Positions 1 to 64,000 of a stretch of 64,000 nucleotides of DNA are shown here, one piece after another (position 1 is the first letter of the stretch; every line of letters starts with the position of its first letter). The notes beneath the pieces are model-generated. The model was not told where the DNA came from and searched no databases. It saw nothing but the letters and a program-made list of their open reading frames with translations. A program made the position numbers and the translations under genes. This stretch comes from Cymbomonas tetramitiformis (Eukaryota; Chlorophyta; Pyramimonadophyceae; Pyramimonadales; Pyramimonadaceae). The stretch is taken from contig LGRX02035207.1 of NCBI GenBank assembly GCA_001247695.2, positions 1 to 64,000 of the forward strand. Reading direction: 5' to 3'.

Positions 1-92
1 CTCCGCCCTTGCAATGTGTTGTGCTCGATTGCCGTGATCACCTCCGCCCTTCCCATGTGTTGTGCTCGATTGCAGTGATCACCTCCACCCCG
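1..92. repeat. Short tandem repeat, 41-bp unit
   Basis: Two full copies and the start of a third of a 41-bp unit that opens with CTCCGCCCTT and contains TGTGTTGTGCTCGATTGC. The array may extend beyond the left edge of the window. No gene is visible in it. Confidence 0.8.
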
Positions 93-130
93 GATCTCTT
101 GCATCTCGTGTTTCTATCGCGTGCCCCAAG

Positions 131-533
131 CTCAAATAGCCACAGGACGGTGGGGCGCTTCATGTGGAGTTTGGGCACCAGGAGAGTGTTCTTAGTAAGC
201 GTGTGCCACAAGCTCAACTAGCCACAGGACGGTTGGGTGCTTCATTTGAATTTGGGCACCAGAGAGTGTTCTAGTATGCGTGTGCCGCAAGCTCAAATAG
301 CCACAGGACGGTTGCCTGCTTCATGTGGGAGTTTGGGCACCAGGAGAGTGTTCTATGATGGTGTCATGTTCAAATAGTCACAGGACGGTTGCTTGCTTCA
401 TGTGGAGTTTGGGCACCAGGAGAGTGTTCTAAGCATGCGTATGCCGCAAGCTCAAATAGCCACTGGACGGTCGCCTGCTTCATGTGGAGTTTGGGCACCA
501 GGAGAGTGTTCTAAGTATGCGTGTGCCGCACGA
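131..533. repeat. Minisatellite, about 81-bp unit, five copies
   Basis: Five imperfect copies of a unit of 77-83 bp, each opening TCAAATAGCCACAGGACGGT and containing TTTGGGCACCAGGAGAGTGT. Copies differ by substitutions and small indels, so open frames across it are not maintained and I do not call a gene. Confidence 0.85.
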
Positions 534-758
534 GTCCTGAAGAGGGCACGCGTTGTGTTGGTGGATTTGTTTTCCCAGGAGAGGACTCTTAGTCTAGCGT
601 TCGCACCGGATGTAGTCACAGCAATCATGGCTGTGCTTGCGGCTGGGCCGTCTGGGAAGGTGTGTTTATGCTTATCCTTGCGACTTCTTTGGCACACCGT
701 AGCCATGCCATGCTTAATCGTTTAGAGTTGTTCCGCACCGCGCTTTGCTTCGCTTATT

Positions 759-834
759 GGGAAGGTGCACACATTTCGCCGAGGAGAAAATTGAGATTGG
801 GAAGGGGCACACATTTCGCCGAGGAGAAAATCAG
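759..834. repeat. Direct duplication, 40-bp unit
   Basis: Two adjacent copies of a 40-bp unit containing GCACACATTTCGCCGAGGAG. The rest of 534-1,592 holds no feature I can support. Confidence 0.7.
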
Positions 835-1592
835 AAGTTTGGCGATTAGGCACTGGTTGGAAGCAGTACAGGTTTTCGCAGGTCAACCACTGAGACACCA
901 TCTTTTCATGCCCCACAGGCGTACAACATTGCCTCTCGTGAAACACCCACGCTAAGGGAGTATGTTGGTACGCCTCCCCTCAGCTTGGCTTGAGTGATGT
1001 TCGGTGGCGGTCCCCGGGATGCAGTGGGATGCTTGCGGCTGTTCAGTATATGTTGCAACACTGCAGCGCAACTATTGAGCATGCACAGTACGATTCAGTT
1101 TGCTTTCAAAGTTGACCTGATTTTGAACTACTTTCTAAAATTGCGTGAGGAAGTGGAAGACTCTGGAGTCAAACTGCACAGGGAATATAGATAAAGTGCG
1201 GAAGCGGGATGGTGGCTTGCAGGCGCAATTGCACAGGGGGTCACTCATTTCAACAAGCTCTCTGATAATGAAGAAAAGGAGGACGATGCACCACGTGTGC
1301 AATTCGACAATTCAAGGTAAGCATCGAAACCGTAAAGTTGCTTGGCAGTTGAGCTTTCATTTGCTCCAAAGCCGCCTCTTGTTTCGAAACATTTGTGGCA
1401 AGATGTCCCTTTAGTGTAGCTGCGGCCGACTGGGTGCTTTGATGAATACAACCAGCACTGTCAATTCCTACATTAGGTTGTTCTTAAAGTTGCGTGGTCA
1501 TGCCACGGACGACGGCACGGTGCAAAGCACTTCCGAGACACTGAAACCCAAAACCTAGCCATTATGATTGGAGTGAAACTTCTCAGCTTACT

Positions 1593-1871
1593 GTGTATAA
1601 TGCAGATTGTACCCTTACAAGGACTCATTTACTCTTACCGAATCATTCTTCCCCTTGGCTGTATATTGGCTGTGAAACATTAGGCGGGTGGTGTGGCATG
1701 GCCAGAGCTTCAATCTTGCCAACGGTCGATTTCGGTCCAATTGACATCACACGAGCCTTGGAAGAATTAGAATGGGAGCCGACCCCGTTTTCTGTATGGG
1801 TGATTGATATGGTAGAATGGTACAGCGACCCCAAAAATATTATGTACCACCGACAACTCCGAAGGGAGTAA
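1593..1871 (+). CDS. Unrecognised ORF, 92 aa, possibly a gene fragment
   Basis: The 92-residue frame has a protein-like composition in its second half, including DFGPIDITRALEELEWEP and VWVIDMVEWYSDP. I do not recognise the family. It has no clear promoter or partner gene and lies beside decayed coding-like sequence on the other strand, so a fragment of an old mobile element is as likely as a real small gene. Confidence 0.2.
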   Translation: MYNADCTLTRTHLLLPNHSSPWLYIGCETLGGWCGMARASILPTVDFGPIDITRALEELEWEPTPFSVWVIDMVEWYSDPKNIMYHRQLRRE

Positions 1872-1931
1872 CGCAACTCTTTGCAATTCATACACACGTA
1901 GGACGTAACGTGGAATCCATACACACACAAA

Positions 1932-2574
1932 CTATTTATCCAGATTGTTGGGAGCGAGAGGAAGGATACATATGCCTGTGCAGTCTTTAGTGCTCTTGGC
2001 CGCGTCTAGATCCCTTTGCAGGGTAGTCATTAAAGCCGAGGAGGCGTTCCTATCCCGACCATCGGACAAAGATTGCCAAACATTTCCCCCTCTTCCAATA
2101 ATGGGATTCACATAGGCATCCCTAGCCAGCTCGTCCCAACCAATTTTCCCATTCTTGCAAAAGGGAAGAAGGGTGCCTTTCATGCTTTCGATGGGGATGC
2201 ATCATCTTCAGGCAATTCTAGGGTGAGAGTGTACAGGGTTGTAAAAGCATCGTAATATCCGTTTTGTTCGAGTCCTCTAGCATCTAAAATATATACGGAT
2301 AATATATATACGGAAGATCTCAGTGGTTCGATGGCAGTGGGTTCGAGCGATTTGTCGCAAACATTCCGGGCGTTATAGAACATCGAATTCCATTTGTGTT
2401 TGCCTCGCGGAACGTTTGGGGTTTTGGCCCAAATCCTCCCCCCAACCTTTGACGGCGCTGAAGGACGAATACCCCTCCTGCTTTGGAAATGCCCCAAACA
2501 CCCTCATATAGCGCTGTATACCACCGTAACAGCTTTGTTGTTTTGTCGAAGGCTTTAAACAAGTGGTGGGACAA
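1932..2574 (-). pseudogene. Decayed coding sequence of unknown origin
   Basis: Three minus-strand frames overlap in series and each reads like protein: an upstream part containing LLRWYTALYEGVWGISKAGG, a middle part ending YTLTLELPEDDAS, and a downstream part starting MKGTLLPFCKNGKIGWDELA. Joining them needs frameshifts, which suggests a broken gene. I cannot assign a family. A degraded transposon or virus-derived gene is a guess. Confidence 0.25.
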
Positions 2575-2651
2575 GATTTAAGAAACAATAAGCTCAAGGG
2601 GAGTGGCGGAAAAGAAAATAGGATCAGGGCAGGCAAGCTGCTCCATTCCAA

Positions 2652-4632
2652 AAAAGTTATCCGTGACTCCAGTAAACGGGACTGATCGATATCTTCATTG
2701 GATTTGTAAAAGCACTTACATAGTTTATGAGTTACCGGATTCGTTTCAAAATCGTTCTACTCTCTGGCGCTCTTCGCTTCGTAGCGGGTTTAAACATTGG
2801 TTTTGCTTTCTTGTGAGAACCTCTGACTCCAAAATTCTTGCACTTCTCGACGGTATTTGCCCAAATACTTAAACGCCATAGAGGGGTGAGGATATTTCCG
2901 CGCAAATTTCTCTTTTGTCGCTGGCGTGCAGCCAAGGCATCGGGGCCCTCTCTCCTCGCATAAAAAGACATGCACGGGCATCGAATTTCGTGTATGCGTG
3001 GAAGCGCCTGCAACTTCCAGCCAAGGGGCCCGCTAGGGATCTGCCGCCTTACGGCCTTACCCCCGACGGCCGAGGGGTAAGGGTGACCCCCCTACACATA
3101 ATCCCCTGACGGTGCCACCCACCATAGAGTTTGCTGCAGTTTTTCTAGCAGACTTTGGTTGGAATAAATCGTGGGGCACCTGCGGTAGGGTACTGCGTAT
3201 AATACTAGGGCGCGCCGAAGATCGCACGATTATGATTGACCTGTAAGCCGCACGAAGTTTAATGGTGGTGCGAGAGTATGGCCACATGCACATTTTGACA
3301 CTTTTGCGCCCACGTCGGACGAGGCACCCACCGCCGCATGTTATAGGTTCCTGCTGCGCATGATAGTCCCATGGCAGGATATATTGCTTTATTAACTTGG
3401 CAAGCGAGATGTGGGTCGGAATTATAGCGGTGATAAATAACCATCTCAAAGAAGTGATGCGTATGCATTTATTTGCATTTTTTGGAAGAAAATATATAAT
3501 TAATTCTACGCCACGCACCTTGACGGTACTAGCATATGTCCGCATGCTTACCGCAGTGTACTACTACCGCGTTGCGTGACATGGATATTGGTCCCACTGA
3601 AATGGATTATAAACGAATACAAAGTGCAATCATGAGCACACAATCTTGTGATTATATATTCTCACCCCTACTACTATATTTTTAAATCCAACGGCACCGT
3701 CACACGCCGTCGTCGGTCTTATCGGTCGGACGGGATGCAGAGTCCGGGAAACCGTATTAGCCGATTTATGTGTAACCGTGTCGTCTTTTCGTATTTACAT
3801 ACTGTACACTTTGGCTTAAGACTACAAAGCACTGGCATGTACCAAGACTGCCAAGCAACATAGGCATCCGATACGTAAACACGGACTGCGACTTACATGT
3901 ACATGACTTATACGATGGCATCTACACACGTGTCGTTTTTCCCGGCGCGGGCGGGGCATAAGTATAAGGCTGCATTTGCTCGTATTTCGTGTTCGTATGT
4001 TTACACTTGTTGTTGTAGATGACTACAGCGCCGTATGATAGCCGAACCTCTCACAAACTTCACTAGTCACAAGTCAGAACCTCCAACAGAAACAGTAGCG
4101 ATTTCCCCCGGTTTTAATCGATGATATAAAAAAACTGAGGTAGCCGGACGAGAGGAGTGCGTCCCTTTCCGTTTGCTGGTGTCTGTGTCTGTCGAGAATC
4201 GCGATCGGCCGCGCGGCCGGAGCTTGCGAGAGTTCTCAGCAAGGGGAGTAACTATAGTAGTAGCGTAGCAGGGGGAGCAACCAGATTTCTTAACACTGTG
4301 ATCCGCCAAACCCACACATTACATCGGTTGTTGCGCCCAGACCTCATTTTGACCGCCGAAAATTCGGACGCAACACAGAATTGCTTGCTCTGAAAAACGC
4401 CACTGTCGTGTTTCAAAGCAAGAATGTGCGTGTATATCGGTTCTTTAGAGCTGCACTTTTTCGCGCAGTTCCAAAGGACCTAGAATGGAAGTTATTCAAG
4501 AAAAAATCAACATTCACTCGCGCTCGCCCCCGGATGGAGGCTTCGGTCCGAACATTCTAGCCCATCGCGAGCTAAAATGTCCGGACATCGTTACGTTACG
4601 TTACGTTACGTTGACGTTTGCGCAAGTCATGA
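2652..4632. other. Gene-free stretch
   Basis: No coherent reading frame or recognisable element. A run of five to six CGTTA units lies at about 4,588-4,614, close to the target site of the gypsy element that begins at 4,633. Confidence 0.5.
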
Positions 4633-5059
4633 TGTGCTAGGAGGCAAGCACAAGAGCAAGAAAAACGGCTAAGTATAAAACGCAGAAGTACTCAGTACGG
4701 AGTACAGTAGGACCGATCAGAATGATGTTGATGTGAGGTGACTAGACTGTTGTACGGAGTACTCAGTACAGTTGAGTTATGGAAAGAGTTCCTGAATGTA
4801 TAAGAACTCTAAGAGTAACCCGTTTCGGAGAGATGAACTGAACTGAAAAGTAAGACATAAAAGTAAAGAGCCGTAACTGCTGTATATTGTGTATTGAAAG
4901 CATGCACTGATAGCAAAAGCATAACTATATAGATTTACGAAACCGAAGTCTTGTAGTTGACCAATCGTAAGCATACCTCGTGCGGTCGTTTAATAAGTGT
5001 AGAATAGTATAAGTCCGAAACCGTAAAGAAGAGAAGAAGCCTAGGTGTAGACTCCTACA
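4633..5059 (+). repeat. 5' LTR of gypsy element
   Basis: The 427-bp direct repeat is matched by 18,615-19,041 with about three substitutions. It has canonical TG...CA ends. Near its start it carries short inverted GTACTCAGTAC/GTACGGAGTAC motifs that recur about 60 bp apart and may bind a host factor. Confidence 0.95.
4674..4680 (+). promoter_or_regulatory. TATA-like box in 5' LTR
   Basis: TATAAAA lies 41 bp into the LTR, in the context GGCTAAGTATAAAACG. The same box is in the 3' LTR. It is the best candidate core promoter for the genomic RNA. The start site itself cannot be seen. Confidence 0.45.
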
Positions 5060-5062
5060 AAA

Positions 5063-5080
5063 TGGTAATTAGTTCGTGTT
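5063..5080 (+). other. Putative primer-binding site
   Basis: Three bases after the LTR end the sequence reads TGGTAATTAGTTCGTG. It starts with the TGG expected opposite a tRNA 3' CCA end. I cannot assign the tRNA. Confidence 0.45.
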
Positions 5081-5537
5081 TTCACGTTGCTTCCTTGTCT
5101 TTCTTGCGCAAATTCTGATCAACCCGCCCCGCCTTGTGCGATTAGTTAGAAAGTACTTGCACTACGAAATCGAGAATGCCTGTGCTCTCGCTCTTGTTGC
5201 GCGGTGGTGTGTGGGATTGATGGTTCCAGGTTGCTTGGAGCCGCGTCGGTGTGGAGAGATCTAGCTCGACGACAATCTTTTAAGGTGCGAGCGTTGCCTT
5301 AGTCCTGGCACGCATACACGCATAGCACGCATATCCGTGCTTTTGGACTCGCAGGTGCGGGATTTTGGAATCTTCTCCGTTTTTCGGCAAATCCGACCCT
5401 TCGCGGCGGAAGCGCTGCGCAAATTTTTCAATTTTGCGTAAGCCTTTGCTGAAATTCGGGGTTGGTTCGGGATTTCCCCCACCTTTAATTTGGCCTTCTA
5501 GTCCCCCCTATTCGGGAATCTCCGCGCTTCGGCCGGT

Positions 5538-8318
5538 GTGCTTACTTGTGCTCGCGCGCAAGTGGCGTGTTCCTGGGATCGGGTGCTGGTTGCCACACCA
5601 ACCGCTTTTCGGTTGAATTGGATCTCACGCATAGCACGCATACTATGCCCATGTATTCGGATGAAGAGGAATGCCTCGGTCGGTCGGGCCGGCGTGGGGG
5701 GGGGTCGGGCCGGCGCCGCCCCCGGCTCAGCCGTGGGGTCCGGTCGGTCGGGGTCTCGCGCTGCAGGCCTGTCGGTTGGCCCAGGCTCTGGGGAGTTCTG
5801 GGGCGCAGCTGGCGGGTCAGACAGCCGGGATTGGCGCTCCCGTGAGAGGGGGGGGGGAGTGCGGCGCGCGCTTGCGCGCCAATACGGCGGTGAGGCCCTC
5901 GAGGTTACACCGGCGCGCACGCCCCGGAGAGCCCCTCCAGGGTTGTCTGGTGGGCCCCCCAGGGCCTCGCCACCAAAAGCCCCTTCACCAGCGAGGGTCA
6001 GTGGAGCTGAGCCAGTGTCCGAGCTCGCATTGAGCTCGGCGCTACGGCAGCCGGCGCGCCGGAAGCGTGCGTCGCCCGAGGCTCCGGCACCGCCGGCAGC
6101 AGGCGCCGGCTCCGGGTCGGACTCGGACCGCTCTGCTAAGGGGTTGAACCCCTCGGCAGCTCCCTTCTCCCCACTCCCTGCGTCCAGCAGGAGTGCGAGT
6201 AGTAGGGTCGTCCGTCAGGAACCGACGTCGGGACCGGCAGCATCCTCCCTCTCTTCCCTCGTGGGGAGCGAGCAAGGGAATCTCATCAGTGCCCCGGGGC
6301 GCTTTGAGGTTTACCGAGCCAGTGACTGGAGTCCCCCGGCAGAAGGGGAGTCTGATGATGTCCGGCGCCCAGAGCAGCTAGACGTCGTCCAGTCACGGGG
6401 GCGCGAGTCTCGCATCCAGCCCAATCCGGCTTGGCGAGGAGAGCGACGTCAATCCATGCTCGCATTGGCCCTCCGTCAATGGAGCACCTGGGCGCTGGAT
6501 TCAGCGCAACGACGTGCGAGAGTCTCCCCGCCATCTCGTCAGCGCGCAACAGCGCGGCTTGCGTGGGTCGCATGGAGGGCCAGGACGGACCAGTCAGCGC
6601 ATCAACGCGAGCTCCGGCGCCTGGCATTCCAAGCGTGGAATGACGTCACCCAACAGGTCGCCCAACTTCAGGGCCTGTTTGACAAAGGCAGTCGGCGCCG
6701 GGTCGAGTCCACTTTCGCAGCATGGCGCCAGCATGTCGTCCAGACACAGGGTCTGTGGCGCAGAGGCAGACGTCAAGCTGGAGCAGTCTTCATGGCATGG
6801 CACCAGCAGACGATGCTCGCCAAGGAGAGGAGCACCTGGTGGGTTGGAGCCCGGAGACACCGGATGACCCAGATGGGCAGGAGGTGTCTTCGCGAGTGGC
6901 GCCGGCTCCCCAGGACGACCCCAGTCAGCTCGGACTCGTCCCAGGGAACGAGTGTCCGCCGTCCGGTAAGGAAGGCGGGAACCTCATCCGGTGTCAGCTC
7001 TTGCTCGGATTCCGACCAGGAGTCTATGTGGCAGGACATCCGTCGAGGCCTAAAGCGCCTGGGGAAGGACCACCCGCTGTCAGGGCTAATGTGGTTCCAG
7101 CTCAAGGACTATGGGCTCTCCGAGGACGGCGCTTATCGCCTGGAGATCCACCAGCAATCAGTCTCCGAGTCCAGGGTGTTGATGCAGCAAAAGCGCGAGG
7201 ACCCTCACAACTCCCTTGAGAGGTGTAGATTCTCTGTCTTTGCCATCAACGCCGGCAGACCAGGGGAGCTGGTACGCCAAGGGGCGGACCTCCAGGAGGT
7301 AAGGAGAGCGGTCGTCGCGGCCGTCAGAATGAGCGGCCGCACCCGGAAGTCGCACAGGGGTCTTAGGAAGTCAGGTGCAGCACCTCCGAGTTCCGCAGCC
7401 CCCGGTGGGAACTGGTCGAACCGGTTTGCTCCCCTCTCGTCCTCATCGGAGGAAGAGCATCCTGCGGAACGTCCGAGGCCCAGGACTCAGGCGCCTAAGC
7501 CGAGCGGCCCCAGTCGCCCGGTGCCTCGCACCCGGAAGCCCAGTCGAGCGCCATCGGTCCCGCACCCCGGTCCGACTTCCTCAGGGAACACGTCGTCGTC
7601 CCCGGAGTCCACTTCGAGCAGGAACAGTCAGGACCTGCAAGAGCTGAAGGAAGCCTGGCAGAAGGAGTCGCAAGCTCGGGAGGCAGCTGCCGAGGCTCGC
7701 CTGGAACAGCTGTCTCGGCAACTCCAAGAGAGTCAAAGAGCTGCCGAGGAGCGCAGGATCTCCGATCAGCGCGCTGCCGAGGAACGCAGGGTCTCCGAGC
7801 GACGCGCTGTCGAAGAGCGCTGGGCTGCAGACCGGCTGGCCGCAGAAGCCCGGGAGACTGCCCGGCAGTTGGCTGTCGACGAGAGCGTCGCTCAGCAGGT
7901 AGCCGCCGAGGAGCGGCGAGCAGCAGCCGAGGCCCAGCTGGAGGAGAGGCTGCAGGCGGTCATAGAGTCACAAGTCCAAAGGCTCGCCCTGGTTCAGGCC
8001 TCGCCCCCAGGGCCCGTGGAGTCAGACGCTCGGGGGCCCTCAGCAGCAGCGTCGAGTCCGGTTCAGGAGACGCCCATCTCCCGAGAGGGACATGAGCTGG
8101 TAGAGCCGACTTCCGTCGGCACCTGTGACGTCGAGAACCGGGACGTTCAAAGCCCTCCGGAGGAGTCGCGCGCGGACGTGACAGCGTCTCCACCGCACTC
8201 ATGGGACTTTATTTCCCTTCCTATACAGGTCTGCGACGCCCTCCGGAAGCACGTGGTCGGTCGGGTATGCCACCTCGGGGATCGATGCCCAGCGCCTGTT
8301 TTACGACGCTGCTCGTAG
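5538..8318 (+). CDS. Extra upstream ORF of gypsy element: Trp-repeat and coiled-coil protein, 926 aa
   Basis: This long frame sits where most gypsy elements have only a leader. The first 300 residues are Arg/Ser/Pro-rich and probably disordered. Residues about 305-460 hold a run of motifs spaced roughly 25-35 residues apart (LAWVAWR, LAFQAWND, STFAAWRQ, AVFMAWHQ, RCLREWRR), much like the AFxxW units of Sfi1-type centrin-binding repeats. A compact region follows around WFQLKDYGLSEDG. Residues about 690-810 form an Arg/Glu/Ala-rich coiled coil with repeats of AAEERR. No catalytic motif is visible. The first ATG is at 5,538; a second in-frame ATG near 5,661 is also possible. The frame is the same as gag, but a stop and about 370 bp separate them. 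A pyrimidine-rich acceptor-like site ending CCTATACAG near 8,228 hints at splicing. Role unknown; it could be a Gag extension or a transport protein. Confidence 0.6.
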   Translation: MLTCARAQVACSWDRVLVATPTAFRLNWISRIARILCPCIRMKRNASVGRAGVGGGRAGAAPGSAVGSGRSGSRAAGLSVGPGSGEFWGAAGGSDSRDWRSRERGGGVRRALARQYGGEALEVTPARTPRRAPPGLSGGPPRASPPKAPSPARVSGAEPVSELALSSALRQPARRKRASPEAPAPPAAGAGSGSDSDRSAKGLNPSAAPFSPLPASSRSASSRVVRQEPTSGPAASSLSSLVGSEQGNLISAPGRFEVYRASDWSPPAEGESDDVRRPEQLDVVQSRGRESRIQPNPAWRGERRQSMLALALRQWSTWALDSAQRRARVSPPSRQRATARLAWVAWRARTDQSAHQRELRRLAFQAWNDVTQQVAQLQGLFDKGSRRRVESTFAAWRQHVVQTQGLWRRGRRQAGAVFMAWHQQTMLAKERSTWWVGARRHRMTQMGRRCLREWRRLPRTTPVSSDSSQGTSVRRPVRKAGTSSGVSSCSDSDQESMWQDIRRGLKRLGKDHPLSGLMWFQLKDYGLSEDGAYRLEIHQQSVSESRVLMQQKREDPHNSLERCRFSVFAINAGRPGELVRQGADLQEVRRAVVAAVRMSGRTRKSHRGLRKSGAAPPSSAAPGGNWSNRFAPLSSSSEEEHPAERPRPRTQAPKPSGPSRPVPRTRKPSRAPSVPHPGPTSSGNTSSSPESTSSRNSQDLQELKEAWQKESQAREAAAEARLEQLSRQLQESQRAAEERRISDQRAAEERRVSERRAVEERWAADRLAAEARETARQLAVDESVAQQVAAEERRAAAEAQLEERLQAVIESQVQRLALVQASPPGPVESDARGPSAAASSPVQETPISREGHELVEPTSVGTCDVENRDVQSPPEESRADVTASPPHSWDFISLPIQVCDALRKHVVGRVCHLGDRCPAPVLRRCS

Positions 8319-8687
8319 GTATCGCACCCTTGGTCAGGTCGCCGGGTGCTTACACCCTTCCAACCAGATCAGGCAGTGCCTGAAGACAAAGTTCTCGGAC
8401 GAGGACAGGGTCCTCGGGGCCCAGGTGGTTCACAGTCTCACGACGGCCTTGGCGTCCGTCGCAGAGAGCTGCGCTCGCTGTGGGTGCGGGCACGAGGAGA
8501 GCCCGGTGCGTATGTGGGCGTGTCGGGCGAGCGCTAAGAGAAGTGTGGTGGCGTTCATGAAAAAGGTGTACCTGCCGGTGTGTGGGTTTTGCGCCGCGGA
8601 CGTGTGGCCCGGTGCTTTCGACCACTTTCCGGCTGTGATGCCACCTCCGATTCCTAAGGCGGCAGACACACCGGGAGACGGGGGGGG
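8229..8687 (+). CDS. Cys-rich open segment between the upstream ORF and gag
   Basis: In the frame +1 to the upstream ORF, sequence is open from about 8,229, just after an acceptor-like CCTATACAG, and reads like protein: LFYDAARRYRTLGQVAGC, then CARCGCGHEE, a run with WACRASAKRS, then LPVCGFCAADVWPG. The paired C-x2-C motifs suggest a zinc-binding fold. It overlaps the start of gag in another frame. It may be an exon joined to gag or to the upstream ORF by splicing or frameshifting. No family recognised. Confidence 0.4.
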
Positions 8688-9956
8688 ATGGTCCCTCAAC
8701 TGGAGCACTCGGAGCCAAACGAGCTTTCGGAGATGCCCGGTGCCAGCAGTCATGGTGGTCCTGGTGGCTCGGGGAGCGGTGACCCTGGAGGGCCGGGAGG
8801 TCCGGGGAGTCCGGACGAGGACCCTGGCGGCGATGGCGAAGACGGGGATGGCGACAGCCAGTTCACCTTCTCGTCTTCCTCTCGTTACAGGGAGCCCCGG
8901 AGCCATTACAGTCGTAAGGACGAGCAGCACGCTCTCAAGGAGGCCACCAGAGCCATGGAGAAGGCGGTGGACAAATACCACACAGAGGTGGAGGGGTCGT
9001 CCCACGTCTTTGGTCGGCTCCTCCGATTTGTTCGGCAGGTCAGGGAGGTTCGGGAGCTGGAGCCGGTGCGCTACGCCATGGAGATGGCGCGTCTGGGACC
9101 ACTAGAGAGCGGGGGTGAGGAGAAGGTGTTGTCGGACCACTCCCTGCTGTCAGACGTGGCCAGACACTGCTTCGGCAAACTCAGCTCCGAGTACCGCGAG
9201 CTTTCTTCGGTGTTGACGGAGGCTCGGGAAGGTAAGAACCTCACCCTGGACGTCATAGTGGTTCCCTTGGCGCAGCTGGTGATGCCCGACAAGGGGGAAA
9301 TGGCGTCGATCGGTCCGTTCCTGCGTCGCGTGCGTCAAAGTCAGGACATACAGACTCGCACGGTCCGCGAGTTCTGGGACGGGGTGCACCTTGCTCACGA
9401 CATCGTGAGCATGCTGGCTGCCCACGAGCTCACCTCTCCGGTGCCGGAAGAGGAGCTGCTGGAGATATTCCTTACAGGATTGATACCGGAGATAAGGAGG
9501 AAGGTCTTCCTTATAGCCGAGAGGAAAGGCGCTTCGGTCCTGACTCTGAGCCGGACGGCCAGTAAAGGCCGCCACGAACTCCTGACTTGGGCCATAGAGG
9601 CTGAGCGGGAGTTGCGGCAGAGCCAGGATAAGACGAGCCGCTCGGTCCAGCTGCTGGCCCACGTAGATGTCTCGGAGGAGCTGCTAGCCATGGCGACATC
9701 CGCTGGCGCTCCGACACCCACAGGGCAACGACTCGGCTCCCCAGAGTACGAGGGCTGCCGTCTGTGCAAAAGCATGGACCATTATGCCCGCGACTGTCCG
9801 CAGGCGAGCCAGCGCCCGAAGGAGTGGGCCAAGTGCCTCCTGGAGGACACCCTGGCGTTAATAGGGGACGAGTCGGTGGAGGAAGCTTTGGCTGCCATCG
9901 GTTTGGATTTTGTCCAGGAGGACGCTCCCCAGCCCGGGGCGTCCTCCCCGCAGTAA
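8688..9956 (+). CDS. gag: Gag capsid/nucleocapsid polyprotein of gypsy element, 422 aa
   Basis: The N-terminus is Gly/Ser/Pro/Asp-rich. A helical region that fits a Ty3/gypsy capsid follows, with VREFWDGVHLAHDIVSMLA and EELLEIFLTGLIPEIRRKV (residues about 225-280). Near residues 355-370 is a classic zinc knuckle, C-x2-C-x4-H-x4-C (CRLCKSMDHYARDC), which binds RNA during packaging. The last 193 bp overlap the pol frame, which lies at -1 relative to gag, so Gag-Pol is probably made by -1 frameshifting, or pol is translated separately. I took the ATG at 8,688, though the frame could be entered earlier by splicing; another acceptor-like stretch ends CTCGTTACAG near 8,890. Confidence 0.85.
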   Translation: MVPQLEHSEPNELSEMPGASSHGGPGGSGSGDPGGPGGPGSPDEDPGGDGEDGDGDSQFTFSSSSRYREPRSHYSRKDEQHALKEATRAMEKAVDKYHTEVEGSSHVFGRLLRFVRQVREVRELEPVRYAMEMARLGPLESGGEEKVLSDHSLLSDVARHCFGKLSSEYRELSSVLTEAREGKNLTLDVIVVPLAQLVMPDKGEMASIGPFLRRVRQSQDIQTRTVREFWDGVHLAHDIVSMLAAHELTSPVPEEELLEIFLTGLIPEIRRKVFLIAERKGASVLTLSRTASKGRHELLTWAIEAERELRQSQDKTSRSVQLLAHVDVSEELLAMATSAGAPTPTGQRLGSPEYEGCRLCKSMDHYARDCPQASQRPKEWAKCLLEDTLALIGDESVEEALAAIGLDFVQEDAPQPGASSPQ

Positions 9957-12900
9957 AGGGCGCGGGCCCCGTCCCTGCGGGGTCAGGGGGACAAAAGGGC
10001 CCCGCGCCGGCGTCCACAGCGATGCAGGTGCTGCATGATAGGTGGAGAAGGTGTGGGAGACACCTTAGTGGCAGCGCCAGGCGCCACCTCAAGAGCCAGA
10101 GTCGAGTCGAGAGGTATGAGCAGGAAGGTTTAGACATGCTAGCTGCCACCCGCACGGAAAGCCCAGAGCCTCCTGAGCGGGAACAGGTCGAGCAGCGCGT
10201 CCAAAGAGAGCAGGCAAACTTCTGGAAGTCCGCCAGAACCCCAGCGACCGCCTCGGTTCCGCGTCCCGAGGAGCCGTGGGAGCTGCTCTGTTGGATCACC
10301 GGTGCGGACACCCGGGGTAAAAACCGGTCGAGCCACACAGTTGAGCCACGGGCAGTCTACCACCAGCACCTGGAGAACCAGGGGTCGGATGTTGCGAGAG
10401 TTCGCGGGCACTGGAAGTTCAGAGCTCAGCGTTTACCCCCCAGAGTTAGGAAAGCCTTTCAGGCCCAGCAGCCAAGTGCTCGCCTCCGTTCCGCCATCAG
10501 GGCGCTAGAAAGGTATCTAAAGCTGGAAGAGTCAGAGGTCCGGTCGGTCAAGGCCCTTGCGCTTTGGAGGGCAGGGCAAAGGCGGATGCGCCAGAAGCTT
10601 GGACCCACGACTAGTAAGCCCCAGTTGAATCGAGAAGAGTTAGATAAGCGCTTGAAGCGGCTCGTCAGGGTGCGCGAGTTCAATCGCCGACGCAAAGCCA
10701 TCTTGGATCAGGAGTTCGGACGGTTTGTTCGCGTTGCCAAACCCAAGCCTGCCGAAGGAGAAGAACTCTCACCACCAGAGAGAACTTCAAAGCCCAGTCG
10801 GCCGTGGTTGACCCGAAGCAGGGCTCGCCAGGCTTTGGGCCCGAAACGCAGGCCATGGCTGACTCCTGAAGACAAGGCGCTTCGAACCTCTCGATTGCAG
10901 CGCAGGTACGAGTTAGAGGGTAGGGACCCGGCTTCTACCTCAACAGAACGCCATGCGGACTTCCACGCCTTCGTAAAGGAGGAGTTGGAAAGGGAGAATA
11001 GGGAACTTCAGCAAGACAATGAGCTGATGCACCGGGACGAGCAAGTCAGAAAGCACATAGCGGCTAAACTGGCTGCAGCGTCGGTCCAAGTCGCGGTGTC
11101 CCCCCCAGACTTCCCGGAGCGCAGTGCAGTCCAGAAAGCAGTCGCCATCGGCCTGCTAGCGGACGCATGTACTTACTGCCTCCCGGACTGTGACTCCGAC
11201 GCAGAAACGTCAGTCACCCGCCTGGACTGCATAATGCAGGACGGCGATATCAGTCCGAGCTGGTGTGAGTCCCTGGCAGCGGTGTCCTCGATGGGAGCGC
11301 GCCCGAGGAGTTTCGACAGGCGCAGTCGCACACCGACGTTGTTGCTGTTTTGGGCCTGGATTGCGGGCGTCAGAGTCAAGGTGTTAGTGGATTCGGGAGC
11401 ATCCACCAATATCATCGCAAAGAGTACACTGCAGAGGCTCTCCGGCGTCAAGCCGGTGCGCCACGAGCAGGCCATGCGGGTTCGAGTGGCTGACGGCACC
11501 ACATATGATGCTAATTCCTGCATCAGGCCCAAGCTCCTTGCTGAGACGTCGAAGGGGTCTTACGGCCAGCAGGTTGAGCTTCGGGTAATGCCACTCGACC
11601 TCAAAGTGGATGTCATCCTGGGGGGTCCTTGGCTGGCGAACCTTTCCCCGGTTACGCTGGATTATAAGAACTGGGGTTCGGTCCGGTTCACCAAGGGCAG
11701 AGAAGAGGTCGTCATCACCGGCTGTTCGCCGGGGTCACCGGACCCCAGTCGGTCCAAGGACACGGCAATGGCACTGGTACAGGGAGTCCTTTTGAGCCAA
11801 CGTCGGGCTCGCCGGGACCTGCGGACCCTCCGAAACAGAGAGGAGCAGGCTTTCGTCGTCTACCTCGGCCCCGATGGGGCTTTTGGCGCGTTGGCCTGCA
11901 ACAAGGGGGGGGGAGACTCCGACGAAGATTCCCCCAACGATGTTGTAGCAGGCCTGGCGTCAGAACCCTCCTCCGGGTCCGAGGATGGTGAAGTCAGCGT
12001 GCGTCCCAGCGCAGCGGTGCCGGACGGAGCTGAGGAGTCTGAGGGGCCGGGAGGGTTGGTCTCGGACAGTTCCGAGTCCGGCTACAGTGACGTGGAAGGA
12101 GCATGTCATTTGCAGAGAGTAGGGGCGGTGGTCGAGGATATTAGGCCACAGGGATTTGCGAGCACGGTCGACGAGGCCGGGGATCACCCTGACCCTCTCA
12201 GCTTTTTCGCTAGCAAACAGGAGGCGAACGGAGCATTTGCGTTGCTTCCGCCAGCGGTGCGTAGGCAGGCGATAGAGGATCACGCGGCCGGGAAGCCACC
12301 CACCTGGCACGCGCAGGCAGCCGCGGCGCTCCAGCAGGGCCGGGGTCTGGTCGCGGAGCGACGACCCCGAGCACGGCGTAAGCGAGTGCGTTGGCGTGAC
12401 CAGGTCGCAGCAGTCGGTCAGCCTGGTGCTGAAAGTGGCCCTTCCACCGAGCAGCCACCGGGACCAAAAGTCCCCACTGTCCCGAGTCCTCAGAGTCAGA
12501 AGTCGCGAGCCTCGGCACCAGTCCCGCCGCCAGCTCCGCAGACCACAGACCCGCCGGTACCGGCCGCCCCGCCAGGTACTACCTCGCCGCCAGCCCCACA
12601 GACTGCTCAGGCCTCCCCGGAACCGCCGGAGGACGAGATAGACGAGACGGTGTCGCCGGAAATCTGGCAGCAGCTTAGGGATCTGGAAAAGGAGTTCGCA
12701 GATGTCATTTGCACAGAGCTGCCGGAATCAGTCCAGTCAAGGGAATTCAAGTCCGGCGTCCGGCTCAGGCCAGATTGGAATGGGAACGCCTTGCACCGGC
12801 GAGGGTACAAGCTGTCGCAGGAGGAGTTGCGGCAACTCCGGCAACAGCTAGATGAGCTCTTAGCCAAAGGGTACATACGACCCTCGGCCTCTCCGTGGGG

Positions 12901-15900
12901 CTGCCCTGTGCTGATGGTCCCCAAGCCGAGTAATCCCAAGGAGTTGCGTCTAGTCATTGACTACAGACAGATCAATGAGATCACAGTCAAGGACAAGTAC
13001 CCCCTCCCGGATGTCCAGAGTCTCCTAGATGATCTACAAGGGGCTACCGTCTTCTCTACGATGGATGCCCTTTGGGGATTTTGGCAGGTCCCTATGAAAG
13101 CAGAGGACGTGGAGAAAACCGCAATGACTACGCACTTTGGAGCGTACGAGTGGTTGGTCATGCCTATGGGATTGTCAAACTCCCCAAGTACCTGGCAAAG
13201 GATGATGCAACAGTACCTCGGGCACCTACCCTTTTGCAGAGTATTTGTAGATGACATCATGATTTTCTCGGCTGAGGTTCCGGGTAAGAGCGCCCATGAG
13301 GTACACCTCGACCACCTCCGCCAGGTCCTGGAGGCATGCCGAAAGAATTCAGTCTACCTCAAAAAGTCGAAAGTCAAATTGTGCAAGCGATCAGTCCGGT
13401 TCCTAGGGCATGTGGTGGATCGGGATGGATGTCGTCCACAGCAGGATAAGGTTGCGTCGGTACGCGATTGGCCAGACCTAGAAACTGTCACACACGTGCG
13501 ACAGTTTCTGGGCATGTGTGGCTTCTACCGGAGGTACATCCAGAACTTCGCAGATATCGCGTACCCGTTGACCCGCCTCACCAAATCCGGCGTGGACTGG
13601 ACCTGGGGCGAGAATGAAAAGGCAGCATTTAAACAGCTAAAAACTGCCTTGATCTCCTCCCCAGCCTTGGCCCTACCCGATCAAAAGGGTGCAGCAGACG
13701 GCTCCAGACCCTTTTTTGTGCAGACAGATGCCAGTGGAGTAGCACTAGGGGGTGTACTCATGCAGGATCAGGGACGAGGCTTACAGCCCTTGGCCTTTGA
13801 AAGCCGGCAGTTCTCCAGCGCAGAGCAGAACTATCACGCTGGGGAACGGGAGCTTTGTGCCATCCATCACTGCACCACGGTCACCTGGAGACATTATCTG
13901 ATTTTCACATCATTTAAGCTCATGGGAGACCATAAACCCCTTCAGTGGCTCTTCGCCCCAGCTAGGGAGCTCAGCCGACGTCAGGCTCGCTGGTACGAGG
14001 ACCTGGTAGAGGTAGGAGTCCATCAGATGGAGCACGTGCCAGGGCGCTGTTTAGTAGTACCAGACGCGCAGTCCCGGCGACCAGACTATCAGGAAATGTC
14101 AGCCAGAGAAGGGTTGAAGGAAAAAGGGATTGTGGATCGCGCCACGGATGGGCCCAGAGACTCCGCACCGGCAGGCAAGGGGTCCGAAGAGGACGAGGAT
14201 CCTACCTCTGTCCTCGGGGCAGTGGATTGCACCACCGATGGATCTGATGGACCCGAGTACTCTGAGCCGAAAGGCAAGAGATGCGAAGGGGACGAGGATC
14301 CCACATCTGTCTTAGGCGCCACCTTCGAGTATAGTGATTCCGAGGACGAGTCCTTCCCTCCCACCAGTCCAGCACCGGTCATTGGTGAGCTCACCCATCT
14401 GAATGGGCTCACGTGGGTAGAGTCGCCGGCCCTTTGGCTGGACGCAGCTGCCACCCTAGCAGTAGGCGAGAAATCCTTGAGGGATGCCGAATCGCTAGCA
14501 GTCATGACCAGAGCAGACCGAGCTAGGGAACAGGCCACAGCAGAAGTCCAGAGTCACCCGAAGTTCCCCCACCCTGAGGCCCAGAGTCATCCAAAGGCAG
14601 CCGGAAAGGTACCTGAGCCCGTTAAGCCCCCAGAAAGTAGCTCCCACTACGACCAGGTCGTAGATCGCCAGGACTGGAAGCTGATCAGGGAGCGCTTTGA
14701 GGAGATAGCAGCCCAGTACGGGGTGTTTGACGTTGACGCGTGTTGCGACTCCATGGGCGTTAACCGGCAGGTTGACACCTATTGGACCGATTGCTTGAAG
14801 GAAAAGTGGCGCGGGAAACACGTTTGGTGCAACCCCCCTTACACGAAGGATTCCGACTTGATAGAAAGAATTCTTCGGCATTTCCTTGCTGAGTGGCGCG
14901 CCGATCCGGAAAACACCTCGGCGATGTTCCTTCTGCCAGACTATGACGCCCCCTGGAGACGGTTGATTCACCCCAAGTATGGGCTTCATCCGGTCAAGGT
15001 CTTTGACACGAAGGACGAAAAAGGTCGTCCCAACCACCTCTTCGAGTCCCCTGATGGAGGTCGACCCCCGCTGCGCTGGCCGGTCCTTCTGGTGTGGGCC
15101 CCAGCAGCCAGCAGGGCAAAGCCCCGAGCGCCGCCTGCGCGAAAGGACAGTGAGGCAGAACCCGACGAGCCTTTAGTCACTACAGGGGTTGCGGCAAGGG
15201 CCAGGGCAGCATCAGGCCCACTGAAGGCTGATGAGTTCGTCCGCGCCTTGCAAGCGGAATACGAACGCAGCCAGTACCTCAGCTCGTTGAAGGAGGAACT
15301 GGTCGCAGCCCCACATCAGAGGACAGACACATTTCGCATGGTAGACGACATGATATGGCGAGTGGCAGAAGGGCGGTATCAGCTAGTGCTAGCTCAGGAT
15401 TCCCCCCTCAGAGAGCTGGTGATGCGCGAAGCACACGAGTCCCCAGCAGCAGGGCACACAGGAAGGGATAAGACACTGGACAGAGTATCCCGTCGCTTTT
15501 GGTGGCCACGCATGAGCAAGGATGTCACCGACTGGTGCAAATCCTGCGTTGTGTGCCAACAGACCCGGCCACGCAACGGGTATCCAGACGGTCAGCTTAA
15601 CCCCCTGCAAGTCCCAGTAAGACTGTGGCAAGTGGTTAGTATCGACTTCGTCACTGGGCTGCCCCGCACAGAGCGAGGGTACGACGCGTTTGCTACCTTC
15701 ACGGACAAGTTGTCCAAGATGGTGCACGTAGTTCCCATGCTTTACGCTGACAGCTCAGCTGCACAGATCGCGCGCATGTATTTCGACCAAGTGTGGCGTT
15801 TGCACGGCGCTCCCATGAAGATCGTCTGTGATCGGGACTCCCGCTTCAGGGATGAGATGCATCTCGAGCTACATCGGTTGATGGGAGTCCAGGTTGCCTC

Positions 15901-17893
15901 TACCACGCCGTACCACCCTCAAGGTGATGGGCAGGCAGAGCACACAAACCACACGGTCGAACGCATGTTGCGCGCGTACGTCGACGCCAACCAGCACGAT
16001 TGGGATTTATGGTGTACCCCGGTCGAGTACGCCATTAATGACTCTCGTTCCGCCGTCACGGGATTCACCCCTTTTGAACTGACGTATGGTCACGCTCCGG
16101 CCTCTCAGCTGGACTTCTTCGTGGAGGCAGCACTTGCATCACGGAGAGGCCGAGCTAAGGGGGGGAGGGGCGCAGCAGTAAAAAAGGGTACAGCCCACGA
16201 GACAGCCCGCCAGTTTGTTCGCCAGTTGCAGCTCGCTAGGGAGAAGCTGCTCTTAGCTCAGCAGCAACAGATCGCCCAGTACGACGCGCGTCACAGGTCC
16301 AGGAGTTACGCAGTAGGCGATGAGGTTTGGGTGGATGCCACGCACCTCACTCAGCCGGGCGACCGCGGGTTGCACAAGAAGTTGCTTAAGAAGCGCCTTG
16401 GGCCCCTTCGGGTGCTGGAAGTCTTTCACAGCGACAGGCAGATGGCCCTTCCCGCGAGCGATAGAGGCGCACCGTCGGCCTATAGGTTGCAGACGCCTAA
16501 GCAGTGGAAAGTGCACGATGTGTTTACCGTGGACCGGCTTTCGCCAGTAGAGTCGGGCAGCCGCTTCGTTGAGAGAGCTAAGGAGATTCCCCCTCCTCCG
16601 TTGGACGTCAGCGGGCGCAAGGAAACCCACGTCGAGAGGGTGGAGCGTTCGCGCACGCGCCAGCGCCAGGGCAGGAGGTGGACAGAGTACCTGGTCAAGT
16701 GGACAGGAATGCCCCGCAGTGAGAACGAGTGGAAGACCCGAGAGGATCTGGAGTGGGACGGAGCCGGCAGGCCCGGTGTTCCCAACCGAGCGTTGTTGGA
16801 GTTTGAGAGGATCGAGGCTAAGAGAGTGGAGCGAGAGAAGCTTAGGGTCCGTAAGAGACGCGACGAGTCCGCAGGAGCGGTATGGACCACGCTATCGGAG
16901 GAGCTCAAGGTAGACGGAGCAATGCCATGGGTGCCAGAGGAGAGGTTTGATGAGGAAGTAGGAACTTTCGCGAGAGTATCTGCTCAGAGCACCCTGCCGC
17001 CAGTCAACGGAGCCGCAGCACTTGAGAAGGAGCCAGTCGGCCAGTCTAGGATTCTTGTATTGTTTTGTGGGACCGGGTCAGTCGAGAGGCAGTTCACTAA
17101 GCAATTTCCCAATAGCGAAGTAGTTGCTGTAGACATTCAGCCCAAGTGGGGCCCCACACATTGCGAGGATATCATGCGATGGGACTATCGACAGTTCAGA
17201 CCAGGACACTTCGACGTAGTCTGGGCTAGCCCACCTTGTACAGAGTACAGCCAAGCGAAGACGGTAGGCATCCGAGATTTGCGTGCTGCGGACAGGCGAG
17301 TTCGTAGGACATTGGAGATCATCCGGTACTTGAGGCCCGAAGCATACTTCATTGAGAACCCGAGGGGAAGAGAGCCCCACGGGTTGCACACGCGTCGCTG
17401 CATGAGCAATCTACCAGCTCCGCACCTCGTCACGTACTGCAAATACGGGACCGCATACAGGAAGCCCACGCACATCTGGACCAACGTTCCGTTGCGCACA
17501 CCCTTGCGAGTATGCGATTCCGATACGCCTTGCGAGTTCTTCCGGCAGCACGGTAGGCACGAGAAAGTAGCGCAAGGAGGGCGCGCGATGAGAGCCGGAG
17601 GTGTGTTCGCGAAGGGCATGGGAGCGCGAGAGAATTTGTATGGGATTCCGTCAGCACTGTTAAAACAGCTTTTCCACAACCTGACCCTACATGAAGAGGT
17701 GCATGCGTTCCTGTCTGAACTGCTTGTCAGGGAGGATCTGAGCGAGATGAGCGTTTTAGTCCAGTCAGCTGTTGTTGAGAGTGACCCGCCCGAGTTTGAG
17801 CCAGAACCGATAGCGTTAGCGGGAGTGCGAGCGGAGGTGACGATCATACCAGAGGGCGGATGGGAATCTGACGCGAGTGGTCTTAGCGATTGA
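9764..17893 (+). CDS. pol: Pol polyprotein: PR-RT-RNaseH-Dam-integrase-chromodomain-C5 MTase, 2,709 aa
   Basis: One uninterrupted frame, approximate residues. 90-450: basic Arg-rich region of unknown role. 540-550: retropepsin active site VLVDSGAST. 680-960: acidic and Pro-rich linker. 1,000-1,230: reverse transcriptase, with RLVIDYRQIN and catalytic FVDD (codons from 13,244). 1,315-1,440: RNase H, starting FFVQTDASG. 1,625-1,785: Dam-type adenine methyltransferase with NPPY. 1,890-2,110: integrase with an HHCC zinc finger (ending CKSCVVCQQ) and a D,D,E core (SIDFVTGLP, CDRDSRF, GQAEHTNH). 2,290-2,350: chromodomain (YLVKWTGMPRSENEW). 2,430-2,640: cytosine-C5 methyltransferase. Domains through the chromodomain match chromoviruses; the two methyltransferases are additions. 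All visible catalytic residues are intact. It overlaps gag by 193 bp in the -1 frame. The ATG at 9,764 is just the first in frame; synthesis as Gag-Pol is more likely. Confidence 0.93.
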   Translation: MQKHGPLCPRLSAGEPAPEGVGQVPPGGHPGVNRGRVGGGSFGCHRFGFCPGGRSPARGVLPAVKGAGPVPAGSGGQKGPAPASTAMQVLHDRWRRCGRHLSGSARRHLKSQSRVERYEQEGLDMLAATRTESPEPPEREQVEQRVQREQANFWKSARTPATASVPRPEEPWELLCWITGADTRGKNRSSHTVEPRAVYHQHLENQGSDVARVRGHWKFRAQRLPPRVRKAFQAQQPSARLRSAIRALERYLKLEESEVRSVKALALWRAGQRRMRQKLGPTTSKPQLNREELDKRLKRLVRVREFNRRRKAILDQEFGRFVRVAKPKPAEGEELSPPERTSKPSRPWLTRSRARQALGPKRRPWLTPEDKALRTSRLQRRYELEGRDPASTSTERHADFHAFVKEELERENRELQQDNELMHRDEQVRKHIAAKLAAASVQVAVSPPDFPERSAVQKAVAIGLLADACTYCLPDCDSDAETSVTRLDCIMQDGDISPSWCESLAAVSSMGARPRSFDRRSRTPTLLLFWAWIAGVRVKVLVDSGASTNIIAKSTLQRLSGVKPVRHEQAMRVRVADGTTYDANSCIRPKLLAETSKGSYGQQVELRVMPLDLKVDVILGGPWLANLSPVTLDYKNWGSVRFTKGREEVVITGCSPGSPDPSRSKDTAMALVQGVLLSQRRARRDLRTLRNREEQAFVVYLGPDGAFGALACNKGGGDSDEDSPNDVVAGLASEPSSGSEDGEVSVRPSAAVPDGAEESEGPGGLVSDSSESGYSDVEGACHLQRVGAVVEDIRPQGFASTVDEAGDHPDPLSFFASKQEANGAFALLPPAVRRQAIEDHAAGKPPTWHAQAAAALQQGRGLVAERRPRARRKRVRWRDQVAAVGQPGAESGPSTEQPPGPKVPTVPSPQSQKSRASAPVPPPAPQTTDPPVPAAPPGTTSPPAPQTAQASPEPPEDEIDETVSPEIWQQLRDLEKEFADVICTELPESVQSREFKSGVRLRPDWNGNALHRRGYKLSQEELRQLRQQLDELLAKGYIRPSASPWGCPVLMVPKPSNPKELRLVIDYRQINEITVKDKYPLPDVQSLLDDLQGATVFSTMDALWGFWQVPMKAEDVEKTAMTTHFGAYEWLVMPMGLSNSPSTWQRMMQQYLGHLPFCRVFVDDIMIFSAEVPGKSAHEVHLDHLRQVLEACRKNSVYLKKSKVKLCKRSVRFLGHVVDRDGCRPQQDKVASVRDWPDLETVTHVRQFLGMCGFYRRYIQNFADIAYPLTRLTKSGVDWTWGENEKAAFKQLKTALISSPALALPDQKGAADGSRPFFVQTDASGVALGGVLMQDQGRGLQPLAFESRQFSSAEQNYHAGERELCAIHHCTTVTWRHYLIFTSFKLMGDHKPLQWLFAPARELSRRQARWYEDLVEVGVHQMEHVPGRCLVVPDAQSRRPDYQEMSAREGLKEKGIVDRATDGPRDSAPAGKGSEEDEDPTSVLGAVDCTTDGSDGPEYSEPKGKRCEGDEDPTSVLGATFEYSDSEDESFPPTSPAPVIGELTHLNGLTWVESPALWLDAAATLAVGEKSLRDAESLAVMTRADRAREQATAEVQSHPKFPHPEAQSHPKAAGKVPEPVKPPESSSHYDQVVDRQDWKLIRERFEEIAAQYGVFDVDACCDSMGVNRQVDTYWTDCLKEKWRGKHVWCNPPYTKDSDLIERILRHFLAEWRADPENTSAMFLLPDYDAPWRRLIHPKYGLHPVKVFDTKDEKGRPNHLFESPDGGRPPLRWPVLLVWAPAASRAKPRAPPARKDSEAEPDEPLVTTGVAARARAASGPLKADEFVRALQAEYERSQYLSSLKEELVAAPHQRTDTFRMVDDMIWRVAEGRYQLVLAQDSPLRELVMREAHESPAAGHTGRDKTLDRVSRRFWWPRMSKDVTDWCKSCVVCQQTRPRNGYPDGQLNPLQVPVRLWQVVSIDFVTGLPRTERGYDAFATFTDKLSKMVHVVPMLYADSSAAQIARMYFDQVWRLHGAPMKIVCDRDSRFRDEMHLELHRLMGVQVASTTPYHPQGDGQAEHTNHTVERMLRAYVDANQHDWDLWCTPVEYAINDSRSAVTGFTPFELTYGHAPASQLDFFVEAALASRRGRAKGGRGAAVKKGTAHETARQFVRQLQLAREKLLLAQQQQIAQYDARHRSRSYAVGDEVWVDATHLTQPGDRGLHKKLLKKRLGPLRVLEVFHSDRQMALPASDRGAPSAYRLQTPKQWKVHDVFTVDRLSPVESGSRFVERAKEIPPPPLDVSGRKETHVERVERSRTRQRQGRRWTEYLVKWTGMPRSENEWKTREDLEWDGAGRPGVPNRALLEFERIEAKRVEREKLRVRKRRDESAGAVWTTLSEELKVDGAMPWVPEERFDEEVGTFARVSAQSTLPPVNGAAALEKEPVGQSRILVLFCGTGSVERQFTKQFPNSEVVAVDIQPKWGPTHCEDIMRWDYRQFRPGHFDVVWASPPCTEYSQAKTVGIRDLRAADRRVRRTLEIIRYLRPEAYFIENPRGREPHGLHTRRCMSNLPAPHLVTYCKYGTAYRKPTHIWTNVPLRTPLRVCDSDTPCEFFRQHGRHEKVAQGGRAMRAGGVFAKGMGARENLYGIPSALLKQLFHNLTLHEEVHAFLSELLVREDLSEMSVLVQSAVVESDPPEFEPEPIALAGVRAEVTIIPEGGWESDASGLSD
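14640..15110 (+). other. Dam-like DNA N6-adenine methyltransferase domain inside pol
   Basis: This segment lies between RNase H and integrase. FDVDACCDSMGVNRQ is followed about 30 residues later by HVWCNPPYTKDSDLIERIL, then MFLLPDYDAPW and LRWPVLLVWAP. The NPPY motif (codons 14,831-14,842) is the catalytic motif of amino-methyltransferases, and the order fits the small phage-type Dam family. It would methylate adenine N6 in DNA. DIRS retrotransposons are known to carry a Dam-like domain next to RNase H, so the position is suggestive. Activity and target are unknown. Confidence 0.85.
17030..17700 (+). other. C-terminal cytosine-C5 DNA methyltransferase domain of pol
   Basis: Motifs in order: motif I ILVLFCGTGSVERQF (AdoMet binding), motif II VVAVDIQ, motif IV DVVWASPPCTEYS with the nucleophilic Cys codon at 17,237-17,239, motif VI YFIENPRG (the ENV-type Glu), a motif-VIII-like YCKYGTAYRKPTHIWTN, and a motif-X-like YGIPSALLKQL. 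All residues needed for catalysis appear present. No obvious long target-recognition insert is seen, so it is compact, like phage or bacterial enzymes and unlike DNMT1. It follows the chromodomain by about 75 residues. Confidence 0.85.
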
Positions 17894-17914
17894 GGGCGTT
17901 GGGGAGCGTCGGGA

Positions 17915-18240
17915 AGAGCGGTGGCTCCAGCCTTGGCGAGACCAGGCGGCAGGTGAGAACCTGGGTAATCCATCCGAGAGAGCAGTGGCTCTAGCCTCGG
18001 CACAGCCAGGCAACAGGTGGAAATCTGTATAATCCATTTGAGCAGTGGCTCTGAGCCTTGGTATGACCAAGCGGCAGGTGAGAACCTGGGTAATCTATCC
18101 AAGTGAGCAGTGGCTCTAGCCTCGGCGCGACCAGGCAACAGGTGGAAATCTGTATAATCCATTTCACGAGAGCATTGGCTCCGGACCTGGCACGACCGGG
18201 CAGCAGTTGGAGATCTGGGTAAAAGCTCTAGCACTCCGAG
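17915..18240 (+). repeat. About 60-65-bp tandem repeats in the 3' untranslated region of the gypsy element
   Basis: About five imperfect copies, each with GAGCAGTGGCTCTAGCCTCGG-like sequence, a cACCAGGCAACAGGTGG-like core and AATCTGTATAATCCATT. The core recurs singly near 18,500 (ACAACAGGCGGCTGAGACCTGT). It lies between the pol stop and the polypurine tract, and could serve RNA packaging, export or a promoter. Confidence 0.75.
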
Positions 18241-18597
18241 GAGGCGGTGAAGGTTTAAAACCTTTCCTCCGGGCCGGCATCCCGAGAACTGTCAGGTAAT
18301 TGGCAAACCTATTGTCATCCCCTGTAAGTGTGCCGTGTTGGGAGGTTTAAAACCTTGAGCGTGGTAATGGATGTGAAACCTTGAGCCTTGGGGGAGCCTG
18401 GTAGTGCAGATGGCAGACCGGTGAGAGGCCGACCCTTGTGCTTAAGAGGTCGATCTCCTTATTGCGGTGTGTCTTGGGAAGTGTAATGTCATCCCAGACA
18501 ACAGGCGGCTGAGACCTGTATAATCATTCAGAGCAACAGTAGAAGATCTGTATAAAAACTTTACTGGTCCGACGTGGTCAGCGTGGACGTGACCTTC

Positions 18598-18614
18598 CCT
18601 AAGGGGGGGGGAGT
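18598..18614 (+). other. Polypurine tract
   Basis: AAGGGGGGGGAG lies immediately upstream of the 3' LTR, the expected primer for plus-strand DNA synthesis. Confidence 0.85.
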
Positions 18615-19041
18615 TGTGCTAGGAGGCAAGCACAAGAGCAAGAAAAACGGCTAAGTATAAAACGCAAGAGTACTCAGTACGGAGTACAGTAGGACCGATC
18701 AGAATGATGTTGATGTGAGGTGCCTAGACTGTTGTACGGAGTACTCAGTACAGTTGAGTTATGGAAAGAGTTCCTGAATGTATAAGAACTCTAAGAGTAA
18801 CCCGTTTCGGAGAGATGAACTGAACTGAAAAGTAAGACATAAAAGTAAAGAGCCGTAACTGCTGTATATTGTGTATTGAAAGCATGCACTGATAGCAAAA
18901 GCATAACTATATAGATTTACGAAACCGAAGTCTTGTAGTTGACCAATCGTAAGCATACCTCGTGCGGTCGTTTAATAAGTGTAGAATAGTATAAGTCCGA
19001 AACCGTAAAGAAGAGAAGAAGCCTAGGTGTAGACTCCTACA
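18615..19041 (+). repeat. 3' LTR of gypsy element
   Basis: 427 bp, near-identical to 4,633-5,059, followed by the target duplication CATGA. Confidence 0.95.
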
Positions 19042-20086
19042 CATGATAACTATTCATATTACAATTTCACTTCTCGCATACAGTATCCCAGCGGTCGATC
19101 CTCCAGGATGACCAATTTCCTTAAAAAATACGCTTGCGGAAGCCTTCCGCGGATGGAGTTGAGCATCATTTTTGGAAGAATAATGCTCAAAACTGGACCG
19201 CAACATCCAGAAGTTTTGAAGGCGAATAAATACTGTAGCCCATCAAGGACCATTTGCGCATCATCAATTTATTGATATATCGTTTAAATAGCCGCAAATA
19301 ACTTAGGGTTATGGCCATACGTGAGCGGCCTATGACCAAGTAGGAGGGATGGGGCATTTAGGGATCGAAATATACTTAGTATAGGTCTCATTTAAGGTTT
19401 GGGCCGATGCTTGAGGGCAAGAATGCATGCACAAAAGCCACACCATTTCACGATGTAGTGAAAAAAAGGCTCAAAACCACATGATATTTGTCGCATGATA
19501 AAAACATGAAATTCACTTCTCTCGCTTGTTTTCGGTGAAAAAATCATGATCAACTCGTATTTGAAGCTTGCAAACATGTCCATGCATGTGTTTGGTCTGT
19601 ATATACATTCCTAACACACCCACATGCACGGCTTGTGCGCAAAAACAATGTGCAGAGTGTTATTCCACACCCTGAGGTCCACATGTGTGTTTTCTATCAC
19701 TGTGGAACGAATCAAATCAACAAGGGACGGTATCGATATCTTGATATTATGATATATCGATATATCGAAAATCGATAACATATCAATCGATAATATTTTT
19801 AGCGTTATCGAAAAATATCATATAAATCGATAACATTTTCAGAGTTATTCATATCAATCGATAACACTTGGGGCACTTATCATATCGATCGATAGTGGTT
19901 TGGAGTTTTTGATATCGATTTATCGATATCGGATTTTTCGCGTCATGTCGATATTCGCCGTAGCTGAATCCCGATAACGCGATATATCGCATATATCGAA
20001 AATATGACCAGGGCAAGGGACGACGGGATATGGTCACATGGATCCCGTGAGTTGGTCGAAACGATCTTGGAATCCTTACTTCCTTA
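19042..20086. other. Gene-free AT-rich stretch between two LTR elements
   Basis: No gene recognised. The minus-strand frame at 19,059-19,253 (starts MVLDGLQYLFAFKTSGCCGP) reads somewhat like protein and may be a remnant of what the gypsy element landed in. The second half is an ATCGAT-rich tract. Confidence 0.4.
19738..20010. repeat. ATCGAT-rich palindromic low-complexity tract
   Basis: Dense overlapping ATCGATA/TATCGAT words with a repeated phrase of the form TATTCATATCAATCGATA. The same phrase occurs in a second tract at 26,823-27,060, so the two are related dispersed repeats and not chance AT-rich sequence. Confidence 0.7.
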
Positions 20087-20344
20087 TACTGGAATATCCT
20101 AGTTCACCAGATATCAGAAACTCCCGAACTGTGTGGATAAAAACTCTTAAGATAAATAAACCCTAAGCTAGATATACCCGGAACGGTCTCGGACGGTTTC
20201 GGAGTCTAGCCTACCTGTGACACAGCGTGTGTCACAGCACGAACCTATAGATCAGTCGGTCAGCAGTCCAGTGTTGGCCTAGGAGTCTGTCATAGGGGCC
20301 TGCACCGGGACTCCCGGTCAGGGCTGACTATACAGATTTCAGCA
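20087..20344 (-). repeat. 3' LTR of older gag-only element
   Basis: 258 bp. It matches 23,431-23,687 and is related to the LTRs at 58,142 and 61,484. It contains the inverted pair GTGACACA...TGTGTCAC. Confidence 0.9.
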
Positions 20345-20665
20345 CACCACCCCAGCACTGTGGGTGGTGACTCTCTATAGGAGAGTCAGATAATGTAAGA
20401 TAAGTCAGGGCAGGAGCCAGGTTGACAGACCTAACTGCCAATCCAACTGTGCAATTCTGAAACACAACTTGGAAACCCTCTAGCTAGCACAGTTGCAGAA
20501 ACCCACGGGCATTGTGCACCCGCTAAACAACTGAAAAGCAACGAGCTAGCAAGCCAGAAGATAACTTGTAGATGTCAAAAGCAAAACCATAAACCAGAAA
20601 AATTGTTGAAGTCACCGGAGTTCCGCACACCACCATGTTGGTGTGCATCCAAAGTGAACAAGAAG

Positions 20666-23286
20666 TCAATCGACAGCACCAAAGTAGTTAGCGGTGGCCT
20701 CACTTAAGCCCGATCCGAAGGGAGGATTCCCGAAAGGACCTCTCTCATGTAGAGCCACACCGTAAAAGAAGGCCATGTCGAAACTCAAATCTGCCTGCGC
20801 AAGGTCCTGAAAGAGGTCAGGGGGCTCAGGCGGCTCAAGCGGTGGCACATTGTCAGCCACAAAGAAACCCTGAGCCGGGTTCACTGAATCAACAAAATCA
20901 TTCGCAAAGTAAAATGACGGAGTTTCCCAATCGAGATCACCACCAGGCGAAGGCAATTCCGCAGCCGACTGAGCCTCGGGCACGGCAGCCACCCCCATGA
21001 TCGAGACGCAAAGAACGAGGGAAAGGAGGAAAGGAATTCCCCACGGCCCGACTGTGGCAGGAAAGCCCCAGGGCGGCTTCCCACAACCGTAGGCCCTCTG
21101 GTCGTCCACGGGTGGTCCGGACACATGATTATTAGCCGACGGGAGGCGAACCCCGCGGCTTCAGCGTGAAGCTGCCGTCGGCAAAGTCCTCGTAGTCGTC
21201 GGTGTCGTAGCCGGTGAGGTCAACCGGCGCGATGGCGGCGTGGTTGACAATCTGAACGAACCCAGGGAACTCGCCGCCCGTCGTGGCAGTCACCCGCGCC
21301 GATTGAAGCGGCCCGGGCTTCACATCCTCCACCTGCGAGACAGGTATAGCAGGGGCCGGCACGGCGGACGCCGATGCCGCCGCACCACCTGCCGGAACCT
21401 GCTCCTCCGGCATGATCCCCGCTGCCGCGGGGCCGCACACCAGAGCCGATGCATGCGGCTCGAGAGCCGCCTGTGGCGGGAATGATGCGTGGGTGTAATG
21501 TACCTTGCAGTTCGCCGCGGCACGTGGACCTCCGCGGCGAGATCGTCCATCAGCCGCTGATGAATGTCGTCACCCGCAGGCTCGTCGGCAGGCGGCTGCG
21601 GCTCCACCGTGAAGCCGTAAGCGGACACGTCGATCCCGCCCACCGCACCCGCACAGCGCACCGCAGGCGGCCCGTACGTAGAGGCCGCAGTGGCAAAAGC
21701 CTCAACCCCATCATCCGCCGCCTGCTGGAACAGGGCACACATGGCCAATGCACGCACCCCCTCCGCGTCCTCCTCGTCGATGGGAATGCAGAATGCCGCG
21801 GCCGAGTGCGGGGGATGCTGACGCCCGCCCAACGGACAGTCGCGGTAGAAGTGGTATAGCTCACCTTTACCCGCTTTCTTGCACCTCCCGCAGAAAGGCT
21901 TAGCCTTCTGGTCATCACGGTCGAATCCGACCGCCGGCACCGGATGTGTGCCATCACGGAATCCCCGCTGCGCACCGCGCTACGGCTGCTGCCGCTGCTG
22001 CCGCTGCTGCCGCTGCTGCCGCTGCTGCAGTGCTGCTGCGCCGGTTGCTGCCGCTGCTGCTGCGCCGGTGGCGCGTCCGCCCCGCGCTGCTGCCGCAGCA
22101 AATCCTGAAGCTCGTTGATTTTGTTGAGGAGGGCGCCGTACTCGGTGCTGGAGAGCTGCGCAGAGATGCCGCTCTTGCCCGAAACCGCCTTCCCCGTCTC
22201 CGTCTGCGCCCAAGCCTGATAAATCTCCACCACAAGGGAGCAGAGAGAGGCCAGAGAGACATGGGCGAGGTCAGCAGCCAGAGGGTACCGCACCTTGACC
22301 GCAGTGTAGAACACTGGGTCTAGCCGGTTGTTCAGGGAGAGCTTCCTGGTCTCCTCGGTGGGCGTCCAGTCCGTAGCTTTGTTATCCCGCACTAGACGCT
22401 GTTCCCGAGCTAAGATGGGCTGCGGGTCAGTGTCTGCGGGATAACGCAACGCGGCGTGCTCCTCCTGGTGCGACTCAAGTAGCGCCACCGGCACACAGCC
22501 CTTGATGATGTCCACCAGAGCTCGTCGCCCATCTCGGTCAGACGAAGCGTCGGTACCAGTCACCCAGACGAAAGCGTTGCTGTGCTTCTCGATGACCAGA
22601 GCCAGAACGTCGTACAACAAGCCGTTCACCCTGCCCACCACACGAGCCAGGGGGTCGTCGAGGTCAAAGGAGGCCAGCTCCAGCCCAGCCGACTGAAACT
22701 CCGTACGTAGCTGCACCACCAGATCGGAAAGGAGGCCAGCGTCGTCCGTACCGCGGAAGTGGTGCTTCTTGTCACCAAGGACATCCTCGCGGACACCCTT
22801 GGCCCATTGCCGGTGAAGACGAGCCTTGTAGACGTCGTCGACCAGCTTGCACTGCTCCTGCAGGTACCTCCTGGTCGCCACGTCCGCATCCTCGTTGGAA
22901 GCCGGAATGGGGGTCGGAACAGTTGGCGTACGCACCGTCGGACTATTCCGAACCCTGTCTAACAGCCTCAGCGAGGCATCGATGTCACTGTCCCTCTCAA
23001 GGGACTTCTTCGCTCGTGTAAGCATACCCATACTCTGAAAAGCCAGAGGGGAGGTGGTACGCAGTCGCGCGGTTGGGTGTTGTAGCGGAGAAATGGCAAT
23101 GCGCAGCAGCGGAGAGGAGCGAAGAGAGCGAAGCGACAAGGGGCACTCGAAGATGTCGTCGAAGTCGAAGGTGTCGCGAACACCAGCCCAAAGAACAGTA
23201 ACCAGCAGGGCCAGTGCCGGTGCAAAACTGAATCTGAACATTGCTAGGACTAGTCCGTAACGAGGCGCGGTCCCCATGGCCGCCAC
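20666..23286 (-). pseudogene. Broken gag-like gene of older gag-only element
   Basis: It is homologous throughout to the intact 868-residue protein at 58,725-61,331, but the frame is interrupted: the N-terminal part is open from 23,286 to the trinucleotide repeat, the zinc-knuckle part continues in another frame (21,940 downwards), and the C-terminal part is again displaced (21,440-21,132 and 21,124-20,666). Conserved pieces include KGVREDVLGDKKHHFRGTDD, the knuckle KPFCGRCKKAGKGELYHFYR, and a C-terminal hydrophobic stretch IPFLLSLVLCVSIMGVAAV. It shows that one family gave rise to both copies. Confidence 0.85.
21984..22080. repeat. (GCT/GCC)n microsatellite inside the broken gag
   Basis: About 30 units of GCTGCC/GCTGCT. 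On the coding strand this would be runs of Gln, Ser or Ala according to frame. The intact sister copy has only a short Gln-rich stretch here, so this is an expansion, and a likely cause of one frame change. Confidence 0.85.
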
Positions 23287-23430
23287 TCCCAGTCGCTTAC
23301 CGCAAACAACTCATACCATAATTCCTAGTTGCACCCAAACGCGCCCGCGCGCACCGCCTCTCCAAGCGGCCGTTTAGCCAATCATGGCCAAATCAGCAAG
23401 TGGAATAAAAGCGTGGATGGGGCCACGACA

Positions 23431-23687
23431 TACTGGAATATCCTAGCTCACCAGATATCAGACACTCCCGAACCGTGTGGATAAAAACTCTTAAGATAAA
23501 TAAACCCTAAGCTAGATATACCTGGAACGGTCTCGGACGGTTTCGGAGTCTAGCCTACCTGTGACACAACGTGTGTCACAACACGAGCAGTCTATAGATC
23601 AGTCAACAGTCCAGTGTTGGCCTAGGAGTCTGTCATAGGGGCAAGCACCGGGACTCCCGGTCAAGGCTGCCTATACAGATTTCAGCA
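23431..23687 (-). repeat. 5' LTR of older gag-only element
   Basis: 257 bp. Just inside it (minus strand) the sequence GTCGTGGCCCCATCCACG is shared with the younger copy and is the candidate primer-binding region; the TGG is offset by about five bases from the LTR end. Confidence 0.9.
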
Positions 23688-24689
23688 CCTTAGATGGAAA
23701 CGACCAATCATACAACATGCGCTTATAAGTGAGTCGAAGATCATTGCGACTATTGGCTACTGCCCCGTGGTTCGGTACTATCTCAAGTACCGAAGCTTAT
23801 CATCATGTAGGCCATGCTATCAGGTTATATGGTCTAAATGGCATCGTAGAAAAATCATTTAGGACCCATTTGATGTATTGTTTATGGTGGTTTCAACGAC
23901 AACCGCCACTTTGCATGTGTAAACATGCCATGCTTTCGAGGGGTGCAATGCCTGAAAATTAATTGTTTTGCTCGGTACTATCTCAAGTACCGAACACGCG
24001 GAGGCCCATTAGGCTTAGTAGGCGGTCATCCCAAGTCTTATACATCGGCATGTTTCTTCATTGGGACCTAATCTAAATGTTTGTTGCACATTATGCCACT
24101 AGAAGGTCAGCATGGCCTCCGCACCTACGCGTGTTAGCTCCACCCATGGGGAAATTCGAATTTCCCCCAAATTTCACGCTTGACTTTTTGGTAAACGGCC
24201 GTATGCCATCGTGCACAATGATCTGAAATCTCAATATATAGTGCACTTCAAGGTCTCCAAAAATCGATATGTATGTATGCTTGAATATTCTATATGTGGG
24301 CAGCCTATATTCGTATCCTCTTGACCTCGCCGTACGATTCTCGCATCCCCACCGTGGCTTCCTTTTAAAACAAAATACACCCTCCAAGTGCAAACTCGAA
24401 CCCAAACTCAAACGCTTGTAACTCCCTCAATTTTGAGAGTTGTCTGAGCTATAATCAAGTAATATATCATGATCATATGTCACACATGACATTTGAAAGA
24501 TCACAGGGCATCTACATGACTCTCGTATGCTTTTTTGGCACGGCATAGCGTTTTCCCGACATAATCAGGGTGCCCCCGACAAAAAAAAATGAAAAAATTG
24601 AAAATCAGATTGGCGCTCACAAATAACGGTAAAAACCCATCATAGGACTCCATTTAGTTCATATGTAACACTCGGCATGCGGAACATGT

Positions 24690-25830
24690 CCACATAATGC
24701 GAATGTTCGCTATGCGTACGTACCGCAGTACACAGTCAACCAGTCCCTGGCACCCTCCGAACCTCACAGATACACCTAGGACATCGCTCCTGATGCGTGC
24801 AATGCTCGTCGTAGTCTATAATATTATTACGAAACACATCAAAGCGATACACGACGCTAGGTCACCCATAGGGACGATCGCTCGCATACTAGTTGTGTAC
24901 GCGTACTAATGATGTGTCTGCTAGGCTCCGGCACCCTCCGAACCTCGAACATGCACCTAGGACATCGCTTCCCATGCGTTTGATGTTTGTCGTAGTCTAT
25001 AATATCACTATGAAACGCATCAGAACGATACACGACGCTTGGTCACCCATATGGGCGATCGCTCGCATACTAGTTATGTATGCGTACTAATGCTTTGTCT
25101 GCTAGGCTCTGGCGCCCCCCGAACCTCAAACATGCACCTAGGACATCGCTTCCCATGCGTTTGATGGTTGTCGTAGTCTATAATATCATTATGAAACACA
25201 TCAAAGCGATATACGACGCTTGGTCACCCATACGGACGATCGCTCGCATACTAGTTGTGTATGCGTACTAATGCTCTGTTTGCTAGGCTCTGGTACCCTC
25301 CGGACCTCAAACATGAATCTAGGGCATCACTTCCGATGCGTTTGATGTTTGTCCTAGTCTATAATATCATTGTGAAACACGTCAAAGCGATATATGATGT
25401 CAGGTCACCCGTAGGGACGCTCGCTCGCATACTAGTTGTGTACGCGTAGTGTTGATGTTGCTCTGTCTGCTAGGCTCTGACACCCTCCGAACCTCAAACA
25501 TGCACCTAGGACATCGCTTCCGATACGTTTGATGTTTGTCGTAGTCTATAATAGCATTACGAAACACGCTAGAGCGATATACGACGCTAGGTCACCCATA
25601 GGGACGATCGCTCGCATACTAGTTATGTACACGTACTAATGTTATGTGCGCCATGCCCTAACGCCTCTCTCGTTTTAAAATGTGTACCTCGGGCATTGTT
25701 CGTGGTGCGTTGGATGCGTTTCATAGTCCAGGATGTGGTGTGTAACGAAAAGCATGCGATATATGATTGGAGGGCATCCGTAAGGATGATCGATGGTGTA
25801 CTATGTGTGTGCCCGCCGATTAGCTAGATA
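24690..25830 (+). repeat. Satellite, 181-bp unit, five copies plus a degenerate sixth
   Basis: Anchor CACCCTCCGAACCTC recurs at about 24,751, 24,932, 25,113, 25,294 and 25,481 (spacing 181, one of 187). Other conserved words are CATCGCTTCC, TCGTAGTCTATAATAT and GATCGCTCGCATACTAGTT. Because 181 is not a multiple of three, each copy shows a similar 60-70-residue frame in a new phase; these are not genes. Confidence 0.92.
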
Positions 25831-26010
25831 GCTAGGTAGGTCGTTACATACATGTAGGGCGGTGGATCATTCGCACGTATATACAACGAATGTCATTATG
25901 CCAACCGGCCCATGGCCGCATGTGCCATTGCCTATGACATATATCTTCAATCTGATTCATTGCCGAGCTGGTTTGGTTCCCAAATCCGCTTCAAAAAAAT
26001 CGAAAGGAGC

Positions 26011-26300
26011 CAGGGAAGATATCTTCCGTTGAGCTGGTACGGCCCCAAATCAAAAAGAGATTCGGCCCGTCTTCGGCCCGCCCGGTCCGAACTACAAAAT
26101 GCCCGCCGCAGGCGCGAAAATTTTAATCTTAAGTATGGGAAAATGCAAAAATCGCAAAATTTTCATCAAATTTTTAGAAATTTGCGCCAAATTGGTCGGC
26201 CCCAAAGCAATTTCTCTTTCGGTCCCTCTTCGGCCCGGGCCTCATTTTGGCGACTCAGTTCGGCCCGGGGCCGGCCAATCGGGGTAAGATATCTTCCCTG
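26011..26300. mobile_element. hAT-type MITE, 290 bp
   Basis: Ends form a perfect 15-bp terminal inverted repeat, CAGGGAAGATATCTT and its complement. The flanks carry an 8-bp duplication AAAGGAGC (26,003-26,010 and 26,301-26,308). The CAGGG start and 8-bp duplication fit the hAT superfamily. The interior has no transposase. Confidence 0.85.
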
Positions 26301-26510
26301 AAAGGAGCGCCATCTTTTTGAACGGCAAGTGAGAACCACCATGTATAAAAAAGTACTACCCATGTGGCAATCTGCATCCATTGGGAACGCTACACGTGAT
26401 ATATTGACCAATGGCGCATAAGGCAACTCAGTTTGGGTCCCTGAGGCAACAATATATAAAGGGTAGCATCCACATATCAAAGGAGGGCATCGGAAAAAAA
26501 TCCGGCGTTT

Positions 26511-26560
26511 CGGTACTTGAGATAGTACCGAAACGCGTTTCGGTACTATCTCAAGTACTG
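26511..26560. repeat. 50-bp near-perfect palindrome
   Basis: Two copies of the CGGTACT hairpin lie head to head around AAACGCGTTT, so 24 of 25 bases of each arm pair. It can form a cruciform with smaller hairpins inside each arm. Confidence 0.85.
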
Positions 26561-26822
26561 TGGGGCAGTAGCCACTATGCTAATGAGTATTGACCATCAG
26601 GCATCACAATATAGCCAAACATTGACACTGTGGTAGCCACAAAGTTGTCGACAATTTGAAATTCAAAAACACGGGGAAGCGCATAAGTGGAGTCAAGCGT
26701 CGCAAGACATCGTCATCGTGACCCCTGATGTGACCATGCTTTAACCTCGGTTATGTCATATTTCTACCCATGCCGTTGTGACCCTTTCAACTCCTGCTGT
26801 GACCCTTGTCCAACTTAGTTGG

Positions 26823-27060
26823 ATATCGATAACTGAAATATCGATATATCCGCAGTATGTTTTAGGGCAAATATCGGTATCAATATCGATTATCGATATG
26901 TAAATTTTCCAAATATCAATCGATATTTTTTTTTGGGTTATTCATATCAATCGATAGTGTTTTGTTGTGTTATTCATATCGACCGATATTCAAAAACGAA
27001 TTCAGTAGTTGTGATATCATATTCGATAGTTTTTAAGCAGTTATTCAAAGTTATCGATGG
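26823..27060. repeat. Second ATCGAT-rich tract
   Basis: Same word composition as 19,738-20,010, including TTATTCATATCAATCGATAG. No gene. Confidence 0.65.
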
Positions 27061-27309
27061 CAAAAAAAAATCCCGATACCGCCCCTTGCAAATTAAAACA
27101 GCCGAATTCCAAACAAATCACAACTAAATATGAGTGTGGATACTATAAGAATAGAAATTTAAATATGTCAAATGGCATGCCTACTCATATAAGGAGATGC
27201 CTGTACAAATATGTCATCTTGCTTTCCGCACTAGCTTGCAACTCTCCACACATCTGAATGGCAAGAGCAAGCCTTGATACATAGACACTGAAAAGAAAGA
27301 GCCAACATA

Positions 27310-27655
27310 TCAATCATCATTTAGGCCATGAAAATCATTCCAGCACGCTGCTCCACAAAACCATATTCGACAAGTCTTGCAACCCAAGCGGCTTGCGCGC
27401 GAGACAGGTCCATTCTCACGCTCCTCCGTGTGCTTATTACCCCGAGACTTACGCTTCTTCCCAACCACCTCCTCACACCTGGTTGCGCAGCTGGTCACAT
27501 AGGTCTACACCATCGTCATGTTGTACAGTTATAGTCATGTACGTCACGTTCAAGCGAGAGAACACGAACACCAGCTCACGAGTGTCCGCCAGTTCAGGAT
27601 CAAAGATCTGACGAGTCTTCTGTAACTCTTTTACAGCAGTGTGAGCTGAGCTCAT
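27310..27655 (-). pseudogene. Possible piggyBac-like transposase remnant
   Basis: A minus-strand frame contains DDGVDLCDQLRNQV, similar to the GVDxxDQ signature of piggyBac transposases. An overlapping shifted frame ends with GCKTCRIWFCGAACWNDFH, similar to the Cys/His-rich C-terminal finger of that family. The two are much closer than in a full protein and need a frameshift, so at most this is an internally deleted relic. Chance similarity is possible. Confidence 0.3.
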
Positions 27656-28093
27656 AAAGTTACTCCCCTTCGCTTGTTCTCAGTTCAGACCCGAGACCGA
27701 CCGACGCGAGACGGAGCGGAGAGACAAAGTTGAGAGTTAGAGTAGCAGTTGCAGTAGGTGTCACAACGACAAGGTAGCCGACAACTCACTACACGTACCC
27801 AGCTCCCTCTGAATCCCACCAATAGTATTCAGTATATCATACACGTGCACATAATAATGAGCACGTGTACAGAATAATGTACACATGTATTGGTATTTAA
27901 ATATGTCAGGTACAATGTGTCACAGTGTAATTCTGGCCCTAAAGTTAAAGTTGGAAATCCACGTGGACGACAAGCCAGGCGGAGGAAAATCCTCACGTCA
28001 GTCAGCTGCTGAGCTCTTCCACGCTTGCTAGACAAAGACATTGAGACGGGCAAACAGCGCACAGAACATTTGAGAAAACTTCACGGTTGAAAT

Positions 28094-31000
28094 ATGCGTT
28101 CAACACTGTCCTTAGCGCTTTCACGTTCTGTGCACGTAAGGAAGGCACATCAATATAAACGATTGCCCAGTCTATGCACAACTGGCTCAAAGCACCGCAT
28201 CACGTCAGCAGTTCCACTGACTTCAAGATTCCACTTTGGCACCCACCCTGTTCAACATTTTCGTGCGGCACAAATCAAGTCTTGCACCGGACGTTTTAAC
28301 TCTACAGTATGTTCCTCCAGTGAAGACACCGCTGGTGAGAAATTTTTCTCAGCCTGTCTATATCTTCTCTTGGATGTGAATCGAAAACTGTTCTTGGACT
28401 GATGTGATTTTCCTGTCAAGAACGAGTCTGTCGCAGGTTTTGCATAAAGCGCTCAGGCCTGAGTGATATTTGTAATGCCCTAGGCCCATTCACTTGAGGC
28501 GATACGCTCCCTATCGTACGTTCACAAATCAGAGACAAAAGGCGCAAGCGCACGGTCCACCTCAGGCTGTCCACTTCCGGTCACTCGCCGCACCACTGTC
28601 TTTTTGTGACCTTAGCTCGACGGCCTTCTGTGAATGTAGTTGTGTTGCTCTCTGCAATTGAATGAATACTTTCTGCGCTTTTTCACTCACGGTCAGGTAC
28701 ATATGTCAGTTACATTCAGGACACGGCCGCCGTTTTCTCGCCAAAGCTGGTGCGTGCTCTGGCGCGAGCAATCAATCTCCCACCAGGATTTTATGACTCG
28801 GGCACCGCCTGCACTCACAGCTGACACTGCTGATATGGTGATCAAGCCTGGCAACACTGACCAGTGGTAGGCGAAGTATGGTAACGTCCCGTGAGTGTTA
28901 CGCTCGCTTTCCTGACACACGCCCTCAGCGGATTCTGGTGGTCACAACCATCGCATGACCCTCACTCAGCTCACTACAGGTTCAAACTTGTGCCTATGCC
29001 AACCGACTTGCCTGTGCCAACCGACTTGCCTATCCCAACCTGACACTGTGTTTCAGGCAGGGCGTTTTTCATGCTTGGTTTCAGATGCTTCCATATTTCC
29101 TTAGCTACACGAAAACATTCGTGATCCGTTGACATCGGAGCCTTGGGGAGACCCACACGTCTCCACTCTTGCGATCATGTCCCGTACGTCTCAGACTCTG
29201 CCTCAGGTCCTCAGCGCGATCTCACTGCTTCGATTTCTGAGCCGAGTGCCGCGCCCGGTGTTCGCTTGTATGCAGCTTCCAGAGCTCCTGAACGTCCTTC
29301 AGGCCCAGGGCCAAGAGCTTGTGCCGCCCTCGCAGAGGGCGGGGCTGCACCCGCTGGTCATACCACTTAGCTGCGATCCTGAAACCAAGGAGGTGATCCC
29401 GCGAAGTACTGTTAGATCCATGTGGAAGCAAACCACACCACGCCTTGGCATCCTGCCATCCTCTGGAGGCCACTTGACTGCCACGGCAGCCGCCACACGG
29501 TTGACGTGGTTGCCAGAAGTCAGCTCCGAGGTGGCCCCTCGGGGCTGGCTGCTGCACAGCGAGGGCAGAATGCTGGCGCCTTAGTCGTTAGGCGGTAAGG
29601 TACGCTTGGACTCTCCTTGCGACTCGGAGCCGGCAGCTGCCGTTGGTGCTCGTCGGCGCTTGCAGTTGATCAAGCTCGGTAGAATAGCTTGAGCGAAGGG
29701 CAGCGGAGGTGATTAAAGCTTGGCAGTCCATCCTCTTGCCAACGTTTCGGAGCGCCCACCCTTACGCAGGTCACGGGGCTGCTGCGCTGGGCCTCTGCCC
29801 CGGATCCGGACCAGGACCTACCGGTGGTGCGCCACCTTCCTGCCCTCGCTCTTCAGGAGCCCTCACTGTCATGTGTACTACCGCCTCAGCAGGCTTTGAA
29901 GAGCTTCCAGTGAATGGTATCGTCAGCTCGCAGCAACTTCAGTGCCACGCGACTGTAGGGTTTATGAATTCTTCGTTCGTGGGATGCGTGATACACTTGG
30001 TAGGGTAAGTTCTCCGTAAGAAACAAAACACTGCATGCACGTGAGGTGACGTTTTTGTTTGTATTGTTTCGTCGAAGATTCAAACCAGGAACCATACAGG
30101 AGAAATATCACGGAGCCCCAAAGAAAAGTATTTGGAGGCCTTAGGGGTGCACATGGTTGGGATTCCACGTAGGCGGCGCACTTTGTAGGGACTCTGCGTG
30201 GGCAGTGGCTGTTTTGGGTTGCTGCATTACTTTCCTCAACGTGGAGCCTACTATCCGGAACATGCCCTAACAACGTGGGGCCTACTATCCGGAACATGCC
30301 CTAACAGGGCTATCGGAACATGCCCTAGCGACATGGGGCCTACTATCCGGAACATGCCCTAACAGCGTGGGGTCTAACATCCGGATCGTGCTAACAACGT
30401 GGGGCCTTATATCCGAACATGCCTATTTGACGTGGAGCCTAATGACCCGGAACATGCCTAACAATATTGGGGTAATATCGAACAAGACCTAACAGCGGAC
30501 TAACATCCGGAACACGCCCTAATAACGTAGAGCGTAACATCCGGAAACATGCCCTAATTTCCGGAACATTCCCGGACAACGTGGGGCCTAATATCCGGAA
30601 CATGCCCTAACAACGTGGAACCTAATATCCGGAACGTGCCCTAACAACGTGAAACCTGACAACCGGACCATGCTGAGGGTGGAGCCTAACGTCCGGAGCA
30701 TGCCGGGGGCGGCGCTTCACGCAGGTGCGCACTACCACGTGCGGTTTGGTGCTTCTGGCGCAAACGGTGAGCTGCCAACTGCCCTCCCTCGAGCCTCGAG
30801 CGGACTCCCTGGAGCGGACCCCCTCGAGCGGACCCCCTCGAGCGGACCCCCTCGAGCGGACCCCCTCGAGCGGACCCCCTCGAGGCGGACTTCCCTCGGG
30901 GCCGACTCCCTCGAGCCGGCCCCCCTCGAGCTGTGACCCCCTCAGGCGGACCCCCTCAGGCCGACCCCTCAGGCGGACCCCTCGAGGCGGACCCCCTCGG

Positions 31001-34000
31001 GCGGACCCCTCGAGCGGACCCCCTCGAGCGGACCCCCTCGAGCGGACTCCCTCGGCGGACCCCCTCGAGCGGACCCCCTCCCGGCCCGGACCCCCTCAGG
31101 CGACTCCTCGAGCAGCCCCCTCCGGCGGACCCCCTCAGGCTTCGACCCCCTCGAGGCGGACCCCCTCGAGGCGGACCCCCCTCAGCCCGGACCCCGAGGC
31201 AGGACCCCCTCCCGGCGGACCCCCTCCCAGGCCGACTCCCTCAGGTGGATTCCCCCAAGGCGGACCCCCTCGAGGCCCCGACCCCCTCGAGCCGACCCCC
31301 TCGAGGGCGGACCCCCTCGAGGCGCGGACCCCCTCGAGCGGACTCCCTCCGAGCCGACCCCCTTGAGCGGACTCCCTCAGGCCGGCCCCTTGAGCGGACC
31401 CCTCGAGCCGACCCCCTCGGCGGACCCCCTCAGCGGACCCCTCCCGGGCGGACCCCCTCCGAGCGGACCCCCTCAGGCGGACTCCAGCCGACCCCCTTGA
31501 GCGGACCCCCTCGAGCCGACCCCCTCGAGCCGACCCCCTCGAGCGGACTCCCGCGAGGCGACTCCTTTGAGCTCATCGATGCATCTGCCGGTGGAAGTTA
31601 GCATTTTTTAGTCTGAAAGTGAGACTGGGACTATGCTTGCACCTTCAGCTGAGACTGAGGGGAACTTGCATTGACATCGAGACTGCGACTGAGACTGCGT
31701 GACCGAGGGAAATCTGCCCTGGCATCGAGACTGAGACTGGGAAACTTGCATTGGCATACGGCAACTTAGTCATCTAATGAAACGGGGCGGAATTGCTCTC
31801 AAACCTCTCGACGATCGCTCGACAGTAAATTTCAGTCATTCGATTGCGAGCACAGACTCAGAAAGAAATCGCAGCAGTCAGATCACGCTTATTTCTCGTT
31901 TCCGCATGACACACTTAACTCTGCCGAGCGGTTTTTAGAGTGTTAAGCGCTGCCTAGCAGTGTGTTAATAACGCACAAGTTAGTAAACATGAGCGTAATT
32001 TCCTTTCACAACTTATCTCGAATAGGTCATACTAGTGGGTTTAAACGTCTGGAGACCAAGCGCGGCTTCATTAGCCGCAGATTCGCTAACGCCATTCCCG
32101 CGGTGCGCTTGGGGCCAAGCGGACCGCGGGATGCCATAGCGCGTCATGACTTGCATATTTAGGCACGCAAGTTATGTTAACTTACTAACTTAAGTTATAA
32201 TATCATAAAACGGTGTGCTAGGTAAGCTCATTTGAGCGCGAAATGTTCAGATGGCGGGCGGTGACCCGTTATCGGAACTGGCGGGTCTATGTCTTATATA
32301 TGGGAAGAAACCCTATCTAGTAGTTGCAGATGGTCTGTTGAAGAAACTCAGCGCGGGGAATAGCGTGACTCCACGTTCAACCGCATCTAATGTACAATGA
32401 ATGTTACTTAGAAAAAGTAGCTTTCCGCAAATTCGTTTCTAATTCAGTCCAGCCAATTCGCCACGCTGAGTTTTTAGCCTTTGACCAGCCCAACTAGGGG
32501 GCGTTGACCCCGGTGTCAAAAACATTGGTGCTGCAACCCCGCAAAATTTACGGTATCTGACGGTCTGAGATGTGGTTTATCAGTTTTCCGTGAACACTGA
32601 TCCTCGGATCCACGAAATCATTCTATCGGTCGGGGTTTCGGACTGTATAAATTGATAGCAATTCCGCCCCACTAAATATGGGCGTATGTCTGGGTATGGC
32701 ATCGTAATTGTGACTGAGACTGAGACAGGGGAAATTGCAATGGCATCGTGACTGGGACTGAGACTGAGCATCAAAGCGGCGCAGAGACTGAGCGCGACTT
32801 GGATGGAAACTAAGACGGAGACGGAAACTTAGAAAGTGGGAACCTGACATACTGCACCTTCAGACGATGAGTGACGGACTTTGCGATTTGAAGTCGAATT
32901 GGGGCTTGTATACCAACTGTGTCTGGGATCACGCCTTAAACTACGACTCCGGCTTGGTTGTGGACGTTACCTGTGTCTGTGATCACGCCTTAAACTACGA
33001 CTCCGGCTTGGTTGTGGGCGTTACCTGTGTCTGTGATCACGACTTAAACTACGACTCCGGCTTGGTTGTGGACGTTACCTGTGTCTGTAATCGTGGTTGT
33101 ACCTGTGTCTGTGATCGGGGTTGTACCTGTGGCTGGGATCGGGGTTGTACCTGTGTCTGACTACGGCACACTCCCTGTTGTGTGGGCCCCAGAGTGAGAC
33201 TGAGGGGATGGGTACTGGCAATGCAGCCAGGCTGAGACTGAGGGGTTGGGTGCTGATTCTGCGACAGGCTGCACAGTACGTGCACCGTGCGATGGTGGAT
33301 GAAGATCTCAAGGTGAAGATGCACTCGTCAATCTGTGCTGCACAGCTCCCCACACGTCCTCGAGCATCTGGCGGAATATTCTCGCTGATCTGCCAGCTAG
33401 ACCTCTCATCTGCCCCTCTTTGGGCGTGTGCGAGTCACGCCTGAGGCAGCTGACCTACTTCTGCTAGGGGAGCCAGCGTATGCGGGACACGGGCTCGGGG
33501 ACTGAACACTGATGCCAGCGTGTGCGGGACACGGGCTCGGAGACTGAACACTGATGCCAGCGTGTGCGGGACACGGGCTCGGGGACTGAACACTGATGCC
33601 AGCGTGTGCGGGACACGGGCTCGGGGACTGAACACTGATGCCAGCGTGTGCGGGACACGGGCTCGGAGACTGACTGATGCCAGCGTGTGCGGGGCACGGG
33701 CTCGGAGACGAACCCTGATGCCAGCGTGTGCGGGACACGGGCTCGGAGACCGAACACTGATGCCAGCGTGTGCGGGACACGGGCTCGGGGACTGAACACT
33801 GATGCTGCCAACGTGTGCGGGACACGGGCTGGAAGACTGAACACTGATGCCAGCGTGTGCGGGGCACGGGCTCGGAGACTGAACACTGATGCCAGCGTGT
33901 GCGGGACACGGGCTCGGAGACTGAACACTGATGCCAGCGTGTGCGGGACAGGGTTCAGTTGCTTTCAGAACAGTTGCTGGATGTGCTTGCTGGTGCCTGG

Positions 34001-37000
34001 CAGTTGACTAAGGTTGCTGCGTCACGGGCGGTTGTTCGGTGACAGAGCGGAGAAGGCGCTGTGCGAGCGGCGGTAGGCAGCGCGGCCGAGGCTCTCTACC
34101 CGGTGTGCTCTCCTTTTGGTTGCCCGCCTTCTGTATACGCTGGCTGGCTCGAGGGTGTGCACGTGAGGATCTCTCGCGAGTATATGTGATGATGGCAGTG
34201 CCATCATGATCGGCACAGGGGGATGCGTGCCTGCCATCACAAGCAATGCATGCATAGATTCGGATGGCGTTGTACAAAATTCAATGAGCAGATGACGTAT
34301 TACTGTCACCAGGGCGGCCTATGGCACGTGTGTAATTCAGAGCGGCCTATGGCACGTGTGTAATTCAGAGCGGCCTATGGCACGTGTGTAATTCAGGGGC
34401 GGCCTATGGCACGTGTGTAATTCAGAGCGGCCGATGGCACGTGTGTAATTCAGAGCAGCCTATGGCACGTGTGTAATTCAGGGCGGCCTATGGCACGTGT
34501 GTAATTCAGAGCGGCCGATGGCACGTGTGTAATTCAGAGCGGCCGATGGCACGTGTGTAATTCAGGGCGGCCGATGGCACGTGTGTAATTCAGAGTGGTT
34601 GGTGGCACGTGTGTAATTCAGAGCGGCCGATGGCATTCGCCGTGAAGGGGTCTCTGTTCATGGTGTCAGGTGGGTGATGCAGTGTCTGCTCCAAGGCCCG
34701 AGGTTTACATCACCACCAAGTGCGCCCCCTAGCTGAAGAAACCCCACTTTCATCTGAGCCTGCGAGCAGGGCCAGCCTTCAGCCTGACTGACGCCGGCAG
34801 AGCCAGCCTTCTGCCTGACTGAAGCCGGCAGAGCCAACCTTCTGCCTGACTGACGCCGGCAGAGCCAGCCTTCTGCCTGACTGACGCCGGCAGAAACAGC
34901 CTTCTGCCTGACTGACGCCGGCAGAGCCAGCCTTCAGCCTGACTGACGCCGGCAGAAACAGCCTTCTGCCTGCCTGACGCCGGCAGAGACAGCCTTCTGC
35001 CTGACTGACGCCGGCAGAGCCAGCCTTTTGCTTCACTGACGCCGGCAGAGCCAACCTTTTGCTTCACTGACGCCGGCAGAGTCAACCCCAAAGCACCTGG
35101 CAGTATGCGTAGGAACAGGCAGCAGGGCCTGGTTATGCATATACACTGCAAAGTCAACGATCCATTATACGAGACTGCCGTATTCCATTGGCACCTCCGA
35201 AGGTCACGCTGTGGATTGGGCTACACTGATGGCCAACCAGGAGCATTGGCACCGTGTGAACTTTAGTCAGCGCGGTCATCTGTGCCGAGGTTCCCCCTAG
35301 CATCGGAACAGATCGTGGATGTAATCTGCGCCGAGGTCCCCCCTCGCATCCAAACAGATTGTTGATGTAATCTGCGCCGAGGTCCCCCCTAGCATCGGAA
35401 CAGATTGTTGATGGCTTTAAACCCTGGATGAATACAGCATCTTCTCTGTGCTGAAGGGCGCAGTGTCTCGGGGGTGAGTTCAAAAGGGTGGGGAAGTTTC
35501 CCGATACGGTCGAGCAGTTGGCTCAGGCCCATCTAGACAAGGGCGATGAGGTGCCTGATATCCTTAACCCTCAGACCCTCACGCCCTCATTCAAGTGATA
35601 TGCGGCCTCCCTGGTGTTTAACAATCTCACTGATGTCGCTTAGTCTACTTGAGGGAGAATCTGCCAAGTGGTGGCCACCAATCCGGGTGCTTGAAATCGG
35701 AACATGCACGCCTGAGATGCTGGTTAATAGGAGCCGCGACGCCGCCCAACCCCTGTGATGCGACGCCGGATCGCACACGTGGCGCGCGCACAGCTGCGCT
35801 TACTTCCCAGGCCAACCTTCCCCCCTGGCCGACCTCACTTCTTTGCCACCTTTACCCCAACGCTCTCTCCTGCCTTCCCGCTCACCATCCTCCATCCCAA
35901 GCCGCGCCCGTCCCTGGGGAGCCGTGCGCGCGCCATCCTCCATCCCAAGCCGCGCCCGTCCCTGGGGAGCCGTGCGCGCGCCATCCTCCATCCCAAGCCG
36001 CGCGCCTCCCTGGGAAGCCGTGCGCGCGCCATTATATGGCAGGCGGACGCGGCTACGCATTGAGGTCTGACATGGAGGCGAGGTGGAGTGACAGGTGTCG
36101 TCACTGGTGACGGGGGAATTTTATCAGCGAGTGGTCCCCGGGTGGGCCCGGTCACCCGCCCACCACGCGATGCTGCTGAAAATCAACAACAGGCCCGATG
36201 AGGTAGGGTGGCTCCGGGCACGATTCCTCCTCCCCGATTAGCCACCAGTGCTGGCGCTTCCTCGGCATGGTGACGGCTCATTACAGGCTCCGTATTCGTG
36301 TGGGAATGAACATCTTATGCTCACAATGCGGCTGATGGTACACAGGCAAGGGATCAAGCACGAGTGGCGCTGTGCAGCCCTTGGTGGACCCTTGCTCCAT
36401 ACACGTACGCCGACATGGTGCGCATCACACGCCCCGCACTGGCGCTGTGCAGCCCTTGGTGGACCCTTGCTCCATACATGCGCGCCGCCAGCTTCAGTAC
36501 GTGGACGGAGCGGTCGCAGAGGCGCTCAGATGGCTCAGTGAGGCCCAGGGGGTCCCATTCTTCACGAGTGAGCTCCGGAGAATCCAGACAAGTGTCTCGA
36601 AGTGTGTGCTGAATCCTCTTTTTCATCTGGGACCTGGCCATCTTGAACTTGATCCCTGGTGAGGTTACATAGTGCAGCCGAAGAACTTTTCTGCGGCATT
36701 CTCGTGGATGGATCACTGGCTGGCAGAGAAATGATTTCAAGAATGACCGCACATGCATCCCCAGCGCAGACGAATGACACAGTCATGCAGAGCTCTTGGA
36801 CAATTTGCCCAAGAATAAGGCAGTTCTGAAATCGTCGGCGCAACGATCAGATCCCGCTTACAGTCAGCACAGCACAGTGTCTTCTTTCATTTCAACATAA
36901 CGTTTATAGAATCTTTGGAAAAGCTCAGTTTCAGGGACGGGGGAGGAGGGGTGGGAGGGGGGTCACATCCGACTCATCGTTGTGAAATGTGCATCTTTAC

Positions 37001-38273
37001 ATTTGCGGTATGATGCGTCGACAGTATGCATTCAGTTCTGTCTGAACCATTGCCAGGCAGAATCGACTTGGGCAACACCGTACACAATCATGTCAACCAT
37101 ATTATACGGTACAGTGTACACATTTGACTAGGATGTCTCACGGGTAGGTTTTGCCTTGCTTCCCCTCGCTGGGGGTGCTGACTGCCACGCTCTGCAGCAT
37201 TGCGGATGTTATCCCAAGCAAGCAAAGAATAGTTCATGGCCACGGTGTCCCTCGCTGCTCCGCCAGGTGCCCCAGCGGCCGTGCGGGTGCTTTCAACAAG
37301 TGCGGTTCTCCCGAATCTCGCCGGGGCGGCGACGTCTGTCGCTAGGTGCACATGTGGAGTTACGGAGCTGTTCATTGCGCTATGGCCACCAATCATTGAA
37401 AGTCCCTGACGTGTGGAGGGGATCGCATCGGGAGCGACGGGGGCATGGAGTCGCAGGCTGAGCTGGCGGGATTCGCGGACAAGGCAGTGGAATGGGTGCA
37501 TGACACGTTGCATGCCGAGATGGCCATCCGTGACGCGCAGCAGGCAGGAATCCCGGTGCCGGCCGGGCAGGATGTGGAGCGCTCCCCGGAGCAGGTGCTG
37601 CCCAAAGTTCTGCCAGCTCTTGACCCGAAACTAAGACTCGGTGCCAAGACAGTCATTTCGGGCATGCAGTCTCCTTGTGTGCACCTTTGCCTGGGGCGTG
37701 GCATCAATGATTTAGCGTTCTTAGCAAACGTGGCGCATGCTTGAGGTCCGTTGATTTCCTCAGCGTTGGTTTGATTTGATGAGGCTGGAGTTGGGTAATG
37801 GTTTTACACGACGTGGGGAGACTCGGAATGATTATCACCAGATTGCGCTCGATGACATTGAGGCAATGATGAACTTGATGTCAGCTGACAGCAATTGCAA
37901 TTGGGACCGGTGATTTCCCTCCTGTGATTGATTATTAAACCTTCTTCATTGCTCTCGACTCCTTCTTAGTCTGTCTTGAGTGTTCCTTATGCTGGAGCCC
38001 ACCACCCTGTTTTGATTGGTTGTCAAGCCACCTTAATTACCCTCACATGCCATCGGAGTGACGATGCGGTGCATTGGCCACACTATGTGGCATCGAAGAA
38101 GGATGACGCGCTTCTGAAATTGACATGGAGAATGTGGAGGTTTGAATTTTGGCATAGTATGCACTTGAGCAATGCTTGCTTGAACTTGCAGGATTCGGGC
38201 CGATCTGGTGGAGAAGTACATGCAGGCGGGAATGATCAAAGTGGCGCGGTTTATCCAAGCGGCTGGGAATTAA
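28094..38273 (+). CDS. Multi-exon host gene: conserved plastid-lineage-type protein (approximate span)
   Basis: Exons splice in phase at GT-AG sites into a coherent protein. Firm exons: 29,276-29,392 (PELLNVLQAQGQELVPPSQR, GLHPLVIPL), 29,770-about 29,832 (VTGLLRWASAPDPDQDLPVV), 33,268-33,312 (AAQYVHRAMVDEDLK), about 35,464-35,550 (GKFPDTVEQLAQAHLDKGDE), 36,095-36,202, 36,346-36,417, 37,764-37,909 and 38,192-38,273 (ends FIQAAGN, then TAA). Probable exons: about 36,498 (YVDGAVAEALRWLSEAQG) and about 37,445. The start at 28,094 is tentative: that 80-residue segment is rich in Ser, Arg and Thr, poor in acids, and looks like an organelle transit peptide, with a donor GTGAGA at 28,335. Joined, the exons resemble an uncharacterised protein I associate with plant and algal plastids; I cannot name it. 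Some exons between 29,840 and 35,460 are surely missed. Introns are filled with minisatellites. Confidence 0.7.
29276..29392 (+). CDS. Exon of the + strand host gene (GLHPLVIPL segment)
   Basis: 39 codons between acceptor TGTATGCAG and donor GAG|GTGATC. It contains ELVPPSQRAGLHPLVIPL and ends DPETKE in phase 0. The next exon continues VTGLLRW in phase 0. Confidence 0.75.
29770..29832 (+). CDS. Exon of the + strand host gene (GLLRW segment; 3' end uncertain)
   Basis: It begins after acceptor TTACGCAG and reads VTGLLRWASAPDPDQDLPVV. The frame stays open to about 29,910, so the donor could be further on. Confidence 0.65.
30236..30660. repeat. Intronic minisatellite, about 33-bp unit
   Basis: About a dozen degenerate copies of AACGTGGGGCCTA followed by ATCCGGAACATGCCCT. 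Many copies are truncated. Confidence 0.85.
30787..31565. repeat. Intronic minisatellite, 14-16-bp GGACCCCCTCGAGC unit
   Basis: Roughly 50 copies, interspersed with GCCGACCCCCTCGA variants. Long Pro/Arg/Asp/Ser frames appear in several phases because the unit lacks stops; they are not genes. Confidence 0.9.
31758..32697. mobile_element. About 940-bp insertion with inverted subterminal repeats
   Basis: A GAGACTGAGACTGG / TTGCATTGGCATCG low-copy repeat on the left (31,610-31,757) resumes on the right (32,703 on). The break is flanked by GGCAT at 31,753-31,757 and 32,698-32,702. Inside, GGGGCGGAATTGCT (31,784-31,797) is matched in inverse at 32,657-32,670, each about 26 bp from its end. That symmetry suggests a non-autonomous element with a 5-bp duplication. 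No coding frame; superfamily not assigned. Confidence 0.45.
32918..33160 (+). repeat. 54-bp tandem repeat, three copies, then 20-bp units
   Basis: Three copies of a unit with CGACTCCGGCTTGGTTGTGG at about 32,918, 32,972 and 33,026, followed by shorter GTTGTACCTGTGTCTG units. Confidence 0.85.
33268..33312 (+). CDS. Short exon of the + strand host gene (QYVHRAMVDED)
   Basis: 15 codons, AAQYVHRAMVDEDLK, between acceptor CTGCGACAG and donor AAG|GTGAAG. Surrounded by minisatellite DNA. Confidence 0.55.
33473..33955. repeat. Intronic minisatellite, about 42-bp unit, eleven copies
   Basis: Unit contains GATGCCAGCGTGTGCGGGAC and ACGGGCTCGG. Unit lengths near a multiple of three give long repetitive frames on both strands. 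Confidence 0.92.
34310..34634. repeat. Intronic minisatellite, 28-bp unit, about twelve copies
   Basis: Unit GGCCTATGGCACGTGTGTAA followed by TTCAGAGC. Copies are directly adjacent with no spacers. Confidence 0.92.
34762..35082. repeat. Intronic minisatellite, 31-bp unit, about ten copies
   Basis: Unit CTGACGCCGGCAGAGCCAGC followed by CTTCTGCCTGA. Confidence 0.92.
35280..35412. repeat. Tandem repeat, about 46-bp unit, three copies
   Basis: Unit contains GCCGAGGTCCCCCCTAGCAT and GGAACAGATTGTTGATG. It ends shortly before the exon at about 35,464. Confidence 0.8.
35464..35550 (+). CDS. Exon of the + strand host gene (FPDTVEQLAQAHLDKGDE)
   Basis: Reads CLGGEFKRVGKFPDTVEQ onward and ends DKGDE at a donor GAG|GTGCCT, phase 0. 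The 5' end is approximate (acceptor GGCGCAG assumed). Confidence 0.7.
35886..36032. repeat. Tandem repeat, 48-bp unit, three copies
   Basis: Unit CATCCTCCATCCCAAGCCGC, starting at 35,886, 35,934 and 35,982, within the intron between the exons ending 35,550 and starting 36,095. Confidence 0.9.
36095..36202 (+). CDS. Exon of the + strand host gene (LVTGEFYQR...NNRPDE)
   Basis: Exactly 36 codons between acceptor GAGTGACAG and a strong donor GAG|GTAGGG. It reads VSSLVTGEFYQRVVPGWARS and ends MLLKINNRPDE. Phase 0 at both ends, matching both neighbouring exons. Confidence 0.8.
36346..36417 (+). CDS. Exon of the + strand host gene (ALCSPWWTLAPY)
   Basis: 24 codons after acceptor GGTACACAG: ARDQARVALCSPWWTLAPY, then YADM before a GTGCGC donor. 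About 40 bp of it are duplicated 75 bp downstream (36,441-36,478) in the same frame, so the real 3' boundary is ambiguous. Confidence 0.7.
37764..37909 (+). CDS. Exon of the + strand host gene (IALDDIEAMMNLMSAD)
   Basis: It starts after acceptor GATTTCCTCAG with RWFDLMRLELGNGF and ends SADSNCNWDR with the last codon split (CG|GTGATT). The final exon supplies the missing G, giving NWDRIRADL across the junction. Confidence 0.8.
38192..38273 (+). CDS. Terminal exon of the + strand host gene
   Basis: After acceptor TTGAACTTGCAG it reads IRADLVEKYMQAGMIKVARF and ends IQAAGN, TAA. The helical C-terminus looks like a TPR-type end. No clear polyadenylation signal was identified downstream. Confidence 0.8.
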
Positions 38274-41200
38274 AGAAATATTGTCTTGAAGAGTAACAAA
38301 CGTAAACAAAAACACGGTTGTTCATCGATGCTTAAGCCCTCTACCTCTCATTATGGATTGGGACACGTATCTGTGGTGCGTGAACTTGGGTCCACTAGGA
38401 TCACCTACTAACGATTAAACTGATATACTAGCTACCAAATGGGATACACTCTGTATCCAATGCATATGGAATTTGAAGGGTATTCGCTCAGATGAGAGTA
38501 CGCATGCTGTACAGGCAGAGCCACCGCTTTGGAACTGCCCGATTCCGTTTTCGACGTGAGACTAATCGAGTTATTGCTAAGCACGTTGTAGGGAATGCGT
38601 GTTCATGAACACAAAACAACTACACGAGTCAAATACACGTTTCGAGTGGATTGGATCACGACACCGATCGTTGGGAGCAGGATGCGGTTGCCTCAGCCCC
38701 CCTGCGCTTCGGGTACATTGTGAGATGCGTTTTGCATATCCCAGCTTTTGAAAGGGATGAAACCGCAAGTTAATTTTCAACTTGCGACTTGCCAGCTTCT
38801 GCCTCCTCTTTCGTTACGCAATAATCTTCTCCTCGTTGTCTTAACACTGGGGTCCGTGTGCATTCTCATGCCCCACGGATGACCGTGGGCACTCCGATTC
38901 TTGAATTTTCTTTCTGAAAAAAAGTGTCAAGTCTCGCTCGGCCGTGGTGATGGAAGTTTGCGCGCAATCTCCTTCATGATTCACTGCCACTAGGAGCGGA
39001 TTTATTCCAGCTTGCGGATGAGTCTGCGAGTTGCGATAGGTGTAGCGCCACTTCTAGAGTTCCTGCGAGTCCGGTGTGGCAAGATTGCCTTTTGCAGTCC
39101 GGAAGCGCGCGCGCAAGCCAACACTCGCGTTGCTCACAGCTTGCCTGAGGTGTATCTCAGAATTTATAAATGAAAATGATTTCCTTGACATATCGTTAGA
39201 TTATCTTATTAAGCGAGCGCGAGGATGACGAGCGCGAACGGATTGAGGGCGGAGTCCCCGCGTTCGGATGGGAAGCGGGAGCATAGGGGGTAAGGATAGG
39301 GTAAACCCCCTCCTTTCATTAGGCGGCAGCAGCACCCTGTGAGCCCCAGTTTATTTCTTCCTTATTTTGGTTAATTTTCGATGGACCAAGGACCCGTAGT
39401 TGTCTACTACGAACTACGGTAGCATTAACTATCTTTCGCATGATACAATCAACGGTGAACATTCGATTGATACTTGTGTCGGTTGCGTCCTTATGAGATA
39501 GATGTTATGCGCGGATACGTTTGGGGCCGCCGTATGCGATGGTACGTATTGATACACGTATATGGGTTTCACCGTATGATAGCGGTGTGAGCGATACGCG
39601 TATCCGGGGATTTCTCGGGGCTTCGTTCCCGCCTTTTCGCGTGTCTAGCAGGAAAGCCGATATCAAGAGCTGAAGGAAAGGTAGAATATATCGTCGGAAA
39701 CAATATGTTGTGAAATAACATAGCAGTGTGTGAGATATCGTGATATGCGATACCGTGATATGAAAAATAATCTGAGTGAAGTCCGCTAAGAGCTCTGAGA
39801 TCACGCACTAGCATCACAAGTCATACGTCGAGGGATGGCATCCCTGGATCAGTGACTAGTGTGACACTACTGACTACTGAAATACGAGACGGCCCACATT
39901 ATTTAGAAGGTGGGCCGGTCACCAGGTACTCGATGTGGCATGTGGTCCGCCAGTGTCATCATGTGCTAAAGTCTGTATCCATATAAGTACCGCATCGTCC
40001 TGTCGCGGTATCAGCACAATCAACATGGCGGGGTGCGGTACGCTCCTTGTGGGGTGCCCGCACCACTTCCCAGTGAGGTGCCTGCTTGTGGGGTGCGCGA
40101 CACCGCCGCCTTGTGGGGTGCCAGTACCGCTCCCCGTGGCGGTGGGGTGTCAGTGCCGCACTCCCGCGTGGGGTCGTGCCAGTGCCGCGCTCCCCGTGGG
40201 GAGGTGGGGTGCCAGTGCCGTTCCCGCGTGGGGTGCCAATACCGCATCCCTGTGGGGTGTCAGTACCTCTCTGGGATGCCAGTATCTCTGCGGGGTGTCA
40301 CTCCCACCTGACCTCGTTATGAGCTTCTCTAACTACGCGGGGCAAAGGCTCGCATACGTCGGTTAGAGGGTCCCGTATGGTGCCACGTATCGATACGCGT
40401 ATCCGGGTTTTGCCGTATGGTATCACGTATCCCTATCGCGTATCTCTGTGACGTGCCACATTTCCAGAATTTTCCTCTACCTCCCCACCCCCAGTCGCGA
40501 CGCACACGTACAGCTCACGGCACTGGGTCAGCAACCCATATATCTGTGCATCCCCCAGTGCCCCCCCCCTGCATGCACCCACCTCCATATCCATAGAGCA
40601 CTCTCCATAGAACACGCTTTTGTCACCTGGCAGCAGAACACCCCCGCACTTTCCACAAAGTCCCCCACTCGATAAACCGAGTTTGGTGGGCATTGAAGGG
40701 TTGAGGGACCTCGCTCAAGTCCCCAATATGGACACTGATACTTCATAAATATCCAATAGTTGCCTACCATGGCAGTTATGGATATTTCCGCCCTCATACT
40801 GATCCCATACTGCTAAAAACGAATTCGCCCTTACGGTGTTAAAGCTTAAAACCTCGCAAAGTGTTTGCTTGGATTGTCAATCAATGTCTGTTGCATACAT
40901 TCGCTTATTTTGAAAGAATTGGAGGTCTCTGCCGAAGAAACGTGTGGAATTGCGAGTACGAGGCGTAAACACTTTCACCGGCGCGGAGTTGACCACGCCG
41001 TGCATTTCATTTTTAGCCGAATCGAATTCTGAAAAGTGTGGTCTAAGGATCACCATAGGGTGTGCAACCAACTTTTGGATTGGCGATTGACAATAGTCCA
41101 CACTTAAATTCACTCATTCAGCGCCCAAACCACCATATAAAATCGCTAAAATTATTGAAAACACAATATTTCGACAATTTTCACCAGAGATCTCATTAAT

Positions 41201-42934
41201 TGTTGTGCCGTTGACATAGTCAGCCATCATCTAATGATCAGCAGGAATATCACGCGCACGTACCCTTCTCACAACTGCCTAAACCGTAAACGTTCAGGTC
41301 GAGGTCTCTTGGCTACGATGCGATGCCAACGCCAATCTTTAGGTCATAATTTCGTCATAGTCACATTTCAATCATGCTTCATGGAATGTTTAATGGATTT
41401 CTAGGTTCTTAGGTATCGGTCATGAAATTTGAACTTTTCCAATATTGCCACGTTGCATGCATATTTTTACACAAATACCGCACGTCTCATCATAACGACA
41501 TCGCCGAATTATTTGAGCACATCAATTTAATGTTCCCTCCCGCGGACCTCCCTTTGGGCCCCACAAAAAGAAAAGTACATATAACAACGTATTGTATTTT
41601 TTCGTGTTGATAACATTAGTTAGCAAGATATTAACTTTTGCAGAAAATGTGGCATGACCCATCTTCACTTTACAGCAAAATCCGAAATGCTCGGTGGTTT
41701 GTTTGTCTCTAGGCAAAGTTTTGACCTGAGGGTAAACTCTCTACTGATCAAACGGTATCAAAACACTCACTCGCTGTGCGCATACGCATACATAGCTGCG
41801 GGTGCCTCGCTAGCATGGCGTCTCAGAGCAGGCATGCTTGCCTCGTGAAATCTCCGCTGCCAGAGTCCATGGCGTCGGAGGCAACGATGCTCAACAGATC
41901 ACATGATATCATACTTAGCCTGCCTTGAGATCTCCGTTGTCAAGTCCATGGCGTCGGTCCGTCGGAAGCGGCGATGCTCAACACATCACGACATGCTATC
42001 ATACTTAGCTTGTGATGCTTACATTTACTTGCTCAATATATGCTCAATATATCCGATAGTTCGTGGTAAGCCAGCGTGTAATTAAATAGTTAAGGCTACT
42101 CATGCACTTTGTGCATAACTAGGTCCGCTAATGTTTGGCTTCCACATAGTATAAAATATGGAGTGCACATCCATAATATCTGTGTACTGCTGTCCGTTGA
42201 TTGAGGTAGCGCTCTTTCTGCCCGCATTTCAAGGGTTCTACCCTCCAAGGAGTGCGAGCCTCAGTCTCCATGACTTTGGCGGCAGACTGTATATCAAGAC
42301 CCGGCAGTTTTGTCAAAAGGGATATGCAAATCTGAAATGGATATCAGCATACCCGAATTCTGGTCCGGTGGCAATGTTGATTTAGCACATGCGCATGATC
42401 CATGGAATGGAGAAGAACAAACATTGATGCACACAAAAGCTATACGTAAGGAATACATTTAGCTGTCTTTACTCCCTAATTGTTCTTATCTCCATGCTTC
42501 CGCAAGTCCGACTTTGCCCCGGACACAATGCCCCAGCAGTGTGCAAGAACATCAAGCCTAGCGCCTATACTTGTATCCTATTGTACACTGCATGGGACGG
42601 CGGTGATGGATACTCCACACCCTGTATCTGAAGTGCAAGAGGCGATGCGTCCTTCTCCGCAGGTGCCACTGATCCTCCCGGCGTTTTTCTTCTGTTCCAA
42701 ATCAACTCCCAACCCTTACAACTGGTAAGCCGCAGTCCATTGCAAGGCCCATAATGCATAACACGTAGACCTGAATCCGCCTGGTTGTTCTGAAGACAAG
42801 ATGCATGGCGACAGTGCAAGGCGATGCAGTATCATACGACCAAGTGCTCGCAAGACATGCCGCGTGTAACCAATGCAGAAGCCGCACAAAGTGTGCATCA
42901 CACGGGTGGATGTAAAGGACAGGGCAGTTCTCAC
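38274..42934. other. Intergenic region between the two host genes
   Basis: No convincing exon. Contents: clusters of GATACGCGTATC-type words at about 39,500-39,620 and 40,370-40,445, a GC-rich array at 40,028-40,305, and a duplicated segment at about 41,829-42,010 containing TCCATGGCGTCGG and GCGATGCTCAACA. Any cytoplasmic-tail exon of the minus-strand kringle gene would lie in 42,000-42,934 but could not be picked out. Confidence 0.5.
40028..40305. repeat. Degenerate minisatellite, GTGGGGTGCCAGTACCGC-type unit
   Basis: About ten to twelve irregular copies, 20-35 bp apart, of GTGGGGTGCCAGTGCCGC with a CTCCC linker. Confidence 0.75.
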
Positions 42935-43173
42935 CTGCAGTACACGAGGGTAGCCCCAGCGGCAATTAACACAAGCAACCCCCCAAGTACCACAATTCCA
43001 TACAGCCACTCTCCCGGCGACTCGTCGTCGTCATTGGAGGAACTTGTGTCGGGTGGGGGTGGGGATTCCGGCGTGTACTGAATGACGTCAGCATGGTTCT
43101 CCAGCACCGTCACATTGCCAAAACTGTCGAAAAAGCTGTTCTTTGCAAACTCCTCGGCTGCGCAACACGCCAT
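42935..43173 (-). CDS. Transmembrane exon of the surface-protein gene
   Basis: Reads ACCAAEEFAKNSFFDSFGNV, then SPPPPDTSSSNDDDESPGEW and one 21-residue hydrophobic helix GIVVLGGLLVLIAAGATLVY, ending CR at donor CAG|GTGAGA. An acidic stalk before a single helix near the end of the gene fits a type I membrane protein. Confidence 0.7.
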
Positions 43174-46100
43174 CTGCACACGGCGCCCCTCCTCCACAGG
43201 ATGGGAGCTCCCTTAAAAGAGTGTTGCATGTTCTCGTCACGCATCTCGCGGAAGTTGCGGCCACATCCTCACTCCAGCCAATCCTGCCAATGCGTGTGCC
43301 TGTACAAGCCATCGTTGTGACAGGCATAATGGCTTCGCAACTGTCAATATACCGTGTGATGCCCATGCCAAGCCGAGCAGCATACATCTGAGCTCTGCTC
43401 GACCGGAATATTCCCCTGGGCCGCATGCATCTGAGCTCTGCTCGATCGGAATAATGGGCCGCATGCATCTGAGCTCTGCTCGACAGAATATTCCCTGGGC
43501 CGCATACATCTGAGTTCTGCTCGACCAGAATATTCCCCTGGGCACGCCCATCTGAGCTCTGCTCATTCCGGAATATTTCCCTAGACATGCATCTGAGCTC
43601 CTGCTTGATCGGAATATTCCCCTGGGCATATGCATCTGAGCTCTGCTCGTGGGAATATTCCCCTGGGCCGCATGCATCTGAGCTCTGCTCGGCGGAATAT
43701 TCCTGGAGCGCATGCATCTGAGCTCTGCTCGATGAATATTCCCCTGGGCCGCATGCATCTGAGCTCTGCTTGACCGGAATATTCCCCTGGGCCAGCATGC
43801 ATCTGAGCTCTGCTCGATCAAGAATATTCCCCTGGGCCGCATGCATCCCAGAGCTCTGCTGCGACGGAATATTCCCCTGGGCCGCATACATCTAGCAGGC
43901 TCTGCTCGACCGGGAATATTCCCCTGGGCCGCATGCATCTGAGCTCTGCTCGACGGAATATTCCCCTGGGCATATGCATCTGAGCTCTGCTCGATCGGAA
44001 TATTCCCTGGGCCGCATGCATCGAATACTAACAAGTCAAAATATTCCCTGGGCCGCATACATCTGAGCTCTGGAGCCGGAATATTCCCCTGGGCCGCATG
44101 CATCTAGGCTCTGCTCGATGGGAATATTCCCCTGGGCATGCATCTGAGCTCTGCTCGATCGGAATATTCCTGGGCCGCATGCATCTGAGCTCTGCTCGAT
44201 CGGAATATTCCCCTGGGCATGCATCTGAGCTCTGCTCGGCAGATATTCCCTAGGGCCGCATGCATCTGAGCTCTGCTCGACCGGAATATTCCCTGGGCCG
44301 CGCCATCTGAAGCTCTGCTCGATCGGAATAAATATTCCCCTGGGCCGCATGCATCTGAGCTCTGCTCGGCGGAATATTCCCTGGGCATACATCTGAGCTC
44401 TGCTCGACCGGAATATTCCCCTGGGCCGCATGCATCTGAGCTCTGCTTGATCGGTGTGCAGCTCGAGCGTGCACACAACTCGGAGGTGGCACATAGAATC
44501 TGAGATGCGCACAACTCGGAGGTGGCACATATCTGAGGTTGCGCACAACGATATTGTCGGGCCCAGGACGCTCGGGTTGTGCCCCTGTTGAGAAGTTTCA
44601 CCAGGCCCTTCAAGCGCAAGCTTTTCCCCAGGTGATGTGCGGGTGTCATGCACTGCTTGGGTTAGGCGTTTGAATCGATATCTCTGGTGCCACCTATGGC
44701 CCCTCACGGCAGAGCAGGTCAAGTTCCTCGTGGAGCAAAAACACGTGCCAGAATTATAAACAAACCTGATCAGAGTATATGTTGGCTTGGTGGATCGTGG
44801 CCGTCGATGTCCATGATTCCACCACCAGACTGCCTGCTTGCACGCTTAGCATGCGAGCCTCGAGCACAGTCACCTCCTCGAAGCTCACCTGCGTCTCCAT
44901 CGCGGGCGTCATCGGAGCGCCGCATCGATGACCCTCGCGCAGCAGGTGGTTGACACAAAACCATCACGCGGCCGACCAAAGAAGAATTTCGGCGGAGGTT
45001 TACAAACCCGCACAGCCAATCAGGTTGTAACAATGGCAGGCGCAGCCAATCAGGTTGTAACAATGACAGGCTCCCATTCATCACCCCCTCACACCTTGCA
45101 GTCCTCTGGCGAGTCAATGACAAGCTGGAAGGCAAATTATGGGGTTAAGGGCGCAGCGGTGGGCCCCACCCCAGCTAGCACGGCCTCGTACTGCGACTCG
45201 AAGTCGGATGGCAGTGCAGTGACGTCCCCATCACTGAAATGAACTCTGAGTGTCACCACATTCTGCTCTGGCGGCGGGCAGGGCGGCGGTGATGGCGTCG
45301 GTGGCGGGGAGGGTGGAAGCCCATAGGGAGGGCCTGTGAACGCCGGATCAAAACCAATGAGAACATGCCCCTCCGCGTTCACAGCCAACGAGATCGCGCG
45401 CCTCGCCATCCACAGCCAAGGCCTATCTTGGGAACACGTATGCCATCCACATTTTGCTAACCGCCACGTCACACCTCAGGGTGAAGGGCAGAATGCACCG
45501 CTTGTTGCTGAAAACGTGCCGCGCACGAGGCGGCATGCAATCTGTCCCTCCGCGCGCCTACAGTGCCCCGGAGAATGTGCACCGACATCGACTGCAGTGT
45601 AAGGTGTACACAGAAAAGCACCCAGGCCAGGCAACTCCGAGACAGTACCCCCCGGTAGGAGGGTTCTGGAAACCAGCATGCTGGCACAATAGCGCCCCCA
45701 GTGTTAATGAGCAATGCATGGGAATGATAGCGCCCCCATTGTTAATAAGCACTGTGGAAATGATAGCGCCCAGTGTTAATGAGCAATGTATGGAAATGAT
45801 AGCGCCCCCAGTGTTAATAAGCAATGTACGGAATGATAGCGCCCCCAGTAAATAATAAGCACTGTATGGGAATGATAGCGCCCCCAGTGTTAATGAGCAA
45901 TGTATGGAAATGATAACGCCCCCAGTGTTAATGAGCAATGTATGGGAATGATAGCGCCCCCAGTGTTAAAAAGCAATGTACGGGAATGATAGCGCCCCCA
46001 GTGTTAATAAGCACTGTATGGGAATGATAGCGCCCCCAGTGTCGATAAGCACTGTATGGGAATGATAGCGCCCCCAGTGTCGATAAGCACTGTATGGGAA

Positions 46101-49100
46101 TGATAGCGCCCCCAGTTGGGTCGTTTCCATCGCCCCATCCACTGAGAAGTACCGTGGCGCTGAATTTGCAAAACGCTGTTTTCCGGAGGGACCAACAGTG
46201 ACGAACCGTAAAAAAACAGCGAGAACCTTATTTTCTTTCTTTTCTAAAGACACTAGCGGTTCACATTTTCTTGGCGTTTGCCGCACCAAATAACGTTATT
46301 TCGCAAATTCAGCTGGTGGGTATGCTCATCATAGCACGTTGAGGATATCCGCCGGCTGGATTCGCAGAAAAATGGTCACTGCAATGTTCAATTATCATGA
46401 ATCGGCATAATGTCATCCGCGTCCCGCTTCCTTACGAGCAGAACGCTATCCTTCGCAGCGGACGGGGCCATGGGAACGGCATCATTTAACACTGGGGGAC
46501 GCTATCCTTCCCACCCACTGCTTAACAGTCTGTGTGTTTCACGCATGCTTCTCTGCAGCGCCCTCCTGCTTGGAGCGCCACCGCGGAGCACACGAGCAGG
46601 CGAGGGCAGTGAGAGCGCACCAGGGGGAGGTGACGGAGGCGGTGGAGATGGAAAGGGGGGGTATGGTACACCAGGAGGGGTGGGTGGGCACAGTGGAGCA
46701 GGAGGGGAGGGGAGTGGTGGGGACGGTGTTGGTGGTGGGGATGGTGGGGGTGGTCGTGGGGGGCGGCGGGCTTGGAGGGCGTCAGGCGGGCATGGTGGCG
46801 AGGGGCGGGGGCATGGTGGCAGCGGCGGTGGAGAAGGCGGGTTTGGTGGAGGGTTTGGAGGACAGGGAGGCGGTGGAGGGGGGCAAGGCTCGACTATGCA
46901 GTATTCCCATCGCACACTGCCAGTCTCCACGTAGCACCTGCAGCGCTCGCCAATGGTCCGAGGCCCGTCACATCCTATCCCTTGATTTCTGAGAACTGTC
47001 GCATCCTATCCCTTGATTTCCGGTTAGACTGGGCCAAAGCTGGCGTGACACGAGGTGGTTTAAGCGGCAGGAGCAGGGCGCGCAGGAGCGATGGAGGGGG
47101 ACGGGAGGTCACCATGTGGCGTTTGATCCGTCAGGGTTGCGGCAGTAATAGACATTCTCCTGCTCCAAGAGGTAGGCATTGTCAGGGTACTTGGTGGTGT
47201 TCCAGTACTCGTAGTCTGGACCGAGCAGGGGCGCGTAGTTCCAGGGGCGGCACTCGTAATCGCTGACGGTGGTTTTCGTGGGTCCGCGGTAGTCCGATCC
47301 GTCCCCTGGGGGGCGCCGCACCTTGCACACTCAACATCGCATTCCACCGCGAGCAGTGGTATGGCTGCCTGGAGCTTCGCTGAGGTTGCGCCGCGCTCGC
47401 TAGGCTCACTCACACCAGAGGCAGACAAGAGACACGAGACACGAGACGAGACACCAAGGGGGGGGAATGACAGATGACAGGCACACTCCAGACACCAGGG
47501 GCAGACAAGAGACACAAGACGGCCACATGACAGATGTGAGATGAGACACACAAGGCATGCGACAGGCGCCAGGCTTGTGGGTTGGTCATGGCGCCGCACC
47601 GACGTAGCAGTCCAATGGCGGTGGGGAGGGAAGTGGAGGGAAGGCGGAGGGGCGTGGGGGTGGGGGCGGTGGAGGACTGGGGGAAGGCGGAGGGGTCGGC
47701 GGTGGTGGGTAGCGCGGAGGGGCGGGCGGCCAAGGAGCACGAGGCGGGGGTATTGGCGGCGGGGACTCCGCCTCTGGAGGTGGGGGTGATGGACATGCGG
47801 TAATGTCGCAGTAACCCCACCGCACCCCTGGCACCTCGGTATAGCACCTGAATCCCACAGCCCACAAGCGCGCCACTAGAAAGTCAGAGGAGCCAAGTCA
47901 GCGGGGCGCTTCCTTGGTGGGATCCCAGCATTGGACAAGCCGACGCAGCATAGGGCAAGAAGCAGCGCCGGACCGCTTGATAGCACAACCCTGAGACACA
48001 TTGAGCCAACTGCCGCAATTCACCTCGCACAAATGAGAGCCTCGGCGGGTGGAAGGTGGCGCTCCCTGGCGACACGCGGCGCGCCTGTTGGCACAGGACA
48101 CATGGAGGAGGCCGCGTAAGCAGAGGGGGCAAGGAAGGAGGAGACAGTCACCAGGGCTGAGTGTCATCATCGGGATTCCGACAGTAATTGCTTGCGTTGC
48201 GCAAGTAGGGGTACCGATTATAGTACTCGTAATCTGTGCCTGCAACTGGGGGCTCTGTCCATAATTGACAGAGCTCTCCACGAAAGGTGACATGAGAAAA
48301 CCCGTCATAGGATTCACCATTGTCAGAGGGGTCATAGCAGTCGAAGGGTGGGGGTGGGGGCGGTGGCGATGGCGGGGAGCAATGGTGGTGGAGCGGCGGG
48401 TGTGGCGGAGGCGGGGCGGCGGGGGGAGGGAAAAAAAATTGCAGAACGCTATGGTGACCTTCCGATGGTTGTTGAACTCGGATATCTCCGGGTGCACCTG
48501 GCAGCGCCGAGTACAACACCGCAGTCGCCCTCTCAAAGCAAGCAGAGTGACCCCCGCGCGGCTCCCCTGGGTCCACCGGGAGATCTTGCAAATGTCCGGC
48601 GTCATAGAAAGAGAGGTGCATCGGAGCGCCAAGTGGCAGCGGCAGAAGAAGAGAGGTGCATCGGCGCCGGTGGCGGCGAGAAGAAAGAGGTGCATCGGAG
48701 CGCAGTGGCAGCGGCAGAAGAAGAGAGGTGCATCGGAGCGCCAGGTGGCAGCGGCAGAAGAGGGGTGCATCGGAGCGCTAGATGGCAGTGGCAGAAGAAG
48801 AGAGGTGCATCGGAGCGCTAGGTGGCAGTGGCAACACTCAAATCCCTCCACATCTCTATCCACAGCTCTTAAGGCTGAAGAGCGCACCATGTTGTCACCA
48901 TCAATTCGAAGCTCGAGGTCGTGCCGGAACACGTCCACGAGACCGTACACCTCGATGTATGCGGTAAGCTCCTGCACCTTCCCCCCCCCGGCCAGGGGGC
49001 CAGACGACATCGTGGTGGCGACTTTTGTGCCATCCAAATAGATGTAGTTTGGCCAGGCCTCGTCACTCGTGTCCGACCTTGCCGTGTACGCGCCTGTACC

Positions 49101-52100
49101 TCCACCCGCACCCCATCGAATGGTTATCCCCTCTGGTACCGCCCTCAGGAACACCGACCAGACTGCACAAGCGCTAGAACTTCTCTTCCAACCGGACTGT
49201 GCCCACAGAGGACTGTGCCCCCAGCTCTATTGGTGAAAAGCCAGCTGCAGCTTTCCTCAAAATTCTTTTCAACCTCTCAATCAGTGATGCATACATCCAC
49301 TTATCCATCGGTGCATATAAAAACCTATGGGTGGCTTATCCTTTGACTCCTTTGGCACCACGTGGCCACAGAAGATCAGCTGCACTACGTACCTACGCCG
49401 GGGATCAAAGGATTCAACACATACTTCGGGGCACTTATTTGTCGTCAAACAAACACACTTCTAATTGAGTCGGGTTGGGGCAAGGTAGGACACCATCATT
49501 AAACATGGAGTACTGCAGCCTGTAGATGAGAGTGTTATCCTTATAATTGTTCCTCCACGCGTTCTCTGGGTACAAGCAGAAAGATCCTGCAAAAACATCT
49601 CCCTCCAGGACCAGCCATCACCACAAGGGCCCCCTCTGGCCTTGGCCCATCGACAGCGCACAGGGGTAGACAGGGAGGCCCGCCGTAGCCATGCGCCACT
49701 GAAGAGGACCAGCACCTCTGCTCCACTTCTCCCATCAACAGCGCACGGGGAAGACAGGTAGGCCCGCCGTAGCCATGCGCCACTGGAGAGGACCAGCACC
49801 TCTGCTCCACTTCTCCCATCAACCGCGCACGGGTAGACAGGAGGCCCGCCGTAGCCATGCGCCACTGGAAGGACCAGCACCTCTGCTCCGCTTCTCCCAT
49901 CAACCGCGCACGGGGTAGACAGGGAGGCCTGCCGTAGCCATGCGCCACTGGAGAGGAACAGCACCTCTGCTCCACTTCTCCCATCGACAGCGCACGGGGT
50001 AGACAGGGAGGCCTGCCGTAGCCATGCGCCACTGGTGAGACCAGCACCTCTGCTCCACTTCTCCCATCAACAGCGCACGGGGTAGACAGGGAGGCCCGCC
50101 GTAGCCATGCGCCACTGGAGAGGACCAGCACCTCTGCTCCACTTCTCCCATCGACAGCGCACGGGGTAGACAGGGAAGCCCGCCGTAGCCATGCGCCACT
50201 GGAGGGTGGGGCGCCTGGCTTGCGAGCGGACCTTCGTTATCCCAGGCGACGAAGTCATTGACGCCATCTTCCTCATTGGCCACGAAGGTGATCCCATCGC
50301 CGGGCAGCAGATCCGAGGGGTAGCACACCCTGCACTCGCACACCGTGCAGCAACTCAGTCAGCACCCAGGGGCTGCAGCACACAGCGTGAGGTTCGCTCC
50401 TGCCGTCGGATCAAAACAATTTGCAGCCCTCATACGCGGCATGGCCCAGAGGCATGCCTGTCCGGCGGATCGGACAAGGCTGTATGTCTGAGAGGCATGG
50501 GCGGAGGGGGTGGTGAATCCAAGGATGGGCACCCAGCGTGTCAGCGCTGCAATGCAGCAGACACTGGGCTTAAGGAGTGAGCACTCCCTCATGGCAAATA
50601 TCACCAGTGCCTCGCTCTGGGCTGAGTAGCCTTAAGACAGTATCCAAAAGAGAAGAAAGGTTACAAATATTAAAGGCAACACCCACGCGCTCCCTGACCA
50701 AATCAGGCGATATCACCGTAAGCTCAAATGTCTGCGCAATCTGTGTCCTGATGCAGCAGCGAGCAGCAATCTAACGGTCAGCAAGAAGCAATTCGCGCCA
50801 GCGCGGCCAATCACGCGCTGCCACAATCCGCCTCGCTTGCACCAAGCGGCCACCTCCGAGTGAGATTGCAGCGCCAACCGCACACAATATTGCCCCCCAC
50901 CAGTGGCCCCAACATCTGTGCGATCGTCACCCTGCCCATATCGTCATCACGCAAGATATGGGTGCACGTGCGCGTGCAAGATATGGGTGCACGTTTCTCC
51001 CTGATGCTGGCAAGGTTGCTCAACCCCCCCCCCCCTTGCATGTGAGGTGGACGGGGAGAGGGCGCACTGGAAGTCCACGGTGAGCGGGGCGCTGGGGAAG
51101 ACGCCGAAGTTCGCGAGTCCGCCCCCTGTGGAGAGCTGGCCCGTGGAGTCCAGCACCACCTCGAGGGTGCGCACCCGCTCGTCGAAGTATCCATCCACCG
51201 ACAAGAAATGAGACAGCCCCGTGTATTGCCCAGACTGCAGCGTCTGCAGGGCCGCCTCGCCGCCCAGTCCTAGTCACCATCAAGAGTGGGCACAAGCTAG
51301 AGGAGCACCGGCAGAACACAGGGGGCATCGTGGGTGCTCCTGAACACACTGAAAAGCGCCACGTGGCAGGTGGGTGCAAATCCGTTGCGTGGCTCGCAGA
51401 ATGAACACGAGGCGCGCAGGTGTCCAGTTTGTGGTTTGTGGTGTCGAGCCTTCACAGGCAGGCGTCCCTCTAGAGCCTTCACAGGCGTCCCTCTAGAGCC
51501 ACAAGCAGAGCCCCACACCAGCAGGAAGCTTGAATGTTTTCCCCGACACTGTCAAGCCCTCGCCACGGGAGACGGGGCGAAGCAAGGAGGGGGAGCACAT
51601 CGCAGACACCTGACAACGACCTGTGACTGCACCTGTGTGCCGCCCTGTACCAATTGTGTCCAATTGTGTACCCGGCCCTATTCAACTGTCAGGGTGTCAG
51701 GCGGCGAGGATAGCTGGAGCAAGCCCACTATGAGTATCAAAGGGAGGTCAACCACCTGTACCCGGCACAGCAAGTGCAAACCCGAGTGGCTTCTGCGAGT
51801 GAGGGATTGCGAACAGCCGGCTCCCAGTCTAGAGGAGCGCGGGAGAGGTTGACTAGGCCACGGAGGCAGCGGCGGGCAGTCGGCGCACCATCGGAGAGAA
51901 GCGCTTCAGCTCAGTGCGGTCGAAGAGGGAGGGCGTGAGCACAGAAAGCTTGGTTTGGTACGGCGGCATCACCGATGTGTACCCGGCTGCATCTGCCGTC
52001 GCCCCGGTCATGTTCTGCGCCTCGTGCTCCATTATTGTCACCACCACGCCGTTGCCCTGCAGCCAGACGCTCCATCCCACCTCCCCGTCACCCTCCCGCT

Positions 52101-55100
52101 CAAAGCCGCCCCCACACCCAAATCCTCCGTTGTGCATGCATGCCACGACACTAACGAGACCCCCTCGCACGTTATTGGGTGTAAACTGGATTTCGATCTG
52201 CCTCCCCCCTTCCCACCTTCTCCCGCTCCAATTCCCACCATCGCTCCGAGGCACCCCTCCCCCTCGCTCGAGCGCATGCTCGCTTTGGCTCAAGGGACAC
52301 GATGCAAGTCAGCTCTGAGATTCGAAGCCCTGTTGAGCGCGACGAAATCGAGGGTCGGGGGAAGAGGATTACCTGTTCACGCTCTTCGATGTCCTCTGGG
52401 GCGATGCAGTTCACCATGTTCTCAGCAGAACCCTGTGGGGCGCTGGCGTTCTTCCACTTGAATGTTTTCCCCGACACTGTCAAGCCCTCGCCTGCACAGC
52501 CAATACAGCCGCGCCGCCAGTCACCTCGCCGGAGCAAGCAGCTGGTGTGGGCACCCATGATGCCTCCCCCGGATGCCAAGGAACGAGCTGAGAGCGAGCT
52601 GAGAGCGCCATCCATCCGGAGCACTGCAGGGCACAGCTGCAGGGGCACAGCTGCAGGGGCACCGCTGCAGGGGCACCGCTGCAGGGGCACAGGGGCACAC
52701 CCCTGGGGACCGGGTTGCGGGGAGGCGCACGTGGGTCGAGCTCCCAGCCGCAGCCGCAGTCCATGGAGTGCTCCGCGGTCAGATCGCCCTCCTCGTCGTA
52801 GGTGAAGTTGCAGAACTTCACATACACACTGCCCGCGTGGATGGCCTTGCCCCCAGCATCCAGAACCACCTTCACCTCGTGCACTCCGCCGTCCAGCTGC
52901 TCCGGGCGCGGGTGCGTGCCCCAGTACTGCAGGCCGAAGCGCTCCAGGCCGCGGTGCGGGGGGGTGGTGATCGGCCGGGAGGTCTCCGGGCAGTTGGGTA
53001 GGTCCTGGCAGGCCACCGGCACCCCTGCGCTCCCAAACCCAGCCAGAGGGGCCCCGCCCACCACAGTGCAAGGTCACTCCTCCGTGCGCCACGCTGCTCG
53101 GCAAGGGAGGGGCGAGAGGGCCAGTGAAGCGGTAAGAGCGCCCTAGACCTCGTCCTTCAAGGCCGGATGCCTCCCAGTAACTTTAGGGAAGCTCACACAC
53201 ACATGGAAGGCTGTGCCTCGTCGGTCAAGAAATAACACCTGCTGCCTTGCTCCCGACCGAAGGATGCCGGCACACTGGTTCGGGAGGCGTCCTTGCCTGA
53301 TGCACGATTGCAACTCGCGGGACGAGCGCAAGAAAGTGACGAAACGGGCCAAGTGGCAGAAAGTGGTGAAATGATTTTTATTTGACCAGGGCAGCCAAGC
53401 GTGTGGGAGCAGGGGATAAAGGGGGTGAAACGAGGGTGCAGGCGGAGGGAGTGACATCGTACTGAATGTGGGTGCAGGGACATGACGGAGAGGAAGCTCC
53501 AACATGGGAAGTGGAAGAGGGGCTAGAGCATGGATGTAAGGGGTGGAAGGGAATAAGGCGCAGGTTTGCGGGGCCGCGGGGAGTGCGGACAGGGGGAGTC
53601 CCACCCGAGTATGTCAGGTCATATTCGTGGTAGCGCCAATCACCCGACCGCAGCTCACCAACATAGTACTCATACCGATTGGTTTCAGGGTTATAGATCC
53701 AATCGTTAGGTCCACTATAAAACACAGTAACCAGCTCGTCATCGATGTATACATGATTCTCATATCCGACAAACTCCTTGGTGTTATTCCACCATGTATT
53801 GCTTGAGTTGACATAGAACACCGAGTCATTGTTCTCCCAGAACCCCACGTTGATCCGCTTGAATCTATCATCCGAGTCCCCCGATAATGCTTCAGTCCCC
53901 TCGCAGCCTCACTTGCAAACCGCGCGCTCTCAAAAACGCTGGCGCCTGAGGGAGGCGTGGCAGGACAACAAAGACGGGACCGGGCGGGAGTCGGCGAGGT
54001 CGGCTTCTCTCGAGCAACATCCCGGCCTTGCGCAGGTACACGTGGCGGAGGTAGGCCGGAGGAGGGTGCGCGATGAACAGGAAGGCAGACTGCTCCGACG
54101 AGGCGCCCGCGAGGAGCGAAGGTGCGCTGCAACATAAATGCCGAAGTGATGAGTAGTAAAAAGTATCGCCCTGATCGAAATGTGCTGTCCGAAGGAGGTG
54201 TTAAACATCGCTAAGCTCGCCCTCTCAGGGAGGCGCCAAATGCTTGGATGAGCCGACGCAAGCGCAGCACTGCGGAGGTTCGAGTGGATGAACGGCGGAG
54301 AGGAGCGGGCAAAGCACACGCAGGGACTCCTATGCGTTTGGGCCCACCACACCCCTGCACCACGCCGTAATGCGTGCAGCTGGTCGGCAAGCAGAGCCAA
54401 TAGCAAAAGCACAAGAAATGCAAAGCGAGAGACGAGAACGGCCGCCACGCATTATGACATATGTCGAATGGCCGGCCGCCATGCATTATGAGATATGTCG
54501 AGTGGCAAGAGGCAGTTCGCTGCTGATCCCTCGAGGAGGAATGCAGAGCTCGCGAGTGGCGCGGCAAAAGGTGCGTGTTGGAGTCGGCCGGAAAGAGCGC
54601 AATAGCTCACGGATAAATCCCAGGAAGAAACAGAAGCGCATGGGAATCAGTCGAGGCGCTAAGGACCTGCAGCCGCCATGGTACGAGCCACCCTCATCAT
54701 AATAAGACTCCTCGCACTGGTCTGGAGTGAGCTGTTGAAAGGTGGCATCCTGCGGTGTGATGCACACGGTGTGATTCCACGACACGAAGTTGTTTGCGAT
54801 GTACATTCCTCCGCCAGCGTTGTGCCCAAGAGGATTGTCAATGCTAATGGTATTAGACCCGAAGTTGCTGTCTCCGTGGCGGTCGTACACAGCGAAATAC
54901 TTCACCTGCGCCATCAATAAGAATTTCATACGACTGCGATAGATGACAGTTATTCTGATACATGGAGGTAAATCAGGGGTTGGCAGATGAGGACAGTCAC
55001 GCTAGCGACGTGGGAGGAACGTTCTGGCACTTCAAGGTTCGATAGGCAACCGCCTGGTCATGCTTGAGACAATCGCATGCTGCTCCAAGACTGTCCCAGA

Positions 55101-55804
55101 GCCTCGAGGCCTGCTTAACCTGTCAAGTTTCACAGCTTGAATTCTGCGGGGGGGGCTGAAATGAATACAGGTGGATTTGCAACCGCGCAAACAAGGATGA
55201 ACACAAGCATAGGCTTAGGCCTAAGTTGAGCTCGCAGGAGAACACGCTAATTTCAGCTCCTTGCAGTACAGGGCACGCCTATAGTTGTTGGCAAACCGAC
55301 CGTGTTTATCAAACGCTTAGCACAGACATGCCTCACTCGATAGTGAAGAAACTATGGCCCGAGCATATCCACAGCATCCGAAGTGCTGATGTGCAGAAAC
55401 TGAGCCAAAAAACAACGAATTTGGAGAGAGTGAGCGTGCAGGACGATGAAGCTTACTCTCATGGATGCATAGTCCGCGCGCACGTTGACTTTGCCACTGA
55501 AGAAGGTAGTGTAATCATTGAAGACAGTTGTATTGGGAACCATATATTCCAAGTCACAACCCTCAAAAACCATATCGGCACCCCTCAGCTCCCTCCCTAA
55601 TTCTGGATATGGATTAAAGTGCCATACTGGAGAACTAAACCGAACGTCAAAGTGCCACCAGTCATAGCTACGAGCAGTTGTCGTCAACTCCACGTGAATT
55701 TCGGCGTTCTGGAGCTCTGGATTTTGCGCTTGAACCACAAACGGTCGCCTGCTGACTAACGCCAGAGTAAAGAGCCATAACTGTAGCGCAAATTTTTGCA
55801 ACAT
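42935..55804 (-). CDS. Multi-exon gene for a secreted/type I membrane protein with two kringle domains (approximate span)
   Basis: From the 5' end: a signal-peptide exon (55,457-55,804), several exons of Tyr/Asp/Asn-rich extracellular sequence, kringle 1 (48,152-48,497 plus 47,600-47,847), kringle 2 (47,113-47,305 plus the exon at 46,937), Pro-rich linkers after each, further extracellular segments at about 45,500 and 45,400-45,166, and an exon with one transmembrane helix (43,173-42,935). Kringles are disulfide-bonded modules for protein or lipid binding; here they suggest a cell-surface receptor or matrix protein. Exon junctions tested at the kringles are in phase with GT-AG sites. Many other ends are approximate, and a second signal peptide at 54,448 means this may be two adjacent genes. 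The stop and cytoplasmic tail were not found. Five introns contain minisatellites. Confidence 0.65.
43383..44456. repeat. Intronic minisatellite, about 43-bp unit, roughly 24 copies
   Basis: Unit GAATATTCCCCTGGGCCGCA followed by TGCATCTGAGCTCTGCTCGA. Copies vary by short indels. It lies directly upstream (minus sense) of the transmembrane exon. Confidence 0.95.
45166..45400 (-). CDS. Extracellular exon with Pro-rich segment (GFDPAFTGPPYG...)
   Basis: Reads VNAEGHVLIGFDPAFTGPPY, SPPPTPSPPPCPPP, then VVTLRVHFSDGDVTALPSDF and SQYEAVLAGVGP. Another probable exon upstream, about 45,480-45,600, has Cys-rich sequence in one frame. Ends approximate. Confidence 0.5.
45690..46115. repeat. Intronic minisatellite, about 37-bp unit, eleven to twelve copies
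   Basis: Unit GGAATGATAGCGCCCCCAGT followed by GTTAATAAGCACTGTAT. Confidence 0.93.
46520..46937 (-). CDS. Exon with the end of kringle 2 and a long Pro-rich linker
   Basis: Acceptor GCGCTGCAG completes Trp and continues CYVETGSVRWEYCIVEPC, closing kringle 2. About 90 residues of PPPSPPPP-type sequence follow. The 3' end is uncertain. The antisense Gly-rich frames here are shadows. Confidence 0.8.
47113..47305 (-). CDS. Exon with the body of kringle 2
   Basis: After acceptor CCCCCCAG, phase 1, it reads DGSDYRGPTKTTVSDYECRP, then YYCRNPDGSNAT, and ends in a split Trp codon, TG|GTGACC. Joined to the previous exon it gives CYVGDGSDYRG, the kringle start. Confidence 0.88.
47600..47847 (-). CDS. 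Exon with the end of kringle 1, Pro-rich linker and start of kringle 2
   Basis: Acceptor GGGATTCAG supplies the G that completes Trp, giving PWCYTEVPGVRWGYCDITAC across the junction, the standard kringle ending. A 60-residue Pro-rich linker follows, then LDCYVG, which opens kringle 2. The donor GTCG|GTGCGG leaves phase 1. Confidence 0.85.
48152..48497 (-). CDS. Exon with Pro-rich linker and first two-thirds of kringle 1
   Basis: It starts after acceptor GCTGCCAG with a short lead, then PPPAAPPPPHPP and SPPSPPPPPPP, then kringle 1: DCYDPSDNGESYDGFSHVTF, GELCQLWTEPP and NYCRNPDDDTQP. The donor splits the Trp codon, TG|GTGACT. Kringle consensus NYCRNPD is exact. Confidence 0.85.
48629..48835. 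repeat. Intronic minisatellite, about 40-bp unit, five copies
   Basis: Unit AGAGGTGCATCGGAGCGCCA followed by GGTGGCAGCGGCAGAAGA. Confidence 0.9.
48888..49162 (-). CDS. Extracellular exon (WSVFLRAVPEGITIRWG...)
   Basis: After acceptor CTTGTGCAG it reads VFLRAVPEGITIRWGAGGGT, then PNYIYLDGTKVATTMSSG and VDVFRHDLELRIDGDNM before a GTGCGC donor. VYIDDE and YIYLDG in this and an upstream exon suggest repeated beta-sheet modules. Confidence 0.6.
49462..49586 (-). CDS. Extracellular exon (SFCLYPENAWRNNYKDN...)
   Basis: After a good acceptor, GATGTTTTTGCAG, it reads SFCLYPENAWRNNYKDNTLI, then YRLQYSMFNDGVLPCPNP. The 3' boundary is uncertain. Confidence 0.55.
49655..50205. repeat. Intronic minisatellite, about 84-bp unit, six to seven copies
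   Basis: Unit contains CCCGCCGTAGCCATGCGCCA, GGACCAGCACCTCTGCTCCA and a GCGCACGGGGTAGACAGG segment. Long frames on the minus strand are produced by the repeat. Confidence 0.93.
50200..50329 (-). CDS. Extracellular exon (VCYPSDLLPGDGITFVAN...)
   Basis: After acceptor GCGAGTGCAG it reads VCYPSDLLPGDGITFVANEE and DGVNDFVAWDNEGP, then enters the 84-bp minisatellite, so the donor lies just before that. A possible preceding exon near 50,400-50,560 reads AANCFDPTAGANLTLC. Confidence 0.5.
51045..51275 (-). CDS. Extracellular exon (FLSVDGYFDERVRTLEVV...)
   Basis: Reads LQSGQYTGLSHFLSVDGYFD, then VRTLEVVLDSTGQ and FPSAPLTVDFQCALSPS, a beta-sandwich-like composition. Both ends are approximate. Confidence 0.55.
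51855..52197 (-). CDS. Extracellular exon (IEIQFTPNNVRGG...)
   Basis: After acceptor GGAGGCAG it reads IEIQFTPNNVRGGLVSVVAC, then a Gly-rich stretch and VWLQGNGVVVTIMEHEAQNM. The frame runs to a TAG at about 51,852, so the true donor is probably earlier. Confidence 0.55.
52373..52499 (-). CDS. Extracellular exon (GLTVSGKTFKWKN...EREQ)
   Basis: Reads EGLTVSGKTFKWKNASAPQG, then ENMVNCIAPEDIEEREQ, ending at donor CAG|GTAATC. Its first 33-36 bp are copied at about 51,539-51,575. Confidence 0.6.
52620..52695. repeat. Short tandem repeat, 15-16-bp unit
   Basis: Five copies of GGGCACAGCTGCAG / GGGCACCGCTGCAG. Confidence 0.85.
52716..53034 (-). CDS. Extracellular exon (VACQDLPNCPETSRP...)
   Basis: It starts after acceptor GGGAGCGCAG in the phase left by the previous exon, reading VPVACQDLPNCPETSRPIT, then VKVVLDAGGKAIHAGSVYVK and HSMDCGCGWELDP. 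Cys-rich. The 3' end is uncertain. Confidence 0.6.
53605..53892 (-). CDS. Extracellular exon (NVGFWENNDSVFYVNSS...)
   Basis: Reads DDRFKRINVGFWENNDSVFY, then WWNNTKEFVGYENHVYIDDE and RSGDWRYHEYDLTYSG, ending at donor TCGG|GTGGGA (53,605). Several N-x-S/T sites. The 5' boundary near 53,892 is approximate. No known domain recognised. Confidence 0.65.
54365..54448 (-). CDS. Alternative first exon with a second signal peptide
   Basis: ATG at 54,448 begins MAAVLVSRFAFLVLLLLALL followed by ADQLHALR, a textbook signal peptide. It lies between the second exon above and the exon at 53,6xx. It could start a separate downstream gene, with the 55.8-54.7-kb exons forming their own gene, or be an alternative promoter. 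The donor is not resolved. Confidence 0.4.
54673..54905 (-). CDS. Second exon of the surface-protein gene (VKYFAVYDRHGD)
   Basis: It starts after acceptor GATGGCGCAG and reads VKYFAVYDRHGDSNFGSN, then GGGMYIANNFVSWNHTVC, ending near CEESYYDEGG. Two Cys and an N-glycosylation site (NHT) fit an extracellular fold. The 3' end is uncertain. Confidence 0.6.
55457..55804 (-). CDS. Signal-peptide exon of the minus-strand surface-protein gene
   Basis: It starts MLQKFALQLWLFTLALVSRR, a hydrophobic secretion signal with likely cleavage after VVQAQ. The mature part is acidic and aromatic (YDWWHFDVRFSSPVWHF, MVFEGCDLEY). It ends at a strong donor AGA|GTAAGC in phase 0 after 116 codons. The next exon opens VKYFAVYDRHGD in phase 0. 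Confidence 0.7.
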
Positions 55805-57468
55805 ATTGTCCAGAATTTTCCCAACGTAAGAGCCCGTGCAATGAAACTAAACCCCACCGCTGATGAAAGCCGTGCCGACCTTGAGTTTCACAACATCTGT
55901 ATTAATAAAAATAGCAATCTGTCCTGCTGAACTTAGGAGAGTGCGTGAATCTGAAGCAAGAATTTTTAAGCATTGCGACCCCTAAATTAAAATATATTCA
56001 AGCTACGAACTACCCCAAGTCCCAGCCATATAACTGACGGAGATTTCAGGAGCAAAAACCGTTCGTGAAGGTTAAACGTTCACACACTCTGCGTACCAGA
56101 ATGCAAGTATAAATACAGGAAGGACTTCCAATTATCTCGCAATGTTGAGAGCTCTGGCATTACACGTGCCCCGATACAAGTAAAGTCAACTTGGCCGCTG
56201 GTAAGCAATCCGGACCTCTCGTCTGTAGGAGACATTAATACCTCGACTACCCTTGATGCACATATTCCATGATCCAAATTATCCGCGAGGAAATTTGCTT
56301 CAATTTCACGGATATGCTAATTCTCATTATAATATATGCCCCTTCAGTTACGCTCTGAATGGTGAAAAACTTTCTGGTCAGCTGCAGCTGCTTCCTTCAG
56401 CTTCTGGATCTTCGCAGGGAGGGGAAACAAAAACCTCCGCTCGTCGCTCGTCGTCGTCTCGTGCTCGACTGCTCGTCGTCGCGTCGAGTGACGCAACCCT
56501 GTTGACATGTTCATGTTCATGTTCATAATAATAATAATAAAACATTTACGCTAGCAGAGGGGACAAAGTCCTGAGAGTGCAGTACTGTATCCTCATGGGG
56601 AGACAGACTTTCGCCCCCCCATAAAATGGGGGTGACTGTCTCTTCCTGTGTCACCCCTCGCCGTGTAGTGTCACTTGCATCTTGCCTGCCGCCAGTTCCG
56701 ACCGATAATAAAACACCTAAGTTATTTTATTATCTCATCTTAGTCTCCGTATGTCTCTGCGAGTGCCCGACAGTTCTTGGAGTACAACCTGCGTATATAT
56801 ATATGATATATATATTTCAGGTTCTCCATAAGGTTATGGTGCCCTTACACGCTTATTTTTACGTGCCTCCTTGACTCGTTGACAAGATCGCTTCACGCCC
56901 TGTGATTCTAACCGACATCTTTTTAGTACCGACATCAGCCGTGACGCACTTTCGACATCTAAGCAACCGACATCTTCCGACATCTAATTCCGACATCTGC
57001 TTCCGACGTGATTTTCCGACGTGATTTTCCGACGGTTGCTTCCGACATCTACGCCTTCGCTTTTGGCACAATTATCAGCTTTCAGCAACACAGGCATTCC
57101 GACATCAGCCGTTTTTGCACTACGCACAACAGCGGCAGCACCGACGTCACGGCATCTTTTATTTCCGACATCTTCAGCCGTTTTCTTATTGCACACCTTT
57201 TGGCTTCGTGCTCTGGAAACGACCGTTTTTTTTCCAACCTCTTTCAGGTTCTCCATAATATCCCTGCAAAGCAGGCTAGTGCAAACACCAGGGGCTATAC
57301 TCCCTCTGCTACAGCGCGCCCACAAAAAGGGCTCAGCCCGCTTCGTCGCAGCGGGGTGATATCTAGAGGAAAAGCTAAGTTCATGCTTTGTTACAACTTA
57401 CTTATCTATAGAACTTACTGTTTACAGAGTAGTGTTTTGTTAGAACTACTGTATGAACTTTGAACTTA
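55805..57468. other. Intergenic region with simple repeats and a motif cluster
   Basis: No gene supported; a minus-strand frame at 56,080-56,277 reads partly like protein (DFTCIGARVMPELSTLRDN) but is unrecognised. It contains TTCATG/AATA simple repeats near 56,505-56,540, a TA-rich run at 56,790-56,815, and the TTCCGACATCT cluster. TTTCAGGTTCTCCATAA occurs at about 56,815 and again at about 57,245, bracketing the cluster. Confidence 0.5.
56915..57185. repeat. Cluster of dispersed TTCCGACATCT motifs
   Basis: About a dozen copies of CCGACATC or CCGACGTG in 270 bp, irregularly spaced and often preceded by TT. Confidence 0.75.
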
Positions 57469-57951
57469 ATATCTCTATGACGGTCCACCCCCCAGAATCG
57501 TTGGTGGGACGACAGGTAGGGTGCAGTTGGCGTGTTGTAGCGGCGTGTAGCTCGATGCCCGCAAGGCAAGATGCATGGTCGGATGGCGGGGATGTCGAAG
57601 GACATCAGGTGGGATGTGGGACTACCGCGCCTTGCCACATGAAGGCTCGGGACACCCCTAATTCTAGTGCAAAAGGTTGTTGATGTAGACTGTGGTAGGT
57701 GGGGGCATTGGAGGGGGTGTGGCCCGAGCATGGTTGCGCTGACGGAGCAGGGCGTAGCGAGCGAACCGCTTCGATTCGTGCGGCGCGCGAGGTGTCCCAA
57801 CACACTAGAAGAGTGGCGAAATAATACTTTTGGGGTGGTTGGCGGGGGGGCAGGGTGGGGAGGTTCGAAATGCAGGCTGGCTCTCAGGGTTCGGGTCGTA
57901 CGCGTACGTGGGTCACAAGGCTGAAAAAAAACCGGACCGTCATAGAGATAT
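57469..57951. mobile_element. TIR element, 483 bp, intact copy (Tc1/mariner-like MITE)
   Basis: Ends are a perfect inverted repeat, ATATCTCTATGACGGTCC and its complement. If the target duplication is TA, the element proper starts TCTCTATGACGG, as in Stowaway or mariner-type MITEs. No transposase. The second copy begins 146 bp downstream. Confidence 0.8.
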
Positions 57952-58141
57952 GGCCAATGATGCAATGAATCCAAACTCGGTCTCGTGGTGTCATGTGCAT
58001 TGAAAACAATGTAAAACATGTCCTGAAGGGTCACTCGACCGCTGGGGTGGCTTGGAGCCCCATGGATCCGCCGATTTCGAAGGGGGGCTGGGGCAGTATA
58101 TCTCTATGACGGTCCACCCCCCGGAATTGGTGGGACGACAT

Positions 58142-58396
58142 TACCGGAATATCCAAGTACACTAGATATCAGAAACTCCCGTACTCGTGTGGATAAACTG
58201 TATAAGATAAATAAACCCTAAGCTAGATATACCCGGAACGGTCTCGGACGGTCTCGGTGTCTAGCCTACCTGTGACACAGCGTGTGTCACAGTACGAACC
58301 TACAGATCAGTCAGTAGTCCAGTGTTGGTCCTAGGAATCTGTCATAGGGGCCTGCACCGGGACTCCCAGTCAGGGCTGCCTATACAGATTTCAGCA
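58142..58396 (-). repeat. 3' LTR of young gag-only element
   Basis: 255 bp, minus-sense start TGCTGAAATCTGTATAGG. Just upstream (minus sense) is the purine-rich GCTGGGGTGGTG, the candidate polypurine tract. Confidence 0.92.
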
Positions 58397-58724
58397 CACC
58401 ACCCCAGCACTGTGGGTGGTGACTGGCTAGGAGAGTCAGAAAATGTAAGGCTGTTAGTGTTAGGGCAGGAGCTAGGTGACAAGTCTAACTGCCAATCCAA
58501 CTGTGCTATTCTGATACACAAATTGGAAACCTCTAGGTAGCACGTGAACAAAAGCATACGGGCAATTAAGGCACCGCTAAACAAGTGAAAAGAACCGTGC
58601 TAGCAAGTCAGTTTGAAGATTATAAAGGTGTCAAAGCAAAACATAAACCAGATTGAAGAAGTCTTTGAGGTCACAGGAGTTCTGCACACCACCATGTTGG
58701 TGTGCCTCCAGAGTGAGTAAGAAG

Positions 58725-61331
58725 TCAATCGACAGTACCAAAGTAGTCAGCGGTGGCCTCACGGAAGTCCATCCCATAGTAGGAAGTAAAGTAACCAGCT
58801 CCATAATAGTGCCCCGCATCAAGAGGACCGCTCTCATGTAAGGCCATGCCGTAGTAGAATGCCATGTCAATACCCAAATCCGCTTGAGCCAAATCCTGAA
58901 ATGCTAAAAAGCTCAAAGTGTCAGGAGGCTCGGGCGGCTGAAGCCGTGGCACATCGTCAGGCAATAGGAGACCCTGAGCCGTCATCACCGGATCAAGAAA
59001 ATCATTCGTAGAGAAAAATGACGGAGCCTCCCAATCGAGATCACCACCAGGCGAAGGCATCTCCGTAGCCGACCGAGCGTCGGGCACGGCTGCCACTCCC
59101 ATGATCGAGATGCAAAGAACGAGGGAAAGGAGGAAAGGAATGCCCCACGGACCAACCGTGGCAGGGAAGCCCCATGGCGGCTTCCCACAACCGTAGGTCC
59201 TCTGCTCGCCCACGGGTGGCCCGGAAACATGATTGGCCGACGGAGGCGAGCCCCGCGGCTTCAGCCGGAAGCTGCCGTCGGCAAAGTCCTCGTAGTCGTC
59301 GGTGTCGTAGCCTGTCAGGTCAGACGGGTGGACAGCGGCGTGATTCACCGTCTGCACGAAGCCTCCGAACTCACCGTGCGTCGCCTCCGTGGTGGTCACC
59401 CGCGCCGATTGAACTGGCGCGGGCTGTACATCCTCTACCTGCGAAACAGGCATAGCAGGGGCCGGCACGGCGGATGCCGATGCCGCCGCACCACCTGCCG
59501 GAACCTGCCCCTCCGGTGTGATCCCCGCCGCAGCGGCAGGGCCACACACCAGAGCCGATGCATGCTCCTCAACCGCACTCCCGGGAACAAAGGATGCGTG
59601 AGTGTAATGTACCTGCTCTTGGGCGGCCTGAACCTCAGAGGTGAGGGCATCAAGCCGCCGCAAGATGTCCTCGTCGTCGGTCCCGCCAGAAGGCGGAGGC
59701 GGTACGCTGAATCCGTAGGCCGACACGTCGATGCCGCCAATCCCGCCCGCGGAAAGCACAGCGGGGGGACCATAAGCCGAAGCCGCACGGGCGAAGGCCT
59801 CCGGTCCATCATCCGCAGCCTCCTGGAAAACCTGCACAAGTGCCAGGGTGTGAAGACCCTCCGCATCCTCCTCCTCAATAGGAATGCAGAAGGCCGCTGC
59901 CGTGGCCGACGAATGCTGGCGCCCACCAAGAGGGCAGTCGCGGTACGCGTGATAGGCGTCCCCTTTGCCCGCCTTGCGGCAACGGTGGCAAAGGGGCTTG
60001 GCCTTCATGCTGTCCCTGTCGAACCCCACAGACGGTGCCGGGTGCACACCCACCCGATGGCCCCGCGGATGCTGCTTACCGCGCGGCTGCGGCTGCTGCT
60101 GTCGCTGAGCCGCGCCCGCACGATTGCCCTGCACAAGCGCCTTCAAGGCGGCGATTTCGTCGAGAAGGACCGCGTACTCAGAAGACGTGATAAGGGCGGA
60201 GGGCTTACCGCCCGCCCCCAGTGTCTGCTTCTCACGCACTGCCGCCCCATCATCCGACTGCGCCCAGGCCTGAAAGATGGCCACGACGAGCGCCTGGAGC
60301 GAGCGGAGAGTGACCCCGCTAAGGTCACCCGCAAGCGGGTACCGCACCTTCACCGCCGCGTAGAACACGGGGTCGAGGCGGTTGTAGAGGGACAACTTAC
60401 GGGTCTCGTCGGTGGGCTGCCAGTCAGGAGCGCGGTTATCCCGCACCAGACGTTGCTCACGAGCCAAGATCGGCTGCGGGTCAACGCCTGCGGGATAACG
60501 AAGCGCCGCATGCTCCTGCTGGTGGCTCTCGCGAAGGACTGTCGGCACGCTCCCCTTGATGATGTCGATGAGAGCACGACGTCCATCTCGGTCAGCCGAA
60601 GAGTCCGTACCCCGAAGCCAGGTGTCGGCCACAGAGTTGCGCTCCACGACGAGGGCCAAGACGTCATAGAGCAGTCCATTAACCTTCTCGATAACCAAAG
60701 AGGTGGGGTCGTCGAGGTCAAAGGGGGCCAAGTCCAGCCCAGCGGACTCAAACTCGGTCCGAAGCTGCACCACCAACTCGGAGAGGCGGTCGGTGTCGTC
60801 GGTACCACGATAATGATGTTTCTTGGAACCAAGGATATCCTCGCGGATACCCTTGGCCCAAGCCCGATGTAGTCTCCCCTTGTAGACCACGTCGACCGCA
60901 GCGTGTTGGTCAACGAGATGCTTCCGCAACGCGACAGCGGCGTCGGAGTTGCTGGAAGGATTAGGGGGCACCACAGGCGGGGTGCTAGCGGTTGGGGTGT
61001 CCCGAACCGCATCTATAAGCCGTATAGAGGCGTCCAAGTCGGAGTCCTTCAATAGGCGTTTACGAGCTCGTGTAGATGTCGCCATTCTTCTGAAAGCCAG
61101 AGAAAAGATGATGCGCGGTAGCACGTTTGGGTGTTGTGGCGGAAATGGAGGGATGACGTAACGGCAGAACGTGCGGAGCGGCGAAAAGAGCGAAGGGCAC
61201 TTGCAAATGTCGGCGTGGTCGAAGGTGTCCGGAGCACCAGCCCAAAATACGTAAACCAGCGTGATCAGGGCAGGTAAAGTAACGCAAATGAACATTGCCA
61301 ATCCCAAGCAATAGCAACGCGCGGTGCCCAT
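58725..61331 (-). CDS. gag: Intact gag-like protein of gag-only LTR element, 868 aa
   Basis: The first Met (61,331) gives a hydrophobic N-terminus, GLAMFICVTLPALITLVYVFW; a second Met at 61,085 (MATSTRARKRLLKDSD) would give 786 residues without it and is a plausible true start. Residues about 130-340 form the conserved capsid-like part (GIREDILGSKKHHYRGTDD, EQRLVRDNRAPDWQPTDETR). At about 445-465 is a variant zinc knuckle, C-x2-C-x9-H-x4-C (CHRCRKAGKGDAYHAYRDC), with five extra residues compared with the usual spacing. At about 725-745 is a second hydrophobic helix, IPFLLSLVLCISIMGVAAV. No protease, RT or integrase. Past the stop, another frame reads SIDFLLTLEAHQHGG, faintly like the start of a copia-type protease, suggesting pol was deleted. 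Long plus-strand frames here are shadows. Confidence 0.85.
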   Translation of the reverse strand: MGTARCYCLGLAMFICVTLPALITLVYVFWAGAPDTFDHADICKCPSLFSPLRTFCRYVIPPFPPQHPNVLPRIIFSLAFRRMATSTRARKRLLKDSDLDASIRLIDAVRDTPTASTPPVVPPNPSSNSDAAVALRKHLVDQHAAVDVVYKGRLHRAWAKGIREDILGSKKHHYRGTDDTDRLSELVVQLRTEFESAGLDLAPFDLDDPTSLVIEKVNGLLYDVLALVVERNSVADTWLRGTDSSADRDGRRALIDIIKGSVPTVLRESHQQEHAALRYPAGVDPQPILAREQRLVRDNRAPDWQPTDETRKLSLYNRLDPVFYAAVKVRYPLAGDLSGVTLRSLQALVVAIFQAWAQSDDGAAVREKQTLGAGGKPSALITSSEYAVLLDEIAALKALVQGNRAGAAQRQQQPQPRGKQHPRGHRVGVHPAPSVGFDRDSMKAKPLCHRCRKAGKGDAYHAYRDCPLGGRQHSSATAAAFCIPIEEEDAEGLHTLALVQVFQEAADDGPEAFARAASAYGPPAVLSAGGIGGIDVSAYGFSVPPPPSGGTDDEDILRRLDALTSEVQAAQEQVHYTHASFVPGSAVEEHASALVCGPAAAAGITPEGQVPAGGAAASASAVPAPAMPVSQVEDVQPAPVQSARVTTTEATHGEFGGFVQTVNHAAVHPSDLTGYDTDDYEDFADGSFRLKPRGSPPSANHVSGPPVGEQRTYGCGKPPWGFPATVGPWGIPFLLSLVLCISIMGVAAVPDARSATEMPSPGGDLDWEAPSFFSTNDFLDPVMTAQGLLLPDDVPRLQPPEPPDTLSFLAFQDLAQADLGIDMAFYYGMALHESGPLDAGHYYGAGYFTSYYGMDFREATADYFGTVD

Positions 61332-61483
61332 GACTCACAGCCGCAAAACACGTCTACCGTAAAATCATGCCCAAATCCTAGTCGCACCCAAACGCGCAAG
61401 TGCGCACCACCTCTTCAAGCGGCTGCTTAGCCAATCATGGCCAAGATAGCAAGTGGAATGAAAACGTGGATGGGGCCACGACC

Positions 61484-61738
61484 TACCGGAATATCCAAGT
61501 ACACTAGATATCAGAAAGTCCCGTACTCGTGTGGATAAACTGTATAAGATAAATAAACCCTAAGCTAGATATACCCGGAACGGTCTCGGACGGTCTCGGT
61601 GTCTAGCCTACCTGTGACACAGCGTGTGTCACAGTACGAACCTACAGATCAGTCAGTAGTCCAGTGTTGGTCCTAGGAATCTGTCATAGGGGCCTGCACC
61701 GGGACTCCCAGTCAGGGCTGCCTATACAGATTTCAGCA
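61484..61738 (-). repeat. 5' LTR of young gag-only element
   Basis: 255 bp. The sequence just inside, GTCGTGGCCCCATCCACG on the minus strand, is shared with the older copy. Confidence 0.92.
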
Positions 61739-62255
61739 GACATGTAGGGTGCAGTTGGCGTGCTGTAGCGGCGTGTAGCTCGATGCCCAAGGCGAGATGC
61801 ATGGTGGGGATGTCGAAGGAGGGAAGGACATCAAGTGGGATGTGGGACTACCGCGCCTTGCCACATGAAGGCTCGGGACACCCCTAATTCTTGTGCAAAA
61901 GGTTGTTGATGTAGACTGTGGTAGGTGGGTGCATTGGAGGGGGTGTGACCCGAGCATGGTTGCGCGGACGGAGCAGGGCGTAGCGAGCGAACCGCTTCGA
62001 TTCGTGCGGCGCGCGAGGTGTCCCAATACACTCAGAAGAGTGGCGAAATAATACTCTTGGGGTGGTTGGTGGGGGCGGTGGTGGGAGGCTCGAAAATGCG
62101 CCGGCTCGGGTTCGGTCTTAGATACCCGTACGTGGGTCGCAAGGCCGGAAAAAACCGGACCGTCATAGAGATATGATATATAATATATATATAATATATT
62201 AATGGGATACGTTTACATCGGGGGTCGACATTTCATTTAAATCCACATCGGGGGT

Positions 62256-62789
62256 TGTTACAGTACAGCTCCGTTGAACGGTGAAGGCTGCACAAAAGAA
62301 TATGGGTGGATATGAGTGCGATCACAAAGTGTCTCGCTTGAGCCCAATGCTCCTCATATATACTCTAGTGCTCCCATGCATCGTATGCATTACCACCATC
62401 GAGTTGTGAACTCGAGAGCACTAGGTGAGCTAACGCATCGGCCAGACAATATAGCCTTTGATGCTCGCATGCCGCTCAGTGCATGCTTGAAGCGAAGACG
62501 CGTCTCGTCCGAACGCTTCAGTTCTTCAAGACGCGTCTTACCTCGACATCTCGATGCTAGATGCTTGACGTCAGATCTCGACGTCAGATATCACGCACCG
62601 TAGGTGCATGACAGACATACCGACTGCACTACCGAGTGTGCATGACTAACATGTATGACATCGACGGTACCGACCATCTCGACTGTATGTCATAATGACG
62701 ACAACGTATGGCATATATGACATGTGACCTGATGACATGTGACAGTCATGTCAGGTATGACACGTATGGCATCGGTCATAACCCTGACA
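62256..62789 (-). repeat. Putative 3' LTR of right-edge gypsy element
   Basis: Minus-sense start TGTCAGGGTTATGACC directly after a polypurine tract, and end CTGTAACA, about 534 bp. There is no second copy in the window to confirm the borders. It contains palindromic AAGACGCGTCTT-type words. Confidence 0.45.
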
Positions 62790-62804
62790 GATCTCCCCTC
62801 TTGG
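62790..62804 (-). other. Putative polypurine tract of right-edge gypsy element
   Basis: Minus-sense CCAAGAGGGGAGATC immediately precedes the TGTCAGGG LTR start. Confidence 0.5.
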
Positions 62805-62978
62805 AAGTATTGTGACCTCACAATATAGGAACATACCTTTGTGTATTATGTCTTTGATGTCGTGCTGGCCAGTCTTCTTGGTCCGCAACAAAGCCGTGCG
62901 TCTGTATTCTTGGTCCACAAAAAAGTTGCGCCCGGATTTTCGCATCATTGTGAGGCGTCCCTCGGGATGTCTTTTACA

Positions 62979-63103
62979 GTTCTTGGGTTGTAGCCCCCCA
63001 ATCCGATTTACACATTTTTCAGAAACGATTATGGGATACCGTTCTTGGGTTGTAGCCCCCCATCCGATTTACACATTTTTCAGAAACGGTTATTATGGGA
63101 TCT
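62979..63103. repeat. Direct duplication, 62-bp unit
   Basis: Two adjacent copies starting GTTCTTGGGTTGTAGCCCCC, each with CCGATTTACACATTTTTCAG. Confidence 0.9.
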
Positions 63104-63728
63104 CAATCCGTTATGCATCACGGTGAGAATAGCGCTTGCCCGGTGTTGCCGACGACCGATAGTCTGTCCGACTTATAGCTACCACGGCCAAAGGCATCCA
63201 CGCTTCCTCTGCCCTCCTCTCCGAAAGAAATCGAAGGATCATTGGATGAAATGGAGTTATTTTAATGCTTAGTCGGAGGATGCGTTGCATTTTATTACGG
63301 CGTGCACCGTTGCAAACTCCTTTTGTGGTCTGGTACGCGCGCTCTGCCGAACATTTCATAAATGGATTCGACAACGTACTAATGTAAATTTGTACAGCCA
63401 TGTGTGTCAAGCACAACGTAGGATCACAACTCCATCTACTTCAGTATGATCCAGTGCAGATCAGTGACTGGCCGTAAGATCCGAGTGACAAACAAGATCC
63501 GACAAAAGTAGTTTTAGCAGCTTTCATACCACGGATATAGTACTTCGCATTTTGCGTATCTGTGCAAGGGTATGATTTGTACAAGGCTCACTACACCTCA
63601 GCAAGGAAGGATCAATTCCCGCTCCTGACACATCATTTAAGTGCAGGGTATTTAAAACAAATGATCGACATTTGATACTGTATTAGTATATATTACAAGA
63701 AGTAAGGGCAATAGGCTTAATATATTGT

Positions 63729-64000
63729 TTAGCCTTCATAGGCAACTATCATGTATGTTGCATTGGTCAGCTCTGCGGCTTTGACCCAGGTGTCATGCTC
63801 AGGGCCGTAGCCTGCATATCGCACTAAATAGTACTTGACACCTCTAGTAATCTTATCAGAGAGTATGTGTGATATCTCAAATTATAATGGTTGCCCTTCT
63901 TCGGTGATCATTTGTGGCAGAGGCAAAGGTTCCTGCACCGAGTCATTGTATAACTCTAATCTGGATACAGGCTCGACAGGATGTATACGAATATCTAGGT
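63729..64000 (-). pseudogene. Gypsy pol C-terminus with chromodomain, partial, in-frame stop
   Basis: The minus-strand frame entering at the edge reads HPVEPVSRLELYNDSVQEPL and ITEEGQPL, then a TAA, then FEISHILSDKITRGVKYYLV and RYAGYGPEHDTWVKAAELTN, ending VAYEG with TAA at 63,729. YYLVRYAGYGPEHDTW is a clear chromodomain core. The internal TAA makes it a probable pseudogene unless the codon is read through. Confidence 0.75.

Follow-up and report, generated by a model that had tools for sequence, protein, structure and literature searches.

Retroelements that bear cytosine methyltransferases are known from algae. In KnitGypsy-Dnmt3 of Klebsormidium nitens (PMC5890265), a cytosine methyltransferase lies within the Gypsy Pol frame and is under purifying selection (Ka/Ks < 0.2 there); the enzyme is Dnmt3-related, the repeats have a DIRS-like arrangement, and the passages of that report drawn on here mention no Dam domain. 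SymbioDIRS-Dnmt3 and SymbioLINE-Dnmt (PMC5890265) likewise carry cytosine methyltransferases in an alga but belong to other element classes, with Dnmt3 in the DIRS type and, as those passages describe them, one kind of methyltransferase per element. The DNMTs of SymbioDIRS-Dnmt3 are reported to methylate CGs, and DIRS elements with a Dam domain are already known (both PMC5890265). In Ectocarpus, Sola1-1_Ec32 is an algal transposon with ParB and an N4C/N6A methyltransferase gene but is a DNA transposon, and Gypsy-10_Ec32 carries a Tudor domain, a chromatin reader without a writer (PMC12477816). In Cymbomonas itself, three scaffolds with >10,000x coverage (mode ~21x) contain chromodomain, RNase H, and cytosine methyltransferase sequences (PMC5741210); they are not presented there as one element, and the portion of that account used here gives no adenine methyltransferase.

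Here we describe a locus in a window of 64,000 nucleotides of Cymbomonas tetramitiformis DNA (the whole stretch analysed). It holds a complete LTR retrotransposon of the Ty3/gypsy type, and the one Pol frame of this element contains both a Dam-type and a C5 methyltransferase domain. In contrast to KnitGypsy-Dnmt3, its 209-aa C5 domain is nearest to small stand-alone C5 genes, its LTRs are ordinary, and it carries a Dam domain too. Dam in DIRS and Dnmt3 in Gypsy being already known, the combination in one element appears to be the new aspect. An earlier note on this DNA knew of no description of both methyltransferases in one element with a DDE integrase, and a search of PMC full text produced no counterexample. 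Within PMC full text, neither a single element bearing both enzymes nor a retroelement bearing a small phage-like C5 turned up; the consulted part of PMC9998398 has nothing on element-borne methyltransferases.

Anatomy of the element

The retrotransposon is young and occupies window positions 4633-19041, as delimited by blastn self-comparison and a base-by-base check. Its two LTRs are 427 bp each with three differences between them, and the target-site duplication is 5 bp (CATGA). Its features are as follows.

4633..5059, + strand: 5′ LTR, TG...CA (blastn self-comparison), with the CATGA target-site duplication at its left, 4628-4632
5538..8318, + strand: upstream open frame of 926 aa in the internal region (ORF list, Pfam)
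8688..9956, + strand: gag-like ORF of 422 aa with a CCHC zinc knuckle (Pfam zf-CCHC, 20.9 bits; cut-off 20.8)
9632..17893, + strand: pol frame, open from stop to stop, 2,753 codons (ORF analysis); its beginning overlaps the end of gag, with respect to which it is in the -1 frame
11336..11683, + strand: retropepsin-like protease, DSGAS (Pfam Asp_protease_2, 29.9 bits, cut-off 24.3; motif)
12731..13483, + strand: reverse transcriptase (RT), FVDD (Pfam RVT_1, 105.7 bits; motif)
13604..14113, + strand: RNase H (Pfam RT_RNaseH, 96.4 bits)
14651..15118, + strand: Dam-type N6-adenine methyltransferase domain, FDVDACCD, with NPPY at 14831-14842 (Pfam Dam, 34.0 bits)
15341..16063, + strand: H2C2 zinc finger and DDE integrase core, D1961, D2023, and E2059 (Pfam H2C2, 83.1 bits)
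16271..16549, + strand: integrase C-terminal SH3-like domain (Pfam SH3_Tf2-1, 22.7 bits, under the cut-off of 30)
16601..16798, + strand: chromodomain (Pfam Chromo, 31.4 bits; cut-off 25.1)
17039..17665, + strand: small C5 cytosine methyltransferase domain of 209 aa, FCGTG/PPC/ENP (sub-cut-off Pfam score, PHROG 757, motifs, fold)
18601..18614, + strand: probable polypurine tract, purine-rich, directly before the 3′ LTR (from the sequence)
18615..19041, + strand: 3′ LTR (blastn self-comparison, base-by-base check), followed by the CATGA target-site duplication, 19042-19046

A Pfam search with the 926-aa upstream frame gave no match. The 2,709-aa frame at 9764-17893 (+) is pol counted from its first GTG, the start picked by the ORF finder; the first in-frame ATG is at 10022. 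The longest frame in 100 single-base shuffles of the element is at most 388 codons, vs. 2,753 codons for pol. We found no canonical gag-pol slippery site in the right phase. The earlier note had read protease, RT, RNase H, Dam, integrase, chromodomain, and C5 in one Pol frame: Pfam, PHROGs, motifs, and fold confirm that reading, and the motifs FVDD, NPPY, FCGTG, PPC, and ENP all lie where it had placed them. Both methyltransferase domains match such enzymes by profile or by fold, the C5 of the window copy being sub-threshold in Pfam. The integrase core profile (rve) scores 20.9 bits, under the Pfam cut-off of 32.6; the D1961, D2023, and E2059 residues (D-35-E) are present and are invariant in 14 out of 14 aligned sequences, the window counted. 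An assembly artefact or chimera is ruled out by the occurrence of the same domain order on many independent contigs and on a metagenome contig (L131, see below).

The LTR pair, the TG..CA ends, and the short target-site duplication are hallmarks of Ty3/gypsy elements, as is the Pol order of protease, RT, RNase H, and integrase seen in the Pfam positions and the DDE residues. DIRS elements use a tyrosine recombinase in place of a DDE integrase; the window element has an H2C2/DDE integrase. The chromodomain lies C-terminal to the integrase (aa 2289-2330), as in chromoviruses; the RT + integrase tree described below contained no named reference chromoviruses. Algal chromodomain Gypsy lineages outside the chromoviruses exist (PMC12477816).

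Between pol and the 3′ LTR there is a tandem pair of ~125-bp units, 90% identical (17916-18164). Elsewhere in the window are two related ~3.6-kb elements with ~260-bp terminal direct repeats (20086-23688 and 58135-61738), possibly non-autonomous LTR elements; no Pfam family matched their ORFs (21550-23286 and 58725-61331, both on the - strand). Long tandem-repeat arrays lie at 43375-44454, 30794-31572, 33472-33953, and 49646-50204, and the ORFs across the first two of these (43237-44103 and 30725-31366) matched no Pfam family.

The two methyltransferase domains and their relatives

The Dam-type domain scores 34.0 bits against a curated cut-off (PF05869) of 28.1. By prediction it belongs to the N6-adenine methyltransferase family and methylates DNA adenine. 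A PDB sequence search with the domain gave no match at E 0.1. In the 852-Mb Cymbomonas assembly, the Dam family has 7,257 first-look candidates, of which 150 were scored, all above the cut-off; in a search of 14 control genomes, E. coli was the sole match.

The window Dam is 35%-39% identical to the Dams of four loci in the same genome (L255-L258). Three of these (L256-L258) we take to be DIRS-like from their domain order and a recombinase-like motif; L255 was judged DIRS-like on its Dam alone. As in the window element, Dam sits behind the RT/RNase H part in L256-L258 (the RT is above the Pfam cut-off in L258 and below it in L257), but each of the four loci is only 3.2-3.4 kb, with no DDE integrase, chromodomain, or C5 seen. 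A Pfam search of L256-L258 returned no recombinase. Both L256 and L258 have a downstream recombinase-like frame that Pfam does not recognize.

In the Dam tree, the retroelement Dams are separate from 28 viral Dams (support 85/90), and the DIRS-like Dams nest among the gypsy Dams at 94/78, neither value being starred and the program having warned of long branches. For a DIRS element as the source of the window Dam, this placement is suggestive only. Since the window Dam resembles the DIRS-like Dams, which likewise lie behind the RT/RNase H part, exchange of the domain between the two retroelement classes is plausible, not proven. In a sister family (L259; G000:C860:19800-23300), short units, for example EHATCPA/EHATRLP, are repeated at length to form the linker that precedes Dam.

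The C5 domain of the window copy scores 19.1 bits against the Pfam cut-off (PF00145) of 22. Among its relatives, P0014 (24.5 bits), P0034 (27.8 bits), and P0040 (26.2 bits) are above this cut-off and P0027 is under it (16.4 bits); no DNA_methylase match is listed for P0029 or L131. The window domain matches PHROG 757 at 5.1e-17, the PC catalytic Cys, the EN Glu, and the C5 fold are all present, and its predicted structure has a pLDDT of 93. By PHROGs, motifs, and model it is clearly a C5 cytosine methyltransferase, predicted to methylate DNA cytosine. In the fold comparison DNMT3 chains come out on top, and bacterial C5 enzymes score 1.5 Z lower; the comparison with the Dnmt3 class is by this fold match, the C5 trees having contained no Dnmt3 sequences.

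Outside element-like proteins, the nearest C5s are small stand-alone C5 proteins (among the 120 matches listed of 1,322). Next to the element clade, in a 133-row tree built by a quick method, lie 18 stand-alone proteins that are 206-220 aa long and have 43%-50% identity. Relatives in IMG/VR are more distant, with up to 39% identity to the window C5 and 44% to a stand-alone C5 among the matches listed, and a search of the viral_contigs set with the window C5 alone gave no relatives. On these comparisons, the source of the C5 may differ from the eukaryotic Dnmt3 reported earlier in retroelements. The main clade of the quick tree has 44 rows at 96: the window, 21 element rows, 21 rows with extensions, which we take for element fragments, and one that looks stand-alone (P0164); the pairs P0040/P0041 and P0046/P0048 fall outside. 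In a careful tree of 53 rows, 25 out of 25 element C5s are on one side of a branch (51/12), and the main 21 group at 69/70. A one-time capture of the C5 is neither shown nor rejected by these trees. The C5 domain on contig C20275 is identical to that of CYMTET_43851 (P0004).

Small Dam and C5 genes do stand side by side on phage-like contigs (L083:1724-2853 and L084:8741-9846), and overlapping Dam/C5 frames are found at L082, L085, L086, and L115; together these are six of the 134 loci scanned, in a search-biased set. We do not claim a single capture of such a phage pair: the C5s of L082-L086 are far from the element C5s, and in the window element the integrase lies between the two domains.

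A homolog search with pol residues 1600-2640 found 132 homologs. Among the 120 of them that are listed, with domains assigned by our own profiles, Dam is present in 36, C5 in 34 (some partial), and both in 27. In an RT + integrase tree of 94 rows, made by a quick method, all 24 double carriers included form one clade of 27 rows (SH-aLRT 98). The other three rows are two Dam-only proteins (P0007 and P0026) and one protein with neither domain (P0038). The annotated P0007 protein (CYMTET_32924) ends early, and its presumed counterpart L251 has a complete C5 in another frame. A decayed C5 suspected by eye at the end of P0038 scored -3.6 bits and was dropped. The members of the clade are Cymbomonas proteins, proteins from jgi/ena records (with identities as low as 33% in the part used for the search), and L131 (NHEN01000032.1), a metagenome contig in a Verrucomicrobiaceae MAG that holds a eukaryotic-type retroelement with the same domain order; its place in that MAG is probably a misbinning. 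The double carriers are thus a clade and no one-off, and the Dam + C5 pair is long-lived.

Beyond the clade we found C5-only relatives (P0040, P0041, P0046, and P0048) and, absent from the RT + integrase tree, P0044, in which Dam lies ahead of the protease. P0034 (2,187 aa) has a decayed C-terminal C5 (35.6 bits, no PPC) together with an intact N-terminal C5, as if one enzyme had been replaced by the other.

Some relatives contain further domains. In P0027 (2,192 aa, Dam + C5), a PHD finger scoring 41.9 bits separates Dam from integrase. P0045 (1,517 aa), a related gypsy polyprotein with a chromodomain, may include a histone methyltransferase in its Pol: a SET domain that scores 37.0 bits (cut-off 22.4) follows RNase H and precedes integrase. 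P0040 has a sub-threshold Tudor match.

Selection and copies in the genome

We measured the per-domain protein identity of the window element to 17 relatives. Dam is 91%, 87%, and 83% identical to three close relatives, with flanking linkers at 39%-62%. Against P0004, identity is 91% for Dam, 70% for C5, 84% for RT, and 95% for integrase (linkers, 39%-62%); against P0010, the corresponding values are 52%, 52%, 56%, and 68% (linkers, 13%-24%). For P0008 and P0009, Dam is well under RT (49%-51% vs. 77%-79%). Among close relatives, the case for C5 is weaker than that for Dam, with 70% vs. 58% for the linker before it.

Because the best 150 C5 matches are near-identical and openness is partly due to youth, we turned to diverged subfamilies, comparing the window at the DNA level with five diverged copies from the same genome (L250-L254; L250 is from a sister subfamily). 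Since pS between subfamilies is saturated (0.79-0.89), dN/dS is mostly undefined, and pN and pS are given instead. Against L250, pN and pS are 0.07 and 0.86 for Dam and 0.20 and 0.79 for C5, with pN values of 0.10 for RT, 0.08 for RNase H, 0.04 for integrase, 0.19 for protease, and 0.20-0.37 for linkers. Dam pN is 0.12-0.13 for L251-L253 and 0.18 for L254, there over only 60 of 156 codons; C5 pN is 0.18-0.19 for L251-L254, with one C5 stop each in L253 and L254. Across the five copies, pN is 0.10 for RT, 0.04-0.07 for integrase, 0.18-0.19 for protease, 0.10-0.20 for the chromodomain, and 0.20-0.37 for linkers. Dam is thus constrained about like RT, and C5 about like protease and chromodomain. 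Against L131 (46%-48% identity), codon positions 1 + 2 differ at 42% and position 3 at 62%-67% in both domains.

Of 35 C5 rows, 31 have both catalytic columns filled; all 31 show the Cys and Glu, and exact PPC/ENP is found in 28. Among 37 rows, the Dam motif is NPPY in 24, NPPF in seven, and lost in six, leaving NPPY/F in 31.

The earlier note had argued from near-identical LTRs and a fully open frame that both domains are under selection. The selection stands, on the diverged subfamilies; the argument does not, a young copy being open anyway. That the frame is open owing to youth alone is partly true, yet the diverged subfamilies still show low pN. Of the three outcomes that the earlier note had set against its own reading, none was seen: profiles match (the C5 of this copy under the Pfam cut-off), the catalytic residues are retained in most rows of the family for both enzymes, and nonsynonymous change is far under the saturated synonymous change in both domains. 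Purifying selection on both methyltransferase domains is supported by these comparisons.

The genome searched is an 851.7-Mb assembly of 25,745 contigs, in which the window is contig C25025. With the C5 probe, a loose first look gave 7,860 candidates. Scoring was confined to the best 150, each of which is close to 100% identical and stop-free. Neither this number of candidates nor the 7,257 for Dam, obtained in the same loose way, should be read as a copy count. The Dam-to-C5 stretch was fetched for 20 of at least 40 copies found with an RT probe, the window excluded. Dam is complete and open in 18 of these 20 (it is outside the fetched stretch in L242 and partial in L244) and C5 in 13. The C5 is damaged in L235 (an indel without a stop) and in L232 and L248 (an indel plus stops); it is cut by the region edge in L246 and lies outside the fetched stretch in L242, L244, and L249, the last of which ends with its contig. 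On the contigs of L242, L244, and L246, a stop-free C5 is listed at another or overlapping place. The high-coverage scaffolds of PMC5741210, as described there, appear to fit the family of the window element.

Possible targets of the two enzymes

Because both domains lie inside Pol, both methyltransferases would enter the particle with RT and integrase. We propose, with moderate confidence, that Dam and C5 methylate the element's own new cDNA at adenine and cytosine before integration, a reading chosen because both enzymes belong to Pol, and so are present where the cDNA is made, with Dam next to RT-RNase H and C5 next to integrase-chromodomain. The element's protease would split Pol in two, giving one unit of RT-RNase H-Dam and another of integrase-chromodomain-C5, both carried in the particle. 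The Dam unit would act while double-stranded cDNA forms; the C5 unit would modify the ends held by integrase and possibly also the chromatin near the insertion, to which the chromodomain docks. So marked, the cDNA would pass for cellular DNA or be protected from nucleases; the mark would not serve to silence the element. The intact N-terminal C5 beside the decayed one in P0034 is expected if C5 activity is needed. CpG o/e is 0.86 in the element and 0.94 and 0.88 in its flanks, and the CpG and short-site footprint is neutral. Methylation of cDNA was put forward by de Mendoza et al. (2018) for SymbioDIRS-Dnmt3 (PMC5890265), and our proposal would, by analogy, extend that idea from one base to two.

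The position of C5 directly behind integrase and chromodomain, in the window element and in relatives, also suits a different target, namely host DNA and not free cDNA: the integrase-chromodomain-C5 unit would write 5mC (and Dam 6mA) on host chromatin around the insertion, and new copies would be directed to a chosen chromatin state, which they would then extend. The other chromatin domains in the Pol of relatives (PHD in P0027, SET in P0045, and the sub-threshold Tudor in P0040) point the same way. However, Dam sits with RT-RNase H instead of with the integrase, the intact C5s of P0034 and P0040 are N-terminal, away from the integrase, and there is no CpG footprint; we regard such marking of the site as somewhat unlikely. 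An RNA substrate is a live rival because of a fold match to a cap adenosine methyltransferase: one or both domains might methylate the genomic RNA of the element (m6A/m6Am, m5C), with effects on its stability, packaging, or translation, which we think distinctly unlikely. Defence at the level of the host, which Morozov et al. (2019) put forward in general terms for DAM-/DCM-encoding retrotransposons (PMC6338049), would have the enzymes modify host and element DNA against the nucleases of algal DNA viruses, the element being tolerated as a protector; the many near-identical copies look more like selfish amplification, and we judge this improbable. Retention of the domains for structural purposes or for nucleic-acid binding, catalysis being irrelevant, would suit the six out of 37 rows without Dam NPPY/F but is highly improbable given the C5 Cys and Glu in 31 out of 31 rows, the NPPY/F in 31 out of 37, and the intact second C5 beside the decayed one in P0034.

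A wider picture can be sketched tentatively: a Dam shared with DIRS-like elements would have been joined to the RT-RNase H half of Pol and a phage-type C5 to the integrase-chromodomain half, 6mA and 5mC would be placed on each new copy, the lineage would have spread to thousands of copies, and a large share of this alga's methylome may be transposon-written. The Dam relationships point to exchange of this module between DIRS-like and gypsy elements. Hosts silence transposons by DNA methylation; here an old, abundant transposon clade retains, under selection, two unrelated predicted methyltransferases for different bases. The question of why retroelements carry methyltransferases becomes testable in this alga: its genome is sequenced, the copies are young and many are intact, lineages with a lost Dam motif or with one enzyme only exist, and both marks are readable on native DNA by long reads.
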